Assembly (NCBI GenBank): GCA_025462885.1
Contig: JAOAPN010000013.1
Location: 546,621 to 610,620 of the forward strand
From: Acidobacteriaceae bacterium
GTDB lineage: Bacteria; Acidobacteriota; Terriglobia; Terriglobales; Acidobacteriaceae
Reading direction: 5' to 3'
DNA length: 64,000 nt
In this document: in pieces, positions 1 through 64,000 of the stretch
How positions within the stretch are numbered: the stretch's first letter is position 1
Layout: the number at the start of each line of letters is the position of its first letter
The notes under the pieces: model-generated
Databases searched by the model: none
What the model saw: only the letters and a program-made list of their open reading frames with translations
What the model was told of the DNA's origin: nothing
Made by a program: the position numbers and the translations under genes

Positions 1-1
1 T

Positions 2-3000
2 CGGGCGACGTTATTCAAACTCGCTGACGAGAACCACATTCTCTTGGTCTGTGCTCACCATATCGTTACGGACGAATGGAGCACAGGCATTTTCTTTCGC
101 GAGCTCGCATTTCTTTACCGACAACATTGCCTGGGAGAGCCGGCACAACTCCCCGCTCTGCGATTTCAGTATAGGGACTATGCCGTCTGGCAGCGTCAAC
201 AGATAGTATCTGACGATTTGGCCTGGTGGTCACGTCATATGTCAGGGGCACCTGATGTCAGCACGATCCCTAGTCCTCATCCGAGACCGGCGGTGCTAAG
301 TAATCGTGGCGCGTTTCAGCCCATTAGAATCTCGCAAGAACTCGCCTTACAGATCCGGGAGTTCGCAAAGCGGGAACGAAGCACGCTGTTCATCACTTTC
401 CTAACAGCTTTACAGACATTGGTAGCGAAATACAGCGCCTCCTCGGATGTTGTTATTGGCGCACCTTTCTCAGGACGCCTTCGGCCTGAATGGAACGATC
501 TAATCGGCCTTTTCGTCAATGTGCTTCCTCTCAGGACTGATCTATCGGGAGATCCTAGTTTTCGAGAAGCGATGTCTCGCGTTCGCCTGGTAACTGCCGA
601 GGCATCTGATCATCAAGCTGTGCCCTTCGATCATCTAGTGAAGGAGTTCCGTCTTGGACGATCCTCCAATATTCCGCCGCTATTCCAGATCACTCTCACG
701 TTGAATGAGAAGCCGAAAGAGCGTATCACTCTGCAGCACCTAGATATAGTTCCACTGGAAGTCGGGATCGACGGTGTCAAAGCGGACATTTCTCTGGTCG
801 TCTCCGCGGACGGCGAATCTTTCGACGGCGGCTTCATCTATAACACCGGGCTCTTCGACGGGGCGAGCATGAGCAATTTGTCGGAAGAGTTCGTGCATCT
901 GCTTGAGCAAGCCATCAAAGATCCGGATACCGTGCTCTCTACGCTCACATCCAAACAGAAGACAGTCTCTCCTGTACATACTGCAGTTGACGTTGGTATG
1001 CGATTTGTCAAGCCCGACAGTCCTTTAGAACAGGTCATCGCCCGCGTGTTCAGCACAGTGTTGGCGCGATCACATATCGGTGCTTCCGATAACTTCTTTG
1101 AGGTTGGAGGGCACTCGCTGCTCGCGGTCCGCGCCGTCGCTCATTTGGGTGAAATCGTCGGAGTGCCAATATCGGTTCAGACATTGTTCGATTATCCAAC
1201 CGTGAACGAGCTCGCGCAATGGATTGCGGAGAAGCGAGAATTGAACCTGCCCGTCCGCAGACCGATCGAACGCACGGACCAAAGGGAATCGATTCCGCTC
1301 TCATTCGCGCAGGAACGGATCTGGATTCAGCAAAAGCTGCAACCTTCAAGTTCGTTCTACAACATGCCGGCCGTCAAACATTTTCATGGCCCCCTCGATG
1401 CCGCTTCATTTCATCGAGCCCTCAAGGATATCTTCAACCGCCACGACATCCTCAGGACGCAGTTCGTCGAAGTTGACGGAATCCCTCGGCAGGTAATAAC
1501 GCCAGGTGTTGAGCGCATTCTGGTCCAGCATGACATCTCGCACATGCCTGTGCCGCAGCGTGAAGAGGAGAGACAAGCGTTCATTATGCGGACCGCGGCG
1601 GCACCGTTCGACTTGGAACAAGGTCCTCTTGCGCGTGCAGTTCTAGTAAAGCTCGCGGAGGATGATCACTTATTCATCCTCTGCTTTCATCACATCATTT
1701 GCGATGGCTGGAGCATGACGTTGTTTTTCGAAGAACTGCTGAGCTCATATACCGGGAACGGCCTCGGATCAGATTCCGCTAGTGGCTCTGGGGCGTTGCA
1801 ATATGCAGATTATGCATCATGGCAGCGCACGCAATCCGTTGACATAGTTGCTGGTGGCCTTATCTGGTGGAAAGAGCAACTAAAGGATGTGCCACCGCTC
1901 CTTCCTCTTCCGACGGACTACCCACGCCCTCCGTTCCAAGGAGACAGATCCGATGTCGTTCCCATCGCGCTCTCTGCACAAACGTCGGCAAAACTCCAGG
2001 CGATTGCGATCGAAGAAGGGGTCACGCTGTATATGGTTCTTCTCGCTGCCTGGGCAATGGTTCTAGCCCTATATTGCGAGACAGAGGACATCGTAGTCGG
2101 GACCACTGTTGCTGGCCGGACCATGCCAGAGCTGGAGAAGATAATCGGGCTGTTCATGAACACGGTGGTGATTCGAACAAATGTTTCTGACAATCCGACG
2201 TTTCAGGAAGTTATAACGCGAGTGAAGAGAGGTGCTTTAGGGGCGTTCGACCATCAGGAGATTCCGTTCGAACGCCTCGTGAAGGAGATCCAACCGGAGC
2301 GCACGCTCAGCTACACCCCAATCTTCCAGGTGCTGTTCGAACTCCACGAGGCCATGGGCTCGTCGACGGTTTCTGCAGGCTTAACGATGTCGGACGTTGC
2401 CGTTGATATTAAAGTTGCGAAGCACGATCTTCAGATCTCTTTGAGCACGCGCCCATCCGGCATTAGTGGAGGGTTAACCTTCCGCACGGAGCTGTTCGAC
2501 CGCTGTTCTGTCGAGGGCATCGTAAGCCATTTCACCCATGTCATCACTCGACTTGCCGAAAATCGACAGATACGTTTGGCTGAGCTGTCGTCAGCGAGCG
2601 AAAAGGACCTGGATACGCTCATGTCGGTCTGGAACGACAAGGATGACGTGATGGAAGCACACAGGTGCATGCACCATCTCTTTGAGGCACAGGTTTCGAA
2701 GACACCAGATGCAGTGGCGCTGACGTTTGGTGATTCCACCCTCACGTATCACGAGTTGGATAGCCTAGCGAACCAACTTGCTGGAAAGCTGAGCCGGTTT
2801 GGGGTCCAGCAAGAGGCGCGGGTGGGAATATACCTTGAGAGAGGATTCGACATCATTGTCGCAATTTTCGGTGTTCTCAAATCAGGAGGGGCGTATGTTC
2901 CGGTGGACCCGGGGCATCCATCGGACAGAGTTAGCTACATTCTGACAGACTCGGATTGCAAGGTTGTTCTCACCAACGCCTCGCTCAGGGATCGCATGAC

Positions 3001-6000
3001 AAGGCAAGACGGACTTACGCCCCTTCTGCTAGACGAACTCCTGCAAGAACCTAGCCCAAGCAGCCAGAAGCCTCTAAAATCTGATGTTTCAGCTTCCAAT
3101 CTCGCGTACGTAATTTACACATCTGGCAGCACGGGGCGCCCTAAAGGCGTAGCCATGCATCACCGCGGAATATGCAACTACATTTCTTGGGGTATTGCAG
3201 CCTATGGAGCAGACAGTGGAAACGGTGCGCCGGTCTTTTCGTCAATGTCAGTTGACCTCACGATCACAAATCTCCTTCCTCTCTTCGCGGGAAGGCCAGT
3301 ACATGTCCTACCTGAGGAAGATCCGATCGAGCATCTCGCGGCATTGTTCCGCACACGTCCTGACTTCGGCCTCGTGAAGATAACACCAATCCATTTAAGC
3401 CTTCTTAGCAACTTGCTTGACCCCGCGGAGATGGCGGCTTGTTCCCGGACGTTGGTTATCGGCGCGGATTTCCTCATGGGTGAGTCAACGGTCCTGTGGC
3501 AGGACAATGCACCTGGAACACGGCTGCTTAACGAGTATGGCCCGACAGAGACCGTTGTCGGATGCTCAGCATACGAGATCAAGCAGGGCGCTCACCGTGC
3601 GGGGCCAGTTCCTGTTGGCAGGGCAATCCAGAACTTAAAATTCTACGTTCTCGACTCCGAGATGACACCCGTCGCCCCTGGCATTCGAGGAGAACTGTAC
3701 ATCGGCGGAATGGGAGTAGCACGAGGATACCTAAATAGAACCGCACTGACAGCAGAGAAATTTGTGCCCAACCCATTCGCTCAGCCAGGTTCTCGTATGT
3801 ACAAGAGCGGCGACTGGGCACGATGGCTGTGGAATGGCAGTTTGATGATTATCGGTCGAACCGACAATCAGGTGAAAGTTCGCGGTTTCAGAGTAGAGTT
3901 GGGAGAGGTTGAGAGCGTCCTCCGACGTCATCCAGCGATAGAGGAGTGTTTGGTAGTTCTCCACGGAGACGCGGCATCAGAGCGACGCCTAGTCTCCTAC
4001 TTCGTGGGAGCGGGCACACAAAGCGAACTGCGTGAGCACCTCCGTCGGAGTCTGCCCGACTACATGGTGCCCAGCGCCTTTGTGAAGCTCGAGGCTCTAC
4101 CTAGAACGGCAACGGGAAAGATTGATCCGAAGACACTGCCACCACCCGAGTTCAAACCTGAACATGAAGAAGGCATCGCCCCAAGGACGTCCATCGAGAA
4201 TACCTTAGCCGGAATTTGGGCGGACGTGCTGGGGATCGACAATGTGGGTGTCAACTATAACTTTTTCGCTCTCGGTGGTGACAGCTTGCTTGCGATGCAG
4301 GTCGTATCAAGAGCGAGAAAGGCAAACCTCCGGCTTACGCCTCGGCAATTGTTTGAGTATCAAACGATAGCGGGGCTCGCATCCGTAGTTACGGATTATG
4401 CAGCGGTGCACGTTACAACGCCAGTTCCTCTGAGCAGCGAACTTCTTGAATTGACTCCTATCCAATTGCGGTTATTTAGCCAGGTACTTCCGAAGCCTGA
4501 ACATAACAACCAGTCGAACCTGTGGACGGTCGATGCGTCCATAACGGATTCGGATCTGAGAAGAGCGCTGAATATTGTCTTCTCCCGTCATGACGCCCTT
4601 CGTCTACGCTTCAAAAGGAATGACTCACAGTGGATTCAGTGGTACGCCGCCAACGCTGGCATAGAAGTTCGATCTATCGACGTCTCCGCTCTAACGGCGG
4701 GTGAACAAGATAGGTACCAAAAGGAGATTGCTGATAGAAAACAACGCAGCTTCGACCTAGAGAGTGGACCGCTGGGGGCTGCCACGATATTTGATCGTGG
4801 CGTGAGGGGACGAGTCCTGCTGCTGATTCTCCATCACCTGATCGTCGATGTTGTTTCTTGGGGAATTCTTCAGCGCGAACTTGACGACGCATGCAGAGCA
4901 ATATTGCATGGGGAAATTGTGACAGAAGACGAACCGGGAAGCTCTTATCTCGACTGGTCCGGCGCACTCCGCAGGTATGCTACGGCCGATGAGCTTCATG
5001 ATCAACGCGAATATTGGGTACAGCAAAATGCTGAAGGTATTCCCAAACTAAAGACGGACTATCCCGGAAGAAATCTCCAAAGTGATAGCGCCGAAGTTCG
5101 CACTCAGCTCGATCGCGATGAGACGAAGGCTATCTTATCGGCAATTTCCAAAATGGGAGCCGTCCAGCTCCATGAGGTTCTCATCTGGGCACTCGCTGAG
5201 ACCATCGCGGGGTTGATAGGGCACGAAGACGTATTTCTCGACCTGGAGTCACACGGACGTGAAGAGATTACAACGGATCTCGATTTGAGCAGGACAGTCG
5301 GATGGTTTACTAGCGTATATCCGCAGAGACTTTCAATCCCGACTACAGCAGTCATAACCGATCGCATAGCATCGATCGCCCATCAATTGCGGAAGGTACC
5401 AGACCGCGGAATTGGCTACGGGGTACTCCGTTACATCTGTTCTGACGAAGAAATCCTATCGCGGGGGCGCGATGCAGAAGTCATTTTCAACTATCTGGGA
5501 CACATTGATAGGCGTGGTGATTCTGGTTTGATCCGCCTAGCTAGGGGGCCGCATGGACCCGAACGGGCTCCGGAAAATCCTCGAGAATACCTATTAGAGC
5601 TCAACTGCGCTGTCGTTTCAGACAAGCTACAGGTCAGTTGGGTCTTTGGACGAGAAGTATTTGCCGAAGACACCGTTGTCTCTATTGCCGAGAGATACAA
5701 CGGTCACTTGAGAAGCTTGTTGGGAACATTGGGAACAAGCGACAATTTTCCGCGGCCGCGTATCATTGCTGATGACTCCTCGGTTGCTGATCTAGTGCAC
5801 ATCTCTTCCAGAGAGGATGCAGAAAGCGAAGACATTCAAGATGCCTACCCTCTTGCTCCGATGCAGGCCGGCATGCTTTACCATGCGGCTCTGGAAGAAG
5901 ATGTTCAGTTCTACCAGGTCTCTGTTGCCTACCTCATAAAAGGTCCCCTTGATCAGGCCCTATTCCAACATGCGTGGCAGGCCGTCATCTCCAAATATGA

Positions 6001-9000
6001 GGTTTTAAGGACGTCAATTCAGTGGGAGGGTTTACCCGAGGCTCGCCAACGGGTACACAAGTCAGTTCAAGTCCCTTGGATGAAAGAGGATTGGCAAAAC
6101 CTGACGGAAAGTGAGCAGATGCTCCGTCTCGATGAAGCGATTCAGGCCGATCGCAAGCGTGGATTTGATCTGTCACGGCCTCCCTTGATGAGATTTGGCG
6201 CTTTCCAAGTGAAGGAGCAGGAGACCTGGTTCCTTTGGAGCCAACACCACATCCTTCTCGACGGGTGGTCGTGCTCAAGAATCCTTGGGGAAGTTACTGA
6301 TGTCTATGACAGTTGGAATAACGGGCGTTCTGTCACAATCTCTGCACACCGTCCCTATCGCGACTATATCCAGTGGCTGATGGATCAGAACCAACAAGCT
6401 GCACAAGACTTTTGGATGGAACAAGTAGAAGACTATACGTTTCCAAAGATCGTTGGATTGGGTCCATTACGGGATCACGATCAGGCCTCGCGAATCCGCT
6501 CTGATGCACGTCTGCAGGCCAGCGCGACCGCTGAACTGCATTCCTTTGCTAGGCGGCATTCGATTACGCTAAACACTCTTTGTCTCGGTCTCTGGGGTTT
6601 TCTCTTATCAAGATATACGGCTACCAACGACATCATCGTGGGAGCAACGTTCTCTGGACGCCACGTCGATCTCGATGGCATCGAAGAGATGGTCGGGCTC
6701 TTCATAAATACTCTCCCTGTAAGAATCCGCACAACAGCCGATATATCTGTCGGTGAATGGCTAGCCAATCTACAGCGAACGCTTGTTCAGCTAAGAAACT
6801 TTGAATACACCCCTCTAGTGTGGATACAGCAGTGGGCATCGCTCTCGCCCGGCTCCTCCTTATTCGAGGCGCACTACATCTTTCAAGCTCCATTGGGACG
6901 AGCCCAGGAAGAACTCGCAACAGAGCCTCGATTGCGCATCGAAGGAACGCGGGGAACCGAGTGGAATCACTATCCGTTGTCACTTCTAGTAGCCCCCGAG
7001 AAGGAACTGCTGATCAGTCTGACATATAGCCCTTCTCGGTTATCGCAGAGGAGCGCTCGTCGACTAGTGGTGCAATTTCAAGAGATCTTGCGTCAAGTCT
7101 CCTGCAATCCGGAGATGCGTCTGGGAGATATATCACTCACAATCGATCAAAACGATGCGCCGCCGTCAACTCTGACGGCCCGTCCTCCACACGGTGATGC
7201 TCCATCTCTCCATGCGATTTTTGAAGAGCAGGTGAGGCGCAGTCCCGACGCTCCGGCTGTTGTCTTCGGGGCATCCACTCTTAGCTATTCCGAGTTGAAC
7301 CGTCGTGCGAACTGTATCGCCAGGGAACTCCTAGGACGAGGGGTCTCGCTAGGTGCGAGGATTGCTGTGTATCTCGAGAGAAATCTCTCCCTGCCGGCCG
7401 CTCTACTGGGAGTTCTCAAGGCTGGTGCATGCTATGTTCCGATCGATCCTGCGCAGCCCGACGAGCGGCTGCGGTTCGTCCTCGAGGATTCCATGCCGCA
7501 TATGGTGATCAGCCAAAAGGAACTCCTCTCCCGAGTCACGAACATGGTGCCAGCCGATGTAGTCCTAGACGTCGATGAAATCCTTGCAGCGAGCCTAGAC
7601 GAAATCGACGACGAGGTCAGTTCCGCATTCCTGTCCGCTACAGACGATTGCCTTTCATACGTTATCTACACTTCCGGTTCCACCGGATTGCCTAAGGGAG
7701 TAATGGTGCGGCACAAAGAAGTGACCCGCCTTCTTTGGGCGACGTCCAGCCTGTTCGATTTTCGTACTAGTGATACTTGGACGATGTTTCATTCGTTCGC
7801 ATTCGACTTTTCAGTTTGGGAAATGTGGGGTGCGTGGAGTTCAGGAGCGAGACTGATCATTGTTCCCACTGAGATCTGCCGTTCTCCGGATCTTTTCCGC
7901 GAGATGCTCTCGAACCAGCAAGTGACGATTCTCAGTCAGACGCCGAGCGCCTTTGAAATGCTGGCCTTACTCGAACACGTCGCTGTCAGTTCTTCCCTTT
8001 CACTAAGACTGATCGTTTTTGGCGGCGAGGCACTTCGATACAGCGCTCTCAAGCCATGGATAGAACATCACGGCGACACGAATCCGACTCTGTTCAATAT
8101 GTATGGAATTACTGAGACGACCGTTCATACGACTGTTCGCCGAATTAGCGCCGAAGATGTTTCCACGGAGCTCGAAAGCCCTATTGGGACCGCGTTGGCG
8201 AATTCTCGAATCTGTCTACTCGACGAATTCCTGGAGCCAGTGAAAGACGGCACGATTGGTGAGCTATGTGTCGGCGGTGAGGGTGTAACGCTCGGTTATA
8301 TGGGCCGGCCCGACCTGACCGCAGAACGCTTTTGCCCGGATCCCTTCGACGGCTGTGGAGGTCGACTCTACCGTTCTGGAGATTTGGCACGGGTACGAGC
8401 AGACGGCGAACTCACGTATTGCGGAAGGGCGGATAGGCAAATCAAGATAAACGGGTATCGGATCGAGATGGGGGAGATTGAAGCGAGAATCCGGGATTAT
8501 CCCGGCGTCGTCGCAACCGTTGTCACTACGAAAACAGAACTTTCTGGCATGAAGGCGTTGTGTGCATATTACGTTTCCAGTGCACGCATACCACCTCATG
8601 ATTTCAGGGCTTATCTGACAAGCTGTCTCCCCCAACACATGGTCCCAGCTGCTTTCGTTCTTGTTAGAGAGTTTCCCCTCACGTCCAATGGCAAGCTCAA
8701 TTACGACGAGTTGCCGTCACCTGAACCCCATGACTATTCGGTAGCCGTATATAGAGAACCTACCGGAAGCACTGAGGTTCGTTTGGCTTCCATCTGGGAA
8801 GAGGTCTTGGCTACTCAACGCGTCGGCCGGCTGGACAATTTCTTCGCGCTCGGTGGCCATTCTCTACATGTAATGAGGATCGTCGCAATGATCCACACTG
8901 CTTTTGGTGTTCGGCTCAACATCAAGGCCATATTCGCGCATCCTCTTCTTTCGTCGATGGCCGCGGAGATTGATCACGCTCTGCATCCATCAGGTTACGA

Positions 9001-9043
9001 GCAGGGCGAACAGTTAGCTGCGAAAGTAATCACTATTCCTTAA
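2..9043 (+). CDS. Nonribosomal peptide synthetase, 5' partial: (C)-T / C-A-T-E / C-A-T
   Basis: Frame is open to the left edge (RATLFKLADENHILLVCAHHIVTDEWS). T motifs DNFFEVGGHSLL, NYNFFALGGDSLL, DNFFALGGHSL. A motifs YVIYTSGSTGRPKG and YVIYTSGSTGLPKG. C motifs HHIICDGWS and HHILLDGWS. E-domain motifs HHLIVDVVSW and VIFNYLGHI. Confidence 0.97.
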   Translation, partial: RATLFKLADENHILLVCAHHIVTDEWSTGIFFRELAFLYRQHCLGEPAQLPALRFQYRDYAVWQRQQIVSDDLAWWSRHMSGAPDVSTIPSPHPRPAVLSNRGAFQPIRISQELALQIREFAKRERSTLFITFLTALQTLVAKYSASSDVVIGAPFSGRLRPEWNDLIGLFVNVLPLRTDLSGDPSFREAMSRVRLVTAEASDHQAVPFDHLVKEFRLGRSSNIPPLFQITLTLNEKPKERITLQHLDIVPLEVGIDGVKADISLVVSADGESFDGGFIYNTGLFDGASMSNLSEEFVHLLEQAIKDPDTVLSTLTSKQKTVSPVHTAVDVGMRFVKPDSPLEQVIARVFSTVLARSHIGASDNFFEVGGHSLLAVRAVAHLGEIVGVPISVQTLFDYPTVNELAQWIAEKRELNLPVRRPIERTDQRESIPLSFAQERIWIQQKLQPSSSFYNMPAVKHFHGPLDAASFHRALKDIFNRHDILRTQFVEVDGIPRQVITPGVERILVQHDISHMPVPQREEERQAFIMRTAAAPFDLEQGPLARAVLVKLAEDDHLFILCFHHIICDGWSMTLFFEELLSSYTGNGLGSDSASGSGALQYADYASWQRTQSVDIVAGGLIWWKEQLKDVPPLLPLPTDYPRPPFQGDRSDVVPIALSAQTSAKLQAIAIEEGVTLYMVLLAAWAMVLALYCETEDIVVGTTVAGRTMPELEKIIGLFMNTVVIRTNVSDNPTFQEVITRVKRGALGAFDHQEIPFERLVKEIQPERTLSYTPIFQVLFELHEAMGSSTVSAGLTMSDVAVDIKVAKHDLQISLSTRPSGISGGLTFRTELFDRCSVEGIVSHFTHVITRLAENRQIRLAELSSASEKDLDTLMSVWNDKDDVMEAHRCMHHLFEAQVSKTPDAVALTFGDSTLTYHELDSLANQLAGKLSRFGVQQEARVGIYLERGFDIIVAIFGVLKSGGAYVPVDPGHPSDRVSYILTDSDCKVVLTNASLRDRMTRQDGLTPLLLDELLQEPSPSSQKPLKSDVSASNLAYVIYTSGSTGRPKGVAMHHRGICNYISWGIAAYGADSGNGAPVFSSMSVDLTITNLLPLFAGRPVHVLPEEDPIEHLAALFRTRPDFGLVKITPIHLSLLSNLLDPAEMAACSRTLVIGADFLMGESTVLWQDNAPGTRLLNEYGPTETVVGCSAYEIKQGAHRAGPVPVGRAIQNLKFYVLDSEMTPVAPGIRGELYIGGMGVARGYLNRTALTAEKFVPNPFAQPGSRMYKSGDWARWLWNGSLMIIGRTDNQVKVRGFRVELGEVESVLRRHPAIEECLVVLHGDAASERRLVSYFVGAGTQSELREHLRRSLPDYMVPSAFVKLEALPRTATGKIDPKTLPPPEFKPEHEEGIAPRTSIENTLAGIWADVLGIDNVGVNYNFFALGGDSLLAMQVVSRARKANLRLTPRQLFEYQTIAGLASVVTDYAAVHVTTPVPLSSELLELTPIQLRLFSQVLPKPEHNNQSNLWTVDASITDSDLRRALNIVFSRHDALRLRFKRNDSQWIQWYAANAGIEVRSIDVSALTAGEQDRYQKEIADRKQRSFDLESGPLGAATIFDRGVRGRVLLLILHHLIVDVVSWGILQRELDDACRAILHGEIVTEDEPGSSYLDWSGALRRYATADELHDQREYWVQQNAEGIPKLKTDYPGRNLQSDSAEVRTQLDRDETKAILSAISKMGAVQLHEVLIWALAETIAGLIGHEDVFLDLESHGREEITTDLDLSRTVGWFTSVYPQRLSIPTTAVITDRIASIAHQLRKVPDRGIGYGVLRYICSDEEILSRGRDAEVIFNYLGHIDRRGDSGLIRLARGPHGPERAPENPREYLLELNCAVVSDKLQVSWVFGREVFAEDTVVSIAERYNGHLRSLLGTLGTSDNFPRPRIIADDSSVADLVHISSREDAESEDIQDAYPLAPMQAGMLYHAALEEDVQFYQVSVAYLIKGPLDQALFQHAWQAVISKYEVLRTSIQWEGLPEARQRVHKSVQVPWMKEDWQNLTESEQMLRLDEAIQADRKRGFDLSRPPLMRFGAFQVKEQETWFLWSQHHILLDGWSCSRILGEVTDVYDSWNNGRSVTISAHRPYRDYIQWLMDQNQQAAQDFWMEQVEDYTFPKIVGLGPLRDHDQASRIRSDARLQASATAELHSFARRHSITLNTLCLGLWGFLLSRYTATNDIIVGATFSGRHVDLDGIEEMVGLFINTLPVRIRTTADISVGEWLANLQRTLVQLRNFEYTPLVWIQQWASLSPGSSLFEAHYIFQAPLGRAQEELATEPRLRIEGTRGTEWNHYPLSLLVAPEKELLISLTYSPSRLSQRSARRLVVQFQEILRQVSCNPEMRLGDISLTIDQNDAPPSTLTARPPHGDAPSLHAIFEEQVRRSPDAPAVVFGASTLSYSELNRRANCIARELLGRGVSLGARIAVYLERNLSLPAALLGVLKAGACYVPIDPAQPDERLRFVLEDSMPHMVISQKELLSRVTNMVPADVVLDVDEILAASLDEIDDEVSSAFLSATDDCLSYVIYTSGSTGLPKGVMVRHKEVTRLLWATSSLFDFRTSDTWTMFHSFAFDFSVWEMWGAWSSGARLIIVPTEICRSPDLFREMLSNQQVTILSQTPSAFEMLALLEHVAVSSSLSLRLIVFGGEALRYSALKPWIEHHGDTNPTLFNMYGITETTVHTTVRRISAEDVSTELESPIGTALANSRICLLDEFLEPVKDGTIGELCVGGEGVTLGYMGRPDLTAERFCPDPFDGCGGRLYRSGDLARVRADGELTYCGRADRQIKINGYRIEMGEIEARIRDYPGVVATVVTTKTELSGMKALCAYYVSSARIPPHDFRAYLTSCLPQHMVPAAFVLVREFPLTSNGKLNYDELPSPEPHDYSVAVYREPTGSTEVRLASIWEEVLATQRVGRLDNFFALGGHSLHVMRIVAMIHTAFGVRLNIKAIFAHPLLSSMAAEIDHALHPSGYEQGEQLAAKVITIP

Positions 9044-9059
9044 TTGAGGAAAGCACAAC

Positions 9060-12000
9060 ATGTCATCGCGCGCCTCATCACTTAATTCCTCTCCGGACTC
9101 GCTGGGTCCCCTTCAGAGCGGTGCACTCGATCGACCGCAATCTGATGCCTGGATAGCCCAAGAAGTTAACGAGACGTTGGGCCTCTCGTCAACTGCATCG
9201 TATGCGCAGGAACGACTATGGTTCCTAGAACGCGTCGGTCAAGGCGGAGTAGCTTACAACATCTTAGCGCCGATACATCTTAGAGGAAGATTGGACCCTG
9301 TAGCGTTTGAAGAAGCCTTCTGTGAAGTGGTTAGGAGGCATGACACTCTCACGACTTCGTTTGAAGAGAGAGACGGCGTACTCCTGCAGACAATCGACCC
9401 GCTTCACCAGGTGGAATTTAAGTTTCTCAATCTGGAATCGTTTGACCAAATCGAACGTGATCGAATTGCCAAGGAGAAATTCGCACACATCTGGAAAAAT
9501 CCGTTCGACCTCACGTCGGCGCCGCTTTACCGTGCTCAGTTGTTGAAGCTGTCGCAAGACGAATATTGGTTCCTCTTCTGCATTCATCATATTGTTTGTG
9601 ATGGCTGGAGTATGGGAATCATATTCCAAGAGCTTTGGGCTTTCTATAACGCATATCGGGACGGGCTACCGTCACCATTGCCCGATCTCCCAATGCGGTA
9701 CATCGATTTCTCAAGAGGGCAACGGAAAGACGCTGGATCGGCGACCGAGGTCGCGGCGCTGGCATATTGGAAAGAACATCTTACAGGTGCTCCGCCTCAG
9801 ATATCGCTGCCAACCGATTTTCCCCGTCCGGGACATTCGACGCTCCGAGGTGCGAGTGTCCCCGTCGTCCTTGGCCACGACGCTCTTCACAAGTTACAAC
9901 GTTTTGCTACTCAAGAATCCGTAACGCTGTATATGGTAGTTCTCGCAGCTTTCACGGTTCTGCTCTCTCGCTATGCGGAAAGTGACGATATTGTAGTGGG
10001 GACTCTCGCAGCGGGCCGGACGCTTCCAGCCACTCAGGGGCTTGTTGGATTGTTTATGAACACACTCGCCCTGCGTGTCGATCTGTCGGGAGATCCATCG
10101 TTTTGCTCCCTGGTCGGACGAGTTCGCGAAGTCGTCCTCAACGGCTACGAATATCAAGACCTTCCGTTTGGGCGACTCATCGAGGAGGTCCGCCCCGAAC
10201 GCAGCTTGAGTCACGCCGCGCTGTTCCAAGTACTGTTCCAAATGGCATTTGTGGATGGCGCAGATTCCAGCCAGCTAGCACGTGATTTGGAAGTGAGGGC
10301 CATCCCGATCGAGAGCAGAGACACAGCAAAGTTCGACTTGACGCTTGATCTCGGCGTCCAGCCTTCGGGAATGAACGGAGCGTTGGAATACAGTCCCGAT
10401 CTGTATAAAGAGAGTACGATCCGCAACATGGTTACTCAGTTCCAGCGAATACTGGAGCAAGTTGCGGAGGAACCTCTCAAACCCATTTCTTCGCTTCGCC
10501 TAGTGGGCGATGACGAATGGGAGCGAGTCGTTCATTCTTGGAACCAAACGGCACGGAGTTATCCAATTCATCGAACGATCCAGGATATGTTTGAAAGCCA
10601 GGTAGATCGTACCCCGGACGCTCCGGCCGTTATCAGCCATGGGGAACAAACATTGAGGTTTGCGGATCTTGATATCCGAGCAAACCAACTGGCTCATTAT
10701 CTGCAACAATCCGGAGTCGGCCCCGAGGTTAGAGTCGGGATCTGTATGGATCGGGTTCCTGATCTTCTCGTCTCGATCTTCGGGGTATTGAAAGCCGGAG
10801 GAGCGTATGTTCCGCTCGAACCAAGCCATCCCTCAGAAAGACGCAACTACATGCTTTCCGATTCAGATGTGTCGCTTCTCCTGACACAGACGCGGTACGT
10901 GGAGGGCTCTGGACTTCCGAATAGAGTACGACCGATACTACTCGATTCTGCTACAGCTTCCGCCGAAATAGCAGCCCAGCCGACAGAGAGGCCCGTTAGC
11001 ACCGTAGATTCTAAGAACCTCTGCTATGTGATCTATACGTCAGGCAGCACCGGGCGTCCAAAAGGTGTTGCAATGCATCATGCGGGAGTCTGCAACTACA
11101 TTGCATGGGGCATTGATGCCTATGCCGCTGGCTCTGGAAATGGCGCTCCGGTCTTCACCTCAATGGCAGTGGATCTTACCTTCACAAATCTGCTTCCCCT
11201 CTTCGCGGGTCGCTCGGTTATGATGTTTCCCGAGGAAAATCCCGTTGAAGCGTTAGCCGAAGTGTTAAGACAAAAGCCGGACTTCAGCCTGATCAAAATC
11301 ACTCCAACTCACTTAAGTCTTCTCACTCCTTTGCTCGAAGATGCCGAGTTGAGCGGCGCCACACGATCCTTGATAGTCGGGGCAGATTTTCTTAGAGCAG
11401 AGACCACTCTCTTCTGGCAGGACAATGAGAATGGCACCAGGCTGTTTAATGAATATGGTCCGACGGAGACCGTAGTAGGTTGTTCTGCTCAGTTTATGGA
11501 AACGGGCCGGTTTAGAGCCGGCCTCGTTCCTGTCGGCGGACCTATATCGAACATTAGGTTTTATGTGCTCGACGATCAGATGGAACCTGTTCCTATCGGA
11601 ATGCCTGGCGAACTGTACATCGGAGGTATAGGCGTCGCCCGCGGCTATCTAAACCGTCCTGGCTTGACAGCCGAGAAATTTCTGCCGGACGCATTTGGGT
11701 CAACCGCAGGTCGGTTGTATAAGACCGGTGATCGCGCTCGCTGGACGGAGGAAGGAACCCTCCTCGTTTTGGGCCGCCTTGACAATCAGCTCAAAGTTCG
11801 GGGTTATCGGGTTGAGTTGGGGGAAGTCGATGCAGTGTTGCGGAGGCACCCTGACGTCATCGAATGTTTAATTACAGCTCGAACAAATCAATTAGGTGAT
11901 ACGCACCTTATCGCATATGTTGTCGGTCGCGCCTCAGAGCAAGCATTTCGGACCCACATGCGTCAGCACCTTCCGGAATACATGCAACCACAAAATTTTG

Positions 12001-13193
12001 TGATGCTGGACGCTCTACCGTTGACTGCTACGGGCAAACTCGACCGCGACGCTTTACCGACCGCGAAGGATGCCGAACCCTTGCGTGAGTTTGGTAAGGA
12101 CGACGTTCCGAAAAATTTCACCGAAGTTCAGCTTATCCATATATGGGAACAACTGCTGGAAGTGTCTGACATCGGTGCGATGCAGAATTTTTTCGATATT
12201 GGTGGAAATTCACTACTCGCACTTCGGCTCTTTGCTCAAGTGCGAAAGGCTTTCAAAGTTGAGCTACCGCTCACAACATTGTTCGATGGAGCAAACGTCC
12301 GATCAATGGCGGAAGCAATCCTGAGGCGGAAAGACGGTGGATCGCCTTCCGAGGGATCGATCGTTGTACTTCAGCCTCGGGGTGATAGTCTTCCTCTCTT
12401 TTGTGTCCATCCGGCAGGCCGCTCAGTTCACGGTTATGTACATCTAGTGAGGAATCTCGGAGTTGGGCAGCCTGCGTATGGAGTCGAGGATCGGGGAGAG
12501 CTTGATCGACCAGTCGCGCAGATCGTCACTGAACACCTTGCTGCAATCCGCGCGATTCAACCCTCTGGCCCCTATAGCTTGCTCGGTTGGTCATTCGGCG
12601 GGCTTCTAGCGTATGAGATGGCTGTGCAACTTGAAGATGCGGGTGAGGCAATTGCTTTCCTGGGATTGATGGACACTATGGAGCCACAACTCTGGCACAG
12701 CTTGCCGCAACTCAGCGAACTGGACGTCGTTTTGGGTCTCGCCTCCGATGTCGCCGCACAGATGAATCGTCCTTTTTCGATAGATCGGCAACTGCTTGCG
12801 AATCTATCTTTCGCTGAGCAGTGCGAAAAGGCGGTGGACGTCCTGAAAATGCAGGGAGCTGTCCCCACTTACTTCACTGCGAAATGGTTAATGGACGGTT
12901 ATGAAACGATTAGGGCCCGCCATCGTAGCCAGGAAGGCTATCTCCCCGGACGATTCAAGAGCAAACTAACGCTATTTAGACCCAGCGAGATTCCCGGGGA
13001 ATCGGCCCAAATTTTTACTGGGTTCAGCGAGGACGAGCAGCGGACACTCTGCTGGTCACGCGTCGTAGATGGGACGATCGACGTTCAATCGATACCCGGC
13101 GGCCATGTGACGATGGGCGCCGAGCCACATGTTCGTATCCTTGCACAGAAGATACGGGAGGCGATCGCCGCGGCCCCCTCGTGCCCAAATTGA
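9060..13193 (+). CDS. Nonribosomal peptide synthetase, C-A-T-TE termination module
   Basis: C motif HHIVCDGWS, A motif YVIYTSGSTGRPKG, T motif MQNFFDIGGNSLLALR, C-terminal thioesterase motif GWSFGG. Confidence 0.97.
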   Translation: MSSRASSLNSSPDSLGPLQSGALDRPQSDAWIAQEVNETLGLSSTASYAQERLWFLERVGQGGVAYNILAPIHLRGRLDPVAFEEAFCEVVRRHDTLTTSFEERDGVLLQTIDPLHQVEFKFLNLESFDQIERDRIAKEKFAHIWKNPFDLTSAPLYRAQLLKLSQDEYWFLFCIHHIVCDGWSMGIIFQELWAFYNAYRDGLPSPLPDLPMRYIDFSRGQRKDAGSATEVAALAYWKEHLTGAPPQISLPTDFPRPGHSTLRGASVPVVLGHDALHKLQRFATQESVTLYMVVLAAFTVLLSRYAESDDIVVGTLAAGRTLPATQGLVGLFMNTLALRVDLSGDPSFCSLVGRVREVVLNGYEYQDLPFGRLIEEVRPERSLSHAALFQVLFQMAFVDGADSSQLARDLEVRAIPIESRDTAKFDLTLDLGVQPSGMNGALEYSPDLYKESTIRNMVTQFQRILEQVAEEPLKPISSLRLVGDDEWERVVHSWNQTARSYPIHRTIQDMFESQVDRTPDAPAVISHGEQTLRFADLDIRANQLAHYLQQSGVGPEVRVGICMDRVPDLLVSIFGVLKAGGAYVPLEPSHPSERRNYMLSDSDVSLLLTQTRYVEGSGLPNRVRPILLDSATASAEIAAQPTERPVSTVDSKNLCYVIYTSGSTGRPKGVAMHHAGVCNYIAWGIDAYAAGSGNGAPVFTSMAVDLTFTNLLPLFAGRSVMMFPEENPVEALAEVLRQKPDFSLIKITPTHLSLLTPLLEDAELSGATRSLIVGADFLRAETTLFWQDNENGTRLFNEYGPTETVVGCSAQFMETGRFRAGLVPVGGPISNIRFYVLDDQMEPVPIGMPGELYIGGIGVARGYLNRPGLTAEKFLPDAFGSTAGRLYKTGDRARWTEEGTLLVLGRLDNQLKVRGYRVELGEVDAVLRRHPDVIECLITARTNQLGDTHLIAYVVGRASEQAFRTHMRQHLPEYMQPQNFVMLDALPLTATGKLDRDALPTAKDAEPLREFGKDDVPKNFTEVQLIHIWEQLLEVSDIGAMQNFFDIGGNSLLALRLFAQVRKAFKVELPLTTLFDGANVRSMAEAILRRKDGGSPSEGSIVVLQPRGDSLPLFCVHPAGRSVHGYVHLVRNLGVGQPAYGVEDRGELDRPVAQIVTEHLAAIRAIQPSGPYSLLGWSFGGLLAYEMAVQLEDAGEAIAFLGLMDTMEPQLWHSLPQLSELDVVLGLASDVAAQMNRPFSIDRQLLANLSFAEQCEKAVDVLKMQGAVPTYFTAKWLMDGYETIRARHRSQEGYLPGRFKSKLTLFRPSEIPGESAQIFTGFSEDEQRTLCWSRVVDGTIDVQSIPGGHVTMGAEPHVRILAQKIREAIAAAPSCPN

Positions 13194-15085
13194 TACATCC
13201 GCAGTACACCTACCTCACTCATCTACCAATGGCCAGAGAGAGATCGAATTCGCTGATGAACGCTATTGCTCTCATCCTCCTTCTTTGGAGGACTTCGCGA
13301 TGGTGGTTCTTGGTTTTCGGATTGATTGTCGCTATCCATGGCTTGGCACCCACGGCATTGAACATCGCGAGTGGAGTTCTGATTCGTTCTATAGAGAATT
13401 CTGTCAAATACGGCACGTTGAACGAGCGCAGTGAAGGGACAATCCTCGCATTTGCGGGGTTTCTGATTGCGGCTGCAGCGTCGGCGATCGCCGGGAATCT
13501 TATGCAGCCGCTGACACACGCACTTAGCAGCCGTCTCTGGTTAGATGTCCAGCAATCCTGTGCGGTCGTTTCGCTTCGGGCTAATGGTCAATGTGGATCA
13601 GAAGCCACGCGACACGTTCAGGATATTCATCTAGTCCAAGAAGCGGAACAGTCAGGGATCGTGAGAAGGGCACCAATGGTACTCGCGGCCGTTGTCGGAT
13701 TCCGAATGGTAGGAGCTGGCGCTCTTGTTCTCCTCTTTGGCTTTCGTTGGTGGGTTCCTTTTTTGCTTCTCATCCCTTGGCATCTGAGCAACAAGGTATT
13801 CTTGAAAGCCCTTCGCCGTGGAGTGGACGTCGACACTTCAGACGATTCCCACGAGCAGCGGCGGGCGGAGTATCTAAGGTCATTGGTGCTGGGAATCCCG
13901 GCAGCAAAGGAGATCAAGGTCTTTGGTTTGGGAGCGTGGTTGACCGCCAAGTACGCTGAAGATTGGCTTCGCGCCCTCGGTCTGATGTGGAGACACCGCA
14001 AGAGCGGATGGGGAGCTCCAATCGCAACAAGTTCCATCATCATCTCTCATGCCATCGTCCTCGGAACTCTGACCTCAGCGACTCTCTCAGGCGAAATCGA
14101 TCCCGCCAAGTTGATTGTTTTCGTGCAGGCAGTCATCTCGAGCTGTGCACTGGGATTGGTTGGGGAATCGCAATGGTGGCTGACCCAGGCCAATATGTTT
14201 GCGGAACGTGCAAATCGGCTGAACAAAACCGCGAAGGCGCTTGAAGAAACTCTAGGCCGAGACGGACAGCAGGCTGGAAATTCAGTGAGCGGCGCACTAT
14301 CCATCCAATTCAGCGATGTTGATTTCTCATATTTCGGGCAGACTTCACCAGTGCTAAAAGGCCTTAGCCTCACCGTTCCCCCAGGTCAGATAATAGCGAT
14401 CGTCGGAGAAAACGGTGCAGGCAAGAGCACGCTTATAAAACTCTTGTGTGGGCTCTGCGAACCGCAATCTGGGTCGATCTTCGTGGGCGGGCGACCGCCG
14501 CAAGAAGCAAGCGGTCATATTGGCATGATTTTCCAAGACTTCGTTCGCTATAAGCTCTCTCTTCGGGACAACGTGGTGCTTGGATGCAGAGGAGCTGGCG
14601 GTGACCGTATTCCTTTGGAAGAAGTCGCGAAAGATGCTGGTTGCGAGGATCTACTCAGAAAGTTGCCGAAGGGTTGGGACACAATTCTCTCAGCCGAATT
14701 CCGGGGTGGTGTGGACCTGTCCGGCGGAGAGTGGCAAAAGGTAGCGCTGGCACGGGCGGTTGCGTCAGTGCGTGCAGGCGCTGGGCTGCTGATTCTTGAT
14801 GAGCCGACTGCCAATCTGGACATCCGATCCGAGACCGAACTGTTCAACCGGTTCCTAGACTTCACTGCGGGTGTCACTACCATTCTCGTCTCCCATCGGC
14901 TATCGAGCGTAAGACGGGCGCATCGAATTATCGTTCTCGGGAATGGGTGCGTTCTCGAGGACGGCACTCACGATGCCCTGCTTGCCATGGGCGGTCGCTA
15001 TGCTCGCATGTTTCGGATGCAGGCAGCGCGTTTCACAGAAGCAGAAGGAGATACTGCAGAGGCAGAGGAAGCACAGGCCCTATGA
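13181..15085 (+). CDS. ABC transporter, fused TM + ATP-binding (peptide exporter type); GTG start overlaps the NRPS stop, ATG alternatives at 13229 and 13256
   Basis: N-terminal TM helices, Walker A GENGAGKST, signature LSGGEWQKVALARA, Walker B LLILDEPTANLD. Confidence 0.93.
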   Translation: MPKLIHPQYTYLTHLPMARERSNSLMNAIALILLLWRTSRWWFLVFGLIVAIHGLAPTALNIASGVLIRSIENSVKYGTLNERSEGTILAFAGFLIAAAASAIAGNLMQPLTHALSSRLWLDVQQSCAVVSLRANGQCGSEATRHVQDIHLVQEAEQSGIVRRAPMVLAAVVGFRMVGAGALVLLFGFRWWVPFLLLIPWHLSNKVFLKALRRGVDVDTSDDSHEQRRAEYLRSLVLGIPAAKEIKVFGLGAWLTAKYAEDWLRALGLMWRHRKSGWGAPIATSSIIISHAIVLGTLTSATLSGEIDPAKLIVFVQAVISSCALGLVGESQWWLTQANMFAERANRLNKTAKALEETLGRDGQQAGNSVSGALSIQFSDVDFSYFGQTSPVLKGLSLTVPPGQIIAIVGENGAGKSTLIKLLCGLCEPQSGSIFVGGRPPQEASGHIGMIFQDFVRYKLSLRDNVVLGCRGAGGDRIPLEEVAKDAGCEDLLRKLPKGWDTILSAEFRGGVDLSGGEWQKVALARAVASVRAGAGLLILDEPTANLDIRSETELFNRFLDFTAGVTTILVSHRLSSVRRAHRIIVLGNGCVLEDGTHDALLAMGGRYARMFRMQAARFTEAEGDTAEAEEAQAL

Positions 15086-16890
15086 AGCAACGCTTTCGCG
15101 CTGTGAAGTTTCTTCTGGAGACCGGCTGGCGAGTCGACAGATGGCGAACTCTCGGATTGTCTCTCGAGATTCTGGCGTTTATCCGCGCACCTCTATTTGC
15201 ATGGTACCTAAGAATGATGGCGAACGGAGCGTTGCGCCACGATCGAGGGGCACTGATCGAAGGTGCTGTTGGTATCACATTTGCCGCCGTTGCGGGCTTC
15301 GCAGGGCTGTGGTTCGGTAGCCAAATGCGAATCCGGCTGACCGAAGAAGTCGGCTTCGCATTGAATAGGGAAATCGCCTATCTTGTATCCACGGTTCCGG
15401 GATTGGAAGTCCAGGAAAGACCAGAATTCCAAGATCAACTCGAACTCCTGAATCAGGGCCATGGCATATTGGGCGGTTCGCTAAGCACGCTCTTGAATAC
15501 GGCAAGAGTTATTCTTTACGGCATCGGTACGGTTGCAGCTCTGGGGCTCTCGTCCCCAATGATGCTCCTGATCATTCCATTCGCGCTTCCGACGTTCGCC
15601 ATATCGACTCTGCAACAACGCTGGACGGAAAGGGCGAGGGAAGCATCGGCGGAACCGCTCCGACGGGCTCGTCATCTTCTCTCGCTGGCAACTAACGCGA
15701 AGTCGAACCTGGAACTAAAGCTATTTGGATTGCAGCGAGAGATCATTGCCCGTTTTTCTAGAGACTGGACGAGTGGGAGCCAAATCATTCTGACCGCGCG
15801 ACGAAGAATCGCCCTCCTGGCGATAGGAGGCGATCTATTCTTCCTCGTCGGCTTTGTCTCTATCATCATGTTGATGATTTCGCGGGCCCAGCATCATCTT
15901 GCGTCGGTCGGCGATGTTGTACTAGGCGTGTTTCTCGTGCAAGAGATACGAAGCGCAGTCGTTGAGCCGGCTCGAAGTGCGGCGTCCGTGGGAGAGACAT
16001 TGAATGTTGTGAGCAGAATCCTGTGGTTAAAAGAATTTACGGAGCGTGCAATAGCTATCGGTAAGGGTGCACAACCAGCGCCGAACAGGATCAATCATGG
16101 AATCGTGTTTGACAATGTCTCGTTTCAATATCCTGGAACAGATCGCTGGGGTCTTCGAAATGTGTCCTTCAGCATAAATCCGGGCGGCATTGTCGCGATA
16201 CTTGGCGAAAACGGTGCCGGGAAAACGACTTTGGTCAAACTCTTATGTCGAATGTACGAACCGGCAGACGGGCGCATTCTGATCGACAATATCGACCTCA
16301 ATGATATTGAAATCGACTCGTGGAGAAGTAAGCTTTCGGGAGCTTTCCAGGATTTCGCCCGCTTTGAATTCACTGCCAATCAGTCTGTAGGCCTAGGAGA
16401 CCTCTCTCAGTTGGATAACGGCGAGAAGATTTGTTCTGCTATGGACCGTTCCGGCAATCCTGATCTGCTCAAGATACTTCCGTCAGGAGGGGCCACTCAG
16501 TTGGGGGCAAATTGGAAGGACGGAGTTGACCTATCTACTGGGCAGTGGCAGAGCATCGCCCTTGGAAGAGCTTTTATGCGGGACACGCCTCTTATGCAAT
16601 TCTTCGACGAACCGGCGTCAAGCCTTGATCCCGTAGCAGAGCATGAATTGTACGCACGGTATACCAACGAGCACCGACGGCTTCGCCACAACGGGGGCGT
16701 CACTTTAATGATTTCACATCGATTCTCGACCGTTACCGCGGCTGACCTCATAGTTATGATCCGCGATGGCTCGATTGTGGAAACAGGAAGCCACGATGAG
16801 TTGATGTGTGCTAACGGCCTCTACGCAGAGCTTTATCGCATGCAGGCGCAGCAGTACACCTCAGGATGGCGGTTCGCTCCAGCCAAGTAA
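15082..16890 (+). CDS. ABC transporter, fused TM + ATP-binding
   Basis: ATG overlaps the previous stop (ATGA). Walker A GENGAGKTT, signature LSTGQWQSIALGRA, Walker B MQFFDEPASSLD. The ORF-track start at 14947 is upstream of the likely true start. Confidence 0.93.
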   Translation: MKQRFRAVKFLLETGWRVDRWRTLGLSLEILAFIRAPLFAWYLRMMANGALRHDRGALIEGAVGITFAAVAGFAGLWFGSQMRIRLTEEVGFALNREIAYLVSTVPGLEVQERPEFQDQLELLNQGHGILGGSLSTLLNTARVILYGIGTVAALGLSSPMMLLIIPFALPTFAISTLQQRWTERAREASAEPLRRARHLLSLATNAKSNLELKLFGLQREIIARFSRDWTSGSQIILTARRRIALLAIGGDLFFLVGFVSIIMLMISRAQHHLASVGDVVLGVFLVQEIRSAVVEPARSAASVGETLNVVSRILWLKEFTERAIAIGKGAQPAPNRINHGIVFDNVSFQYPGTDRWGLRNVSFSINPGGIVAILGENGAGKTTLVKLLCRMYEPADGRILIDNIDLNDIEIDSWRSKLSGAFQDFARFEFTANQSVGLGDLSQLDNGEKICSAMDRSGNPDLLKILPSGGATQLGANWKDGVDLSTGQWQSIALGRAFMRDTPLMQFFDEPASSLDPVAEHELYARYTNEHRRLRHNGGVTLMISHRFSTVTAADLIVMIRDGSIVETGSHDELMCANGLYAELYRMQAQQYTSGWRFAPAK

Positions 16891-16913
16891 GTTCGGATTC
16901 CTATGGTCGCTTT

Positions 16914-17699
16914 ATGATCAAGGTCGGCCTCTCTTCAAATCCTTCCCCTTGGTGCGTCGTTCAGTTGCCGCGACCGGAAGCCCGGCTTCGCCTATTCGCT
17001 TTTCCGTATGCCGGTGCCGGGGCATCGATCTATAGCTCCTGGGGAAAATATCTTAGTGACGACGTTGAGTGCTACGCGATCCAAATGCCCGGCCGAGAAG
17101 GTCGGCTAAGCGAACCCCCAATCGCCTCATGGGACATCTTAATTCCTCAGCTGGCTTCCTCACTCTTGCATCTGTTCGATCGGCCTTTTGCCTTCTTTGG
17201 TCACAGCCTCGGAGCGGCAATCGCCTTCGAACTGTCCAGGTACCTCCAACGTTCGCGACTTCCCGAACCTGTTCATCTGTGTGTATCAGGCCGCCGAGCT
17301 CCGCAGTTCATTCGAGAGAGCCCTCCTACGTATGACCTACCTACAAAAGATTTCAGCCGCGAGCTGGCACGATGGGGCACACCGAAGGAGGTACTGGACG
17401 AACCGGAGCTGCTGGACGTGTTTCTTCCGCTCCTCCGAGCAGATTTCTGTCTTTCCGAGAGCCACGGTTACACGGATGGAAGCCCCCTTAACTGCCCCAT
17501 ATCTGCTTATGGGGGAGCGCTCGATGAACACATCAGGTCAAATCATCTTCAAGGTTGGAGTTTGCACACCGCCAACAGTTTTCGAAGTGTCCTTTTCCCC
17601 GGCGGTCACTTCTTCTTGAACGAGAATCGCTCGCTCGTCATTTCGGATCTCAACCAGGAGCTCAAATCCGTGAACGATCCTCGCTCACTCCTTCGCTAG
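16914..17699 (+). CDS. Type II thioesterase (alpha/beta hydrolase, GrsT-like)
   Basis: LFAFPYAGAGASIYSSW, MPGREGR, FFGHSLGAAIAFELSR, C-terminal GGHFFL; placed directly after NRPS and exporters. Confidence 0.92.
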   Translation: MIKVGLSSNPSPWCVVQLPRPEARLRLFAFPYAGAGASIYSSWGKYLSDDVECYAIQMPGREGRLSEPPIASWDILIPQLASSLLHLFDRPFAFFGHSLGAAIAFELSRYLQRSRLPEPVHLCVSGRRAPQFIRESPPTYDLPTKDFSRELARWGTPKEVLDEPELLDVFLPLLRADFCLSESHGYTDGSPLNCPISAYGGALDEHIRSNHLQGWSLHTANSFRSVLFPGGHFFLNENRSLVISDLNQELKSVNDPRSLLR

Positions 17700-17756
17700 A
17701 AGCTAATTCTGCAGCAACTCTCTATATTGGGCCGTCTAAAAAGCCCGGAGGATCAT

Positions 17757-19367
17757 ATGTCTGATTCAACCGTTTACCTTAGCGCAAATGTTCAGGTTGA
17801 GCCCCTATGCGATCAATGGTATGCGTGGCCGCATCTCATCCCTCCAGCGACAGCGGCCCGAAATCTCACAGAGCGCCATCTACGCCTTATGGATTCATAT
17901 ATAAGTGCTCCCGCAGTTCATGCGAATGCAGTAAAGAATCCGAAGATGCTCGGCGGCCCCTTCATCGACTATGACGGGAAACGAGTCGATGAAGTTAAGG
18001 AACTCCATGATAAAACGAAGAGGCGGCGAGCAGACCTGATAGTACTCTCAGGCGCACTCAATGAGCTTAATGCCTTACTCATGAGTAAGGCGACAGGATT
18101 CTCCCTTCAGTCTCTTTACTGCGAGATACCAGCTTGTCTCCGTGGATACGTGGAACTATCGTACGATCTGAATAGTCAGCCCGCATACCGCCTTATCGAA
18201 CCTCTTCTCTATCGGAGTCCGTATTACGACAGGCATGGCCAGAGCATCATGCTGCGCACAATAACCCAGGATGATCGACCATTCGTGTTGAGTACACCGC
18301 GCTTGGGCGATGACAACTCCCTTGAACTAAGCATTCCGTTTTCGGACGATCGGCTAGATTGGCTCTTTGCGTTGAAAAGGAAACCTGCGGCTTTGTCGGA
18401 GATCCTTGAAAAGCTCAACGTCCCTTTAGGCAAGGAACAACTCTTCCGCTCATTCGTCACGTCGGAGACGCCTCAACCATATCAGTCGTATGACGGACCG
18501 GGAATCAGATGGAGGTATTTTGGGCACGCTTGCATCCTGATAGAAACACGAGGAGTGAGTATCCTCTTTGACCCTGTGCTCAGTTACACCTACGACTCAA
18601 CGATCTCTCGTTACACGTACGCTGACCTTCCCGATACCATCGACTATGTGTTCATCACGCATAATCATCAAGATCATATATTGATGGAGACGCTCCTTCA
18701 GATCCGACATAAGGTCAAAACGATCGTTGTTCCGCGAAATTCATACGGTCACCTACAGGATCCGTCATTGAAATTGATCTTTGAGGCCATCGGCTTTACC
18801 AACGTTCGTGAGCTAGGTGAGTGTGAGATGCTTCAGCTGAACGAAAACAGTGTCGCCATGGGGGTGCCGTTTTTCGGAGAGCATGCAGATCTCGAAATAG
18901 GCACTAAATTGGCTTATCTCCTTAGAATTGATGAGTGCTCTCTTCTTTTTGCTGCTGACTCCTGCAACATAGAGCCACAGATGTATCGACATATTCAAGA
19001 AGCGGTCGGGAATGTCGACGTGTTATTCATCGGAATGGAGTGTGACGGCGCACCGCTCAGTTGGCTCTATGGCGCGCTGCTACCGAGAAATCTTGAACGC
19101 TCGATGGATCAATCTCGGCGACTCTCTGGCTCTAACTATGAGCAAGCGATCGACATCGTGGAGACGTTCGATGCAAAGAATGTGTATGTCTATGCCATGG
19201 GACAGGAGCCATGGCTTAACTACATAATGAGTGTCAAATACACAGCGGAATCGAGGCCGATTGTCGAATCCACCCGGCTAATCGATGAGTGTCGTTCGCG
19301 AGGTATCTATGCCGAGCGACTGTTTGGCGAGAAGGAAATTCTGATCCCCACCGTCTGCACCGCCTGA
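17757..19367 (+). CDS. Two-part MBL-fold protein, candidate CmlA-like diiron oxygenase/hydroxylase acting on carrier-bound substrate
   Basis: About 260-aa N-terminal region, then MBL fold with THNHQDH, FAADSCN and GMECDGAPLSWLYG...YVYAMGQEPWLNYIMS. Shine-Dalgarno GGAG just upstream of ATG 17757. Confidence 0.7.
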   Translation: MSDSTVYLSANVQVEPLCDQWYAWPHLIPPATAARNLTERHLRLMDSYISAPAVHANAVKNPKMLGGPFIDYDGKRVDEVKELHDKTKRRRADLIVLSGALNELNALLMSKATGFSLQSLYCEIPACLRGYVELSYDLNSQPAYRLIEPLLYRSPYYDRHGQSIMLRTITQDDRPFVLSTPRLGDDNSLELSIPFSDDRLDWLFALKRKPAALSEILEKLNVPLGKEQLFRSFVTSETPQPYQSYDGPGIRWRYFGHACILIETRGVSILFDPVLSYTYDSTISRYTYADLPDTIDYVFITHNHQDHILMETLLQIRHKVKTIVVPRNSYGHLQDPSLKLIFEAIGFTNVRELGECEMLQLNENSVAMGVPFFGEHADLEIGTKLAYLLRIDECSLLFAADSCNIEPQMYRHIQEAVGNVDVLFIGMECDGAPLSWLYGALLPRNLERSMDQSRRLSGSNYEQAIDIVETFDAKNVYVYAMGQEPWLNYIMSVKYTAESRPIVESTRLIDECRSRGIYAERLFGEKEILIPTVCTA

Positions 19368-19378
19368 TTCGTCCAGTC

Positions 19379-20842
19379 ATGCCAACGCTATTCAAGGATA
19401 AGTGCGGCGTATTCGGGATTTGCGGCCATCCGGACTCGCTGAGTGTGACGCGCACTGGTCTAAGCGCCCTCCAACATCGCGGCCATGATAGCGCGGGTGT
19501 CGCTTTCATAGCTGGCGAGGATGTAAAACGCATCGTTGTGCCTGGTTGTGTGAATAACCTACCGGGAGGGTTAGCGGATATTCGGACAACCATGGCGATC
19601 GGCCACGTACGTTACGCCACATGCGGCAGCGCTGACATGAAGAACGCACAGCCCTTGCGACTCCAAGGAAGAACTGGAGGACTCGCGCTCGCACACAATG
19701 GTCATATCGTTAACCATCGCGCGCTGAGGCTCCACTTGCGTGATGACGATGCACTCCATTCTATGAGTGATAGTGCAGTGTTAGCCGAGAACTTGGCAAT
19801 GAATTTCGATGACGATCTAGCCGCCGCGCTAGAACGAACTCTCCAAACAGTTGGCCCCGCGTATTCACTCCTCGCGATGTCGAGAAATGCTATAAGTGCT
19901 GCGCGCGACCCTTTCGGCGTGCGCCCGCTCAGTATGGGCATGCTAAGCGGCGCAATGTGTTTCGCTTCGGAGACATCTGCCCTGGATGCCGTTGGCGCGA
20001 CCTATATCAGAGATGTCCGCCCAGGAGAGATAGTCACCATCAATCAGATGGGTCAACTCGCAACCAGAAGTCTGGACCAGCGGCGAACGGCCCATTGCAT
20101 ATTCGAACTAATTTACTTTGCTCGGCCGGACAGCATTATCTCCGGAAATCTAGTGGCTGCATTCAGGCAGCGACTTGGAGAACGTTTGGCGGTAGAAGCT
20201 CCCGCAAAGGATGCCGACGTCATTGTCCCGGTGCCTGAGTCGGGAGTCCACGCGGCGCGGGGGTTTTCGCGAGTGAGTAAGCTAATCATTTCTGACGGTC
20301 TTCAACGCAATGAGGGGGTTCCTAGAAGCTTTCTTGAGCCAACTCCGCTGGCGAGGGAAGATGCCGTGGCTAAGAAGATGAAGCCCGTTACGTATCTGCT
20401 CGAAGGGAAACGCATCGTTCTGATTGATGACTCACTTGTGCGCGGAACAACATGCAAACAACTGATCGCCCTATTACGGCAGTCGAGAGTAAAGGAGATC
20501 CACGTTCGCATAAGCAGTCCACCTGTTCTGGCACCATGTCACTTTGGCATTGACACTCCAGAAGAGGCGGAACTGTTTGCGGCCGGCAGAGATGTTCCTG
20601 CGATGGCGCAGGCATTGGGAGCAGACTCGCTTGGATTCCTGTCAACCAATGGTCTGCTCGACTCCGCATCGCCGGCACCGGGCTTCTGTATGGGGTGCTT
20701 TACAGGCGACTACCCCGTTCCTCCGGCGAGTGCAACTGACGCCCACACAGGGAAGCTAGTCAACATAGCGAAGGATTCTCACGCCTTGCCCGGCCACACT
20801 AGTACAGGCACCTTGAGCGTACGTCCTCATGACATTCTCTGA
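19379..20842 (+). CDS. Amidophosphoribosyltransferase (PurF-like, class II GATase + PRTase)
   Basis: MPTLFKDKCGVFGI (nucleophile Cys after short propeptide), LQHRGHDSAG, HVRYATCGSA, DPFGVRPL, PRPP motif IVLIDDSLVRGTT. Confidence 0.93.
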   Translation: MPTLFKDKCGVFGICGHPDSLSVTRTGLSALQHRGHDSAGVAFIAGEDVKRIVVPGCVNNLPGGLADIRTTMAIGHVRYATCGSADMKNAQPLRLQGRTGGLALAHNGHIVNHRALRLHLRDDDALHSMSDSAVLAENLAMNFDDDLAAALERTLQTVGPAYSLLAMSRNAISAARDPFGVRPLSMGMLSGAMCFASETSALDAVGATYIRDVRPGEIVTINQMGQLATRSLDQRRTAHCIFELIYFARPDSIISGNLVAAFRQRLGERLAVEAPAKDADVIVPVPESGVHAARGFSRVSKLIISDGLQRNEGVPRSFLEPTPLAREDAVAKKMKPVTYLLEGKRIVLIDDSLVRGTTCKQLIALLRQSRVKEIHVRISSPPVLAPCHFGIDTPEEAELFAAGRDVPAMAQALGADSLGFLSTNGLLDSASPAPGFCMGCFTGDYPVPPASATDAHTGKLVNIAKDSHALPGHTSTGTLSVRPHDIL

Positions 20843-21314
20843 GTTCAATCTGACAGCCCGGTCCCTGGCCTCTCGTGCTCTCTCGACCTGCTGTGGATCA
20901 TCTCTCTGGCTCGAAGAAATGCTGTCCAGGAGGCCATATGCGAATCTTATGGAATTGCACGATGCCGCCGAACAGATCTGGCAACGTCTCGACAGAACGG
21001 ATTGGCTTGAGGCGTTTTCACGCTGCCCACGCATCGGAGACCACGCCCTCGGCCCGTGGTCCCGACAAGAGCAGGCCAGTGTGGTGAATGCGCTGGAGTC
21101 GATCAAGGCGACGTTGAGAGGGCTAAACGCTGAGTACGAACTTCGGTTCGGGTGGATCTTTATTATCTCCGCTTCCGGGAAAAGTGCGGAAGATATACAG
21201 GGCTCTCTGGCATCTCGCACGACTAATTCCGATGAACGGGAGCTACAGATTACGTCGGAAGAACTGGCCAAGATTATGCACATTCGCTTGGACAAGCTCT
21301 TTGATTGCGAGTAG
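20829..21314 (+). CDS. OHCU decarboxylase-like protein (2-oxo-4-hydroxy-4-carboxy-5-ureidoimidazoline decarboxylase family) with altered active-site motif
   Basis: FSRCPRIGDHALGPWSRQEQASV and ELRFGWIFIISASGKSAEDIQGSLASRTTNSDERELQITSEELAKIMHIRL match the family pattern; overlaps the purF-like stop. Confidence 0.8.
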   Translation: MTFSEFNLTARSLASRALSTCCGSSLWLEEMLSRRPYANLMELHDAAEQIWQRLDRTDWLEAFSRCPRIGDHALGPWSRQEQASVVNALESIKATLRGLNAEYELRFGWIFIISASGKSAEDIQGSLASRTTNSDERELQITSEELAKIMHIRLDKLFDCE

Positions 21315-21357
21315 AGCATCCGTGCTGTGACGTTGTTTTCCAATTCTTACGGGAAGC

Positions 21358-23247
21358 ATGGTTTGTACCGTTGCCAGTGCTCATGCCTCGACGTCGCGCG
21401 ACCGTGCCATCCAACGGAATAATTGCATGGGTTCAATAGATTCACACGCTGATTCGAGCATTATGAATGCGGTATCACCTATTCTGGATCGGTTCCTTTC
21501 GCGTGCGCGCGACCATGCAGATTCGGTCGCCCTCGTCGATGGCGAAGGGCAATTGACATACAAAGAGCTGAGGCAGCTGGTCGGCGCACTTGCCTTGTGG
21601 ATCGATCGCAGAGTTCCGCCCGAGGAATCGGTGTTCATTCTTGGTGCACGGACCCGCTATCTCGTGATTGCGCTTCTGGCAACATGGGAGGCAAAACGGG
21701 TCGCGGTTATGGCAGACGCGCATCATCCAGATTCGCACCTGCGCAATCTCATTAAGACAACAAAAGCATATGCGGCAATCGACTGCAGAGGACCCGATTC
21801 GGTACACGACGTTCTGGGCGTTTTGCCTGAAGCTTATTTGCGTCTGGAGGGCAAGATATTCCCGGTATCGGCATCGGATGGAGAAAGTTGTTGCCGAGGC
21901 TCAGACGCCGATGCAGGTTACATCTGCTTCACATCCGGAACAACAGGACGGCCTCTGGGTATTCGAGGATCCTGCGCGCCCATCAGCCATTTTATAGGGT
22001 GGTACATTCGTACGTTTCAACCTTCATGTACAAGTCGTTATGCAATGCTATCCGGACTTGGTCATGATCCGATCTTTCGAGACATCATGATACCGCTGTC
22101 CATCGGTGGATGCCTCTTTATTCCGCCGGACGGTCGGTACTTTATCGATGCTCTGCCGATGTTCTTGCGCGAGAACAAGATTTCACATGTTCATTTGACG
22201 CCCTCTCTTCTGACTAGCTTGCGGATTGGGAAAACAGTATGTCCAGAACTACGGGCCGTGTTTTTTGCAGGAGAACCGCTGTCAAGCAAGCATGTTTCTA
22301 GCGCTCGGATTGTGGCGCCGAACGCTCAACTCTTCAATTTTTATGGAACAACAGAAACGCCTCAAGCGATGGCCTACTATCAAGTTCCGGAAGAGGGGCC
22401 GGATCTGTCGTCCGGAATCATCCCGATTGGACATGCCATAGACGGCGTCACGTTGATGATATTGGCGGACGAAGGGACGAATTGCGCGCCTTGTGAAATT
22501 GGAGAGATCTGTGTGTGCACCCAATACTTAACGGAGGGCTACGTCGAAGAACCGGCTCTGATGCTGTCAAGGTACGGCACTGTCGCAGGCCATAAAGGGC
22601 AAGGTCTTCGGATTTTCCGGACGGGGGACTTCGGCTTCGTCGATACGGAGGGGGTCTTTTTCTGCCAAGGCCGCCGAGATCGACAGGTCAAGATACGCGG
22701 TCACCGAGTCGAACTAAATGAGATTGAGCGGCATCTCAGAAGCCACAGGTCGATTCTCGATGCTGTAGTACTAGCAGAAGCCTCTGAGGCAAACGGCATT
22801 GAACTGGACGCTTACATTGTCGGAAGTGAATCGGACCTTACAGCAGAGACAGTCGCTGGATATGTGAAAGAGGCGTTGCCGTCCTACATGGTCCCTAGAC
22901 GTGTGTTATTGGTTCCAGCTATACCGCTAACCATAAATGGCAAGCGTGATATCAGCGCTCTTATAGGGGTCGCACCGTCGGCACCTGTGACAGAGACCTT
23001 GTCTAGAACTGAGGAGACACTGCTCGACATCTTCCAAGAGGTTCTTACCATTACACAAATCGGAATAGACGACGACTTTCTAGACATAGGATGTCACTCC
23101 CTGTTGCTGCAGCGCGTCGCGAACAGGATCCAAGGTGCGCTTCGCATAGACATCGGTCTTAGGATGCTATTTGAGTTCCCGACCATCCGCAGCTTGGCGG
23201 GTGCTATCGAACTTGAGTTTGATGCGCCCGATCAATACTTCTTGTGA
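21358..23247 (+). CDS. Stand-alone adenylation-thiolation (A-T) NRPS protein; start may be 21427 or 21463
   Basis: ICFTSGTTGRPLG, GLGHDPIFRDIMIPL, FNFYGTTETPQ, RTGDFGF, GRRDRQVKIRGHRVE, and C-terminal T domain DDFLDIGCHSLLLQR. Confidence 0.9.
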   Translation: MVCTVASAHASTSRDRAIQRNNCMGSIDSHADSSIMNAVSPILDRFLSRARDHADSVALVDGEGQLTYKELRQLVGALALWIDRRVPPEESVFILGARTRYLVIALLATWEAKRVAVMADAHHPDSHLRNLIKTTKAYAAIDCRGPDSVHDVLGVLPEAYLRLEGKIFPVSASDGESCCRGSDADAGYICFTSGTTGRPLGIRGSCAPISHFIGWYIRTFQPSCTSRYAMLSGLGHDPIFRDIMIPLSIGGCLFIPPDGRYFIDALPMFLRENKISHVHLTPSLLTSLRIGKTVCPELRAVFFAGEPLSSKHVSSARIVAPNAQLFNFYGTTETPQAMAYYQVPEEGPDLSSGIIPIGHAIDGVTLMILADEGTNCAPCEIGEICVCTQYLTEGYVEEPALMLSRYGTVAGHKGQGLRIFRTGDFGFVDTEGVFFCQGRRDRQVKIRGHRVELNEIERHLRSHRSILDAVVLAEASEANGIELDAYIVGSESDLTAETVAGYVKEALPSYMVPRRVLLVPAIPLTINGKRDISALIGVAPSAPVTETLSRTEETLLDIFQEVLTITQIGIDDDFLDIGCHSLLLQRVANRIQGALRIDIGLRMLFEFPTIRSLAGAIELEFDAPDQYFL

Positions 23248-23274
23248 CTTGCGCAAGCCCGATCGCCTTTCTTT

Positions 23275-24501
23275 ATGCCCGTTAGCATAGCTCCAACAAT
23301 TCTTTGTATCGCGACTGCTGCAAGGGGACACGCGTTCCTTCTGGAGGCGCGCAGGCGAGGACTCCGGCCAGTACTTCTAACCTTGGACGCGCTCCGCGGA
23401 TCGGACTGGCCAAGGGAAGCGATCGAAGAGATCATTTCGATCGAACGGCCGAGTCCTCCTGCAGAAATGCTAAGGACGGTCCATTCGGCAGCACGGCGCT
23501 ATCGATTTGGTTCTGTCGTTGGTCTCGCTGAAAGGGATGCCGAGAGCGCAGCGATAGTTCGAGAAGACATGCGATTGCCGGGCATGGGCCAGAGTACGAC
23601 AAGGCTGTTCAGAGATAAGCTCGCCATGCGACATCGGGCACAAGAGGCGCATATTCCGATCCCGCGTTTCTGCGCCTTGCACAACGATGAAGAAATTAGA
23701 GGATGGGTCGATGATGTTCGGCCTCCATGGCTCCTGAAGCCGCGCAATAGCGGGGGAGCAGTCGGTATCGAGATAATTCGATCCAAGGCGAGTCTGTTCG
23801 ATACCCTCGAGACTCTTGCAGATCGAAGACCCTCGTATTTGCTCGAGCAGTATCTTCAAGGCATCGTATACCACGTAGATTCTGTCGCTTGGAAAGGAGA
23901 AGCAGTCTTCAAGGCGGTGAGCGAGTATGGTATCTCCCCGCTCGATATTGTGAAGCAAGGCGGAATTTATTCGACAAGGACTTTGTCTCCGGAGGCCCCC
24001 TGTGTTTCGCTCCTTCGCTCGCTTGATCGGCGAGTGCTGGGCTCATTCGGTCTGCAAAACGGCGTGAGTCATTCAGAGTTTCTCCTTACGTCCGAGGGAC
24101 AGGCTTATTTCATTGAGAGTGCTGCCCGTGTTGGCGGCGGATATATCTCTGAAATGCTGGAAGCCGCTTACGGCGTGAATCAATGGAAAGAATGGGCGGC
24201 AATAGAAGCGAGCCTTATTCACCGGAAATCTTATATGCCGCCTTCTCAGGAGAGGACCATGGCGTCGGGCGTCGTATTGACGAATGCACGGAACATCGAA
24301 GCTTTTGTCCCCATTGATCGTCCAAGCTCTGTTTGTGAATGGCATCTCTCCAAACATCAGATCGGCGTTATCGTGTCGAGCGAATCCTTCGACGTCCGGG
24401 ATGCGCTAATAGACGACTATAAGTCGGATCTTGCGAAAGTCGCACGTGATGGATCTATCGGTAGCAATGACGTGATGCAGCCTAATGCGAGTCAGAAGTG
24501 A
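23275..24501 (+). CDS. ATP-grasp domain carboxylate-amine ligase-like protein
   Basis: PPWLLKPRNSGGAVGIEIIRS, YLLEQYLQGIVYHVDSVAWKGE, FIESAARVGGGYISEML: ATP-grasp pattern. Confidence 0.88.
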   Translation: MPVSIAPTILCIATAARGHAFLLEARRRGLRPVLLTLDALRGSDWPREAIEEIISIERPSPPAEMLRTVHSAARRYRFGSVVGLAERDAESAAIVREDMRLPGMGQSTTRLFRDKLAMRHRAQEAHIPIPRFCALHNDEEIRGWVDDVRPPWLLKPRNSGGAVGIEIIRSKASLFDTLETLADRRPSYLLEQYLQGIVYHVDSVAWKGEAVFKAVSEYGISPLDIVKQGGIYSTRTLSPEAPCVSLLRSLDRRVLGSFGLQNGVSHSEFLLTSEGQAYFIESAARVGGGYISEMLEAAYGVNQWKEWAAIEASLIHRKSYMPPSQERTMASGVVLTNARNIEAFVPIDRPSSVCEWHLSKHQIGVIVSSESFDVRDALIDDYKSDLAKVARDGSIGSNDVMQPNASQK

Positions 24502-25754
24502 AGAAATACGTATTGATCATCCCTGATGGTGCGGCGGACCACAACCGCGATCTAGGCGGGACGCCATTCGAGTGTGCAGCTACACCGCATATAGATGAAC
24601 TCGCCTCCATGGGAGTCTCTGGCCGTGCCCAAACACTGCATCCGGACTTACCGCGAGAGAGCATGGTCGCGCAGATGGGGATCCTAGGGTGGGATCCTCA
24701 CAGATATTACCCAGGTGGACGCTCATCAGCTGAACTCTGGGCAACACACAGAATCAAACTCGATGGTAATGATTTGTCGTTTCGCGCAAATCTCAGTACT
24801 GTAAGCGACGGCCGCCTGGTCAGTTACAACGCGGGATATATTGATTCGGTCGCCGCTCGCGCTCTCGTATCAGCAGTCGACGATACTTTGAGCCGACGCT
24901 ATCATGGCATCCGCTTATACCACCTCTCCGACTTTAGAACTGCGATAGTGGTGCGTAATGCAAATACCAGCCCCGCAGCATTGGAATGTATCGAGCCCCA
25001 TGAAAGGGAAGGTGACCTCCTCGATGTTAGCCGGCTGATCAGCATGTCGGGGCGATTGAACCCTGAGATTGTGCGGCTTAACAGCTATTTGGTTGAGGCT
25101 CAAGCCTTGCTCGCGGGGAATTGCGCAAACACGTTGATTCCTTGGAGTCCGGCAAGCGCGTTGAACCTTAGCCCCTTTGGCTCGACGGTCGGCACTCCGA
25201 TTGGGAGAACTGCCATCGTCGGGTTCATGGATTTTCTGGGTGGAATAGCCGGTTCCGGAGGCATGGAATTCCATCGTGTGGGCAATGGCCGGCTCGACAC
25301 GGACTATGCCGCCAAAGGTGCGAAGGTGGTCGAACTATTGAAGGCGGGATGCGCGTTTGTCATGTGTCACATTAACAGTCCGGACGAAATGTCTCACATG
25401 GTCGACTTGCAAGGAAAGATCTATTCTTTGGAGCAAATCGACATGCATATTGTCGCGCCCATCGTCCGGTATTTCAGATCTAACGGGGATGAGCATGGCG
25501 GTGTCCTCCTCCTCCCAGACCACTACAGCAATACAGTAATTGTTCAACCTACCGGCTGCAGGCGAGACATTCATTCCCTCGACCCCGTCCCGTTTGTTCT
25601 GTGGGATGGTGTCCACTCAGATGATCGCGAGACATTTTGTGAGTCAGAGAGTTGCGCTGGCGCCTACGGTCATCCTTGCCTCCATGTTTCGCAACTGATG
25701 CCACTTCTCTTCAATCGTGGCGAACGTGTTGCCGCATGCGATTCAACCGTCTGA
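24498..25754 (+). CDS. aPGM-like (cofactor-independent phosphoglycerate mutase / alkaline phosphatase superfamily) protein
   Basis: VLIIPDGAADHNRDLGGTPFECAATPHIDELA, SMVAQMGILGWDPHRYYPG, MCHINSPDEMSHMVDLQGKIYSLEQID, LLPDHYSN, LDPVPFVLWDG. GTGA overlap with the previous stop. Confidence 0.85.
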   Translation: MKKYVLIIPDGAADHNRDLGGTPFECAATPHIDELASMGVSGRAQTLHPDLPRESMVAQMGILGWDPHRYYPGGRSSAELWATHRIKLDGNDLSFRANLSTVSDGRLVSYNAGYIDSVAARALVSAVDDTLSRRYHGIRLYHLSDFRTAIVVRNANTSPAALECIEPHEREGDLLDVSRLISMSGRLNPEIVRLNSYLVEAQALLAGNCANTLIPWSPASALNLSPFGSTVGTPIGRTAIVGFMDFLGGIAGSGGMEFHRVGNGRLDTDYAAKGAKVVELLKAGCAFVMCHINSPDEMSHMVDLQGKIYSLEQIDMHIVAPIVRYFRSNGDEHGGVLLLPDHYSNTVIVQPTGCRRDIHSLDPVPFVLWDGVHSDDRETFCESESCAGAYGHPCLHVSQLMPLLFNRGERVAACDSTV

Positions 25755-25840
25755 ACGATCTTGACATAGATCCGCTTGCTCTATCACATTGCCGTCATTT
25801 CAATGCTTCCGATGAGACACCTTCAAAAAGGACATGAGCC

Positions 25841-26743
25841 ATGCAGTTTGACAGCTTGCTTGCAATGGTCGGAAAAACACCGGCCCTCCGGATCGTTACA
25901 CCTTCCACAGCCGCCGAGGTGTACTTGAAACTCGAAGGTGCCAATCCAACGGGGAGCCTGAAGGACCGCGCCTGCCTCTTTATGTACAAGCACGCTATCG
26001 AAACTGGGCGGCTAACGAAAGGGAAAATGGTGCTCGCTGCATCGAGCGGAAATTTCGGCTGCTCCGTGGCGGCCTTCGGCCGTGTCCTTGGATTCCCAAC
26101 GACGATCGCCGTGAATAGCAAACTAACCGCAGAGAAGCGTGGCTACTTGAGATATTTCGAGGCGAATATCGTGGAGGTAGGTGACTTGACCATCCATGGA
26201 ACGGAGCATTGTCAGCATCTCGAAAGCGCTCATCCCGAGGAATATTGTTTTCTAGATCAACTTAACGACTGGCAGAATCCTCAATCGCATTTTGAAACGA
26301 CAGGCCCAGAGCTGATTGCATCATTCCCTCAGCTCGGGACCGTAGTGGGATCGATCGGCTCCGGTGGGTGTCTACTCGGAGTCGCCCGGTTCTTGAAACA
26401 ACATAAGCCGTCGATACGAGTCATTGGTGTCAAGAGTACTGCCGGTTGGCGCATTCCTGGAATAGGCGCATTTGACGAGCCGTGTGGCGATTATGTTTCG
26501 CCGTTCATCTTAGAAGCTCAAGGTAAAGGGCTATTCGACGAGGTTGTCCCGGTTGAACGTCCAGTCTGTGAGCGTGTCCTTCGTGATGCTGCGGCGTATG
26601 GATTGTTCGCCGGGCTCCAGACTGGAGGCGTGTTGCATGTAGCGTCAGCAATCGCTACAAAATCAGCCCCAGGAGAAGTAGTCGTCGGAATCTCAGGGGA
26701 TTCAGGGTGGAAGAACCTAGATACACTTCTGAAGCTCGCGTGA
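25841..26743 (+). CDS. PLP-dependent fold-type II enzyme (cysteine synthase / threonine synthase-like)
   Basis: LEGANPTGSLKDRAC (PLP lysine), AASSGNFGCSVAAFG, GSIGSGGCLLGVARFLKQ, VGISGDSGWKN. Confidence 0.9.
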   Translation: MQFDSLLAMVGKTPALRIVTPSTAAEVYLKLEGANPTGSLKDRACLFMYKHAIETGRLTKGKMVLAASSGNFGCSVAAFGRVLGFPTTIAVNSKLTAEKRGYLRYFEANIVEVGDLTIHGTEHCQHLESAHPEEYCFLDQLNDWQNPQSHFETTGPELIASFPQLGTVVGSIGSGGCLLGVARFLKQHKPSIRVIGVKSTAGWRIPGIGAFDEPCGDYVSPFILEAQGKGLFDEVVPVERPVCERVLRDAAAYGLFAGLQTGGVLHVASAIATKSAPGEVVVGISGDSGWKNLDTLLKLA

Positions 26744-26911
26744 CACCCGTCGGCCCTCCTTCCGGCCGCCGTCGACGTGTTAGTCCTGCGGCGGCTATTG
26801 AAGCCCGGAGCGCTCTTCAATTTCATGCATTTCATGATTGGGCCTTGTAACTTGTCGTCCTGTCGTAATAACAGTTGTGACCCGAAATTAACCTAGAGGA
26901 GGTGCCGCACC

Positions 26912-28042
26912 ATGAACACCAACACCATCAGGAGCTCCGATCCGGACACCGGTTCAATGGGGAGCCGCAGACATGGATGCGACCTAGAGTCCGAGTCCTT
27001 GATGAAGGCTTCCACAGGAAAAGCTAAGCGCGCGAAGCTCGTATCTTTCCTTAGAGGATATTTTGTAGCACCGGTTATAGGGACATTAGGGGAGTTGGGG
27101 ATTGCGGCTCGGATGCTCGAAGGGGCGTTCTCCGTAGCAACATTCGATGGGAGGTTTGACGAAGGAACGCTGCGTTCGCTATTCCGTTACTTGCACAGCA
27201 TCGGGCTCCTTAGCTCCAGTGCGGCTGGTGAATATGAAGTGATCGATGAAGCGAGAACGATTCTGAGTCGCAATGGCGCTTTTTCTCTGCTGCTGTCATA
27301 CCAGCAGTATTTTGAGCTTTTGCCGCAGCTCCTTCAGAGCCAACCGGTTCAACCAACAGTCGATCGCGCCCGGAACGTTCGAGGGAGTGGGCATCTCCAT
27401 AGTCGCAAGTTCTTTCCAGTCGCGTTCGAGCTCCTAAAGGAGATTAAGCCTTCGTCTGTGATTGATATTGGATGCGGGGACGGCTGTTTCTTAGCGTCCG
27501 CGGTTGAGTTCTGGCCTGGCCTCGGGGTGTTTGGCGTCGATCTCGCAGAGACTGCTACCCAAGCTACCGAACTCAGGTTAGCAAGGCGATCACAATCCGC
27601 ACGGCTGACGGCAATTGCTGACGGCTTCGATATACCTGCGTGGAGTGCAGAATACGAAGCCGCCATTCCGGATAGATCCAATCTCCTGATCTCGATGTGG
27701 TTCGTGGCGCACGAGTTTTCCCGCGGTTCATCCCAGCGAATTGTGGAGTACTTCCGGGCTCTCCATAGAAGATTTCCTCAAGCAAGGATCCTACTAGGTG
27801 AGATCAACAATATCCCCGAACTGGCGCTCGCGCATCAACATGATTTTTCGATTATGCCGGAGTTCCTTCTGTTCCATGCGCTATCCGGTCAAGGGGTCCT
27901 AAGCTGGAGCTCTTGGCAGACCATTCTGACGCAGATCCCTTATTCCCTTCGCAGCGAACGATTGTTCGACGTCGTGGAGTCTGTAGACGGCTCAGCTTTT
28001 CCAGCTAGCTTCTTGTGGCTCATGGAGCCCGTTGATCGGTAA
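26912..28042 (+). CDS. Class I SAM-dependent methyltransferase
   Basis: SSVIDIGCGDGCFLASAVEFWPGLGVFGVDLAETA motif; N-terminal wHTH-like region typical of O-methyltransferases. Shine-Dalgarno GGAGG before ATG 26912. Confidence 0.85.
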   Translation: MNTNTIRSSDPDTGSMGSRRHGCDLESESLMKASTGKAKRAKLVSFLRGYFVAPVIGTLGELGIAARMLEGAFSVATFDGRFDEGTLRSLFRYLHSIGLLSSSAAGEYEVIDEARTILSRNGAFSLLLSYQQYFELLPQLLQSQPVQPTVDRARNVRGSGHLHSRKFFPVAFELLKEIKPSSVIDIGCGDGCFLASAVEFWPGLGVFGVDLAETATQATELRLARRSQSARLTAIADGFDIPAWSAEYEAAIPDRSNLLISMWFVAHEFSRGSSQRIVEYFRALHRRFPQARILLGEINNIPELALAHQHDFSIMPEFLLFHALSGQGVLSWSSWQTILTQIPYSLRSERLFDVVESVDGSAFPASFLWLMEPVDR

Positions 28043-28066
28043 ACACGATCAGGCCGGTGTGGAGCT

Positions 28067-28909
28067 TTGCTGAACAACGACCTACCCCTAAGGTGCGCCA
28101 GCAGGACGCTGCCGGGCTTCTATAGTCTGAAGAAAATCATGCGTAGGAATAGTACTCTTGTGTGCGACCGAGCTCGGTACTCCGTCCTTACGCCAGATAC
28201 TTTGCATCGCGAAGTGCACTTATGGTTGCTGGACCTAGAGCTGGCCTATTCCCTATGCGACATGCACGACAGGATGCTTAGTGGGGATGAGCTTGAGAAA
28301 GTATCTCGGTTTGCTTCTTCTGAGCTCAGTTATCGCTACCGGGCAACGAGAGTGCTACTACGATATCTACTTTCCAAGTATTTGAGAACATCGCCAAAAG
28401 AGATTCAGTTCACATACGGTGCGAATGGAAAACCTCACCTCCGACCGGATCATTCACTTGAATTCAATGTGTCTCATTCAGGAAACAGAGCCGCAGTCGC
28501 TATCACTGCGAATTCTCCGGTTGGTGTCGATCTCGAAGAGATTCGTTCAATTCCAGAAGCATCGCAGATATCGGCACAATGCTTTAGTCCCGAAGAAGTG
28601 AGACAACTTGCTGGGATGGCTACGTTACAACAGATCAGCGCATTTATGTGGTGCTGGTCACGAAAAGAAGCCCTACTAAAGGCGATGGGTTGCGGGCTTT
28701 CTGAGCCGATGAACGTATACCACGTCGGTGCCCGCCTGCCATTAGAGCCGTGGGAGATTTCGGTCACAGAGTGTGACCGTGCAGGCTCCACCTGGCAAGT
28801 TCAGGACATTCCATACAGCCCTGCATGTTCTATGGCCGTTGCTTATCGCGGAGCGCCAAAGGAACTCTTGGTGAGGCATCCCACCCTTTCCCATATTCTG
28901 ACGCTCTAG
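28067..28909 (+). CDS. 4'-phosphopantetheinyl transferase (Sfp-type)
   Basis: LEFNVSHSGNRAAVAI, PVGVDLEEIRSI, WCWSRKEALLKAMGCGL. Confidence 0.93.
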   Translation: MLNNDLPLRCASRTLPGFYSLKKIMRRNSTLVCDRARYSVLTPDTLHREVHLWLLDLELAYSLCDMHDRMLSGDELEKVSRFASSELSYRYRATRVLLRYLLSKYLRTSPKEIQFTYGANGKPHLRPDHSLEFNVSHSGNRAAVAITANSPVGVDLEEIRSIPEASQISAQCFSPEEVRQLAGMATLQQISAFMWCWSRKEALLKAMGCGLSEPMNVYHVGARLPLEPWEISVTECDRAGSTWQVQDIPYSPACSMAVAYRGAPKELLVRHPTLSHILTL

Positions 28910-28939
28910 GAGAAGGAGAAATTAAGCACTGCTAGATAG

Positions 28940-29878
28940 CTAAGAACCATCAAAACTCGGTTGGGAAGTGCACTGTTTCTTGAACCCGAGAATTTCATGG
29001 GACAGCTCTTTGGCTATCTGCGCGGAAAGTTCGTGTGCGTCGGAAAACGTATGTTGATAAAACCTAGAGGCCAAGATGTATCCAAGTTTCGCTTCGGAGA
29101 GATGCACCAATACATCGAACCCTTCTTCCCCGCAAGTGAACGCTCCTTCAATGAGCCAGTCCACCGGGGCGTGTTTTCCCAGCAATTGCTCGCCCATCTC
29201 GGCGCGAACCCTTGATGCCGATATTCGAGAGAGTACCCGGAAGGCTGGCACAGCGGATAAATGTCGCATCGTGTGATCGAGGATATTCATGGCATACGAC
29301 TTGTGCTGGGAGCATCTGGCATTTCGAATGTGAAACGGGAGGAGGGCGATATGAATCGGATTTTCAGGTCGCGCGGGTTGGGATGTGTTTTGCGCCGCCG
29401 TCGAGATGGAAGGAACGTACGTGCCTTTGGGGATGCTGATGCGAAGAGGATCCTCGACACCTTCGGTCACGTAGTAACGTGCCAGAAGTTCCCTGAGCCG
29501 ACAAGTATAGACCCGAACAATTGGATCGAGCGCAGATTCGAACGTGTAGTCGCGCTGAAAGACAGCGAGCGCAAGGTTGTAGCCATCCAAACCATCTGAC
29601 CCAGTTTCGACCCAATGAGAGACGATATATTCTAGGAGTCTACGAAGCGTCGCTGCCTTGGCAAAGGTCCGGCTCAAAAGAATTCTTGACAGTTCATCCC
29701 GAATGTCCTGAATGTGCACTCGTAATGTAGGCGTTGAATTGGCTAACGTCAGGCCCATGGCGCTTCTCATGAGAAGATCTGTTTCGTTTTTTTTATGCGC
29801 TGGTTCTTGAGAAGGCGGGTGCCTTCTCTTGTGCCGTCTCTGAGCGGAACTCTTCAAGCAAGAGGCCTCTTTCGACAT
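28940..29878 (-). CDS. Putative DNA-binding regulator with C-terminal TolB-like region
   Basis: N-terminal LSRILLSRTFAKAATLRRLLEYIVSHWVETG...DPIVRVYTCRLRELLARYY...ISIPKGTYVP, then IHIALLPF...LSAVPAFRVLSR: an arrangement common in acidobacterial regulators. Confidence 0.7.
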   Translation of the reverse strand: MSKEASCLKSSAQRRHKRRHPPSQEPAHKKNETDLLMRSAMGLTLANSTPTLRVHIQDIRDELSRILLSRTFAKAATLRRLLEYIVSHWVETGSDGLDGYNLALAVFQRDYTFESALDPIVRVYTCRLRELLARYYVTEGVEDPLRISIPKGTYVPSISTAAQNTSQPARPENPIHIALLPFHIRNARCSQHKSYAMNILDHTMRHLSAVPAFRVLSRISASRVRAEMGEQLLGKHAPVDWLIEGAFTCGEEGFDVLVHLSEAKLGYILASRFYQHTFSDAHELSAQIAKELSHEILGFKKQCTSQPSFDGS

Positions 29879-30430
29879 TGCAGATCAACACGAATTCGCA
29901 CTATGCAGCTGGGATACGCGGAAACCCTGGAACAAAGCGCGAAATGCCTCCGTGAGGGAGGCAGCCACCGAAGTAAGAGAAGTGTTAGCCAATAACGAGA
30001 GTAAGTTGCGCATACGGGGTGGACAACTGTAAATCAAGTGCAGCTTATTGTGAGGTCGATTGTTTGGCTATGGCTCGGATTTGTCAACCTTCAATCTTGC
30101 TGTCCATACAGCACGGAAGGCCCGGAGCTTCTCCTTCGGTGCCATGTCTTGTTTATGGTTGCTGCACCTACTGAAAATAAGCGACTTATCGCCGGCAAGC
30201 TATTCCGATCGCGACATGGAGATCACCACAACAGCCACTTAAGTAGAGCCGCATTCAGTAAAGAATCCACGGGGTTCTTCTTATAAGAAGCATTAGACCC
30301 GTTCAGATTGCGAATAAGCAGCGGCATCATTGGCGGGAGCTATCGAGTGGCGCCGGCCATGTTGCGCGACTATGAGCTGGAGTAGTCCTTCGATCCTCTG
30401 TCGAATGGAAGAGGGCAGGATGCCTCCGTT

Positions 30431-31189
30431 TTATAGAGGTTCTTCGTGGCGCTGAGAGAGTATGTCAAATGCCTCCCTTTCGCGCTTGTCTCGTCTGACA
30501 TCGAGAAGTTGGCTGCTGGTCGTATGCTTGGGGACATAGCAATACTGCAGATAAGCCTCAAACAATCCCCGATTGGGGAGCCCGCGCTCGATCAATTGAA
30601 CAAGATGATTACGGTAGAGACGAGCCAAAGCCTCTGGTGAAATGGTGTGGAAAGATCTGTTGCCATGCCGTTCGACGTTTGTCTCCAACCAGCCCTGTTC
30701 GATCCAATGCAAGACCTCGCGTCGTCCCACCTTCAGTGCGCTTGCTAAGCTTTCGGCGGAGAACACGTCGCAGCGAATAGCGCGCACCGAAAGCCCATTG
30801 CGCGCAAGGATACTTCGGATCGATTCTTTGGTTCTACCAAGCTTCTTTGCTACGGTTTGTAGAGGGTGAGACGCCAATTCTTCCCGGAGTTGATCGAACT
30901 CCTCGGGAGTCCATCTCCGGTAATCGTGCTTGCTGCGAAGAGCGTGTTGACGAATAAAGCGCCAGCACGCATCCTTTGAGTTTCCAGTGATCCGTTGCAA
31001 GCGAGAGGTCAACTCGATAAGTTTTTCTCCTGAGAGAACTCGGGCCTGTGATGCCAGCCGTTTTGCTTCGTCGTTCCATCCAGCGTTGAGATTGGAGCGT
31101 TTTGATTGAGGTGGCATAAACGTTCTCTCTTCTGGTAGCGATGAAATTCCTTCACCCTTTAAGCCATCGAGAAAACGAAAAACGAACAA
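30431..31189 (-). CDS. DNA-binding protein with SANT/Myb-like and MerR-like helix segments; start may be 31119
   Basis: YRRWTPEEFDQLREELASHPLQTVAKKLGRTKESIRSILARNGL; VFSAESLASALKVGRREVLHWIEQGWL. Confidence 0.65.
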   Translation of the reverse strand: MFVFRFLDGLKGEGISSLPEERTFMPPQSKRSNLNAGWNDEAKRLASQARVLSGEKLIELTSRLQRITGNSKDACWRFIRQHALRSKHDYRRWTPEEFDQLREELASHPLQTVAKKLGRTKESIRSILARNGLSVRAIRCDVFSAESLASALKVGRREVLHWIEQGWLETNVERHGNRSFHTISPEALARLYRNHLVQLIERGLPNRGLFEAYLQYCYVPKHTTSSQLLDVRRDKREREAFDILSQRHEEPL

Positions 31190-31267
31190 TATGAATCAAA
31201 GAATACGTCCCGCTGATTCAAGGCTGCTGGGTCGAGCATCGTCTCGCCACCCGGCTGAGGAACCCTC

Positions 31268-31867
31268 ATGGCTCTTCCCACGCCTTCGGATCTCCTTTGG
31301 GTAACAGGTTTTCCTGATCAGGGCCGCTGGTTGATTCCCTTGCTACGAGAAGCTGTCGAATCGGAATGGTCCGATGCAGTCAGCATGGCAGAATCGCAGC
31401 TAGGCGATGATCCAGGCGCTCGTGAATTGATGGAATGCGCCATTGCCCAAGCCCAGAAAATTATTCTTGACCAGAGGGAAGCCTCGATAGTCGATGTCCG
31501 TCGGGTCCTGATGCGCTGCTATAAGAATGCCGTGCGCAGAGCGCGCCGCCGGCAGGCAAGAATGATTCTCTGGGGTTCATCTGGAAATCTGGAAGGTATA
31601 TCCGCCCCAGTTTCGAGCGATACTAGGCAGGTTGAAGCAAAACTGGATGTCTCAAAGCTCTTACGAGATACTCCCGAGGACGTTAAGCACGCGTTGCTCT
31701 TGCGATATGGCGTTCGATATGGTTGGGAGGAGATTGCAGACGAGACGCGCAGTACCAAAGACGGTATTCGGATGCGTTGCAAGAGAGAGCTGAAACGTTT
31801 GATGGATCACTACCGTCCCTCCGCAAAACAGAATCCGCACGATCCAAAATCAAACAACAGGAGATAA
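31268..31867 (+). CDS. Sigma-70-like / ECF-like sigma factor
   Basis: DVKHALLLRYGVRYGWEEIADETRSTKDGIRMRCKRELKRLMDHYR resembles sigma region 4; followed by a TM protein with a CxxC-type motif. Confidence 0.65.
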   Translation: MALPTPSDLLWVTGFPDQGRWLIPLLREAVESEWSDAVSMAESQLGDDPGARELMECAIAQAQKIILDQREASIVDVRRVLMRCYKNAVRRARRRQARMILWGSSGNLEGISAPVSSDTRQVEAKLDVSKLLRDTPEDVKHALLLRYGVRYGWEEIADETRSTKDGIRMRCKRELKRLMDHYRPSAKQNPHDPKSNNRR

Positions 31868-31872
31868 ACGGG

Positions 31873-32577
31873 TTGAAAAACACAGATAAACCCGTCGCCG
31901 AATATGATGACGATCGTTTCCCACTCGAGAGGCTGGAAGCGAACGCTATTTTGCATTACCCGAATCCATCGCGCAGGGGCTGTCCTTCTCGGGATGTTCT
32001 CAAGAGGTTCGTAGAATCTCCCCATGGCGTGACTGTGGGTGACCTGAATGACTTGCATGTATTCCAGTGTGCGGAGTGCACACTCGACCTAAGACATTTT
32101 CGTGAAGGACGCGACGCGCGGATTGCACGCCAAAGTGCTCAACAGCAAAGCCATGTCATGTGGCGATGGCTGGCAATCGCGGCCGTTCTGATTGTCGGAG
32201 TGGCTTTACCCGCTTCATATTTCATTCATCGTCACAATGCTCGTAGCGGTTCCGAGTCAACTGCGAGCTTGGTTCTTGGTGACGAACAAGTCGAGCGGGG
32301 TCCGGAGACTGGAATTGTTGTTCCGAGAGCAAAGATCACGCTCAAACTGGAGTTACCTCAGACCGCACCTCCGGGCTCATATGACATTGTGTTTTCTAGG
32401 CGGCGAAGCATGAGTGATCCCATGTTCCGCCTTCAGCGCGAATGTCAAGGTACCGGAATGAGACCAGGGCTTACAGCGGAACTGGACCTTAGAACCGTTC
32501 AGGAAGGAGGGTATTGGATTGGCGTTCAGAGCAAAGCAAACGGTAAAGCCTGGTATACCTATGTATCCGTCGAGTGA
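31873..32577 (+). CDS. Putative membrane-anchored anti-sigma-like protein
   Basis: TTG start 5 nt after the sigma-like stop; LHVFQCAECTLDLRHF zinc-binding-like motif; single TM WLAIAAVLIVGVALPASYFI. The ORF-track start at 31723 overlaps the sigma gene. Confidence 0.6.
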   Translation: MKNTDKPVAEYDDDRFPLERLEANAILHYPNPSRRGCPSRDVLKRFVESPHGVTVGDLNDLHVFQCAECTLDLRHFREGRDARIARQSAQQQSHVMWRWLAIAAVLIVGVALPASYFIHRHNARSGSESTASLVLGDEQVERGPETGIVVPRAKITLKLELPQTAPPGSYDIVFSRRRSMSDPMFRLQRECQGTGMRPGLTAELDLRTVQEGGYWIGVQSKANGKAWYTYVSVE

Positions 32578-32885
32578 AAAGCTAAGCACAGATGGAGATG
32601 TCGACAATTGACGCTGGCCAAGCGAAGGTAACAGTATGCGAAGGCTGCCTCGACTCTATTCCCTAGGTCATCCTCCTCCTTTTGCGATACCCGGGGAAGC
32701 AGCATAGCAACTGTCAGTGGCATGCTGAGTAAGACTCCAGTGCAAATTGCTTCGCTATCGAGAACACCGCCCCACGCCGATAGATCTTCTCCCTCGCTTG
32801 AAACAAAATACAGTGTAAATCGGTGAGACTCTGGGCTGAGCCGACGGACGCCAACCGTCGGCTCATTGTTCAGCAACGAACTCAA
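32559..32885 (-). CDS. Small hypothetical protein, possible last gene of the S41/CHAT operon
   Basis: TTG start overlaps the S41 peptidase stop (TTGA); no recognisable domain. Confidence 0.35.
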   Translation of the reverse strand: MSSLLNNEPTVGVRRLSPESHRFTLYFVSSEGEDLSAWGGVLDSEAICTGVLLSMPLTVAMLLPRVSQKEEDDLGNRVEAAFAYCYLRLASVNCRHLHLCLAFHSTDT

Positions 32886-34174
32886 AAGGATTGCACAATC
32901 TCGAGAGCACGATCCAACTGTATATCCCGTCCTTCCCTTGCCGCGAGCGGATCAAAAGAGACGTGAACGTGAGGAGTAATCGGTGCACCATCAAGGTTCG
33001 TTCCCCCAGGGGTGACAAATACTCCTCTAGGGAGCATTAGCCAGAACCCATGGGGCAGCTTTGTCCGGGACCCACCCCGTACTCTGCCGGCGGTGGGAAG
33101 TCCAACGATCGTCGCAAGCTCGTTCTCCTTTGCTGCCGCTACCATCATTTCCGCCGCGCTGGCCGTATGTTGATTCGCTAAGACCGCAATTTTCCCGTGG
33201 AAGGGATATGCTCTTCCTCCTTTTGTCTCCAGTCGAATATGTTGGCGCTTATGCCTGATCCTGCTCATCACTGTTTTCCAGAAGAAGCGGGCGGCTAGAA
33301 GTGGGAGCTGAACCTTAAAGCGGGGAACCTGATCCAGCACGAACAAGTCAATCTCTTGCGGTAACAATTTTAGCGAACGAGGGTCTTTTGCGAATGTACC
33401 GACGGGATAGCTTTGCGTAGACAGGCGATTGAGTAAGCGCATGAAACCAACTCCTCCCCCTCCGTTTCCACGCACGTCAATAATCAGACCCTGCGATAAC
33501 TGTAATTCTCCTAGAGCTAGATCGGTCTCGTTCGCAACATCGATACCAATGGCCCCTCGGAACGTTGAAAACCTGATGTAGCCGATGTCCTTTGCCATTT
33601 GGCGACAAACGACACTTCGCGGTTGAGCAAAAGCAGGCGGAATCTTTCTCTTGGGAATCAGTATGCTCGAACGAGGACCAGGGATATTTACGCACTTCAG
33701 AACGTTTCGACCGCTTGAATCTCGTATTAGGACCACCGCAGTCGAAGGCATCCGAAAGACAGGATGCCCCGGCGGTCTGAATGGCACATGATCCACTTCG
33801 AGCAGTATGTCTCCCGCGCGAATACCCACCCGGTCCGCAGGACCGTCCGCGTGCACATCCTGAAAGACCCAGTACCGATTACCATCGATTTCACATGCGC
33901 AGTAGGTGGCAGAAAGTGCTCTTCCGGCAGAACAGCGGTCAAGGTCGGCGTGCTCAAATCCCACATGTGACAACTGCAAAGTCCGTAGTAGCTGGTTGAC
34001 GCGACTCTCGAAATCATGGCGAGTGCGCGCCGATAGTAGATCTGACTGAGCGGCACGGATGTTTGCATGCCATTCGTCAGTTGCTATATCGAGACTGCGC
34101 AGACAGCCGTCCACCCTTTTTACCAGCGTGTCTAGAACTTCCTTCTTCGCTGAAAGGCTAAGCTCTATCTCCAT
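32882..34174 (-). CDS. S41-family peptidase with PDZ-like segment
   Basis: DGPADRVGIRAGDILLEVD (PDZ), DIGYIRFSTFRG, GLIIDVRGNGGGGVGFM, VLANQHTASAAEMMVAAAKEN; no obvious signal peptide. Start overlaps the CHAT gene stop (TGATG). Confidence 0.88.
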   Translation of the reverse strand: MEIELSLSAKKEVLDTLVKRVDGCLRSLDIATDEWHANIRAAQSDLLSARTRHDFESRVNQLLRTLQLSHVGFEHADLDRCSAGRALSATYCACEIDGNRYWVFQDVHADGPADRVGIRAGDILLEVDHVPFRPPGHPVFRMPSTAVVLIRDSSGRNVLKCVNIPGPRSSILIPKRKIPPAFAQPRSVVCRQMAKDIGYIRFSTFRGAIGIDVANETDLALGELQLSQGLIIDVRGNGGGGVGFMRLLNRLSTQSYPVGTFAKDPRSLKLLPQEIDLFVLDQVPRFKVQLPLLAARFFWKTVMSRIRHKRQHIRLETKGGRAYPFHGKIAVLANQHTASAAEMMVAAAKENELATIVGLPTAGRVRGGSRTKLPHGFWLMLPRGVFVTPGGTNLDGAPITPHVHVSFDPLAAREGRDIQLDRALEIVQSF

Positions 34175-35820
34175 CAGTATTTTCCCTCCCTCGCCAATCC
34201 TGACGATCCGTCTCCAGATAGTTGAAAAGCTGCCCAGTAATACGGAGGAAGCTTTTTATCGATGAGGCGTATCTGGCCATCTCTTAATGCGTCGACCGTA
34301 GAATATCCGCGATGTAGATCTACATAAAGAGAGCCCATTAGCGTCGCAGTCGCACTGTCGTCAGTCTTCCAAAGGGAAGCGATGACCGCATGGCTTCCCG
34401 CCTCAATGAATGCGTTCGCCATGTTCGCAACATCGGCCTCTCCAAACGGGCCATCTCCCGTGTCACATGCCGAAAGCGTGACGAGGCGCGCGTTCAGTGC
34501 CAGGGAGCGTATCTCGCGGACCATCAATTGGCCATCATCCGGACCATTAAGCTCCGGTGCAAAAATCAGCGACGAACGATCCGGGTACTCTTTATCTGCA
34601 TAACCGTGCAAGGCGAGATGCAAAATGTCATATTGGTCGAGCGGAAGGCGTCTGAATTGGGTCTCAGTTGCCGAAGGTCCCAAAAGCAACGTGGCGGGAG
34701 TTCCCAAGCTCGATGCTGCATCCTCCACCTCACCCTTTGAAGCTGGCAGCGCAGCAAGAGGTGCGGGAGGGGCCATTCCCGCGCGGGATGGAGGAATAAT
34801 CCATTCATCGTCGTCGGTCCATGATGCAACGCCTAGAAAGCGGGACCCAGGTTGACGTTCTCGCGAACGCTTCTTGAGGAGGCTTAGAACCGTTGCGGAC
34901 GGAGAAACGCTGACCTGATGATTTTCCACGATATATAGACCAGACTCCATCAGAGAAGCAAACGGTAAAAGGTGAAGTTCCTGGTCAGGCACCACGACAA
35001 TACGAAGGTTAGCCGGATACTCGGCAACAGGTCCCAGCAATTCTTGAAACAGATCGGAAGCCATCTTGGAACTCTCCTGTTTGGCTGATATGATCCGGCG
35101 ATATTGGAGAATCTGGTCGCGTAGTTGCCGACGCCCTGAAAGCCGATAAATTTTTACATATGAGCATGTGATGGCGAGTGCGTAAGAGTGGGGATCGTCG
35201 AGAACGTATTCCAGAAGGAGTTCGTGCTCATCGAGTGATTTCTGAATCGTCCTCAGAGGAAGCGGAGCATGTCTAAGGGTTACAGGCGCATCCGGAGAAC
35301 TGAGTTCGAACTCTAGGTCGGCGAGTTGGGAATCGAGTTTGTCGCGTTCCCGTTGGTTGCCCGTTTGAGCCAATGAACTGTTCAACGCAACGATCTTTGT
35401 TACGGCCTCATTCGGCTGTAGTGGATCTCGTGAAGGGCCCTCCAGGGCCTCGGCTTCTACTCTGCCTCTCACAGATTCAATCACCTGGAATGCAGCGCTG
35501 ATCTTTGCTTCCTCGACAAGGGATTCGAAGTATTGCGTATAGCTCTTCTGCAGACTGTCTATCAGAAAACGAGTGGCGTTAGGGGTTGGCGCAGTTGCGA
35601 GTAAGATATCCGCAATACGAAGGCTTCTGGCATAAGGCAGATTCGCGGCCTCACGCTGGTCCATCCGATGCAGGATGGCTGCTTTGATCGCGAGGTTTCT
35701 TGGGAGGTAATAGAACTCTTGAGGCAACCTCTTGTTTGCTGAAATCGCATCATCAATATTAATGAGGGCTTCTCTCAACTTTCCAGAATGCAATTCTTCG
35801 TCAGCGAGCAGAGCGCCCAC
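34174..35820 (-). CDS. CHAT-domain (caspase-like) protein
   Basis: LHLALHGYADKEYP (His) and LVTLSACDTGDGPFGEADVANMANAFIEAGSHAVIASLW (Cys). In frame with the upstream TPR ORF, separated only by a TGA. Confidence 0.85.
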   Translation of the reverse strand: MGALLADEELHSGKLREALINIDDAISANKRLPQEFYYLPRNLAIKAAILHRMDQREAANLPYARSLRIADILLATAPTPNATRFLIDSLQKSYTQYFESLVEEAKISAAFQVIESVRGRVEAEALEGPSRDPLQPNEAVTKIVALNSSLAQTGNQRERDKLDSQLADLEFELSSPDAPVTLRHAPLPLRTIQKSLDEHELLLEYVLDDPHSYALAITCSYVKIYRLSGRRQLRDQILQYRRIISAKQESSKMASDLFQELLGPVAEYPANLRIVVVPDQELHLLPFASLMESGLYIVENHQVSVSPSATVLSLLKKRSRERQPGSRFLGVASWTDDDEWIIPPSRAGMAPPAPLAALPASKGEVEDAASSLGTPATLLLGPSATETQFRRLPLDQYDILHLALHGYADKEYPDRSSLIFAPELNGPDDGQLMVREIRSLALNARLVTLSACDTGDGPFGEADVANMANAFIEAGSHAVIASLWKTDDSATATLMGSLYVDLHRGYSTVDALRDGQIRLIDKKLPPYYWAAFQLSGDGSSGLAREGKY

Positions 35821-35835
35821 CTGGACAATCCCTCT

Positions 35836-36792
35836 TCAGAAGCCAACCTTCTGTGCATAGTCCAATGCCTGGCCGTACTCCGTCTCTGCAGACTGACTAT
35901 CTCCGAGGTCCTCGTAAATCTGGCCCTTGCTTACCCGTATTTGGAATAGATGAGAATCGAGATGATCAGAAGGCAGTCGTTCCAGATATACATCTGCAAG
36001 CTTCAGCGCCTCCTGACCTCGACTCAGCCCTCTCAGTGCGTCGATCTTTGCGTTGTACGCAATGCTCGGGTAGGCGATCTGGGGATGAGAGTTGGCAACT
36101 GCAATGGCCTTATCGAGAATACGAATGGCCTCGTCAAACCGGCGCAGTTCAACGAGCCCAGCGCCATAAACACTGGCGTATCTCACCTGCGCCGCTGGGT
36201 CGCGCAAGTATTTCGCAGCGATCCAAGCGCGTGTCACGTCCTTTTTGGCGGAACGAATATCTCCAAGGAAAAAGGAAGCAATGCCTTTTTCCCCCTCGGC
36301 TCGCATCCTTAATCGATACTCGTGCTGGCTTGATGCCTCCTCTTCAACCCGGGTCCACACCCGCTTGGCTAGGGCGGCATCGTAGTTGGTCGCCAGCATC
36401 CCCTCGATCACAAGCAGCCTTAAATGAAGTCGTGGTGTCGCGGCGATGGGAAGATTCTGATCAGCCTCAAGTTCATGCAGAAGAGGCTGTACAGGTTCAG
36501 ATTCGGCCCTCATAACGAACCGGCTTACATGCGCATAGAGCGCAACAGCTCCGTTTCCTTCTTTTCGAGACCGATTCTCTATGTCTTGGTAGAGAGCACT
36601 TGCTTCTATCCATCGATTGTTCCACGCGAGTTCATCTGCGGCGCCGAGTTCGTCACGATGCGGAGTCTTTATGCGAAGATGTACGTCCTCTATGTGAATG
36701 AAGAGAGCACCGGTCACCATCAGCAGCGGCACCGAGATAGCGATCATGGCTCCGATCGTTGTTAGAGTTATGTACCCAGGCCTCATGCGCAA
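35836..36792 (-). CDS. Membrane-anchored TPR protein, N-terminal part of a TPR-CHAT unit
   Basis: N-terminal TM ITLTTIGAMIAISVPLLMVTGALFI, TPR-like repeats, ends AQKVGF-TGA in the same frame as the CHAT ORF. Confidence 0.75.
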   Translation of the reverse strand: MRMRPGYITLTTIGAMIAISVPLLMVTGALFIHIEDVHLRIKTPHRDELGAADELAWNNRWIEASALYQDIENRSRKEGNGAVALYAHVSRFVMRAESEPVQPLLHELEADQNLPIAATPRLHLRLLVIEGMLATNYDAALAKRVWTRVEEEASSQHEYRLRMRAEGEKGIASFFLGDIRSAKKDVTRAWIAAKYLRDPAAQVRYASVYGAGLVELRRFDEAIRILDKAIAVANSHPQIAYPSIAYNAKIDALRGLSRGQEALKLADVYLERLPSDHLDSHLFQIRVSKGQIYEDLGDSQSAETEYGQALDYAQKVGF

Positions 36793-36870
36793 TGACTGTT
36801 TCCCATACTGGTGAAAGACATAAAAACCTCTTTTCTACGCTCCACTGCGACCACCTGCAGCGCGTACGTC

Positions 36871-37632
36871 TCATTGAGTTTTAGGGGCTGTAGAAACGCG
36901 AACTGCGACGACCTGACCGATAACCGAGACGTCCTTGTCGACGACAATCTGGACGGAGCGCTTGCGGCTGGTAGGGTGAAAAAGAATGACAGCACGGTTT
37001 TCACTCTTGTCCACGATCTCGCACCAGCAACAGACATGCTTGCCATCTCTCATCTCCAGCAGGAACATGGGACGTTGAATTTCGATCTCTACGTTCACAG
37101 GTTCCTGGTCGAGCGAACGCCGATATCTATCGACTAGCGCTACGGTACCTGCTGGGACAATGGGGTATAGGTAGTTGGCCCCATGGCCAATCACGATGCG
37201 AAGAAAGCGTCCGCTGTTCCGCGGGAATGCGGGCCGCACGATCACGGTATTCGTGGGAACCGCTACGGAGTTAGAATCATCCGGTAACAGAAGTCGGGCT
37301 GCCGTATCCGCTGCAGAACTGGTGAGGACGGTCGTCTCTGGCGCGTTCTCGGGAATATCCGACATGTCTTCAGGAAGCTCACGAGGACTATTGACTGCCA
37401 GCAATTCTTCGAGAGTGATTCCATAGATGGAAAGAAGCGCGATCAGGGGGTGAGCGCCAATTTCATGTTGGTCCTTGGGATCGCCTTCGACACGCCCCAA
37501 CCAACTCCCTGTTATTTGATACAGTTCGGAGCCACGTTCTCTTGCGAATTCGACTGACCTTCGAGCCACCTCTCTCTGGCTTAAGCCAAGACGCTCCCTT
37601 ACGATTCGCAACTGATTGCCAAGACTCTCCAC
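36871..37632 (-). CDS. XRE-family HTH protein with S24/LexA-like C-terminal domain
   Basis: LRIVRERLGLSQREVARRS HTH; RFLRIVIGHGANYLYPIVPAGTVALVDRYRR...RPMFLLEMRDGKHVCCWCEIVD. Confidence 0.75.
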   Translation of the reverse strand: MESLGNQLRIVRERLGLSQREVARRSVEFARERGSELYQITGSWLGRVEGDPKDQHEIGAHPLIALLSIYGITLEELLAVNSPRELPEDMSDIPENAPETTVLTSSAADTAARLLLPDDSNSVAVPTNTVIVRPAFPRNSGRFLRIVIGHGANYLYPIVPAGTVALVDRYRRSLDQEPVNVEIEIQRPMFLLEMRDGKHVCCWCEIVDKSENRAVILFHPTSRKRSVQIVVDKDVSVIGQVVAVRVSTAPKTQ

Positions 37633-38065
37633 AGGTCAACTCCTCTGCAATGCCTGGGGCTGAAAACTGTTTCAGAACTCACGTTTAGCAATGCAGACGA
37701 AGTGACAATTTTTCGTCTACGTCAACCACATTATGTTTCGGATGCGGCAAATGGTAAAGAACAGTTTGTGCCTTGATGCGTATACGCACCAAGCGTAGAG
37801 AGAAGGCTTCTTGTACGAAGCGGGCAGTGCGACGGCATGTAAGAGCGGAGCAACATAGGTGCCTTGTTTTGAGCCGATTGCGCGGCAGCTGTATCAAGGT
37901 CCGCAGTGCGGTCACCTGTTGCCGAAAGAAAATCTGGTCAAGTAGCTAGCGGGGGTTTGGAGACACGGTGATCCAGACGTACCGTCGGCAGGTCGTCGGG
38001 TTTAAGTCCGCCTGAAGCACAGGCGAAAACGAGACTCGAGATAGGTTGGGAGGAGGGAGAACGCA

Positions 38066-38101
38066 AAAAGGGGCGGTCAGCTTATGCTGACCGCCCCTTT
38101 T
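38066..38101. terminator. Rho-independent, probably bidirectional terminator
   Basis: Perfect 16-bp stem AAAAGGGGCGGTCAGC-TTAT-GCTGACCGCCCCTTTT. Confidence 0.9.
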
Positions 38102-38164
38102 CGGATCTGATTTAGATCTGGGACCTAACTACTAGATGAGGAGGATGACGCTCTCTGGCTGGGC

Positions 38165-38998
38165 TCAGATGGCCCCTGTATCTATAGCTTCTCTTGAGGG
38201 AAGGTTGTGGTGTCTTCGATGTGCATCCCTGGTGTCAGGGGTTAGAACGGGAAGTAAAGGCGGAGACAATTTTAGTCCGCGGCCGCGGACTGTCAGGATG
38301 GGATTAGGTAGGCGATGCCTATCCATCTTTTTTCTCAGTCTCTGCACCAGAGCCTCGAGAGCGTCGTGCGACCGTCCCACCCTGCCGGCCCAGACATGAT
38401 CCAACACCTCAGTGATAGGAATAGTCCGGTAAGGGTTGGCGGCGAGTCTCTCGAGTAGAGAAACTTCCATTGGTGTGAGCTGAACGGGACTTTGGTCGGA
38501 AAGCAAGATGCGCGTTTGACGGTCGATGACGAATTTTCCAATGGAAGTACGACGGTCTTCGCCAGCTGCTTCTCCAAGCTCACGCTGCCTTCTTCTCAGG
38601 TGAGCATGGAGTCTGGCTAAGAGGATAGAAGAGTGGGCTGTTTTGGGGATGTAGTCATCTGCTCCGGCATCAAGCGAGGCTGTCTCGTAGAGTTCACCTC
38701 TCAAAGTCGTATAGACGATGATCGGACACAGGACCGGCCTGGCACGAAGCTCCCGGATGAGAGCTGTGCTCTTCCCAAACTCTTCTCCAAGCGTCTCCAC
38801 TTCTGGGGTACGGCTCTGATCCAGCTCTGGGCGCGACAGAAACTCCATGAGGATCAAGTCGTATTCCGTCTCGCGTGCTAGACGCTGGGCTGTGACGCCA
38901 CCTTCCGCGACATCTACATCGAAGGCATACCGTCTCAGTATCTCTACGACCAGTTCTGCACTCTCGCGCGACCTGTCAATGAGCAGGATCGATTTCAT
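38165..38998 (-). CDS. OmpR/PhoB-type response regulator, atypical receiver
   Basis: MKSILLIDRSRESAELVVEILRRY, DLILMEFLSRPE, GADDYIPK; C-terminal wHTH LTPMEVSLLERLAANPYRTIPITEVLDHVW...VQRLRKKM...ILTVRGRGLKL. Confidence 0.85.
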   Translation of the reverse strand: MKSILLIDRSRESAELVVEILRRYAFDVDVAEGGVTAQRLARETEYDLILMEFLSRPELDQSRTPEVETLGEEFGKSTALIRELRARPVLCPIIVYTTLRGELYETASLDAGADDYIPKTAHSSILLARLHAHLRRRQRELGEAAGEDRRTSIGKFVIDRQTRILLSDQSPVQLTPMEVSLLERLAANPYRTIPITEVLDHVWAGRVGRSHDALEALVQRLRKKMDRHRLPNPILTVRGRGLKLSPPLLPVLTPDTRDAHRRHHNLPSREAIDTGAI

Positions 38999-39119
38999 GG
39001 CAAACCTAAGAAAAAAAGAGGGTTATCGGCACATCTACTACGGACGAATGTGGGCGGATGTGAAAAGATGTACTGAGAGATCATTTTGTTTACCGCTAAA
39101 GTTCATGAAACTGATCTAA

Positions 39120-39362
39120 GTGTCGCATTTGAAAGCCCAATTTGGCCGCCGCCTTCGTGAGTTGCGAGATGCGGAAGGATGGAGTCGAGAAGAGTTCGCC
39201 GGCAAAGTAGGCCTTAGCGTGCGACGCATCGCCACGATTGAACTCGGAACAGGGTGGCCGAGAGCAGAAACGGTTGAGGCGATCGCCAAATCATTCAACA
39301 TCGAAGTTCGCGAATTGTTTGACTTTTCTGCACTGCGTTTCCTCCCCAGACGTTCCATATAG
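39120..39362 (+). CDS. Small XRE-family HTH protein
   Basis: FGRRLRELRDAEGWSREEFAGKVGLSVRRIATIELGTGWPRAETVEAIAKSFNIEVRELF. Confidence 0.8.
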   Translation: MSHLKAQFGRRLRELRDAEGWSREEFAGKVGLSVRRIATIELGTGWPRAETVEAIAKSFNIEVRELFDFSALRFLPRRSI

Positions 39363-39381
39363 ACCCGGGCCTGTCTTCTGA

Positions 39382-39427
39382 CCACACTATCGTGTGGATT
39401 AACTCCTTAATCTATCCCCACGATAGT
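39382..39427. promoter_or_regulatory. Inverted-repeat operator candidate upstream of the second small XRE gene
   Basis: CCACAC-TATC-GTGTGG at 39382-39397; wider IR ACTATCGTG (39386-39394) / CACGATAGT (39419-39427), just before ATG 39432. Confidence 0.6.
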
Positions 39428-39431
39428 ATGG

Positions 39432-39650
39432 ATGGCTAGAGATATCTGTGTTGCCTTGGGCGAAAGAATTCGTGACCTTCGTATGGCTCGTGGGTGGAGA
39501 CAGATTGATCTCGCTGAGCAGGCGGGGTTTCACGAAAACTACGTCTCCAATCTTGAGTTGGGAGGCAGAGATATATGCCTTCGTAAACTGCAATCTCTCG
39601 CTCATGCATTCGACATGAATATCGTTCAGCTCTTCGACGGCGTCGAATGA
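39432..39650 (+). CDS. Small XRE-family HTH protein
   Basis: LGERIRDLRMARGWRQIDLAEQAGFHENYVSNLELGGRDICLRKLQSLAHAFDMNIVQLF. Confidence 0.85.
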   Translation: MARDICVALGERIRDLRMARGWRQIDLAEQAGFHENYVSNLELGGRDICLRKLQSLAHAFDMNIVQLFDGVE

Positions 39651-39871
39651 GTGCAATCGTCTTTCCGCGGTGCGCCGGGAGCGTTTCATGCATGCGCCAT
39701 CTTCTCTAAGAACCTTCCCGAAGTCGATTTCAATCTCTGCAAACTCCTCTCAGGAACGACGATCTCCGAACCCCGCCCTCCAAGCCCATGGCTTGCCGGA
39801 TCCTCCCCCGCTTAACCTCTGGGATAAGTCTTCCGGGGTTGCGGTCGTTCAAACACAAGGTTCGCACAAAC

Positions 39872-39899
39872 ATCATTGTTCGGTAAACCGAACAATGAT
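39872..39899. promoter_or_regulatory. Perfect inverted repeat, candidate XRE operator
   Basis: ATCATTGTTCGGT-AA-ACCGAACAATGAT, 13-bp arms, 26 bp before the XRE start at 39926. Confidence 0.75.
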
Positions 39900-39925
39900 T
39901 GCCAAAATAACCTAAACGATGGGGA

Positions 39926-40141
39926 ATGGCAATTTCATTCCCAGTCCAACTTGGACGGCGTATCCAAGACATCCGAAGAAAGCGCGGTCTGTCTCAGGCT
40001 TTGCTGGCGGACATGTCAGGCATCGGGAGGGCGCATCTTTCACAGATTGAGAATGGAGCTGTGGCTGCTCGCATCGATACTCTCTACGCTCTTGCGCATG
40101 TGCTTGAACTGAAGCTTGAAGATCTCTTTAGAGGTTTTTGA
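39926..40141 (+). CDS. Small XRE-family HTH protein
   Basis: LGRRIQDIRRKRGLSQALLADMSGIGRAHLSQIENGAVAARIDTLYALAHVLELKLEDLF. Confidence 0.87.
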   Translation: MAISFPVQLGRRIQDIRRKRGLSQALLADMSGIGRAHLSQIENGAVAARIDTLYALAHVLELKLEDLFRGF

Positions 40142-40319
40142 TCACCGTATTGCCTTGCTCAGACAAAAAATACGGTGTTGGGCACTGCAGCGCTGGATCG
40201 AAGTGCCTTTCACGGCGTCCGGAGCCGTGCTTCATACGTGCGAAAGGTCGCGAATCTATCGACAGTCCGTCCGCCTCTGCGGCGTTCGTCCAATCGCTTT
40301 CTGACCCCACGCACGCTGT

Positions 40320-40778
40320 TTATGCGGCCATCTTTGCTCTTTTCAGATGTTCCTGGGCCTGTTCGAATGCAAGTCTGTCAACGCGACACTGCTGGACGTT
40401 GTCGCCATGGCCCCGTACCCATTTCCATTGAATATTTCGCGTCCCAGCAAGCTGCAGAAGATGTTCCCAAAGCAGACGATGCTTCAGGGGGCGACCTCGC
40501 CGATTCCTCCAGCCCCAGCTCTGCCATCTCTGCGCTAGAAACCGCATCCCCTGAATGAGGTACTCAGAGTCGGAATAGAGCGTGATGTCTACCCTTTCTG
40601 GAATATTCTTAAGTGCCTCGACGGCTGCAGTAAGCTCCATCTCCGAGATTGTTGTGAATGATGTTCCACCCGCGATCTCCCACTGATGGCGCCCGTGTGT
40701 CAGTAGTGCCGCCCAGCCACCAGGACCTGGATTGCCGATGGCAGATCCATCGGTGTAAATCACAATTCTTCCATTCAT
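40320..40778 (-). CDS. rnhA: Ribonuclease HI
   Basis: IVIYTDGSAIGNPGPGGWAALL, TISEMELTAAVEAL, LYSDSEYLIQGM, WVRGHGDNVQQCRVDRLA. Confidence 0.9.
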   Translation of the reverse strand: MNGRIVIYTDGSAIGNPGPGGWAALLTHGRHQWEIAGGTSFTTISEMELTAAVEALKNIPERVDITLYSDSEYLIQGMRFLAQRWQSWGWRNRRGRPLKHRLLWEHLLQLAGTRNIQWKWVRGHGDNVQQCRVDRLAFEQAQEHLKRAKMAA

Positions 40779-40940
40779 CGTAAGACTCCCCAAAGTGGCT
40801 CTGTTTCGTGGGCGTTCCTTATGTAAAACGCGAGCTTCGAATGCGTATCGCAGCATCTCAATCATGTTGCGATGGCGGCTTTCAGGAGAGCAGAATCCGA
40901 CTTGGCACCACGGATGTGGGTTCAACGGACTTTGCGCGGG

Positions 40941-41481
40941 CTAAGCGATGTCCATCGGCCTGTTCATTGCAGCCCGGATTGAAATCCTGCGGGATTGATA
41001 GCCCAGAGAGCTGTGGGGACGTTCGCACTTGTAATCCTGCTGCCAGCCTGCCAGCTTCTCGTTAACGCCGTTCAGAGTGCGGAACCGGCGTACTTGAGGC
41101 ATCCTTGGCATAGTCCGCCGTGGAAGCTTTCGAGATGGCCATTCTGCATGGGGCTGCCGGGCAGGATGTGGACCAGCTCGACCTTGCGGTCCTCCGCCCA
41201 TCCCAGCGTCAGCGCGAAGTGACTCGGGTCCTTATCTGAGCGAACGGCTTCCAGCCGGCCGCGTTCTGCGATCAGCCGTTCCAACACCCGCGCCACGCGC
41301 CCACCGCCGAGGCTGCTAACAGCCTCAGGCGCCCGGCACTCGCATGGGTACGCCTCATCACGCCCAGGATGCGCACGATACGATCCGTCGCCAAACCGTC
41401 GACGATGAAGTCCATCGTCGACTCTGATTGGCCAGCAGCAGTTGCGGATCCGCTATGTAGTCTTCTGAACATATGCATCAT
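40941..41481 (-). pseudogene. Degenerate IS3-family transposase (orfB remnant, multiple frames)
   Basis: Pieces in different minus frames: MDFIVDGLATDRIVRILGV; SDKDPSHFALTLGWAEDRKVELVHILPGSPMQNGHLESFHGGLCQGCL; LNGVNEKLAGWQQDYKCERPHSSLGYQ. Confidence 0.8.
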
Positions 41482-41883
41482 CTGAATCGAACTGTTTTTT
41501 CGAGTCTTTCCGTGGCAACGATCATCAGATAATCTTCTGGGGGTTGGTCGTAAAAAATGAGCAAGCTCGCTCTGCTCATTTTTGTCGCGCTCGGCTGGGT
41601 TACCCGCCCAACTTTAGGTGGAGAGGCGCAGTCCGCATCATCTGCCATGATGCTATAAGTTACGAACGATCCTTCCTTCAGGAGGTGAACCGAACTCAAT
41701 ATCAACTAACTTCAACCAGGAAGTTTTCTCGATCTTTGAGGCGTAATCGAACATGTTCTTTGTGTGAGCGATCCCCCGCAGCGCAAATCGCTTGAGCGTA
41801 ATCTGCGTCAAGATATCTTCAGCAGCTGTGGCCTGAAACTACAGGGGACTGTCCTCCACAGAGTGCATTCCACAGTAGTTCTG

Positions 41884-42708
41884 ATGAAGGAGGGCCTGAT
41901 GCCGGAGCGTGGAAAGAAACTGCGTGCCTACCGTAATGCCTGGGGATGGACAACCCGGCGCGTGGAAGAATTCAGTAGAAAACTTGCAGAGACCTGGAAC
42001 GATCCTGAATATGTAATCGACGCCAGTTACGTCTCCAGGATTGAAACTGGAGATATACGCCTTTCATGCGTCGCATTTGCCAAGGTTGAGGGGATGATCG
42101 AGATGTACAGCACCGGCCCAAAAGGCTATAGCGAGTTGAGGCCAAAACGCCGTATCTCGTTCGCCGAGGATCCGCTCGATGGGCCAGTTCGCACAAGGGT
42201 CGTTCCGGGTGGAAGATACGCCGAAAACACTTCAGCTTTGATTCATGCGATGTATTCGGACCGAGACATACCTGAGTTCACGAAAATAAGACCCTTCACG
42301 GGTAAGGATTCATTTGACGAAATACATCCGTTCCAAAACCGGAAACGCTACCTTCGCGCTGTGGTCGGTTTGAAGGACACCTGCTTGCGACATAAACTTA
42401 CCCCGGGAACGATGCTTATCGTCGATCAGGAGTGGAACACGATACCGAAGTACGACTTCTTCATGGAGGATGACCGCCCGATGTTTCTGATCGACACGCA
42501 TTTTGGTATGTTCTGCTGCTGGTGCGATTCTCTGGATGATGGGACCATCAAGGTCGTCCCGCACCCTGCAAGTCCGCTTGGTCCGCTCCCACACAGACAG
42601 CTGCATGCACCTCTCAAGATCAATCGAGATGTCAATGTCATCGGTGAAGTGGTCTTCTGGGGGACGGAGAGCCGCCGCCACCAGGAACGCCGCATGAAAG
42701 GGCGTTGA
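41884..42708 (+). CDS. HTH protein with S24/LexA-like C-terminal domain; start may be 41899
   Basis: GKKLRAYRNAWGWTTRRVEEFSRKL...SYVSRIETGDIRLS HTH; RYLRAVVGLKDTCLRHKLTPGTMLIVDQEWN...RPMFLIDTHFGMFCCWCDSLDDGTIKVVPHP...INRDVNVIGEVVFWG. Confidence 0.75.
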   Translation: MKEGLMPERGKKLRAYRNAWGWTTRRVEEFSRKLAETWNDPEYVIDASYVSRIETGDIRLSCVAFAKVEGMIEMYSTGPKGYSELRPKRRISFAEDPLDGPVRTRVVPGGRYAENTSALIHAMYSDRDIPEFTKIRPFTGKDSFDEIHPFQNRKRYLRAVVGLKDTCLRHKLTPGTMLIVDQEWNTIPKYDFFMEDDRPMFLIDTHFGMFCCWCDSLDDGTIKVVPHPASPLGPLPHRQLHAPLKINRDVNVIGEVVFWGTESRRHQERRMKGR

Positions 42709-43287
42709 TCAATTCATTAAAGGCGGTCCGAATGTTCTTTGAAGGTCAGCAAAGAAAGCTCCTCTGTTTTGTTGAGCAAGGGCAAGCACACTCTTCAACA
42801 TCGTGTAGTACGAGAGCGCTGCACGCTGCCCGTAGGAGTGGAAATGGGAATCGAGAGACTGGTTGGTTTCCGCGGCGCGAAGCCTTCCGACGTGCCATTC
42901 GAGTCTTCTGGCTTCAAGGCGAAGCTCCTCCGCTGTGTCGGCTGCTTCCGGATGCCATCGCTCTAGATAAGCCGCCATTTCAACGATGACCCGTGCATTG
43001 TTGTCGATCCGATTAATGCCATCCATTCCACCCAGCAGCTTCCAAATATCTTTGCGACCGAGTTCTCTTGAATGTTCCTCCGTTTTGGGCTCTCCAGAAC
43101 CGTCGACCGCATCCAGTGCGACTCTTTCGATTGCCTTCTCGTCAATGGGGACGATTCGTTTCATCAATGCCTCCCATGTAGTTTCACGTGCTTTGCGATG
43201 CTTTCGAACATATCGAAGGGCGATGAGCAGGAGAGCGACGAACACGACTGCGGACGACCCAAGCGAGATGAAGAGTGTGACATTCAT
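42709..43287 (-). CDS. Hypothetical protein with N-terminal TM helix
   Basis: MNVTLFISLGSSAVVFVALLLIALRYVRKHRKARETTWEALMKRIVPID; overlaps the upstream ORF (ATGA-type). Confidence 0.65.
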   Translation of the reverse strand: MNVTLFISLGSSAVVFVALLLIALRYVRKHRKARETTWEALMKRIVPIDEKAIERVALDAVDGSGEPKTEEHSRELGRKDIWKLLGGMDGINRIDNNARVIVEMAAYLERWHPEAADTAEELRLEARRLEWHVGRLRAAETNQSLDSHFHSYGQRAALSYYTMLKSVLALAQQNRGAFFADLQRTFGPPLMN

Positions 43288-44057
43288 TTTTTGCTCCGAG
43301 GTTCGTGGCGATCGACTACAGCATCCCGCAACGCAGCAACCTGTCCTTCCATTCGTAACGACATGCTGCGTGGCAATGGCTCAGGTTGCAGGAGAGAATA
43401 GACCCAATAACTCTGACATGCAAGGTAGATAAACTGAAGCGCCATAGATAATCGGCCGATGAGCACCTCCCGTGCCTGTGCTTCTCCAAACCTCGCCGCC
43501 AACTCGATGGGAATGCCGGCAAAGCAATAGATTGCCATGCCCGTAGCAATACCAGCCACATGGCTTCTCCAGTTGAGACCGGCTTTGAAGGACAGGGCCA
43601 AGAGGCCCACAAAAAGCGCCGCATTCAACATGACCGAGAAGAACCCGATCTTCTTCGAGAGAACCTGGACGGTATCGTTGCCGTCGGGATGTTGCATGTA
43701 CGTCAGGATTGCTGCACCGGCGACGCTCACCAGTAACCAAACGATGAGGCTGGATCGAATATCGACTGCCCAACTTCCGCGGCGGCGGAAAACTTTTCGG
43801 GCGATCTCATAGATCAAGAGGAGCTGCACAGCGGCATCGACAAGAGCTAGACCGTAGTAGGTATGGCTGTAAATTGAATCCCGGTAGTGGCTGCGTATGG
43901 AGAAAAGCCATAAGGTCCGAAGAACTCCGAGACCGATAAGAGCGGAAAAGGCGGGGAAAACACGGATACGGCTCTTATAAAAAAGTGTCCCAAAAACGAT
44001 GCAATTTCCGACGAATCCTGCCGCCCAGAGAGACTCTTTGAGCTCCGTAATACTCAT
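43284..44057 (-). CDS. Hypothetical multi-TM membrane protein
   Basis: Several hydrophobic helices; start at MSITELKESLWAAGFVG; coupled to the downstream gene. Confidence 0.7.
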   Translation of the reverse strand: MSITELKESLWAAGFVGNCIVFGTLFYKSRIRVFPAFSALIGLGVLRTLWLFSIRSHYRDSIYSHTYYGLALVDAAVQLLLIYEIARKVFRRRGSWAVDIRSSLIVWLLVSVAGAAILTYMQHPDGNDTVQVLSKKIGFFSVMLNAALFVGLLALSFKAGLNWRSHVAGIATGMAIYCFAGIPIELAARFGEAQAREVLIGRLSMALQFIYLACQSYWVYSLLQPEPLPRSMSLRMEGQVAALRDAVVDRHEPRSKK

Positions 44058-44103
44058 CCGAATCAACTCCCCAACGGCAGGACCGCACGGTACGACTCCT
44101 ATG

Positions 44104-44289
44104 CTACAGGACGACTCCGTACAGCACGCCCAGGATTGTAGCGATGGTCGTGGTTGTTGTGGAACCACTGCTGGGGTGGGTTGGGGGTACGGGGTCCGTG
44201 CCGGTTGGTATGTCCGTTGATTGGGCAAATGCTCCGCAGGTGGTTGCGAGCATGACAGTCAGGGCCAGGGTTCTCGTCAGCTTCTTCAT
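44104..44289 (-). CDS. Small exported/membrane peptide (61 aa)
   Basis: Sec-like signal MKKLTRTLALTVMLATTCGAFAQ, Ser/Thr/Pro linker, C-terminal hydrophobic segment IATILGVLYGVVL. Confidence 0.55.
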   Translation of the reverse strand: MKKLTRTLALTVMLATTCGAFAQSTDIPTGTDPVPPTHPSSGSTTTTTIATILGVLYGVVL

Positions 44290-44828
44290 CGGGTACTCCG
44301 TCGTAGCGCTGGTTGCGCTGCGCGGAGACTAGGCGGATAAGGATGATAAGCCCTGTAGATTCTTATACTTGCTGCATGTGCGCACTGAGACGATGGAGAT
44401 CATGAATCAGGCGGCTGTGTTTTCTGGGAGATACATGGTCGGTATGCGTGCGGCATAATTTCTATTTCGGGTAAAGAGAAAAGTAGCTCGTGATGCGCAT
44501 ACGCACCAAAGCGTCGACGAAAAACGAGACATGTCGTTACGGATCCGGAGAGCAAGAGATAAGGAGACAGATAGTAAGCGGCGAACGTAGAACTGATTAC
44601 CCAGTTCTGGCTCTAATTTGGGTTAGCCGATTTGCTGAAGCAGCTGTGTTTCGATTGAATTACTAGAACTTGGGAATGGAGATTACAGACGAGGAACAGA
44701 TGCGATATCCCAACATTGAAGAACACATCAACACAGACTAGATTTGTGGGGAGCGTCCAACTGACGCGTGCCCTTTGGGGTTGTATGAAACTATAGGCTC
44801 GAAAATCTAGCCAGTCGCCGATAGTGGC

Positions 44829-45719
44829 TTATTGAATTGTCTTGGGCGGAAACTTGCGACGCAGTGAACGAATGTAATTCATTGTCGAGCGGTCTCTATG
44901 ATCTTCCATCCAAAAGTCATGCCCTTCGAGTGGTTCAAGACTCCAGTAGGTTCCACAAGGTACTCCAAGAGGAGCCGCATCCCGTAACTCATGCCAGGTG
45001 CCATCACGGTGCATGGTCTGGAGTGAGAGAGTATCTTTCTTCATAATCGGCCAGCCACATCGATGCCCATTTTCGAAGGAACAGAGATAATAAATTTGAC
45101 TCATGTCAGGGCATGGTTGACCCGGTAATATCTCTTGCGTGTCAACTAGAACGAGCGATCCAGGAGAGAGGAACGGAAAGAGATCCCCATCCTTCAATGC
45201 GACGACAAAGATCTTGTAACGGGCCTGTGAGAAGGGTTCTCGCAGAAAACGTTTAAGAATGGGCTTGCTGAATTTTGCATCCGTAACGAAGCCCGTTCTC
45301 TTGTAGAGACCCGCCAATTCTTCTTGCGAGTAGGATATTTGTTGGGTAAGCCCAAACCGGGTAGCAGAGTACTGTTGCCGAATGGCAAGTTCCTCCGCGT
45401 GTAAATCTAGAGCGCGAAGATGCGGGTCGGCCAAAACATCATCATCGGGATAAACCAGATCGACGAACCAAGGAACGTGTCCGATACTCACGCCTAGAAC
45501 ATGTGCCAAGAGATAAAGAGTCTCATGGGAAGCTTCGCATCGTCCCGATTCTTCGAGTCGCTGAATCTCCTCGGCAGACATCGGACGCACAGCGTTCATG
45601 GATGGATCGAGCTTGAGCTCGTTGAGTCTGGACGACGTCGCATCCGCGACGTCCTCAAAGGTCGCATCTCGTATGGTACGCAGTTCATGCATTACCTCTC
45701 CGATGTGAAGCCCATCCAT
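44829..45719 (-). CDS. XRE-like HTH protein with S24-like sensor domain
   Basis: N-terminal HTH-like VMHELRTIRDATFEDVADATS...EEIQRLEESGRCEASHETLYLLAHVLGV; C-terminal ARYKIFVVALKDGDLFPFLSPGSLVLVDTQE. Confidence 0.7.
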   Translation of the reverse strand: MDGLHIGEVMHELRTIRDATFEDVADATSSRLNELKLDPSMNAVRPMSAEEIQRLEESGRCEASHETLYLLAHVLGVSIGHVPWFVDLVYPDDDVLADPHLRALDLHAEELAIRQQYSATRFGLTQQISYSQEELAGLYKRTGFVTDAKFSKPILKRFLREPFSQARYKIFVVALKDGDLFPFLSPGSLVLVDTQEILPGQPCPDMSQIYYLCSFENGHRCGWPIMKKDTLSLQTMHRDGTWHELRDAAPLGVPCGTYWSLEPLEGHDFWMEDHRDRSTMNYIRSLRRKFPPKTIQ

Positions 45720-46400
45720 TGTGTGAAGCCTCCTGCATGTTGAATGCGAGGATTATGACATGGCTCTTGCCTCGATTGGGCGAATCCTACGCATGTGAAA
45801 CCTACACCGTAGCCATGTGGTTTTAATTAAGAGTCGCCAATCTCTTGAAAGATTGGCGACCTGTCTCGCTGATTGTAGTTGTAGTCTCGGAGGCCAACTG
45901 CGCGCAGTCACACAACCTGCATAGTCATAACCCATGCAGAAAATATGTTCCAAAGCGGCAATCGGAGATCGACCACGGCGTTACCGTTGGTCTGACGGCA
46001 CTCCGTGCTTGCTGCGGGCACTCTTTTCGCCGTTCAATCCTCCTTTCGATCAGGAAGCCTCTGCATCGCTGAGGGTTGCCGTCTCATCAGAAGATTGGTG
46101 ACGGTGGTTCAGAGTGTGACGAGCTGCTTTCTCTACGTCAACCTTTTAGGATCAACGAATGGTTGTCTTAGTGGAGATGGCGTTACTTCGGGGGATCGGG
46201 GGATTTTCTGCTGGTTCGATGAAGTCTTCATCGTGCAGATAAGTGCTTGGATGCAATGAAGACTTATCGCCGAGCGCGGGGCAGGTATTTCGTATCCATG
46301 AGCCCTGAACTCCCAGTGGTGCTTCTTATACGAAACGATGGTGTCGAATGAATTGCTTATACGAAGCACACGTATTCATCAAAACGTCCGCAGACAAGGA

Positions 46401-47012
46401 TCACTCCACCCGAAGGTGATGGTCTCTCCGGATTTCAGCTCCGAGCACGTCTTCGTTCACTAACTTCGCAGCCTTTATAGCAGAACTACTCGGTAGCGAA
46501 TGGCGGACGCAACTGTTTAGTCTCTGCTTATCCTCTTCAGGGACGCGAGCCAGAATCTGTTGCCAGAAAGATCCCGGGATCTTGGCTTCGATCTCGCGGT
46601 ATTCCAGGGGTACAAGTGTCTCGTTGTGAATGATGACGGAGTCCTGGCTGTTTTTCTGGCGTCGCAAGGACGTCTCAAGGCCCTCTACCTTATTTATCCC
46701 TCGGCTTGCGAGGAAGTAGAGCACCATCTGCTTCGTGCGCACAGCTTTGTTTTCCGCTGTACGTGCACGTTCTGACAGGCGTACCGCCTGGCCACGACAG
46801 TGCTCTGCCCGAGCGTTCAGGGTAATCAGAAACTGGCCGATACGATCGACCTTGCGATCAAAGGCATGGCAGAACTGATGAAAGCGTTCCACGAGTTCAG
46901 GCGATACATTCGCTTCACCGCCTTCCTCTGCCTGTTCCTGAATCTTATCGAGTAAGAGATCCAATTCGCGGTCAAGCTCAAACAAGGAACCGTTGCTGGT
47001 TGATGTCGACAT
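46401..47012 (-). CDS. Gp157-like (siphovirus family) protein
   Basis: SNGSLFELDRELDLLLDKIQEQAEEGG...RTAENKAVRTKQMVLYFLASRGINKVEGLETSLRRQKNSQDSVIIHNETLVPLEYRE. Start at MSTSTSNG with GGAG ahead. Confidence 0.7.
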   Translation of the reverse strand: MSTSTSNGSLFELDRELDLLLDKIQEQAEEGGEANVSPELVERFHQFCHAFDRKVDRIGQFLITLNARAEHCRGQAVRLSERARTAENKAVRTKQMVLYFLASRGINKVEGLETSLRRQKNSQDSVIIHNETLVPLEYREIEAKIPGSFWQQILARVPEEDKQRLNSCVRHSLPSSSAIKAAKLVNEDVLGAEIRRDHHLRVE

Positions 47013-47036
47013 GACATCTCCTTTCGGGAAAAGGGA

Positions 47037-47060
47037 GATGGCCGCGCGGTCGCGGCCATC
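47037..47060. other. Intercistronic hairpin, possible attenuator/processing element
   Basis: Perfect 10-bp stem GATGGCCGCG-CGGT-CGCGGCCATC between the Gp157-like and VWA genes. Confidence 0.6.
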
Positions 47061-47076
47061 TTGTATGAGGTTGGGA

Positions 47077-48261
47077 TCAGGCAGCATGAAGGGGGACGAC
47101 TTCTCCGAAGGGAGCGGCTCTCTTCCCGGTCGAAGCCCAAATGACCGGAATCGCTGGAGGAGAGTCAGGCAGTGTCCCATACAGGTCCGTGAGAAGGACA
47201 ATTACCTGTGGCCGTATGCCTTGTTCTTCCACCCATCTGAAACATGGGCAGAAGTCGGTCCCTCCACCACCAACCGGGGAGAGACGAATCAGCTGACCGG
47301 CCTCGTAGCTCTCGACCTTCTGGATCGCCTCATCGAAGTAGACGACGTGGACCCTCTCCGGTCGCTGTCCTTCCAGAATCGAACGCACCTCAGCTTCGAA
47401 AAGGCCGAGCTGCCGCTGGTTGATCGAGCCGGAACAGTCAACAAAGATCACCACTTCGCCCACACCGTCACACTGGACACCGGGGAGATAGAGCCCTTGC
47501 CAGAGGTGGCGACGGTTGGGTCGTGTCCATGAGTAGTCCGATGGCGTGGTGGCCGACCAGGCCCGGCGCAGCAGCTCCCGCCAGTCGACGCGAGCCTCCT
47601 CAGCGCTTTCGAGGCTTCGCACGACGCCAGCCGGAAGTTTACCGGCGAGCTTCGAGATAGTCTGGGCCTGGCTGACTGCAACCTCCCAGTCTGCCGTTTG
47701 CTGCTCGATACTTTTTCCGCCGTTTGCTTCGGGAGGCGGAGCATCGAGAACCTGCCCGAATCCTCCCGGCGTTCGAGGAGCGTGCGGTTCGTCCTTCCCG
47801 GTACCGGATGCGAACTGCGGACTCCGGGCCTGTCCGCTATTGCCAGGTTCCGAGGCTTCAAGGACGTTGTAGATCTGCTCGGCACTCATGCCCCGGTATT
47901 GTCTGTCGACAAGAGCATCGCTCGGCAGCGAGAGACCCGCGTCGAGCACGAGAAGATTGATGGCGTAGTCACATGCCCGGTTCCAGCGCTCCGGGCAGCG
48001 GCTGCCACGCCGGATGTGGTGCTGCAGAGCGGGATGAAGAACCTCATGTGCCAGGACACCCACCAAGTGGGCCGCGGTCAGCCCCATAACGAACGGAGGG
48101 TTGTAGAACAGTGAAATCCCGTCTGTGGCCATCGTGTCGATGGAGGGCGCTTCGCGCCATTTCAGCCGGAAGAGCAGGCTTCCAAAGAAAGGGTGGTCTA
48201 AAAGCAACGAGGTCCGCCCCCTCTGGATGCGAACCTCGATCGGTGTCAGAGCGGCAGTCAT
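47077..48261 (-). CDS. DUF2201-like putative metallopeptidase + VWA-like domain protein
   Basis: GVLAHEVLHPALQHHIRRGSRCPERWNRACDYAINLL (HExxH) and VIFVDCSGSINQRQ / GGGTDFCPCFRW / VIVLLTDLYG (VWA MIDAS). Confidence 0.82.
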   Translation of the reverse strand: MTAALTPIEVRIQRGRTSLLLDHPFFGSLLFRLKWREAPSIDTMATDGISLFYNPPFVMGLTAAHLVGVLAHEVLHPALQHHIRRGSRCPERWNRACDYAINLLVLDAGLSLPSDALVDRQYRGMSAEQIYNVLEASEPGNSGQARSPQFASGTGKDEPHAPRTPGGFGQVLDAPPPEANGGKSIEQQTADWEVAVSQAQTISKLAGKLPAGVVRSLESAEEARVDWRELLRRAWSATTPSDYSWTRPNRRHLWQGLYLPGVQCDGVGEVVIFVDCSGSINQRQLGLFEAEVRSILEGQRPERVHVVYFDEAIQKVESYEAGQLIRLSPVGGGGTDFCPCFRWVEEQGIRPQVIVLLTDLYGTLPDSPPAIPVIWASTGKRAAPFGEVVPLHAA

Positions 48262-49199
48262 GCGGCAGGCGCCCCCATGTACGCCGACATGTGTGCGAAG
48301 ATCTCCTCGACCTCCGGCTCGCCGTTAGGGAACAGCACGATGTTGCTCCGACGCCCACCAAGCACGCTGTCGATCTCGGCCACGATCTCCGCCGCCTGCG
48401 AAGCGGTATCGCTGCGAAGCAGATCGTCCTTCTTCAGCTCCTTCGCGGAGTGTACACAGAGCCGATCACGAATTTGCGAAGCGAAGCGGTCCAGATCGGG
48501 GTCCTGATTTACGTTCAACGCTGGCAGGACGGACACAAGTTCCTCAATGTTGGTGACCAGGGTCGTATGAAAACGAGACTCCGGTTCGTTGAGCCGCTCG
48601 ACCATGTGGCCCACGACCTGCCGGAGGCGCTTCCAGAGTTCTTCCGTACCCATCGCCAGCTTCTCCTTTGCACTCGCGTCGATCTCACGAGCCATTCGCG
48701 CCTGCTCCTCCGTCGACATCTCCACGCGGAAGTCCTCCCCTGCGGGAAACGGCAGGATGTCCAGCTTCACGCTGAACTTATCGCGCAGCTTCTCGGCTGA
48801 GGGGTAGTCCTCTTCCCGAAACAGGCCACCAAGCTCGGACCGTGCCTCGCGAATGTACTCCGGGTAAACCGTGAGGAAAGACTCAATGCCATCGTTGAAC
48901 TCTCGCTCAAATTCGCGCATCTTTGCTTTGAGCTCGAAGAGAAAGTGGCTCGGCAGAAGCCGGAGTCCTTCGTCCGACCACGGCAGAGTGACCTTGTAGA
49001 AGTGCTGACGGATTTGTCCGGAGAGGGAACGCAGATCCTCCAGCTTGCTGGCTCCCATCAGGAGCTGCTTGTTGTAGCGACCGGCCCGCTCGCGGGCGCC
49101 GTTCTGGTCGGCGACCTCGCGGCTGACCTTGCGATCGTGTTTGGTGGCCGTCCACACACTGATGTGAACGGCTGCAAGCATGGCTTTATGAGTAATCAT
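48258..49199 (-). CDS. Plasmid-type hypothetical protein (DUF3150-like)
   Basis: MITHKAMLAAVHISVWTATKHDRKVSREVADQNGARERAGRYNKQLL; 4-nt overlaps with both neighbours. Confidence 0.6.
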   Translation of the reverse strand: MITHKAMLAAVHISVWTATKHDRKVSREVADQNGARERAGRYNKQLLMGASKLEDLRSLSGQIRQHFYKVTLPWSDEGLRLLPSHFLFELKAKMREFEREFNDGIESFLTVYPEYIREARSELGGLFREEDYPSAEKLRDKFSVKLDILPFPAGEDFRVEMSTEEQARMAREIDASAKEKLAMGTEELWKRLRQVVGHMVERLNEPESRFHTTLVTNIEELVSVLPALNVNQDPDLDRFASQIRDRLCVHSAKELKKDDLLRSDTASQAAEIVAEIDSVLGGRRSNIVLFPNGEPEVEEIFAHMSAYMGAPAA

Positions 49200-50188
49200 C
49201 AGATGACCTCCGCGTGTTGGAGCCCGAACTCGGTGAACTCAGGCGTAGAAGTGATGCTGCGGTCTCGCGCCGCCGCGTCGCGCATGGCCAGGACTCGCAT
49301 CTCCGTCTCCATACGATCGAGATATCGCTTTCCTTTGCTGATCGACTGGTCGGTGATGGCGCGCCCGAGAGCTGTCGCGATGGCGATCTGCGACGAGGGG
49401 TCGGCGGGCACGGGCGTAGTATCCGGATTGAGAAGGATCTCGTCGATCGACGGGAGTTGCCGGAAGAGTTGCAGGAAGCCGACCAGTTCTGCTGCTGCTC
49501 CTCGACCGACGGCGCCATCGAGCATGATCATCTCGAGGGCTGGATTCGATGCCTGCTGGCTCAAGCCGCCCAGAACCCTTGACGCCATCTCCCACGCACG
49601 CGGGGTTGGCCAGGAGTTCTGGTCGGAGGTAGTGTCGGCATCGTGAAGGAGTTCGGGCCGAAACCGCAGGAAGGCGATGATCTCGTTACGGATGCCGCTC
49701 CGGATGGCCCAACGGCACCAGTCCGTCAGGTCGGGTTCCAGTTCAAGATGAACAAAACGGTTCCGCAGCGGCCGTGGCATGGAGAAATGCACGCCGCGCT
49801 CGGAGGCGGGATTACCGGCGGCGATAACAACCCACCCCTCCGGCAACAGATACTCTCCAAGCTTGCGGTCGAGAACGAGTTGATAGCAACCGGCCTGCGT
49901 CAGTTGCGGCGCGGAAGTGAGTTCATCGAGAAGAAGTATCCCTTTTCCGGTGGTAGGCAGAAACTTCGGTGGAACCCATTCGGTCCAGTCCGCCGTGATG
50001 CGAGGCAGGCCTCGCAGGTCGACCGGGTCGAGTTGGACGGCACGGATATCGCGAAACTCCCAGCCGAGATCTCGTGCGACCTGAGCCACGATCTGGGATT
50101 TGCCGACCCCGCATGCGCCCCAGATATGGACGGGCACACGTTGGTCGATCAGCACGTGGAGTGCTTCTAAAAGCATGGATGGCTTCAT
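49199..50188 (-). CDS. MoxR-like AAA+ ATPase
   Basis: VPVHIWGACGVGKSQIVAQVARDLGWEFRDIRAVQLDPVDLRGLP, GILLLDELTSAPQ, VIAAGNPASERGVHFSMPRPLRNRFVH. Confidence 0.88.
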   Translation of the reverse strand: MKPSMLLEALHVLIDQRVPVHIWGACGVGKSQIVAQVARDLGWEFRDIRAVQLDPVDLRGLPRITADWTEWVPPKFLPTTGKGILLLDELTSAPQLTQAGCYQLVLDRKLGEYLLPEGWVVIAAGNPASERGVHFSMPRPLRNRFVHLELEPDLTDWCRWAIRSGIRNEIIAFLRFRPELLHDADTTSDQNSWPTPRAWEMASRVLGGLSQQASNPALEMIMLDGAVGRGAAAELVGFLQLFRQLPSIDEILLNPDTTPVPADPSSQIAIATALGRAITDQSISKGKRYLDRMETEMRVLAMRDAAARDRSITSTPEFTEFGLQHAEVI

Positions 50189-50229
50189 GCGTATCCTCTG
50201 TTGCTAGTGGGGAATTAGGTACTATATCT

Positions 50230-50257
50230 GTCAAGTTTTATTGCAAATAAACTTGAC
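50230..50257. promoter_or_regulatory. Inverted repeat in the divergent MoxR/AbiE promoter region
   Basis: GTCAAGTTT-N10-AAACTTGAC. Confidence 0.6.
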
Positions 50258-50280
50258 GGAATGATGGGAAATGCTTCAAG

Positions 50281-51024
50281 ATGAAGAGGATGGGAAAGAC
50301 CTCTTCCAGTCCGAAAACCTCTTCTTTGGTCCGTTCGCGGATCGAAAAGGGCGGGGAGCGTCTGTGGCGCATGGAAGATTTTCGGGATCAGCCATTTCCG
50401 GCTGTTGCACAGGCGTTCTCGCGGCTCAAGCGGAAAGGAACGCTCGAACGGCTCAGCAAGGGCGTCTACTACCGCCCGCGGCAGACGGCTTTCGGCCCCA
50501 GCCGACCCAGTCCCACCGCAATCCGCCAGCTCGCACAGCGATCCAAGAGTATCTTCCCGTCTGGATCGTCGGCCGCGAACCTGCTCGGGTTCAGCACTCA
50601 GACCCCCAAGCGGGGCGAGGTCGCGACCAGTTCGCTGAGTCTCCCCAGGAAGCTGATCGGTGCAGAGACTCGCGTCCACGCTCGCCGGCCAGAAGCTTGG
50701 AAATCTCTCTCTGAGACTGAAGGCGCGATTCTGGACCTTCTCCGAAATGGCGGGAAGGCGAGCGAGCTCTCGCCGGACGAGACGACAGCCCGCATGCTGC
50801 GTCTCTTATCCGAGCAGAAGCGTCTCGAGAAACTCATAGCGATCGCCGGCACGGAACCACCACGGGTTCGGGCCCTTCTTGGTGCCTTCGCGGAAGCTCT
50901 TCATGCTCCCTCTTCTAAACTGGAGAAGCTCCGCTCTACTCTGAATCCCTTGTCCCGATTCAGCTTCGGGCAGTTTGCGGCGCTTCCAACAGCTCGCAAA
51001 TGGTTGGCAAAGGAATCGCAATAA
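50281..51024 (+). CDS. AbiEi-like antitoxin (DUF6088-type)
   Basis: wHTH-like N-terminus WRMEDFRDQPFPAVAQAFSRLKRKGTLERLSKGVYYRPRQTAFGPSRPS, immediately upstream of an AbiEii-like nucleotidyltransferase. Confidence 0.8.
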   Translation: MKRMGKTSSSPKTSSLVRSRIEKGGERLWRMEDFRDQPFPAVAQAFSRLKRKGTLERLSKGVYYRPRQTAFGPSRPSPTAIRQLAQRSKSIFPSGSSAANLLGFSTQTPKRGEVATSSLSLPRKLIGAETRVHARRPEAWKSLSETEGAILDLLRNGGKASELSPDETTARMLRLLSEQKRLEKLIAIAGTEPPRVRALLGAFAEALHAPSSKLEKLRSTLNPLSRFSFGQFAALPTARKWLAKESQ

Positions 51025-51025
51025 C

Positions 51026-51988
51026 ATGAAGCTGTTTGAACATCCAGACTTTGGCCAAGCCATCCTCCAGGCGGCGGAGCACTTCCGTGCGCGCGGTCTG
51101 CGACCAGGTGTGATCGAGAAGGACTACTACGTCACCGAAGCTCTGCGCATCCTCGCAGCGGTGGCGGAAGACAAGATCATCTTCAAAGGCGGAACAAGTC
51201 TCTCGAAAGGCTGGAACCTGATTGAACGGTTTTCAGAAGACATCGATATCTTTCTCGATCCTCTTGCCTTTACTCCCCCGCTGGGTAAGCGCGGCATCGA
51301 CCGGGAACTGAAGAGTCTGCGAGATGCTGTCGCAGCCCATCCAGCCCTTCAGTACCTCCCTGAGGAGAGTCAGACGATCGGAGGGTTCGGGCGCAACGAT
51401 CGCTTCAGCTATACACAGCTCTACGGCGGTCCGGGCGAAGTCGCCAATCGCGTTTTGTTAGAAGCCGGTGCCGCGAGCGGACGCCAGCCTACGGAGACTG
51501 TCCAGCTTCGGTCCTATCTCAGCCTGTTTCTGGAAGAGTCTGGTGTGAGTCTTGGTGCGGAAGACGAAGGAGTATTCCCGATGCGCCTCCTTCACTTCCG
51601 ACGCACCTTTGTGGAGAAGATGTTTGCGATTCATGGCAAGATCGAATTGCTCAAGCGGGATCGCAGAGAGATCGGAAGCTATGCCCGGCACTACTATGAC
51701 CTTTATCAACTCTTGGGGCAGCCAGCGGTGCTGGTTATGCTCCAGTCCGATGAGTACGGCGGGATTAAGGCAGACTACGATGCGATCAGCCGCGCACATT
51801 TTCCCAACAGTTACTTCTTTCCGGACGAGATGAGCTTTGCCCGCAGCGATGCTCTCTTTCCATCAGGAGAGCTGGCGGTCTCAGTGGCCGCGACATACAC
51901 CCAGCAATGCGAACTTCTGTGCTTCGGTCCTTATCCGAGTTGGGATGAAGTCGCCGCGAAGTTCGAAGAATTCCGCAAACTGCTCTAA
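51026..51988 (+). CDS. AbiEii-like nucleotidyltransferase toxin
   Basis: EKDYYVTEALRILAAVAEDKIIFKGGTSLSKGWNLIERFSEDIDIFLDP; start ATG 51026 directly after the antitoxin stop. Confidence 0.9.
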   Translation: MKLFEHPDFGQAILQAAEHFRARGLRPGVIEKDYYVTEALRILAAVAEDKIIFKGGTSLSKGWNLIERFSEDIDIFLDPLAFTPPLGKRGIDRELKSLRDAVAAHPALQYLPEESQTIGGFGRNDRFSYTQLYGGPGEVANRVLLEAGAASGRQPTETVQLRSYLSLFLEESGVSLGAEDEGVFPMRLLHFRRTFVEKMFAIHGKIELLKRDRREIGSYARHYYDLYQLLGQPAVLVMLQSDEYGGIKADYDAISRAHFPNSYFFPDEMSFARSDALFPSGELAVSVAATYTQQCELLCFGPYPSWDEVAAKFEEFRKLL

Positions 51989-52204
51989 TCGACGATCGTT
52001 CGAAGTTATCCAACGGCCGACATCCTCCACGACGCCAGAACGTCCGGGATGCAGCACAGCATCCGCGGCTATGACATTCATGACGACTATCTAGGAATAA
52101 CTACACACCAATGCTGAACCGGATCATTGACGCAATCGACGAAGAGTTGGACCGTCTTCTTCAGGCGAGAGAGATCATCGCCGCCTATGCAACGGACATG
52201 TCGC

Positions 52205-52555
52205 TTAGCCCTTGAAAAGCGCTTTGCCATACTTCCACCCAAGTGGCGGATCGCAATGCCGATGGTGTGCTTGAATGAATTCCTTCGCGGTAGTGAAGCT
52301 GATATCAAGAAGCTCCAAACCGTAATGCAGAGTCCAGCGCAGCGTATCTACCCCGGCAAGAATATCGTGAACAACAAGGCCTGTTGCATGTAGCATCCAG
52401 GCGACACGCTCTCGACGACTGAAGTTCTGTATGGATTCAATCCACCTGGCAAGATTCCACTCGCAACAGGCATCAAGGTTCAGCTCTCGTGTTTCCAGAA
52501 GAACATCAGTTACTTCAATGTAAGCAAGCTCACCGCAGCAGGGGCAAATGTCCAT
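52205..52555 (-). CDS. Hypothetical CxxC zinc-ribbon-like protein
   Basis: MDICPCCGELAYIEVTDVLLETRELNLDACCEWNLARWIESIQNFSRRERVAWMLHATGLVVHDILAGVDTLRWTLHYGLE: globular composition. Confidence 0.6.
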   Translation of the reverse strand: MDICPCCGELAYIEVTDVLLETRELNLDACCEWNLARWIESIQNFSRRERVAWMLHATGLVVHDILAGVDTLRWTLHYGLELLDISFTTAKEFIQAHHRHCDPPLGWKYGKALFKG

Positions 52556-52608
52556 AAAGGTCTCCCGAAGAGTGATAGCCTTTCTCTAGTTCCATTCTTG
52601 GAGGAAAC

Positions 52609-52986
52609 ATGAGTATTTCCGCAGCAGTGGCGGAGTTGAACAAAGAGATCGCGGCACTCGGTAAGACCATCACTGAGACGCAGAAGACGCAGACACGCCT
52701 GGTCGCGCACCGCGATGCTCTCCTCAAAGAGGATCAGACGAACAGCGGTGGGATAGTCCCGAAGACAGGCAAGCCTGGTAGGAAGCCTGGTCGCCCCGCG
52801 AAGAAGGCCGTCTCAGTCGAGAAGACAGCAAGCTTGAAGAAAGCCGCTGCTGTGAAGAAGGCCGCTCCCGCAAAGAAGACTGTTGTCCCGAAGAAGCGGA
52901 CGATGTCTCCTGAAGCACGGAAGAGAATTGCGGATGCGCAAAAGAAACGATGGGCTGCTCAGAAGGCATCCGCCAAGTCTGAGTAA
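52609..52986 (+). CDS. Lys/Ala-rich histone-like DNA-binding protein
   Basis: Coiled N-terminus, then KPGRKPGRPAKKAVSVEKTASLKKAAAVKKAAPAKKTVVPKKRTMSPEARKRIADAQKKRWAAQK (AT-hook-like GRPAKK). Confidence 0.78.
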   Translation: MSISAAVAELNKEIAALGKTITETQKTQTRLVAHRDALLKEDQTNSGGIVPKTGKPGRKPGRPAKKAVSVEKTASLKKAAAVKKAAPAKKTVVPKKRTMSPEARKRIADAQKKRWAAQKASAKSE

Positions 52987-53892
52987 AGTGGGCTGAAGTG
53001 AGACCAGAGGTGAGGCGATAGAGCCTCACCTCTGCTTCGTTAAGGAGACAACCCGAGCGTCGGTTCTGCGAATGGCATCGAGACGGTCCTACGGTGCACA
53101 TGCTTTTCTGTGTGGCAGCGCTGTCGTGGCAGCATGAAGAGAAACATCGCTGCAATTCCTGGCCCGCGATTCCCGGTTAGCTTCAGCACTGGGTGCCGTT
53201 CCGGTCATCCTCGGCGACGCTAGTAGCGATAGTCTCTCTGTGAACGTCCGGCACTACAAACGATCTGGTCTGCGTGCTGTTCTCTTCCTATGAGCAGAAG
53301 AGCCGATTTCAACGGCTGAGAAAAGACATACAGACTTCGGTTTCTCTCTGCGACCCTCATCCCGCAAGAAAACTCTCACGGCGTTCCGCGATCGCATCTT
53401 CTCGTCAGGCCTTCTAAATACTTCGCCCCTTATCGAATCTTTTTGCCCGCCACGGAATCTTAAAACCGAGCAAGTTATGTTGATTCGTATGAAACGGTGC
53501 ACGGAGGCTAAGAACCCTCGTGATGCAACCATCATCGAGCAATGACGGTATAAGGGATTCGGACTTCGGCTTGTCATAACCAACATCCGCTCCTCTTTGT
53601 TCCATCATGTCTGTTGTCAGATCAGAAACGTTGCGAAAGGCACTCAGCAGCCTACTGAGGTATTCCGCGGCGGTTGCCCACAAGCATCATCTTCCCACTA
53701 TCTGTGGCAATGTTTCTGCTGAGGGAGGAGCGAAACTCCTCCCTCTCTTCAGCCGCTACGGGGCGTCCGACCACTCTGCTCAGCCATTGCTTGTCAATGA
53801 GTGCATTGGCGATTTCCCGCCAACCTGGAATAGTTTCTGACGGAATGAGCGCTTCACGGGATGGATCTCTATACCCTTCTCATGTCGGAAAT

Positions 53893-53916
53893 ATCGTTTT
53901 ATCGTGATATAACGAT
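53893..53916. promoter_or_regulatory. ArsR-type operator candidate
   Basis: ATCGTTTTATC-GT-GATATAACGAT, 11-bp arms with one mismatch, 12 bp before ATG 53929. Confidence 0.6.
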
Positions 53917-53928
53917 CTAAGAGGCGTT

Positions 53929-54228
53929 ATGGATCATGGATTAGCACTCAAGGCGCTTGCCAATCCGGTGCGACGAGAAATCTTGGCTCTACTCAAAGAT
54001 CCCCGCAGGAACTTTGCTGCCAACGAGCATTTCCCCGACGAACCGGGCGTCTGCGGCGACAATATCGTGCTCCGCATGCGCCTGGCGCAATCGACCATCT
54101 CAAATCATCTTGCGATTCTCCAGAGGGCTGGCTTCATTACCTCTGAAAAGCGAAGCCAATGGACCTACTTCAAACGAAACGAGAAGGCCGTTCAGGAATT
54201 CTTGCGCTCGTTACGACAGGAACTGTAA
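53929..54228 (+). CDS. ArsR-family transcriptional regulator
   Basis: LKALANPVRREILALLKD...RMRLAQSTISNHLAILQRAGFITSEKRSQWTYFKRNE. Confidence 0.88.
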   Translation: MDHGLALKALANPVRREILALLKDPRRNFAANEHFPDEPGVCGDNIVLRMRLAQSTISNHLAILQRAGFITSEKRSQWTYFKRNEKAVQEFLRSLRQEL

Positions 54229-54254
54229 TCGATCGTGAACACAGGAGTGTGGCA

Positions 54255-55316
54255 ATGTCTTCAAAACAGGTTGTCCTCGTTGCAGGTGCCCAGGGTGTCA
54301 TCGGGTATGCCGCCGCTACCTACATAGCCTCGTTACCTGGAACGCGGGTGTATGGCCTTTCCAGGCGACCTATGGGGGAAAACGAGAACTTCATCCCATT
54401 GAATGTGGATCTTCTTTCTGCCACAGACACCGAGCGGGCTCTCGCTTCCCTGAAGGATGTCACGCACGTCATCTTTGGAGCGTACGTAGAAAAGAACACC
54501 CCCGCGGAGCGCAGCTCTGTGAATGTCGCTCTCCTTCGCAACCTGCTGAACGTTGTCGAGAAGCACTCTCCGAAGCTGGAACATGTGACCCTTTATCAGG
54601 GTGGGAAGGCCTACGGGGCCGATCTTGGGCCATTCAAGACACCGGCCCGCGAGGACGATCCACGACTCATGTCCCCGAACTTCTACTACGATCAGGAAGA
54701 TTTCCTGAAGGCCCAACAGCGTGGGAAGGATTGGCACTACACGGTGCTGCGTCCGGAGGCCGTCTGCGGCTATGGCATAGGCAATCCGATGAACCTCACC
54801 ATGGTCATCGGCGTTTACGCGGCGATCTCAAAAGAACTTGGGCTGCCCTTGCGCTTCCCTGGACCGGAGGCGGCATACCGCGCGCTGTATCAGGTCACGT
54901 CTGCGGACATTCTGGCGAGGGCATCTTCCTGGGCCGGAACAACTGAATCGGCACGCGAACAAATCTTCAACATCACAAACGGGGACTACTTTCGCTGGCA
55001 GTTCATGTGGCCGAGAATTGCAAAATCTTTTCAGATGGAGGTGGCAGAGCCGGTGCCCATGCCGCTTAGCATCTACATGGCGGACAAGGGGCCTCTCTGG
55101 GCTAATATGACAAAGAAATATGGGTTGAAGCCGATCCCCTATGAGCAGATCGTCAGTTGGCCGTTTGGAGACTTCATCTTCAACTCAGGATTCGACAACA
55201 TCACGTCCACCATTAAAGCTCGCCGGGATGGCTTCCAGGATTGCATCGATACCGAAGATATGTTTACCGGCTTCTTCGCAAACCTGAGAGATCGACGCAT
55301 TCTCCCTCCGCTGTGA
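54255..55316 (+). CDS. NAD(P)-dependent SDR, PRISE (progesterone 5-beta-reductase/iridoid synthase)-like
   Basis: VVLVAGAQGVIGYAAATYIASLPGTRVYGLSRRP, HVTLYQGGKAYGADLGPFKTPAREDDPR, FYYDQEDFL, TVLRPEAVCGYG; AGGAG before ATG 54255. Confidence 0.82.
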   Translation: MSSKQVVLVAGAQGVIGYAAATYIASLPGTRVYGLSRRPMGENENFIPLNVDLLSATDTERALASLKDVTHVIFGAYVEKNTPAERSSVNVALLRNLLNVVEKHSPKLEHVTLYQGGKAYGADLGPFKTPAREDDPRLMSPNFYYDQEDFLKAQQRGKDWHYTVLRPEAVCGYGIGNPMNLTMVIGVYAAISKELGLPLRFPGPEAAYRALYQVTSADILARASSWAGTTESAREQIFNITNGDYFRWQFMWPRIAKSFQMEVAEPVPMPLSIYMADKGPLWANMTKKYGLKPIPYEQIVSWPFGDFIFNSGFDNITSTIKARRDGFQDCIDTEDMFTGFFANLRDRRILPPL

Positions 55317-55739
55317 TGGCTTTTTCCGCTGCGCAGAGGTTTTTGCCTATTGCCTTATGCCCGTGTAATCAGACCGCGCCTATGCTGAACCGCCATTATT
55401 GAACCGAATACCGACAACTCCACATCCTTAAGAACCTCGCTCCGAATCGGCCTTGCCTCGATCAGTCCTGCTAAGCCGTCTCGTGTTTACTTACGGCTAC
55501 CCTCTCGTTTCAGTTTCTGCTAACAGACCGATGTACTCATCGAGCAAGGGTTTGAGCCGACCTTGATCGCCAACACTCACTGACACCGGGTTGGCACAGG
55601 ACTTCAGAAGATAATGCTTGTGTGAGACCCGATGCGGAATGCCTCAAAGAGTTATTGAGTGGGTTTTGAAACGCTCCAACCGACGACAGACTTTCCGTGG
55701 CCGATTTTGGAACGCCGGGCATATGGATCGAAGTCAAGG

Positions 55740-56519
55740 ATGGCAGTAAATGGAGAATACTTCTTGAACCAGACTGCGAATAGTTCCTTGCCTGTTGCCC
55801 TTGTGACCGGCTCCACTTCTGGCATCGGTGCTGCGATTGCCCGCCGGTTATCCAACGAGGGATATGCCGTGGTCCTGCACTCGCGCAGTTCAACTGAGGC
55901 GGGGCACGTGCTGGCAGCTGAACTTGGAAACGCTACCTATATTCAGGCTGATTTGGCCGACGATGCCGATAGAATCAGGCTCGTGAGGGAGGCTGTGTCT
56001 CGCTGGGACCGCCTCGATGTCCTTGTCAACAACGCCGGCATTAGCCGTGTTATTCCGCATACCGATCTTTTGGCGGCTTCGCCCGCCATCTGGCACGAAC
56101 TACACGAAGTCAACGTGGTGGCCCCGTTTCGCCTTGTGGCGGAAGCCGAAACCGCTCTGAGAGCTGCGGCCAGTCGAGGTCGCTCAGGATGTGTCGTCAA
56201 TGTCAGCTCACACGCTGGCGTCCGGCCCAAGGGCGCATCCATCCCTTATGCCGCATCCAAAGCAGCACTAAACCACGTGACCCGACTGCTCGCCTTATCG
56301 CTCGCCCCGGACATTAGGGTGAATGCCGTTGCCCCTGGTCTCGTGGACACTCTTCTGACAGCGGATTGGACCGCTGCCCGGCAGCTTTGGCGAGACCGTT
56401 CACCCATGCGGCGGCCAGCCAGCCCGGCGGATATCGCCCAAATCGTCATGATGCTGATAGCCTCCGACTACCTGACTGGTGAAATCGTGGTCTCCGACGG
56501 AGGTCTGAGCCTGACGTAA
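55740..56519 (+). CDS. Classical SDR oxidoreductase
   Basis: VALVTGSTSGIGAAIA, LVNNAGIS, VVNVSSHAGVRPKGASIPYAASKAAL, IRVNAVAPGLVDT, GEIVVSDGGLSLT. Confidence 0.9.
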   Translation: MAVNGEYFLNQTANSSLPVALVTGSTSGIGAAIARRLSNEGYAVVLHSRSSTEAGHVLAAELGNATYIQADLADDADRIRLVREAVSRWDRLDVLVNNAGISRVIPHTDLLAASPAIWHELHEVNVVAPFRLVAEAETALRAAASRGRSGCVVNVSSHAGVRPKGASIPYAASKAALNHVTRLLALSLAPDIRVNAVAPGLVDTLLTADWTAARQLWRDRSPMRRPASPADIAQIVMMLIASDYLTGEIVVSDGGLSLT

Positions 56520-56767
56520 CGGAGAGATTAGGCCGGATTCAAATTCTTGGAATCCAAGTTGCCGTTCTCGCTGGTGACGAGTCCAGTTGACGCTGCGGCT
56601 TCGTTCAAGTCGTCTTCTCGAAAGCAACCCGCCCAGGCGTTCTCAACTGACGAGAGCAGACCAACGCACTCATTGAGCGGCTCGGATGAGTGACTCGGCG
56701 ATTTCGCAACAATTGGCCCATTTTGATTGGGCTAAAAAAGTTATAAGTTATCTCTCTCCTTGACAGT

Positions 56768-56809
56768 CTAGGAGAATTTCGCTACCTTCTCCTAGGATCT
56801 CTAGGAGAA
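56768..56809. promoter_or_regulatory. PadR operator candidate: three CTAGGAGAA half-sites
   Basis: CTAGGAGAA (56768-56776), TTCTCCTAG (56787-56795), CTAGGAGAA (56801-56809), just before ATG 56814. Confidence 0.65.
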
Positions 56810-56813
56810 CCCA

Positions 56814-57155
56814 ATGCCCGACCAACTCAACCTCATGCAGGGCACCCTCGACATGCTCATCCTGAAGGCGGTCTCCCTCGGCCCACTCCACGGCTACGGC
56901 GTCCTCCTTCGCATCCAACAGATCTCCGGGGACCAGCTCTCCATCCAGCAGGGCTCGCTCTATCCGGCCCTCTTCCGCTTGGAACATCAAGGCCTCATCG
57001 CCTCCGAGTGGGGCGAGTCCGACAACAAGCGCAAGGCCAAGTTCTACCGCCTCACCGCCTTCGGCCGCCGTCAGCTCCGCTCCGAAACCGACAACTGGAA
57101 TCGCATGGCGTCCCTCATGGCCGGCATCCTCAACACCACTCCCGAAGAGATTTAG
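56814..57155 (+). CDS. PadR-family transcriptional regulator
   Basis: GTLDMLILKAVSLGPLHGYGVLLRIQQISGDQLSIQQGSLYPALFRLEHQGLIASEWGESDNKRKAKFYRLTAFGRRQL. Confidence 0.93.
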   Translation: MPDQLNLMQGTLDMLILKAVSLGPLHGYGVLLRIQQISGDQLSIQQGSLYPALFRLEHQGLIASEWGESDNKRKAKFYRLTAFGRRQLRSETDNWNRMASLMAGILNTTPEEI

Positions 57156-57168
57156 AGGAGCTCCCCTC

Positions 57169-59931
57169 ATGAAGCCTCAACTTCGCTCCTATCTCAACTC
57201 TCTTCTCCGCCGCAACTCCGTCGAGTCCAGCATCGAGAACGAACTCCGCACCCACATCGAGCTCCGCGCCGAGGACCTCGAGCGCACCGGCCTCACTTCC
57301 GCCGAAGCCCTCCGCCGCGCTCGCATCGAGTTCGGACCCATCGAGACCCACAAAGAGAACATCCGCTCTTCGCTCGGCCTTCGTTTGCTCGACGAGTTTC
57401 GCGCCGACCTTCGCTACGCCATTCGCATGCTTCGCCGCAGCCCCGGCTTCACCGCCGTCGCCGTTGCCTCGCTGGCCCTCGGCATCGGAGCCAACACCAT
57501 CATCTTCACCCTCGCCAAAGGTATCCTGCTCGATCGCCTCGCCGTGCCTCAGCCAAACCAACTCCGCCTCTTCGCCATCATCAGAGACCGCCACAACAGC
57601 CCTCTCCACTATTTCTGGGGCGACTTCTACAGAACCCCCGATGGTCGCTCAATCACTCACTCCTTCTCTTACCCCATCTATCAGCTCCTGCGCCAACAGA
57701 ACCTCGCCAAACCTGTTCTTAGGGATCTCTTCGCGTTCAAGGACCTGCTTGGACAACGTCTCACGGCCACCATCGACGGCCACGCCGACACCGTCACAGG
57801 CCAATTAGTCTCCGGGAATTTCTACCAGCAACTCGGCGTTCAACCCGCTCTCGGCCGCGCCATCCAGCCATCCGATGACGCCGCGCCCGGCTCCGGCCTC
57901 GTTGCCGTCATCAGCGACGGCCTTTGGGCCCGTGTCTTCGGCCGCTCTCCCTCCGTGATCGGCAAGACGATCCAACTCAACCTCATCCCCATTACCATCG
58001 TTGGCGTCAACCCACCCGGCTTCACCGGAGCCTCCAGCGTCCAGCTCTCTCCAGACGTCTTCCTTCCTTTCAGCATGCAACCCACGCTGATACCCCAGCG
58101 CACGGGCTCATATCTTCAGGATCCCAATCAATGGTGGATGTCGATCATGGGACGGACTGGCCCCGGCGTCTCCGACGAAGCCGTCCGCTCCGCCTTCGCC
58201 GTCTGGCTCGATCAGGACATCCGCGCCACCGTCGCCGTGCCAAAGGACGCGAGCATGCCCGGCCTCGTAGTCGAATCCGGCAGCCAGGGCCTCGCAGAAA
58301 TTACCCATGACTATGCCGCGCCTATCTATGTTCTTTCCGTGCTCACCGGCATCGTTCTCCTGCTCGCCTGCGCCAATCTCGCCAACCTTCTGCTGGCCCG
58401 CTCCGCCGCCCGCCAGCGCGAGATGTCCGTTCGCCTCGCCCTCGGAGCCAGCCGTTCCCGCGTCCTTCGCCAGGTATTAACCGAAAGCCTCCTCCTCTCC
58501 TCGCTGGGAGGCATCGCCGGTTTCGCCCTCGGCTACCTCGGCCGCAACATCATTCCCCACCTGCTCTCCTCTGCTTGGAGGCCTGCGCCCCTCAACGCCC
58601 GATTCGACCTTCGCATCTTCGCCTTCGCCGCTGCAATCTCCATCCTCACCGGCATTCTCTTCGGCCTCGCCCCCGCATGGCAAGCCACTCAGACCGATGT
58701 CAACACCGCACTAAAGGACGCCGCCTCTTCCGCCACACGCCGCCGTAAAGGCCTCGCCGGCAAATCCATCGTCGTCTTCCAGGTCGCGCTCTCCATGCTG
58801 CTCGTCGTCGGCGCGGGACTCTTCGCCCGCACCCTGATCAACCTCAACACCACCGGCCTCGGCTTCGATCCCCACAACCTTCTGCTCTTCTCCATTCCAG
58901 CGCCGCCCGCCCGCTATCCCCCTCCTCAGGACATCGCCCTCCACCAGCGCATCGAAGAACGCCTCGAACAGGTCCCCGGTGTCCAGACCGTCACGCTCAT
59001 CGAGAATCCCCTGATCGCCCACAACATCTCCAACATCGCCTTTTTACCCACTGACCAACCCAAACCCACAGGCGACAATCTGAATCGCGACGTGAACGGC
59101 GTGGGTCGGAGCTTCTTCGAGACCTACCGCATTCCTATCCTCTATGGCCGAAGCTTCGGTCCCACTGACACCACCAACTCCCCTCGGGTCGCAGTCATCA
59201 ACCAGAGCCTCGCCCACGCCGTGTACCCGAACATCGATCCCGTAGGCAAAACCTTCGTCAGTAGACGGCACCAAGGCGATCCCGAAGCCATCTACCAGAT
59301 CATCGGTGTCTCCGCCGACGCCAAATACGACGCTCTACAGGAAGACCCACCCCCAACCTTCTACACGCTCTACCGCCAGGCCAAAGAAGAGCAGTTCATC
59401 ACCTACACCATCAAAACCCAACTCTCCCCCGCAGCCATCCTGCCCGCCATTCGCAACGCCATCCAATCCATCGATAAGGATCTCCCTCTCCGCGACATCC
59501 GCACCCAGACCGAACAGATCGATGCCAGCATCTCGCAGCAGCGCCTCTTCGCCACGCTCACTGCCGGGTTCGGCATCCTCGCTCTTGTTTTGGCCTGCAT
59601 CGGAATCTACGGCCTCATGGCCTACAACGTCGCGCGCCGCACCAGCGAGATCGGCGTTCGCATGGCGCTCGGCGCGCGCGCCCGTCAGGTCCTATGGATG
59701 GTCCTCCGCGAAAGCTCCTCCCTCGCACTCTATGGCATCGCCATCGGTCTCACCGCGGCCTTCGGCCTCACCCGATTTATCCGCACCATGCTCTACGGAC
59801 TCCAACCCACTGATCCCGCCACCTTCATTCGCGCCGCGTTGCTTTTACTCGCCATCGCCATCGCGGCCAGCTACGGTCCGGCCCGCCGAGCCTCCCGCAT
59901 CGATCCCATGCAGGCCTTGCGCCACGAGTAA
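57169..59931 (+). CDS. ADOP/MacB-like FtsX-type ABC permease
   Basis: DLRYAIRMLRRSPGFTAVAVASLALGIGANTIIF N-terminus; C-terminal RRTSEIGVRMALGARARQVLWMVLRE...PARRASRIDPMQALRHE. Confidence 0.95.
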   Translation: MKPQLRSYLNSLLRRNSVESSIENELRTHIELRAEDLERTGLTSAEALRRARIEFGPIETHKENIRSSLGLRLLDEFRADLRYAIRMLRRSPGFTAVAVASLALGIGANTIIFTLAKGILLDRLAVPQPNQLRLFAIIRDRHNSPLHYFWGDFYRTPDGRSITHSFSYPIYQLLRQQNLAKPVLRDLFAFKDLLGQRLTATIDGHADTVTGQLVSGNFYQQLGVQPALGRAIQPSDDAAPGSGLVAVISDGLWARVFGRSPSVIGKTIQLNLIPITIVGVNPPGFTGASSVQLSPDVFLPFSMQPTLIPQRTGSYLQDPNQWWMSIMGRTGPGVSDEAVRSAFAVWLDQDIRATVAVPKDASMPGLVVESGSQGLAEITHDYAAPIYVLSVLTGIVLLLACANLANLLLARSAARQREMSVRLALGASRSRVLRQVLTESLLLSSLGGIAGFALGYLGRNIIPHLLSSAWRPAPLNARFDLRIFAFAAAISILTGILFGLAPAWQATQTDVNTALKDAASSATRRRKGLAGKSIVVFQVALSMLLVVGAGLFARTLINLNTTGLGFDPHNLLLFSIPAPPARYPPPQDIALHQRIEERLEQVPGVQTVTLIENPLIAHNISNIAFLPTDQPKPTGDNLNRDVNGVGRSFFETYRIPILYGRSFGPTDTTNSPRVAVINQSLAHAVYPNIDPVGKTFVSRRHQGDPEAIYQIIGVSADAKYDALQEDPPPTFYTLYRQAKEEQFITYTIKTQLSPAAILPAIRNAIQSIDKDLPLRDIRTQTEQIDASISQQRLFATLTAGFGILALVLACIGIYGLMAYNVARRTSEIGVRMALGARARQVLWMVLRESSSLALYGIAIGLTAAFGLTRFIRTMLYGLQPTDPATFIRAALLLLAIAIAASYGPARRASRIDPMQALRHE

Positions 59932-60140
59932 TTGCTGGAACCTATTGAGACAGGCCTGGGAACGATTGCATGAAACCGCACCCAGTGAGGCACGAGTGGG
60001 TTGTGTTTGGGACTCGCCAGATCTTGGGTCCCACGGGCACTAACCTCAATTGGCGGAAACGGACAATGCACTCATTGATGTCTCCCTGACCGACGAGCTC
60101 AGTCAATAGAAGCAGAATCGCGTGAAACGGACCAAGGACC

Positions 60141-60326
60141 TTAAGCCGTTTTCGCTTTCCTCGCATCCACCGCAGCTTTGCCGGCAGGCTTCTTCTTGGC
60201 GCCATTGGCCATTCCCTGAGATACGGCCTTCTCGACTGCGCCCTCGGTTACGCCTTTCTTCACAGCTTTCCTGACCGCTTTTTCTACTCTCTTTGTCGCC
60301 TTTTTCTTTGCCTTGTCATTCGCCAT
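60141..60326 (-). CDS. Small Lys/Ala-rich histone-like protein
   Basis: MANDKAKKKATKRVEKAVRKAVKKGVTEGAVEKAVSQGMANGAKKKPAGKAAVDARKAKTA. Confidence 0.6.
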   Translation of the reverse strand: MANDKAKKKATKRVEKAVRKAVKKGVTEGAVEKAVSQGMANGAKKKPAGKAAVDARKAKTA

Positions 60327-60581
60327 GGTCGAAACCCTCGAACGAGACGTTATCTCGAAATTGGGAATTGTACATGGGCTTCCTTTCGTTATCTCCGCTG
60401 CAATGCCGCCCCCGTCTTTGCCTAATCGCAGCTCCAAAATCGCCGTCGTTGTTCACGTAAAACGGTTTTTTGGGCACTTCGGCCTACGCTGCCGAAGAAA
60501 CGGATCTCACCAGGCACGGCGGCTAGTTTGCCAAGGCGGTCAATGAGCGAATTGGCGATTTTGCATCATTCCAGAATTAGA

Positions 60582-61982
60582 CTAAGCAGCCATGGAGCGT
60601 TTCCAGAGCATTTCGCCCCAGAATATGGAAACCAGATAGATGGCGAAGGCAACGGCCAGGACCCAGAGTCCCGTCCTCGCTGCTCCGACTCCAGCGAATC
60701 CACCCAATAGCAACTGTGCTACCCCAAAACGGGGATCCCCTCCGACGAAACGCCATCTACGCTGGTTCGCCCGCTGTCTCAGCGACGGGTATCGTCCGAC
60801 TGCGATAGCGACCAAGCCAAATGCAACACCTGTTCGTAGAGATAGGAGTGAAACCATGACGGCGAGCGGGATCAAGAACGTCATGTCCTGCGTGACCAGT
60901 AGCTTCCAACCTGCTATCGGTAGGAGACGATAGCGCAGCAACGCTCGCCCTTCATCCAGACGCAGCATGCGTTGCGCAACCGTGCTCATTGCAATACCCA
61001 CAAATAACGACAGCATAGGAAATGCTTCGGGCCCTGGTGCCCGCCCAAACAGCCGATACAAGGTTCCGATAACAGCGATGAGCAGCGCGACCCAAAAGTC
61101 GAGGGTTCCTTGTAATCCTCGCCACATCTCTTGCGCGATTCCGCCGACCTTGAAGGGCGCCCTTGAGATGCCGAGGCTTGCATGTATTCGTAGTTTGAAT
61201 GGGAGACGGCTAACGGCGTAAACCGTCGTATGGACGATGAGTGCCAGTAGAACAAAAGATAAAGCTGCGGCTAAGCCCATCCAGAACAGGTAGCCAAAAA
61301 ACAACACTATAAATAATGGATTCAACGCAAAACTTACTGAACTGAGCAAGAGTCTTTGTCTACCTGTCAGTGGCCACGTAGCGACCCGCTCGGGAGGTAA
61401 TCTATGCTGGGTATCCACCGAAAAGGTAACCAGCAGAGGCGCAAGGAGGACAATCTGAAAGAACGCGGCACCGAGCAACTGCTCCTGCTCATCCAACGCC
61501 TTCATGGCTTGGCCGAGGATCACGAATCCGGCGGTCTGCAACTCAAACATGGCGACGAGGCCACCCGGCCTGACTCTTTCATCACGACCATAAGCTGAAT
61601 CCGGATCATCGCAGATCTCCAAGCCATATTGCAGGTTGTCCTCGAAGGCCGCCCCGCACATCTGCTCAATCGTCTTCTGAATGGCGTTTCGCGCGAAGAC
61701 GATTGGTATCTTCCCGGACGCGAGCCAAAGCTCCTCGTCGACCAACTTCCGCTCCACCAGGGCAATACAGAGGCGGTAGAGCAACTCTCCGTTGGTTTCA
61801 ATCTGGAAGGCGGAGCGAACGAACTGAAGCGATGGCAGGACGTCGCAGGCTCCGGCTCCCAGCAGGGTCAGGCCAGCGGGGGAAGGAGTTCGCTCGGCAC
61901 TCTCAACAACGGGCTCGAGTTGCGATTTGAGTTCTGGGCCGCCCGTACGACGGCGTGGGACAGCTTGAGAGACTCTTCGCAT
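60582..61982 (-). CDS. Chimeric protein: PRTRC protein F-like N-terminal half joined to polytopic membrane protein C-terminal half
   Basis: N-terminal LQYGLEICDDPDSAYGRDERVRPGGLVAMFELQTAGFVILGQAMKALDEQEQLLGAAFF, then abruptly hydrophobic QIVLLAPLLVTF...RQRLLLSSVSFALNPLFIVLFFGYLFW. Confidence 0.6.
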   Translation of the reverse strand: MRRVSQAVPRRRTGGPELKSQLEPVVESAERTPSPAGLTLLGAGACDVLPSLQFVRSAFQIETNGELLYRLCIALVERKLVDEELWLASGKIPIVFARNAIQKTIEQMCGAAFEDNLQYGLEICDDPDSAYGRDERVRPGGLVAMFELQTAGFVILGQAMKALDEQEQLLGAAFFQIVLLAPLLVTFSVDTQHRLPPERVATWPLTGRQRLLLSSVSFALNPLFIVLFFGYLFWMGLAAALSFVLLALIVHTTVYAVSRLPFKLRIHASLGISRAPFKVGGIAQEMWRGLQGTLDFWVALLIAVIGTLYRLFGRAPGPEAFPMLSLFVGIAMSTVAQRMLRLDEGRALLRYRLLPIAGWKLLVTQDMTFLIPLAVMVSLLSLRTGVAFGLVAIAVGRYPSLRQRANQRRWRFVGGDPRFGVAQLLLGGFAGVGAARTGLWVLAVAFAIYLVSIFWGEMLWKRSMAA

Positions 61983-62114
61983 TGGAGATGCCTCGCTATC
62001 AAGAGGTTCGCGCGCTTTGGTGGCTTTCGCTCCAACGCCCGTAGCTCGTCGAGAGCCGTAGTGGTCTGTGGACGTGCTTTCTTTCGCATAAACCTTTTCC
62101 TCGAGCGCCCGCGT

Positions 62115-62327
62115 TTAACCCTTGCTTCCGATGGCTCGGCTGAAGGTGTACCGCACGGCATCGTCTTTCGGCTCCGGGCCAGAGAGGGTAGCAGTCGCGA
62201 TCTCCGGATATACGGCGACGAGCGTGTCGCGCACCTGCTCCGGGCTCATCTTCGGGTTGGGGTCAGGGATGGATGTGCCGTTGTAGACAAACTCGCGACG
62301 GACGGGGGAAACGACAAGAGTGGACAT
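62115..62327 (-). CDS. PRTRC system protein C
   Basis: RREFVYNGTSIPDPNPKMSPEQVRDTLVAVYPEIATATLSGPEPKDDAVRYTFSRAIGSKG matches the family pattern. Confidence 0.82.
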   Translation of the reverse strand: MSTLVVSPVRREFVYNGTSIPDPNPKMSPEQVRDTLVAVYPEIATATLSGPEPKDDAVRYTFSRAIGSKG

Positions 62328-62692
62328 AGGTGTGTTCTCCTTATAGGAAATTTCGTCAGTGAAGATCTAGGTTGACACGATTGATGACACGGCTCGATAC
62401 AACTCGTGTCACAAGTCGGCACGAAAGAGCAGTTCATCTTGCGATGGGATGATTTTTTCTTCAGTTGTGACTGACGCGCTCGCCGACTGGAAACGTTGAA
62501 AAATTCCTTCGGGTAGTCGCCATCAAGAAGAAGACGCGAACCGCATCTGACAATGCGTTGAATCAAAAACAAGCACTATGGTGGAAATAGTCTGACTGCA
62601 CGTGAAACACTTCCCGCCAGGCCGAGACCTCACAGAGTCCGTTGGCGACTATGGCGCTCATTGAGGATCAGTAGCTCTGTATCGGATGTCTA

Positions 62693-63628
62693 CTAATCTT
62701 TGTTTGGCAGAGATGCAACGAACGCATTTATCGCACCGACGACATCAATATCTTTACTCTGGAAAAGGTAGTGGTCGGCATTCTCAATTCTGATAATGTG
62801 TGCCCGAGGTATCTTGGTCTCGAAGGCGTTGACTTGGTCCTCCATGGTGCGCCTAAAGACTGGCGAATGCGGCACATTGAAGATCGCGAGCACAGGAAGG
62901 CCGATCTGCGTGAATTTCTGCTGGCCATCGAGAAGCGCTACGCTTATCGGATTATCAATGGGGTTGGGAGCAGAAATTTGTGAGAAATCGTCTTTTCTCT
63001 GCTGCAGTTCCTTTTCCAATTGCTGGACCTCTATGAGTAGCTCGTTCACCAGTGTGGGGTTTCTTGGGAGCGTGCCGAGATGCAATCCATTAAGCTCATT
63101 GCGTAACGCGATAGCGTCGAGAACCAAATCTCCATGCGTCTGGTCGTAAAGTGCATAGGAGTATCCAGCATCGATGTAGATCAAAGCCGATACCTTGCCA
63201 GGGTAACGAGTTCCAACGGAACTCAGCACTTCGCCCGCGACGGAATGACTCGCGAGGATAGGGCGCTCAAGATTCAGCGAGCTAATTACCTGCATAACAT
63301 CATTGCCGAGTCGATCTGCAGCATAGTTTGCAACCACCGCCGGAGGTTTACTCGATGCTCCGTATCCACGGGGAGTAATTCCAAATACGTGGTAAGCGTC
63401 GGTGAGTTCAAGCGCAAACTTGTCAAAGACGTGGGCCGTATCACCGAGGCCAGGAAGTAGAACGAGAGGCCGTCCGCTGCCTCCCCAATCCAGAACTTCT
63501 AGCTTGATATCTCTGGCTACCCTCACAAACTGAACCTTATGAGCAGTCGAATCGACCTGGGCGTAAGCAACGGTCGCAAAAAAGAAAAGCCCCGTGACAA
63601 TAGCGGTCCAAAGTCTGAATGGTCTCAC
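62693..63628 (-). CDS. Alpha/beta hydrolase, exported
   Basis: Signal-like N-terminus IVTGLFFFATVAYAQ; GSGRPLVLLPGLGDTAHVFDKFA, GYGASSKP, ASHSVAGEVLSSVG, NADHYLF. Confidence 0.88.
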   Translation of the reverse strand: MRPFRLWTAIVTGLFFFATVAYAQVDSTAHKVQFVRVARDIKLEVLDWGGSGRPLVLLPGLGDTAHVFDKFALELTDAYHVFGITPRGYGASSKPPAVVANYAADRLGNDVMQVISSLNLERPILASHSVAGEVLSSVGTRYPGKVSALIYIDAGYSYALYDQTHGDLVLDAIALRNELNGLHLGTLPRNPTLVNELLIEVQQLEKELQQRKDDFSQISAPNPIDNPISVALLDGQQKFTQIGLPVLAIFNVPHSPVFRRTMEDQVNAFETKIPRAHIIRIENADHYLFQSKDIDVVGAINAFVASLPNKD

Positions 63629-63743
63629 CTATAGACTCCTTGCTCTTCCTCGGATCGAGTCGTTTCAAGTTCTTCTGCGACCGATCGGCCAATGACTGCA
63701 CGACGATCTCTTAACAACTAATGTCACGGCTGCCCCAAAAGAG

Positions 63744-64000
63744 CTATTCGGCGCGAAGAGCTTCTACTGGATTTACTTTTGCGGCACGACGTGCAGGCAG
63801 GAAGCTGGCTGCCAGCGACGCCAGGCCAAGCAGCAAAGAGACGTAGACCAGAGTTGCTGCATCCCATGCCTGAACGCCGAACAGCAGGCTGCGCATGAGC
63901 ATCGATGTTGCCAGAGAGCAGAGCAGCCCGATGCTCAGTCCGGTGAGAGTCAGCCATGCTGCCTGGCACATGACGAGGTTGTAAACGGTGCGGCGCTGTG
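63744..64000 (-). CDS. ADOP/MacB-like permease C-terminus, partial at right edge
   Basis: Frame open to the edge (TVYNLVMCQAAWLTLTGL...ASFLPARRAAKVNPVEALRAE stop). Confidence 0.85.
   Translation of the reverse strand, partial: QRRTVYNLVMCQAAWLTLTGLSIGLLCSLATSMLMRSLLFGVQAWDAATLVYVSLLLGLASLAASFLPARRAAKVNPVEALRAE

Follow-up and report, generated by a model that had tools for sequence, protein, structure and literature searches.

Within a hybrid PKS-NRPS cluster of an Acidobacteriota genome (5.26 Mb in 16 contigs, 99.5% complete) we identified a UraD-like protein with the OHCU-decarboxylase fold in which a cysteine, Cys66, occupies the position of the catalytic histidine. UraD is regarded as catalyzing just one reaction, in urate breakdown. 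From its linkage and divergence the protein is likely to have been recruited to a different role, and a change in its chemistry is plausible. We therefore lean, with moderate confidence, toward the view that a diverged UraD paralog was recruited to the building-block or tailoring chemistry of a PKS-NRPS lipopeptide pathway, with Cys66 replacing the histidine as acid/base. All coordinates below, unless a contig is named, refer to the analysed stretch of 64,000 nucleotides (G000:C6:546621-610620), hereafter the window.

The UraD-like protein and its His-to-Cys change

The UraD-like ORF (20829-21314, forward strand) starts with ATG and encodes 161 amino acids with no internal stop codons; its sequence contains AFSRCPRIGDHALGPWSRQEQ and RFGWIFIISASGKSAE. 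Both profile scores and an all-helical fold place it by descent in the OHCU decarboxylase family: it matches the Pfam family OHCU_decarbox (PF09349) over residues 13-155 with 124.2 bits (8.6e-36; cut-off 24) and the NCBIfam subfamily PRK13798 with 151 bits, above the cut-off of 124, while its score against the stricter equivalog TIGR03180 (UraD_2), 137.2 bits, is just below the cut-off of 139.4. The AlphaFold2 model, computed from a 51-row alignment, has a mean pLDDT of 92.8. At E < 0.001 it matches 14 PDB entries, which comprise OHCU decarboxylases, (S)-allantoin synthase and Atu2327; the best are 3o7h, 2o70 and 2q37, and Foldseek TM values against the Klebsiella, zebrafish and Arabidopsis enzymes are 0.76-0.86 (0.86 for 3o7h_A). 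An earlier note on this DNA had described an OHCU-decarboxylase-like protein with a His-to-Cys change in its HPRIG motif, and had suggested family alignment, HMM comparison and structure prediction as a check; these analyses confirm the fold as well as the replacement of the histidine.

The protein has CPRIG in place of the family HPRIG, the cysteine being specified by the TGC codon at 21024-21026 (forward strand). In an alignment with 50 Acidobacteriota homologs, which include the second copy from the same genome, position 66 is histidine in all 50 homologs and cysteine in the UraD-like protein alone; the change is unique among the sequences examined. In the printed alignments the solved relatives 5uou and 3o7h show HPRIG and 2q37 shows HPQIG; the alignment of 2o70 stops short of the motif, so that the comparison with solved structures comprises the other three. 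We take the HPxIG histidine to be catalytic, as in the zebrafish, Arabidopsis and Klebsiella OHCU decarboxylase structures, and the Glu/Gln after the motif (E81, Q82) together with the C-terminal R153 to be pocket residues. By this measure the protein lacks the histidine expected of a functional OHCU decarboxylase, and the alignment shows that the presumed pocket residues are retained. More generally, E81, Q82, N100, Y103, R130, E138, I149 and R153 are invariant in the homologs and kept here, as is the RFG.IFI pattern that the note had also pointed out. The note had allowed that an intact catalytic histidine might lie elsewhere; with the flanking invariants E81, Q82, N100, Y103, R130, E138 and R153 in register, no displaced histidine was found in the protein.

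TGC differs from CAC at two bases, more than one miscalled base could account for, and we rejected sequencing error as unlikely. Further drift is seen at C114S and L124Q. A Q146L difference, considered as a second catalytic loss, was discarded as evidence because the aligned Klebsiella enzyme also has leucine there. In a maximum-likelihood tree the tip leading to the protein measures 1.67, about five times the median of 0.3, and its exact placement is unsure on account of this very long tip. The protein shares with the characterized OHCU decarboxylases (Klebsiella 3o7h/5uou, zebrafish 2o70, Arabidopsis 2q37) the fold, the Pfam family, E81/Q82/R153 and RFG.IFI, but differs from them in Cys66, in its very long branch and in its location in a PKS-NRPS rather than a ureide locus.

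The same genome encodes a canonical UraD with an intact HPRIG on another contig (G000:C4:480720-481190), in a gene order of allantoinase, UraD, HIU-hydrolase-like (uraH) and uricase-like, the neighbors of UraD being named by reading their sequences. A comparable ureide gene set is present in a related locus, L007. The two copies belong to the same fold family and are 36% identical over 149 aa, but the Cys66 copy is not accompanied by uricase, HIU hydrolase or allantoinase, its neighbors being PKS-NRPS tailoring genes. The existence of a separate canonical locus on contig C4 implies that urate breakdown is independent of the Cys66 copy. It also limits the note's statement that further ureide genes cannot be seen, which is correct for the window but not for the genome, where the allantoinase-uraD-uraH-uricase locus is found.

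The PKS-NRPS cluster and its second PurF

The cluster begins about 15 kb before the window, where two C-A-T proteins precede a hybrid synthase of 5801 aa. Domain analysis of the latter, whose start lies some 8.4 kb upstream of the window and whose 3' half occupies 1-9043 (forward strand), yielded the architecture KS-AT-ACP-AMT-C-A-T-C-T-C-A-T-E-C-A-T, with AMT denoting an aminotransferase and the E domain assigned from an HHLIVDV motif and its position. It is followed on the same strand by a terminal NRPS module, C-A-T-TE with an Asn-like A domain (9060-13193), giving the organization of a lipopeptide cluster, i.e. a KS-AT-ACP-aminotransferase entry, then C-A-T modules and a TE. In all, the hybrid PKS-NRPS has six A domains and one module without an A domain, namely the second C-T module of the hybrid synthase (window 44-1402, analyzed with the upstream part of G000:C6, the unit ending near 1230). 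The A-domain specificity positions, taken from an alignment with GrsA in which the nine GrsA code residues were recovered as expected, are DYWNVAMVV, DASTVAAVC (twice), DLTKVGEVG, DLTKIGEVG and DFWSVGMVH; of these we take DASTVAAVC to be Tyr-like, DLTKVGEVG and DLTKIGEVG to be Asn-like and DFWSVGMVH to be Thr-like.

This layout resembles that of iturin/occidiofungin-type clusters, which are likewise hybrid PKS-NRPS systems and to which the present cluster may be likened in its KS-AT-ACP-aminotransferase entry, Tyr/Asn-like A domains, separate thioesterase and CmlA-type hydroxylase. Judging by its domains, the synthase looks like a maker of a beta-amino-fatty-acid lipopeptide. To our knowledge, no iturin/occidiofungin-type cluster has a PurF/UraD/apgM-like/CysM-like set. 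Occidiofungin itself is a hybrid PKS-NRPS product containing beta-hydroxy-Tyr and beta-hydroxy-Asn (PMC10897925).

Downstream of the synthase, all on the forward strand, lie two ABC exporter genes (13181-16890, comprising 13181-15085 and 14947-16890) and then an operon-like run of genes: a type II thioesterase-like alpha/beta hydrolase (TEII) with a GHSLG motif (16866-17699), a CmlA-type diiron beta-hydroxylase combining CmlA_N with a metallo-beta-lactamase-fold domain (17727-19367), a second PurF (19379-20842), the UraD-like gene, a standalone A-T didomain with the specificity positions DPRHFAFQA (21358-23247), an L-amino-acid-ligase-like ATP-grasp ligase (23275-24501), an apgM/homoserine-kinase-like enzyme of the alkaline-phosphatase superfamily (24498-25754), a CysM-like PLP enzyme of the beta-replacement family (25841-26743), a methyltransferase-like protein with weak Pfam matches (26912-28042) and a 4'-phosphopantetheinyl transferase (PPTase, 28067-28909). 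The ATP-grasp and apgM-like genes overlap by 4 nt, and terminator- and promoter-like sites in the TEII-to-PPTase run are no commoner than in shuffles. The combination of the A-less module with the standalone A-T didomain, the CmlA-type hydroxylase and the TEII suggests in-trans loading of one beta-hydroxylated residue. The apgM-like enzyme, whose RRAG motif is changed to YNAG and whose gene adjoins the CysM-like gene, has no other copy that we could find in the genome, and two better-scoring CysM copies are encoded in the same genome in addition to the CysM-like gene. The pairing of the apgM-like with the CysM-like gene suggests that an amino acid is phosphorylated and then undergoes beta- or gamma-replacement.

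The second PurF, an amidophosphoribosyltransferase identified by equivalog score (398 bits against a cut-off of 350) and alignment, is 42% identical to the canonical housekeeping PurF on contig C1. Alignment with 1gph/1ao0 showed the N-terminal nucleophile cysteine, the glutamine site and the PRPP loop to be all present, the catalytic cysteine lying behind an 8-residue propeptide-like stretch and the loop retaining the sequence IDDSLVRGTT. The enzyme is apparently catalytically complete and functional. Its gene (3' end at 20842) overlaps the start of the UraD-like gene (20829) by 14 nt, which suggests coupled translation. That a PurF gene should lie within a PKS-NRPS cluster and overlap a UraD-like gene is no less odd than the His-to-Cys replacement.

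No second case of this arrangement emerged from our searches. A second high-scoring counterpart of the UraD-like protein was absent from overlapping sets of 101, 396 and 399 Acidobacteriota genomes (about 700 in all); a related-loci search of genome contigs returned a canonical ureide locus only, with no orthologous cluster; GTDB species genomes searched by peptide patterns contained neither an orthologous UraD nor the cluster; and plasmid records held only ordinary-looking relatives of UraD, PurF, CysM and CmlA. CmlA was found in none of the 63 genomes of the genus beyond the cluster's own, and the search of 396 genomes across the phylum recovered relatives in three other Acidobacteriota genomes (41-61%). 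Relatives of PurF, UraD, ATP-grasp, apgM and CysM are absent from the fetched neighborhoods of these three, one of which (G263) is incomplete because the contig measures 6.4 kb. The stretches checked around CmlA relatives from Nostoc, Gloeocapsa, Ralstonia and Burkholderia (47-55%) also have no PurF/UraD/ATP-grasp/apgM/CysM set. The nearest CmlA loci checked are unlike the present cluster in lacking the PurF/UraD/apgM-like/CysM-like set. Relatives of the ATP-grasp enzyme (about 31-43% identity) occur in 75 of the 396 Acidobacteriota genomes, at one to three per genome, with flanks that gave no hint of function. A full-text search of open-licence papers returned no report tying an OHCU decarboxylase to nonribosomal peptide synthesis.

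Proposed recruitment and its alternatives

Several lines of evidence argue for recruitment of the UraD-like protein: an intact ORF with a confident OHCU fold; Cys66 against histidine in 50 of 50 homologs with E81, Q82 and R153 kept; a tip some five times the median (1.67 versus 0.3); a canonical HPRIG copy residing in its own ureide locus; the 14 nt shared with the gene for an intact second PurF inside the one-directional TEII-to-PPTase run; and the neighboring PKS-NRPS with its aminotransferase and A-less module. Against it count the failure to find a second cluster of the same make-up in the genomes searched, the chance that the second PurF has some other purpose, and the drift at C114S and L124Q, which is also compatible with decay. 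The earlier proposal that the protein serves the peptide pathway rather than urate breakdown is supported in part, by the cluster location, the purF overlap, the long branch and the separate canonical ureide locus; the change of substrate or chemistry that the note inferred, and action on carrier-bound peptides, for which it suggested an assay, would go beyond this evidence.

OHCU decarboxylation, which yields (S)-allantoin, is cofactor-free, a proton taking the place of the leaving CO2. The UraD-like protein keeps the fold together with most of the presumed ligand pocket, and Cys66 would take over the general acid/base role that the histidine has in OHCU decarboxylation. The likeliest reaction would be a decarboxylation that needs no cofactor, or else a tautomerisation (proton shuffle), with the Cys66 thiol as proton source. 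A chemical precedent for such a proton donor is found in arylmalonate decarboxylase, a cofactor-free decarboxylase from an unrelated family that is comparable only in how it works, where C188, by protonating the enediolate, determines the stereochemistry (PMC12576825). The substrate may be a small, polar intermediate, heterocyclic or of ureido type, on the way to a non-proteinogenic building block; its supply would involve the overlapping partner PurF, as a source of phosphoribosylamine or of ammonia from glutamine, together with the ATP-grasp, apgM-like and CysM-like enzymes. For the A-less module, the standalone A-T didomain could work with the CmlA-type hydroxylase and the TEII to provide one residue that is loaded in trans and beta-hydroxylated. 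As a tentative extension, to which we give rather low credence, a Cys-dependent UraD-fold enzyme, with the dedicated PurF and the ATP-grasp/apgM-like/CysM-like set, could make a purine-metabolism-derived building block or tailor the residue that the A-less module receives in trans. If true, purine enzymes, namely a His-less UraD and a spare PurF, would have been recruited into peptide natural-product chemistry, bringing a lipopeptide synthase a new family of tailoring enzymes and a new route to its precursors. The protein would also offer a chance to see whether cysteine can stand in for histidine in a cofactor-free decarboxylase.

The lost invariant residue, the long tip and the lack, in the genomes searched, of a conserved ortholog showing constraint would also fit a decaying or non-catalytic paralog that hitch-hiked into the operon, lost its histidine and persists as a passenger or as a binding or structural partner. 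We consider this unlikely, though the most serious of the alternatives, given that the ORF is intact, most near-invariant residues are kept and the fold is confident; the purF overlap and tight operon packing also speak against it, and the alteration of the histidine codon at two positions within an otherwise intact motif is unlike random decay. A protective rather than biosynthetic role of PurF and the UraD-like protein is improbable in our estimate: glutamine antimetabolites are known to act on PurF, and the second copy, complete and accompanied by a housekeeping copy elsewhere, could provide self-resistance to, or balance purine flux against, a glutamine-mimicking or PurF-directed product, with UraD being carried along as a linked purine gene. 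Yet the synthase appears to make a beta-amino-fatty-acid lipopeptide, a class for which we know of no action on PurF; a UraD with cysteine for histidine would contribute nothing to resistance, and the two ABC exporters already suit export or resistance.

Slightly less probable still is that the protein remains an OHCU decarboxylase that tolerates the cysteine, supplying or draining allantoin or ureide for the cell or the cluster. The Pfam and NCBIfam subfamily scores above cut-off and the conservation of E81, Q82 and R153 are in keeping with this, but the histidine is universal in the aligned homologs, the equivalog score falls just short, and the genome has a canonical copy with its pathway partners, whereas no uricase or HIU hydrolase gene adjoins the Cys66 copy.

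Other genes in the window

Beyond the cluster, three groups of genes were named by eye. The region 32882-35820 comprises a tail-specific-protease-like gene (32882-34174), a gene for a CHAT-domain-like protein (34174-35820) and a TPR-like neighbor, and is possibly a separate system. Further downstream, a single run (46401-50188) combines MoxR-like ATPase and VWA-like metallopeptidase-like genes with hypothetical ones, followed by an AbiEi/AbiEii-like pair with the look of a nucleotidyltransferase toxin-antitoxin system (50281-51988).
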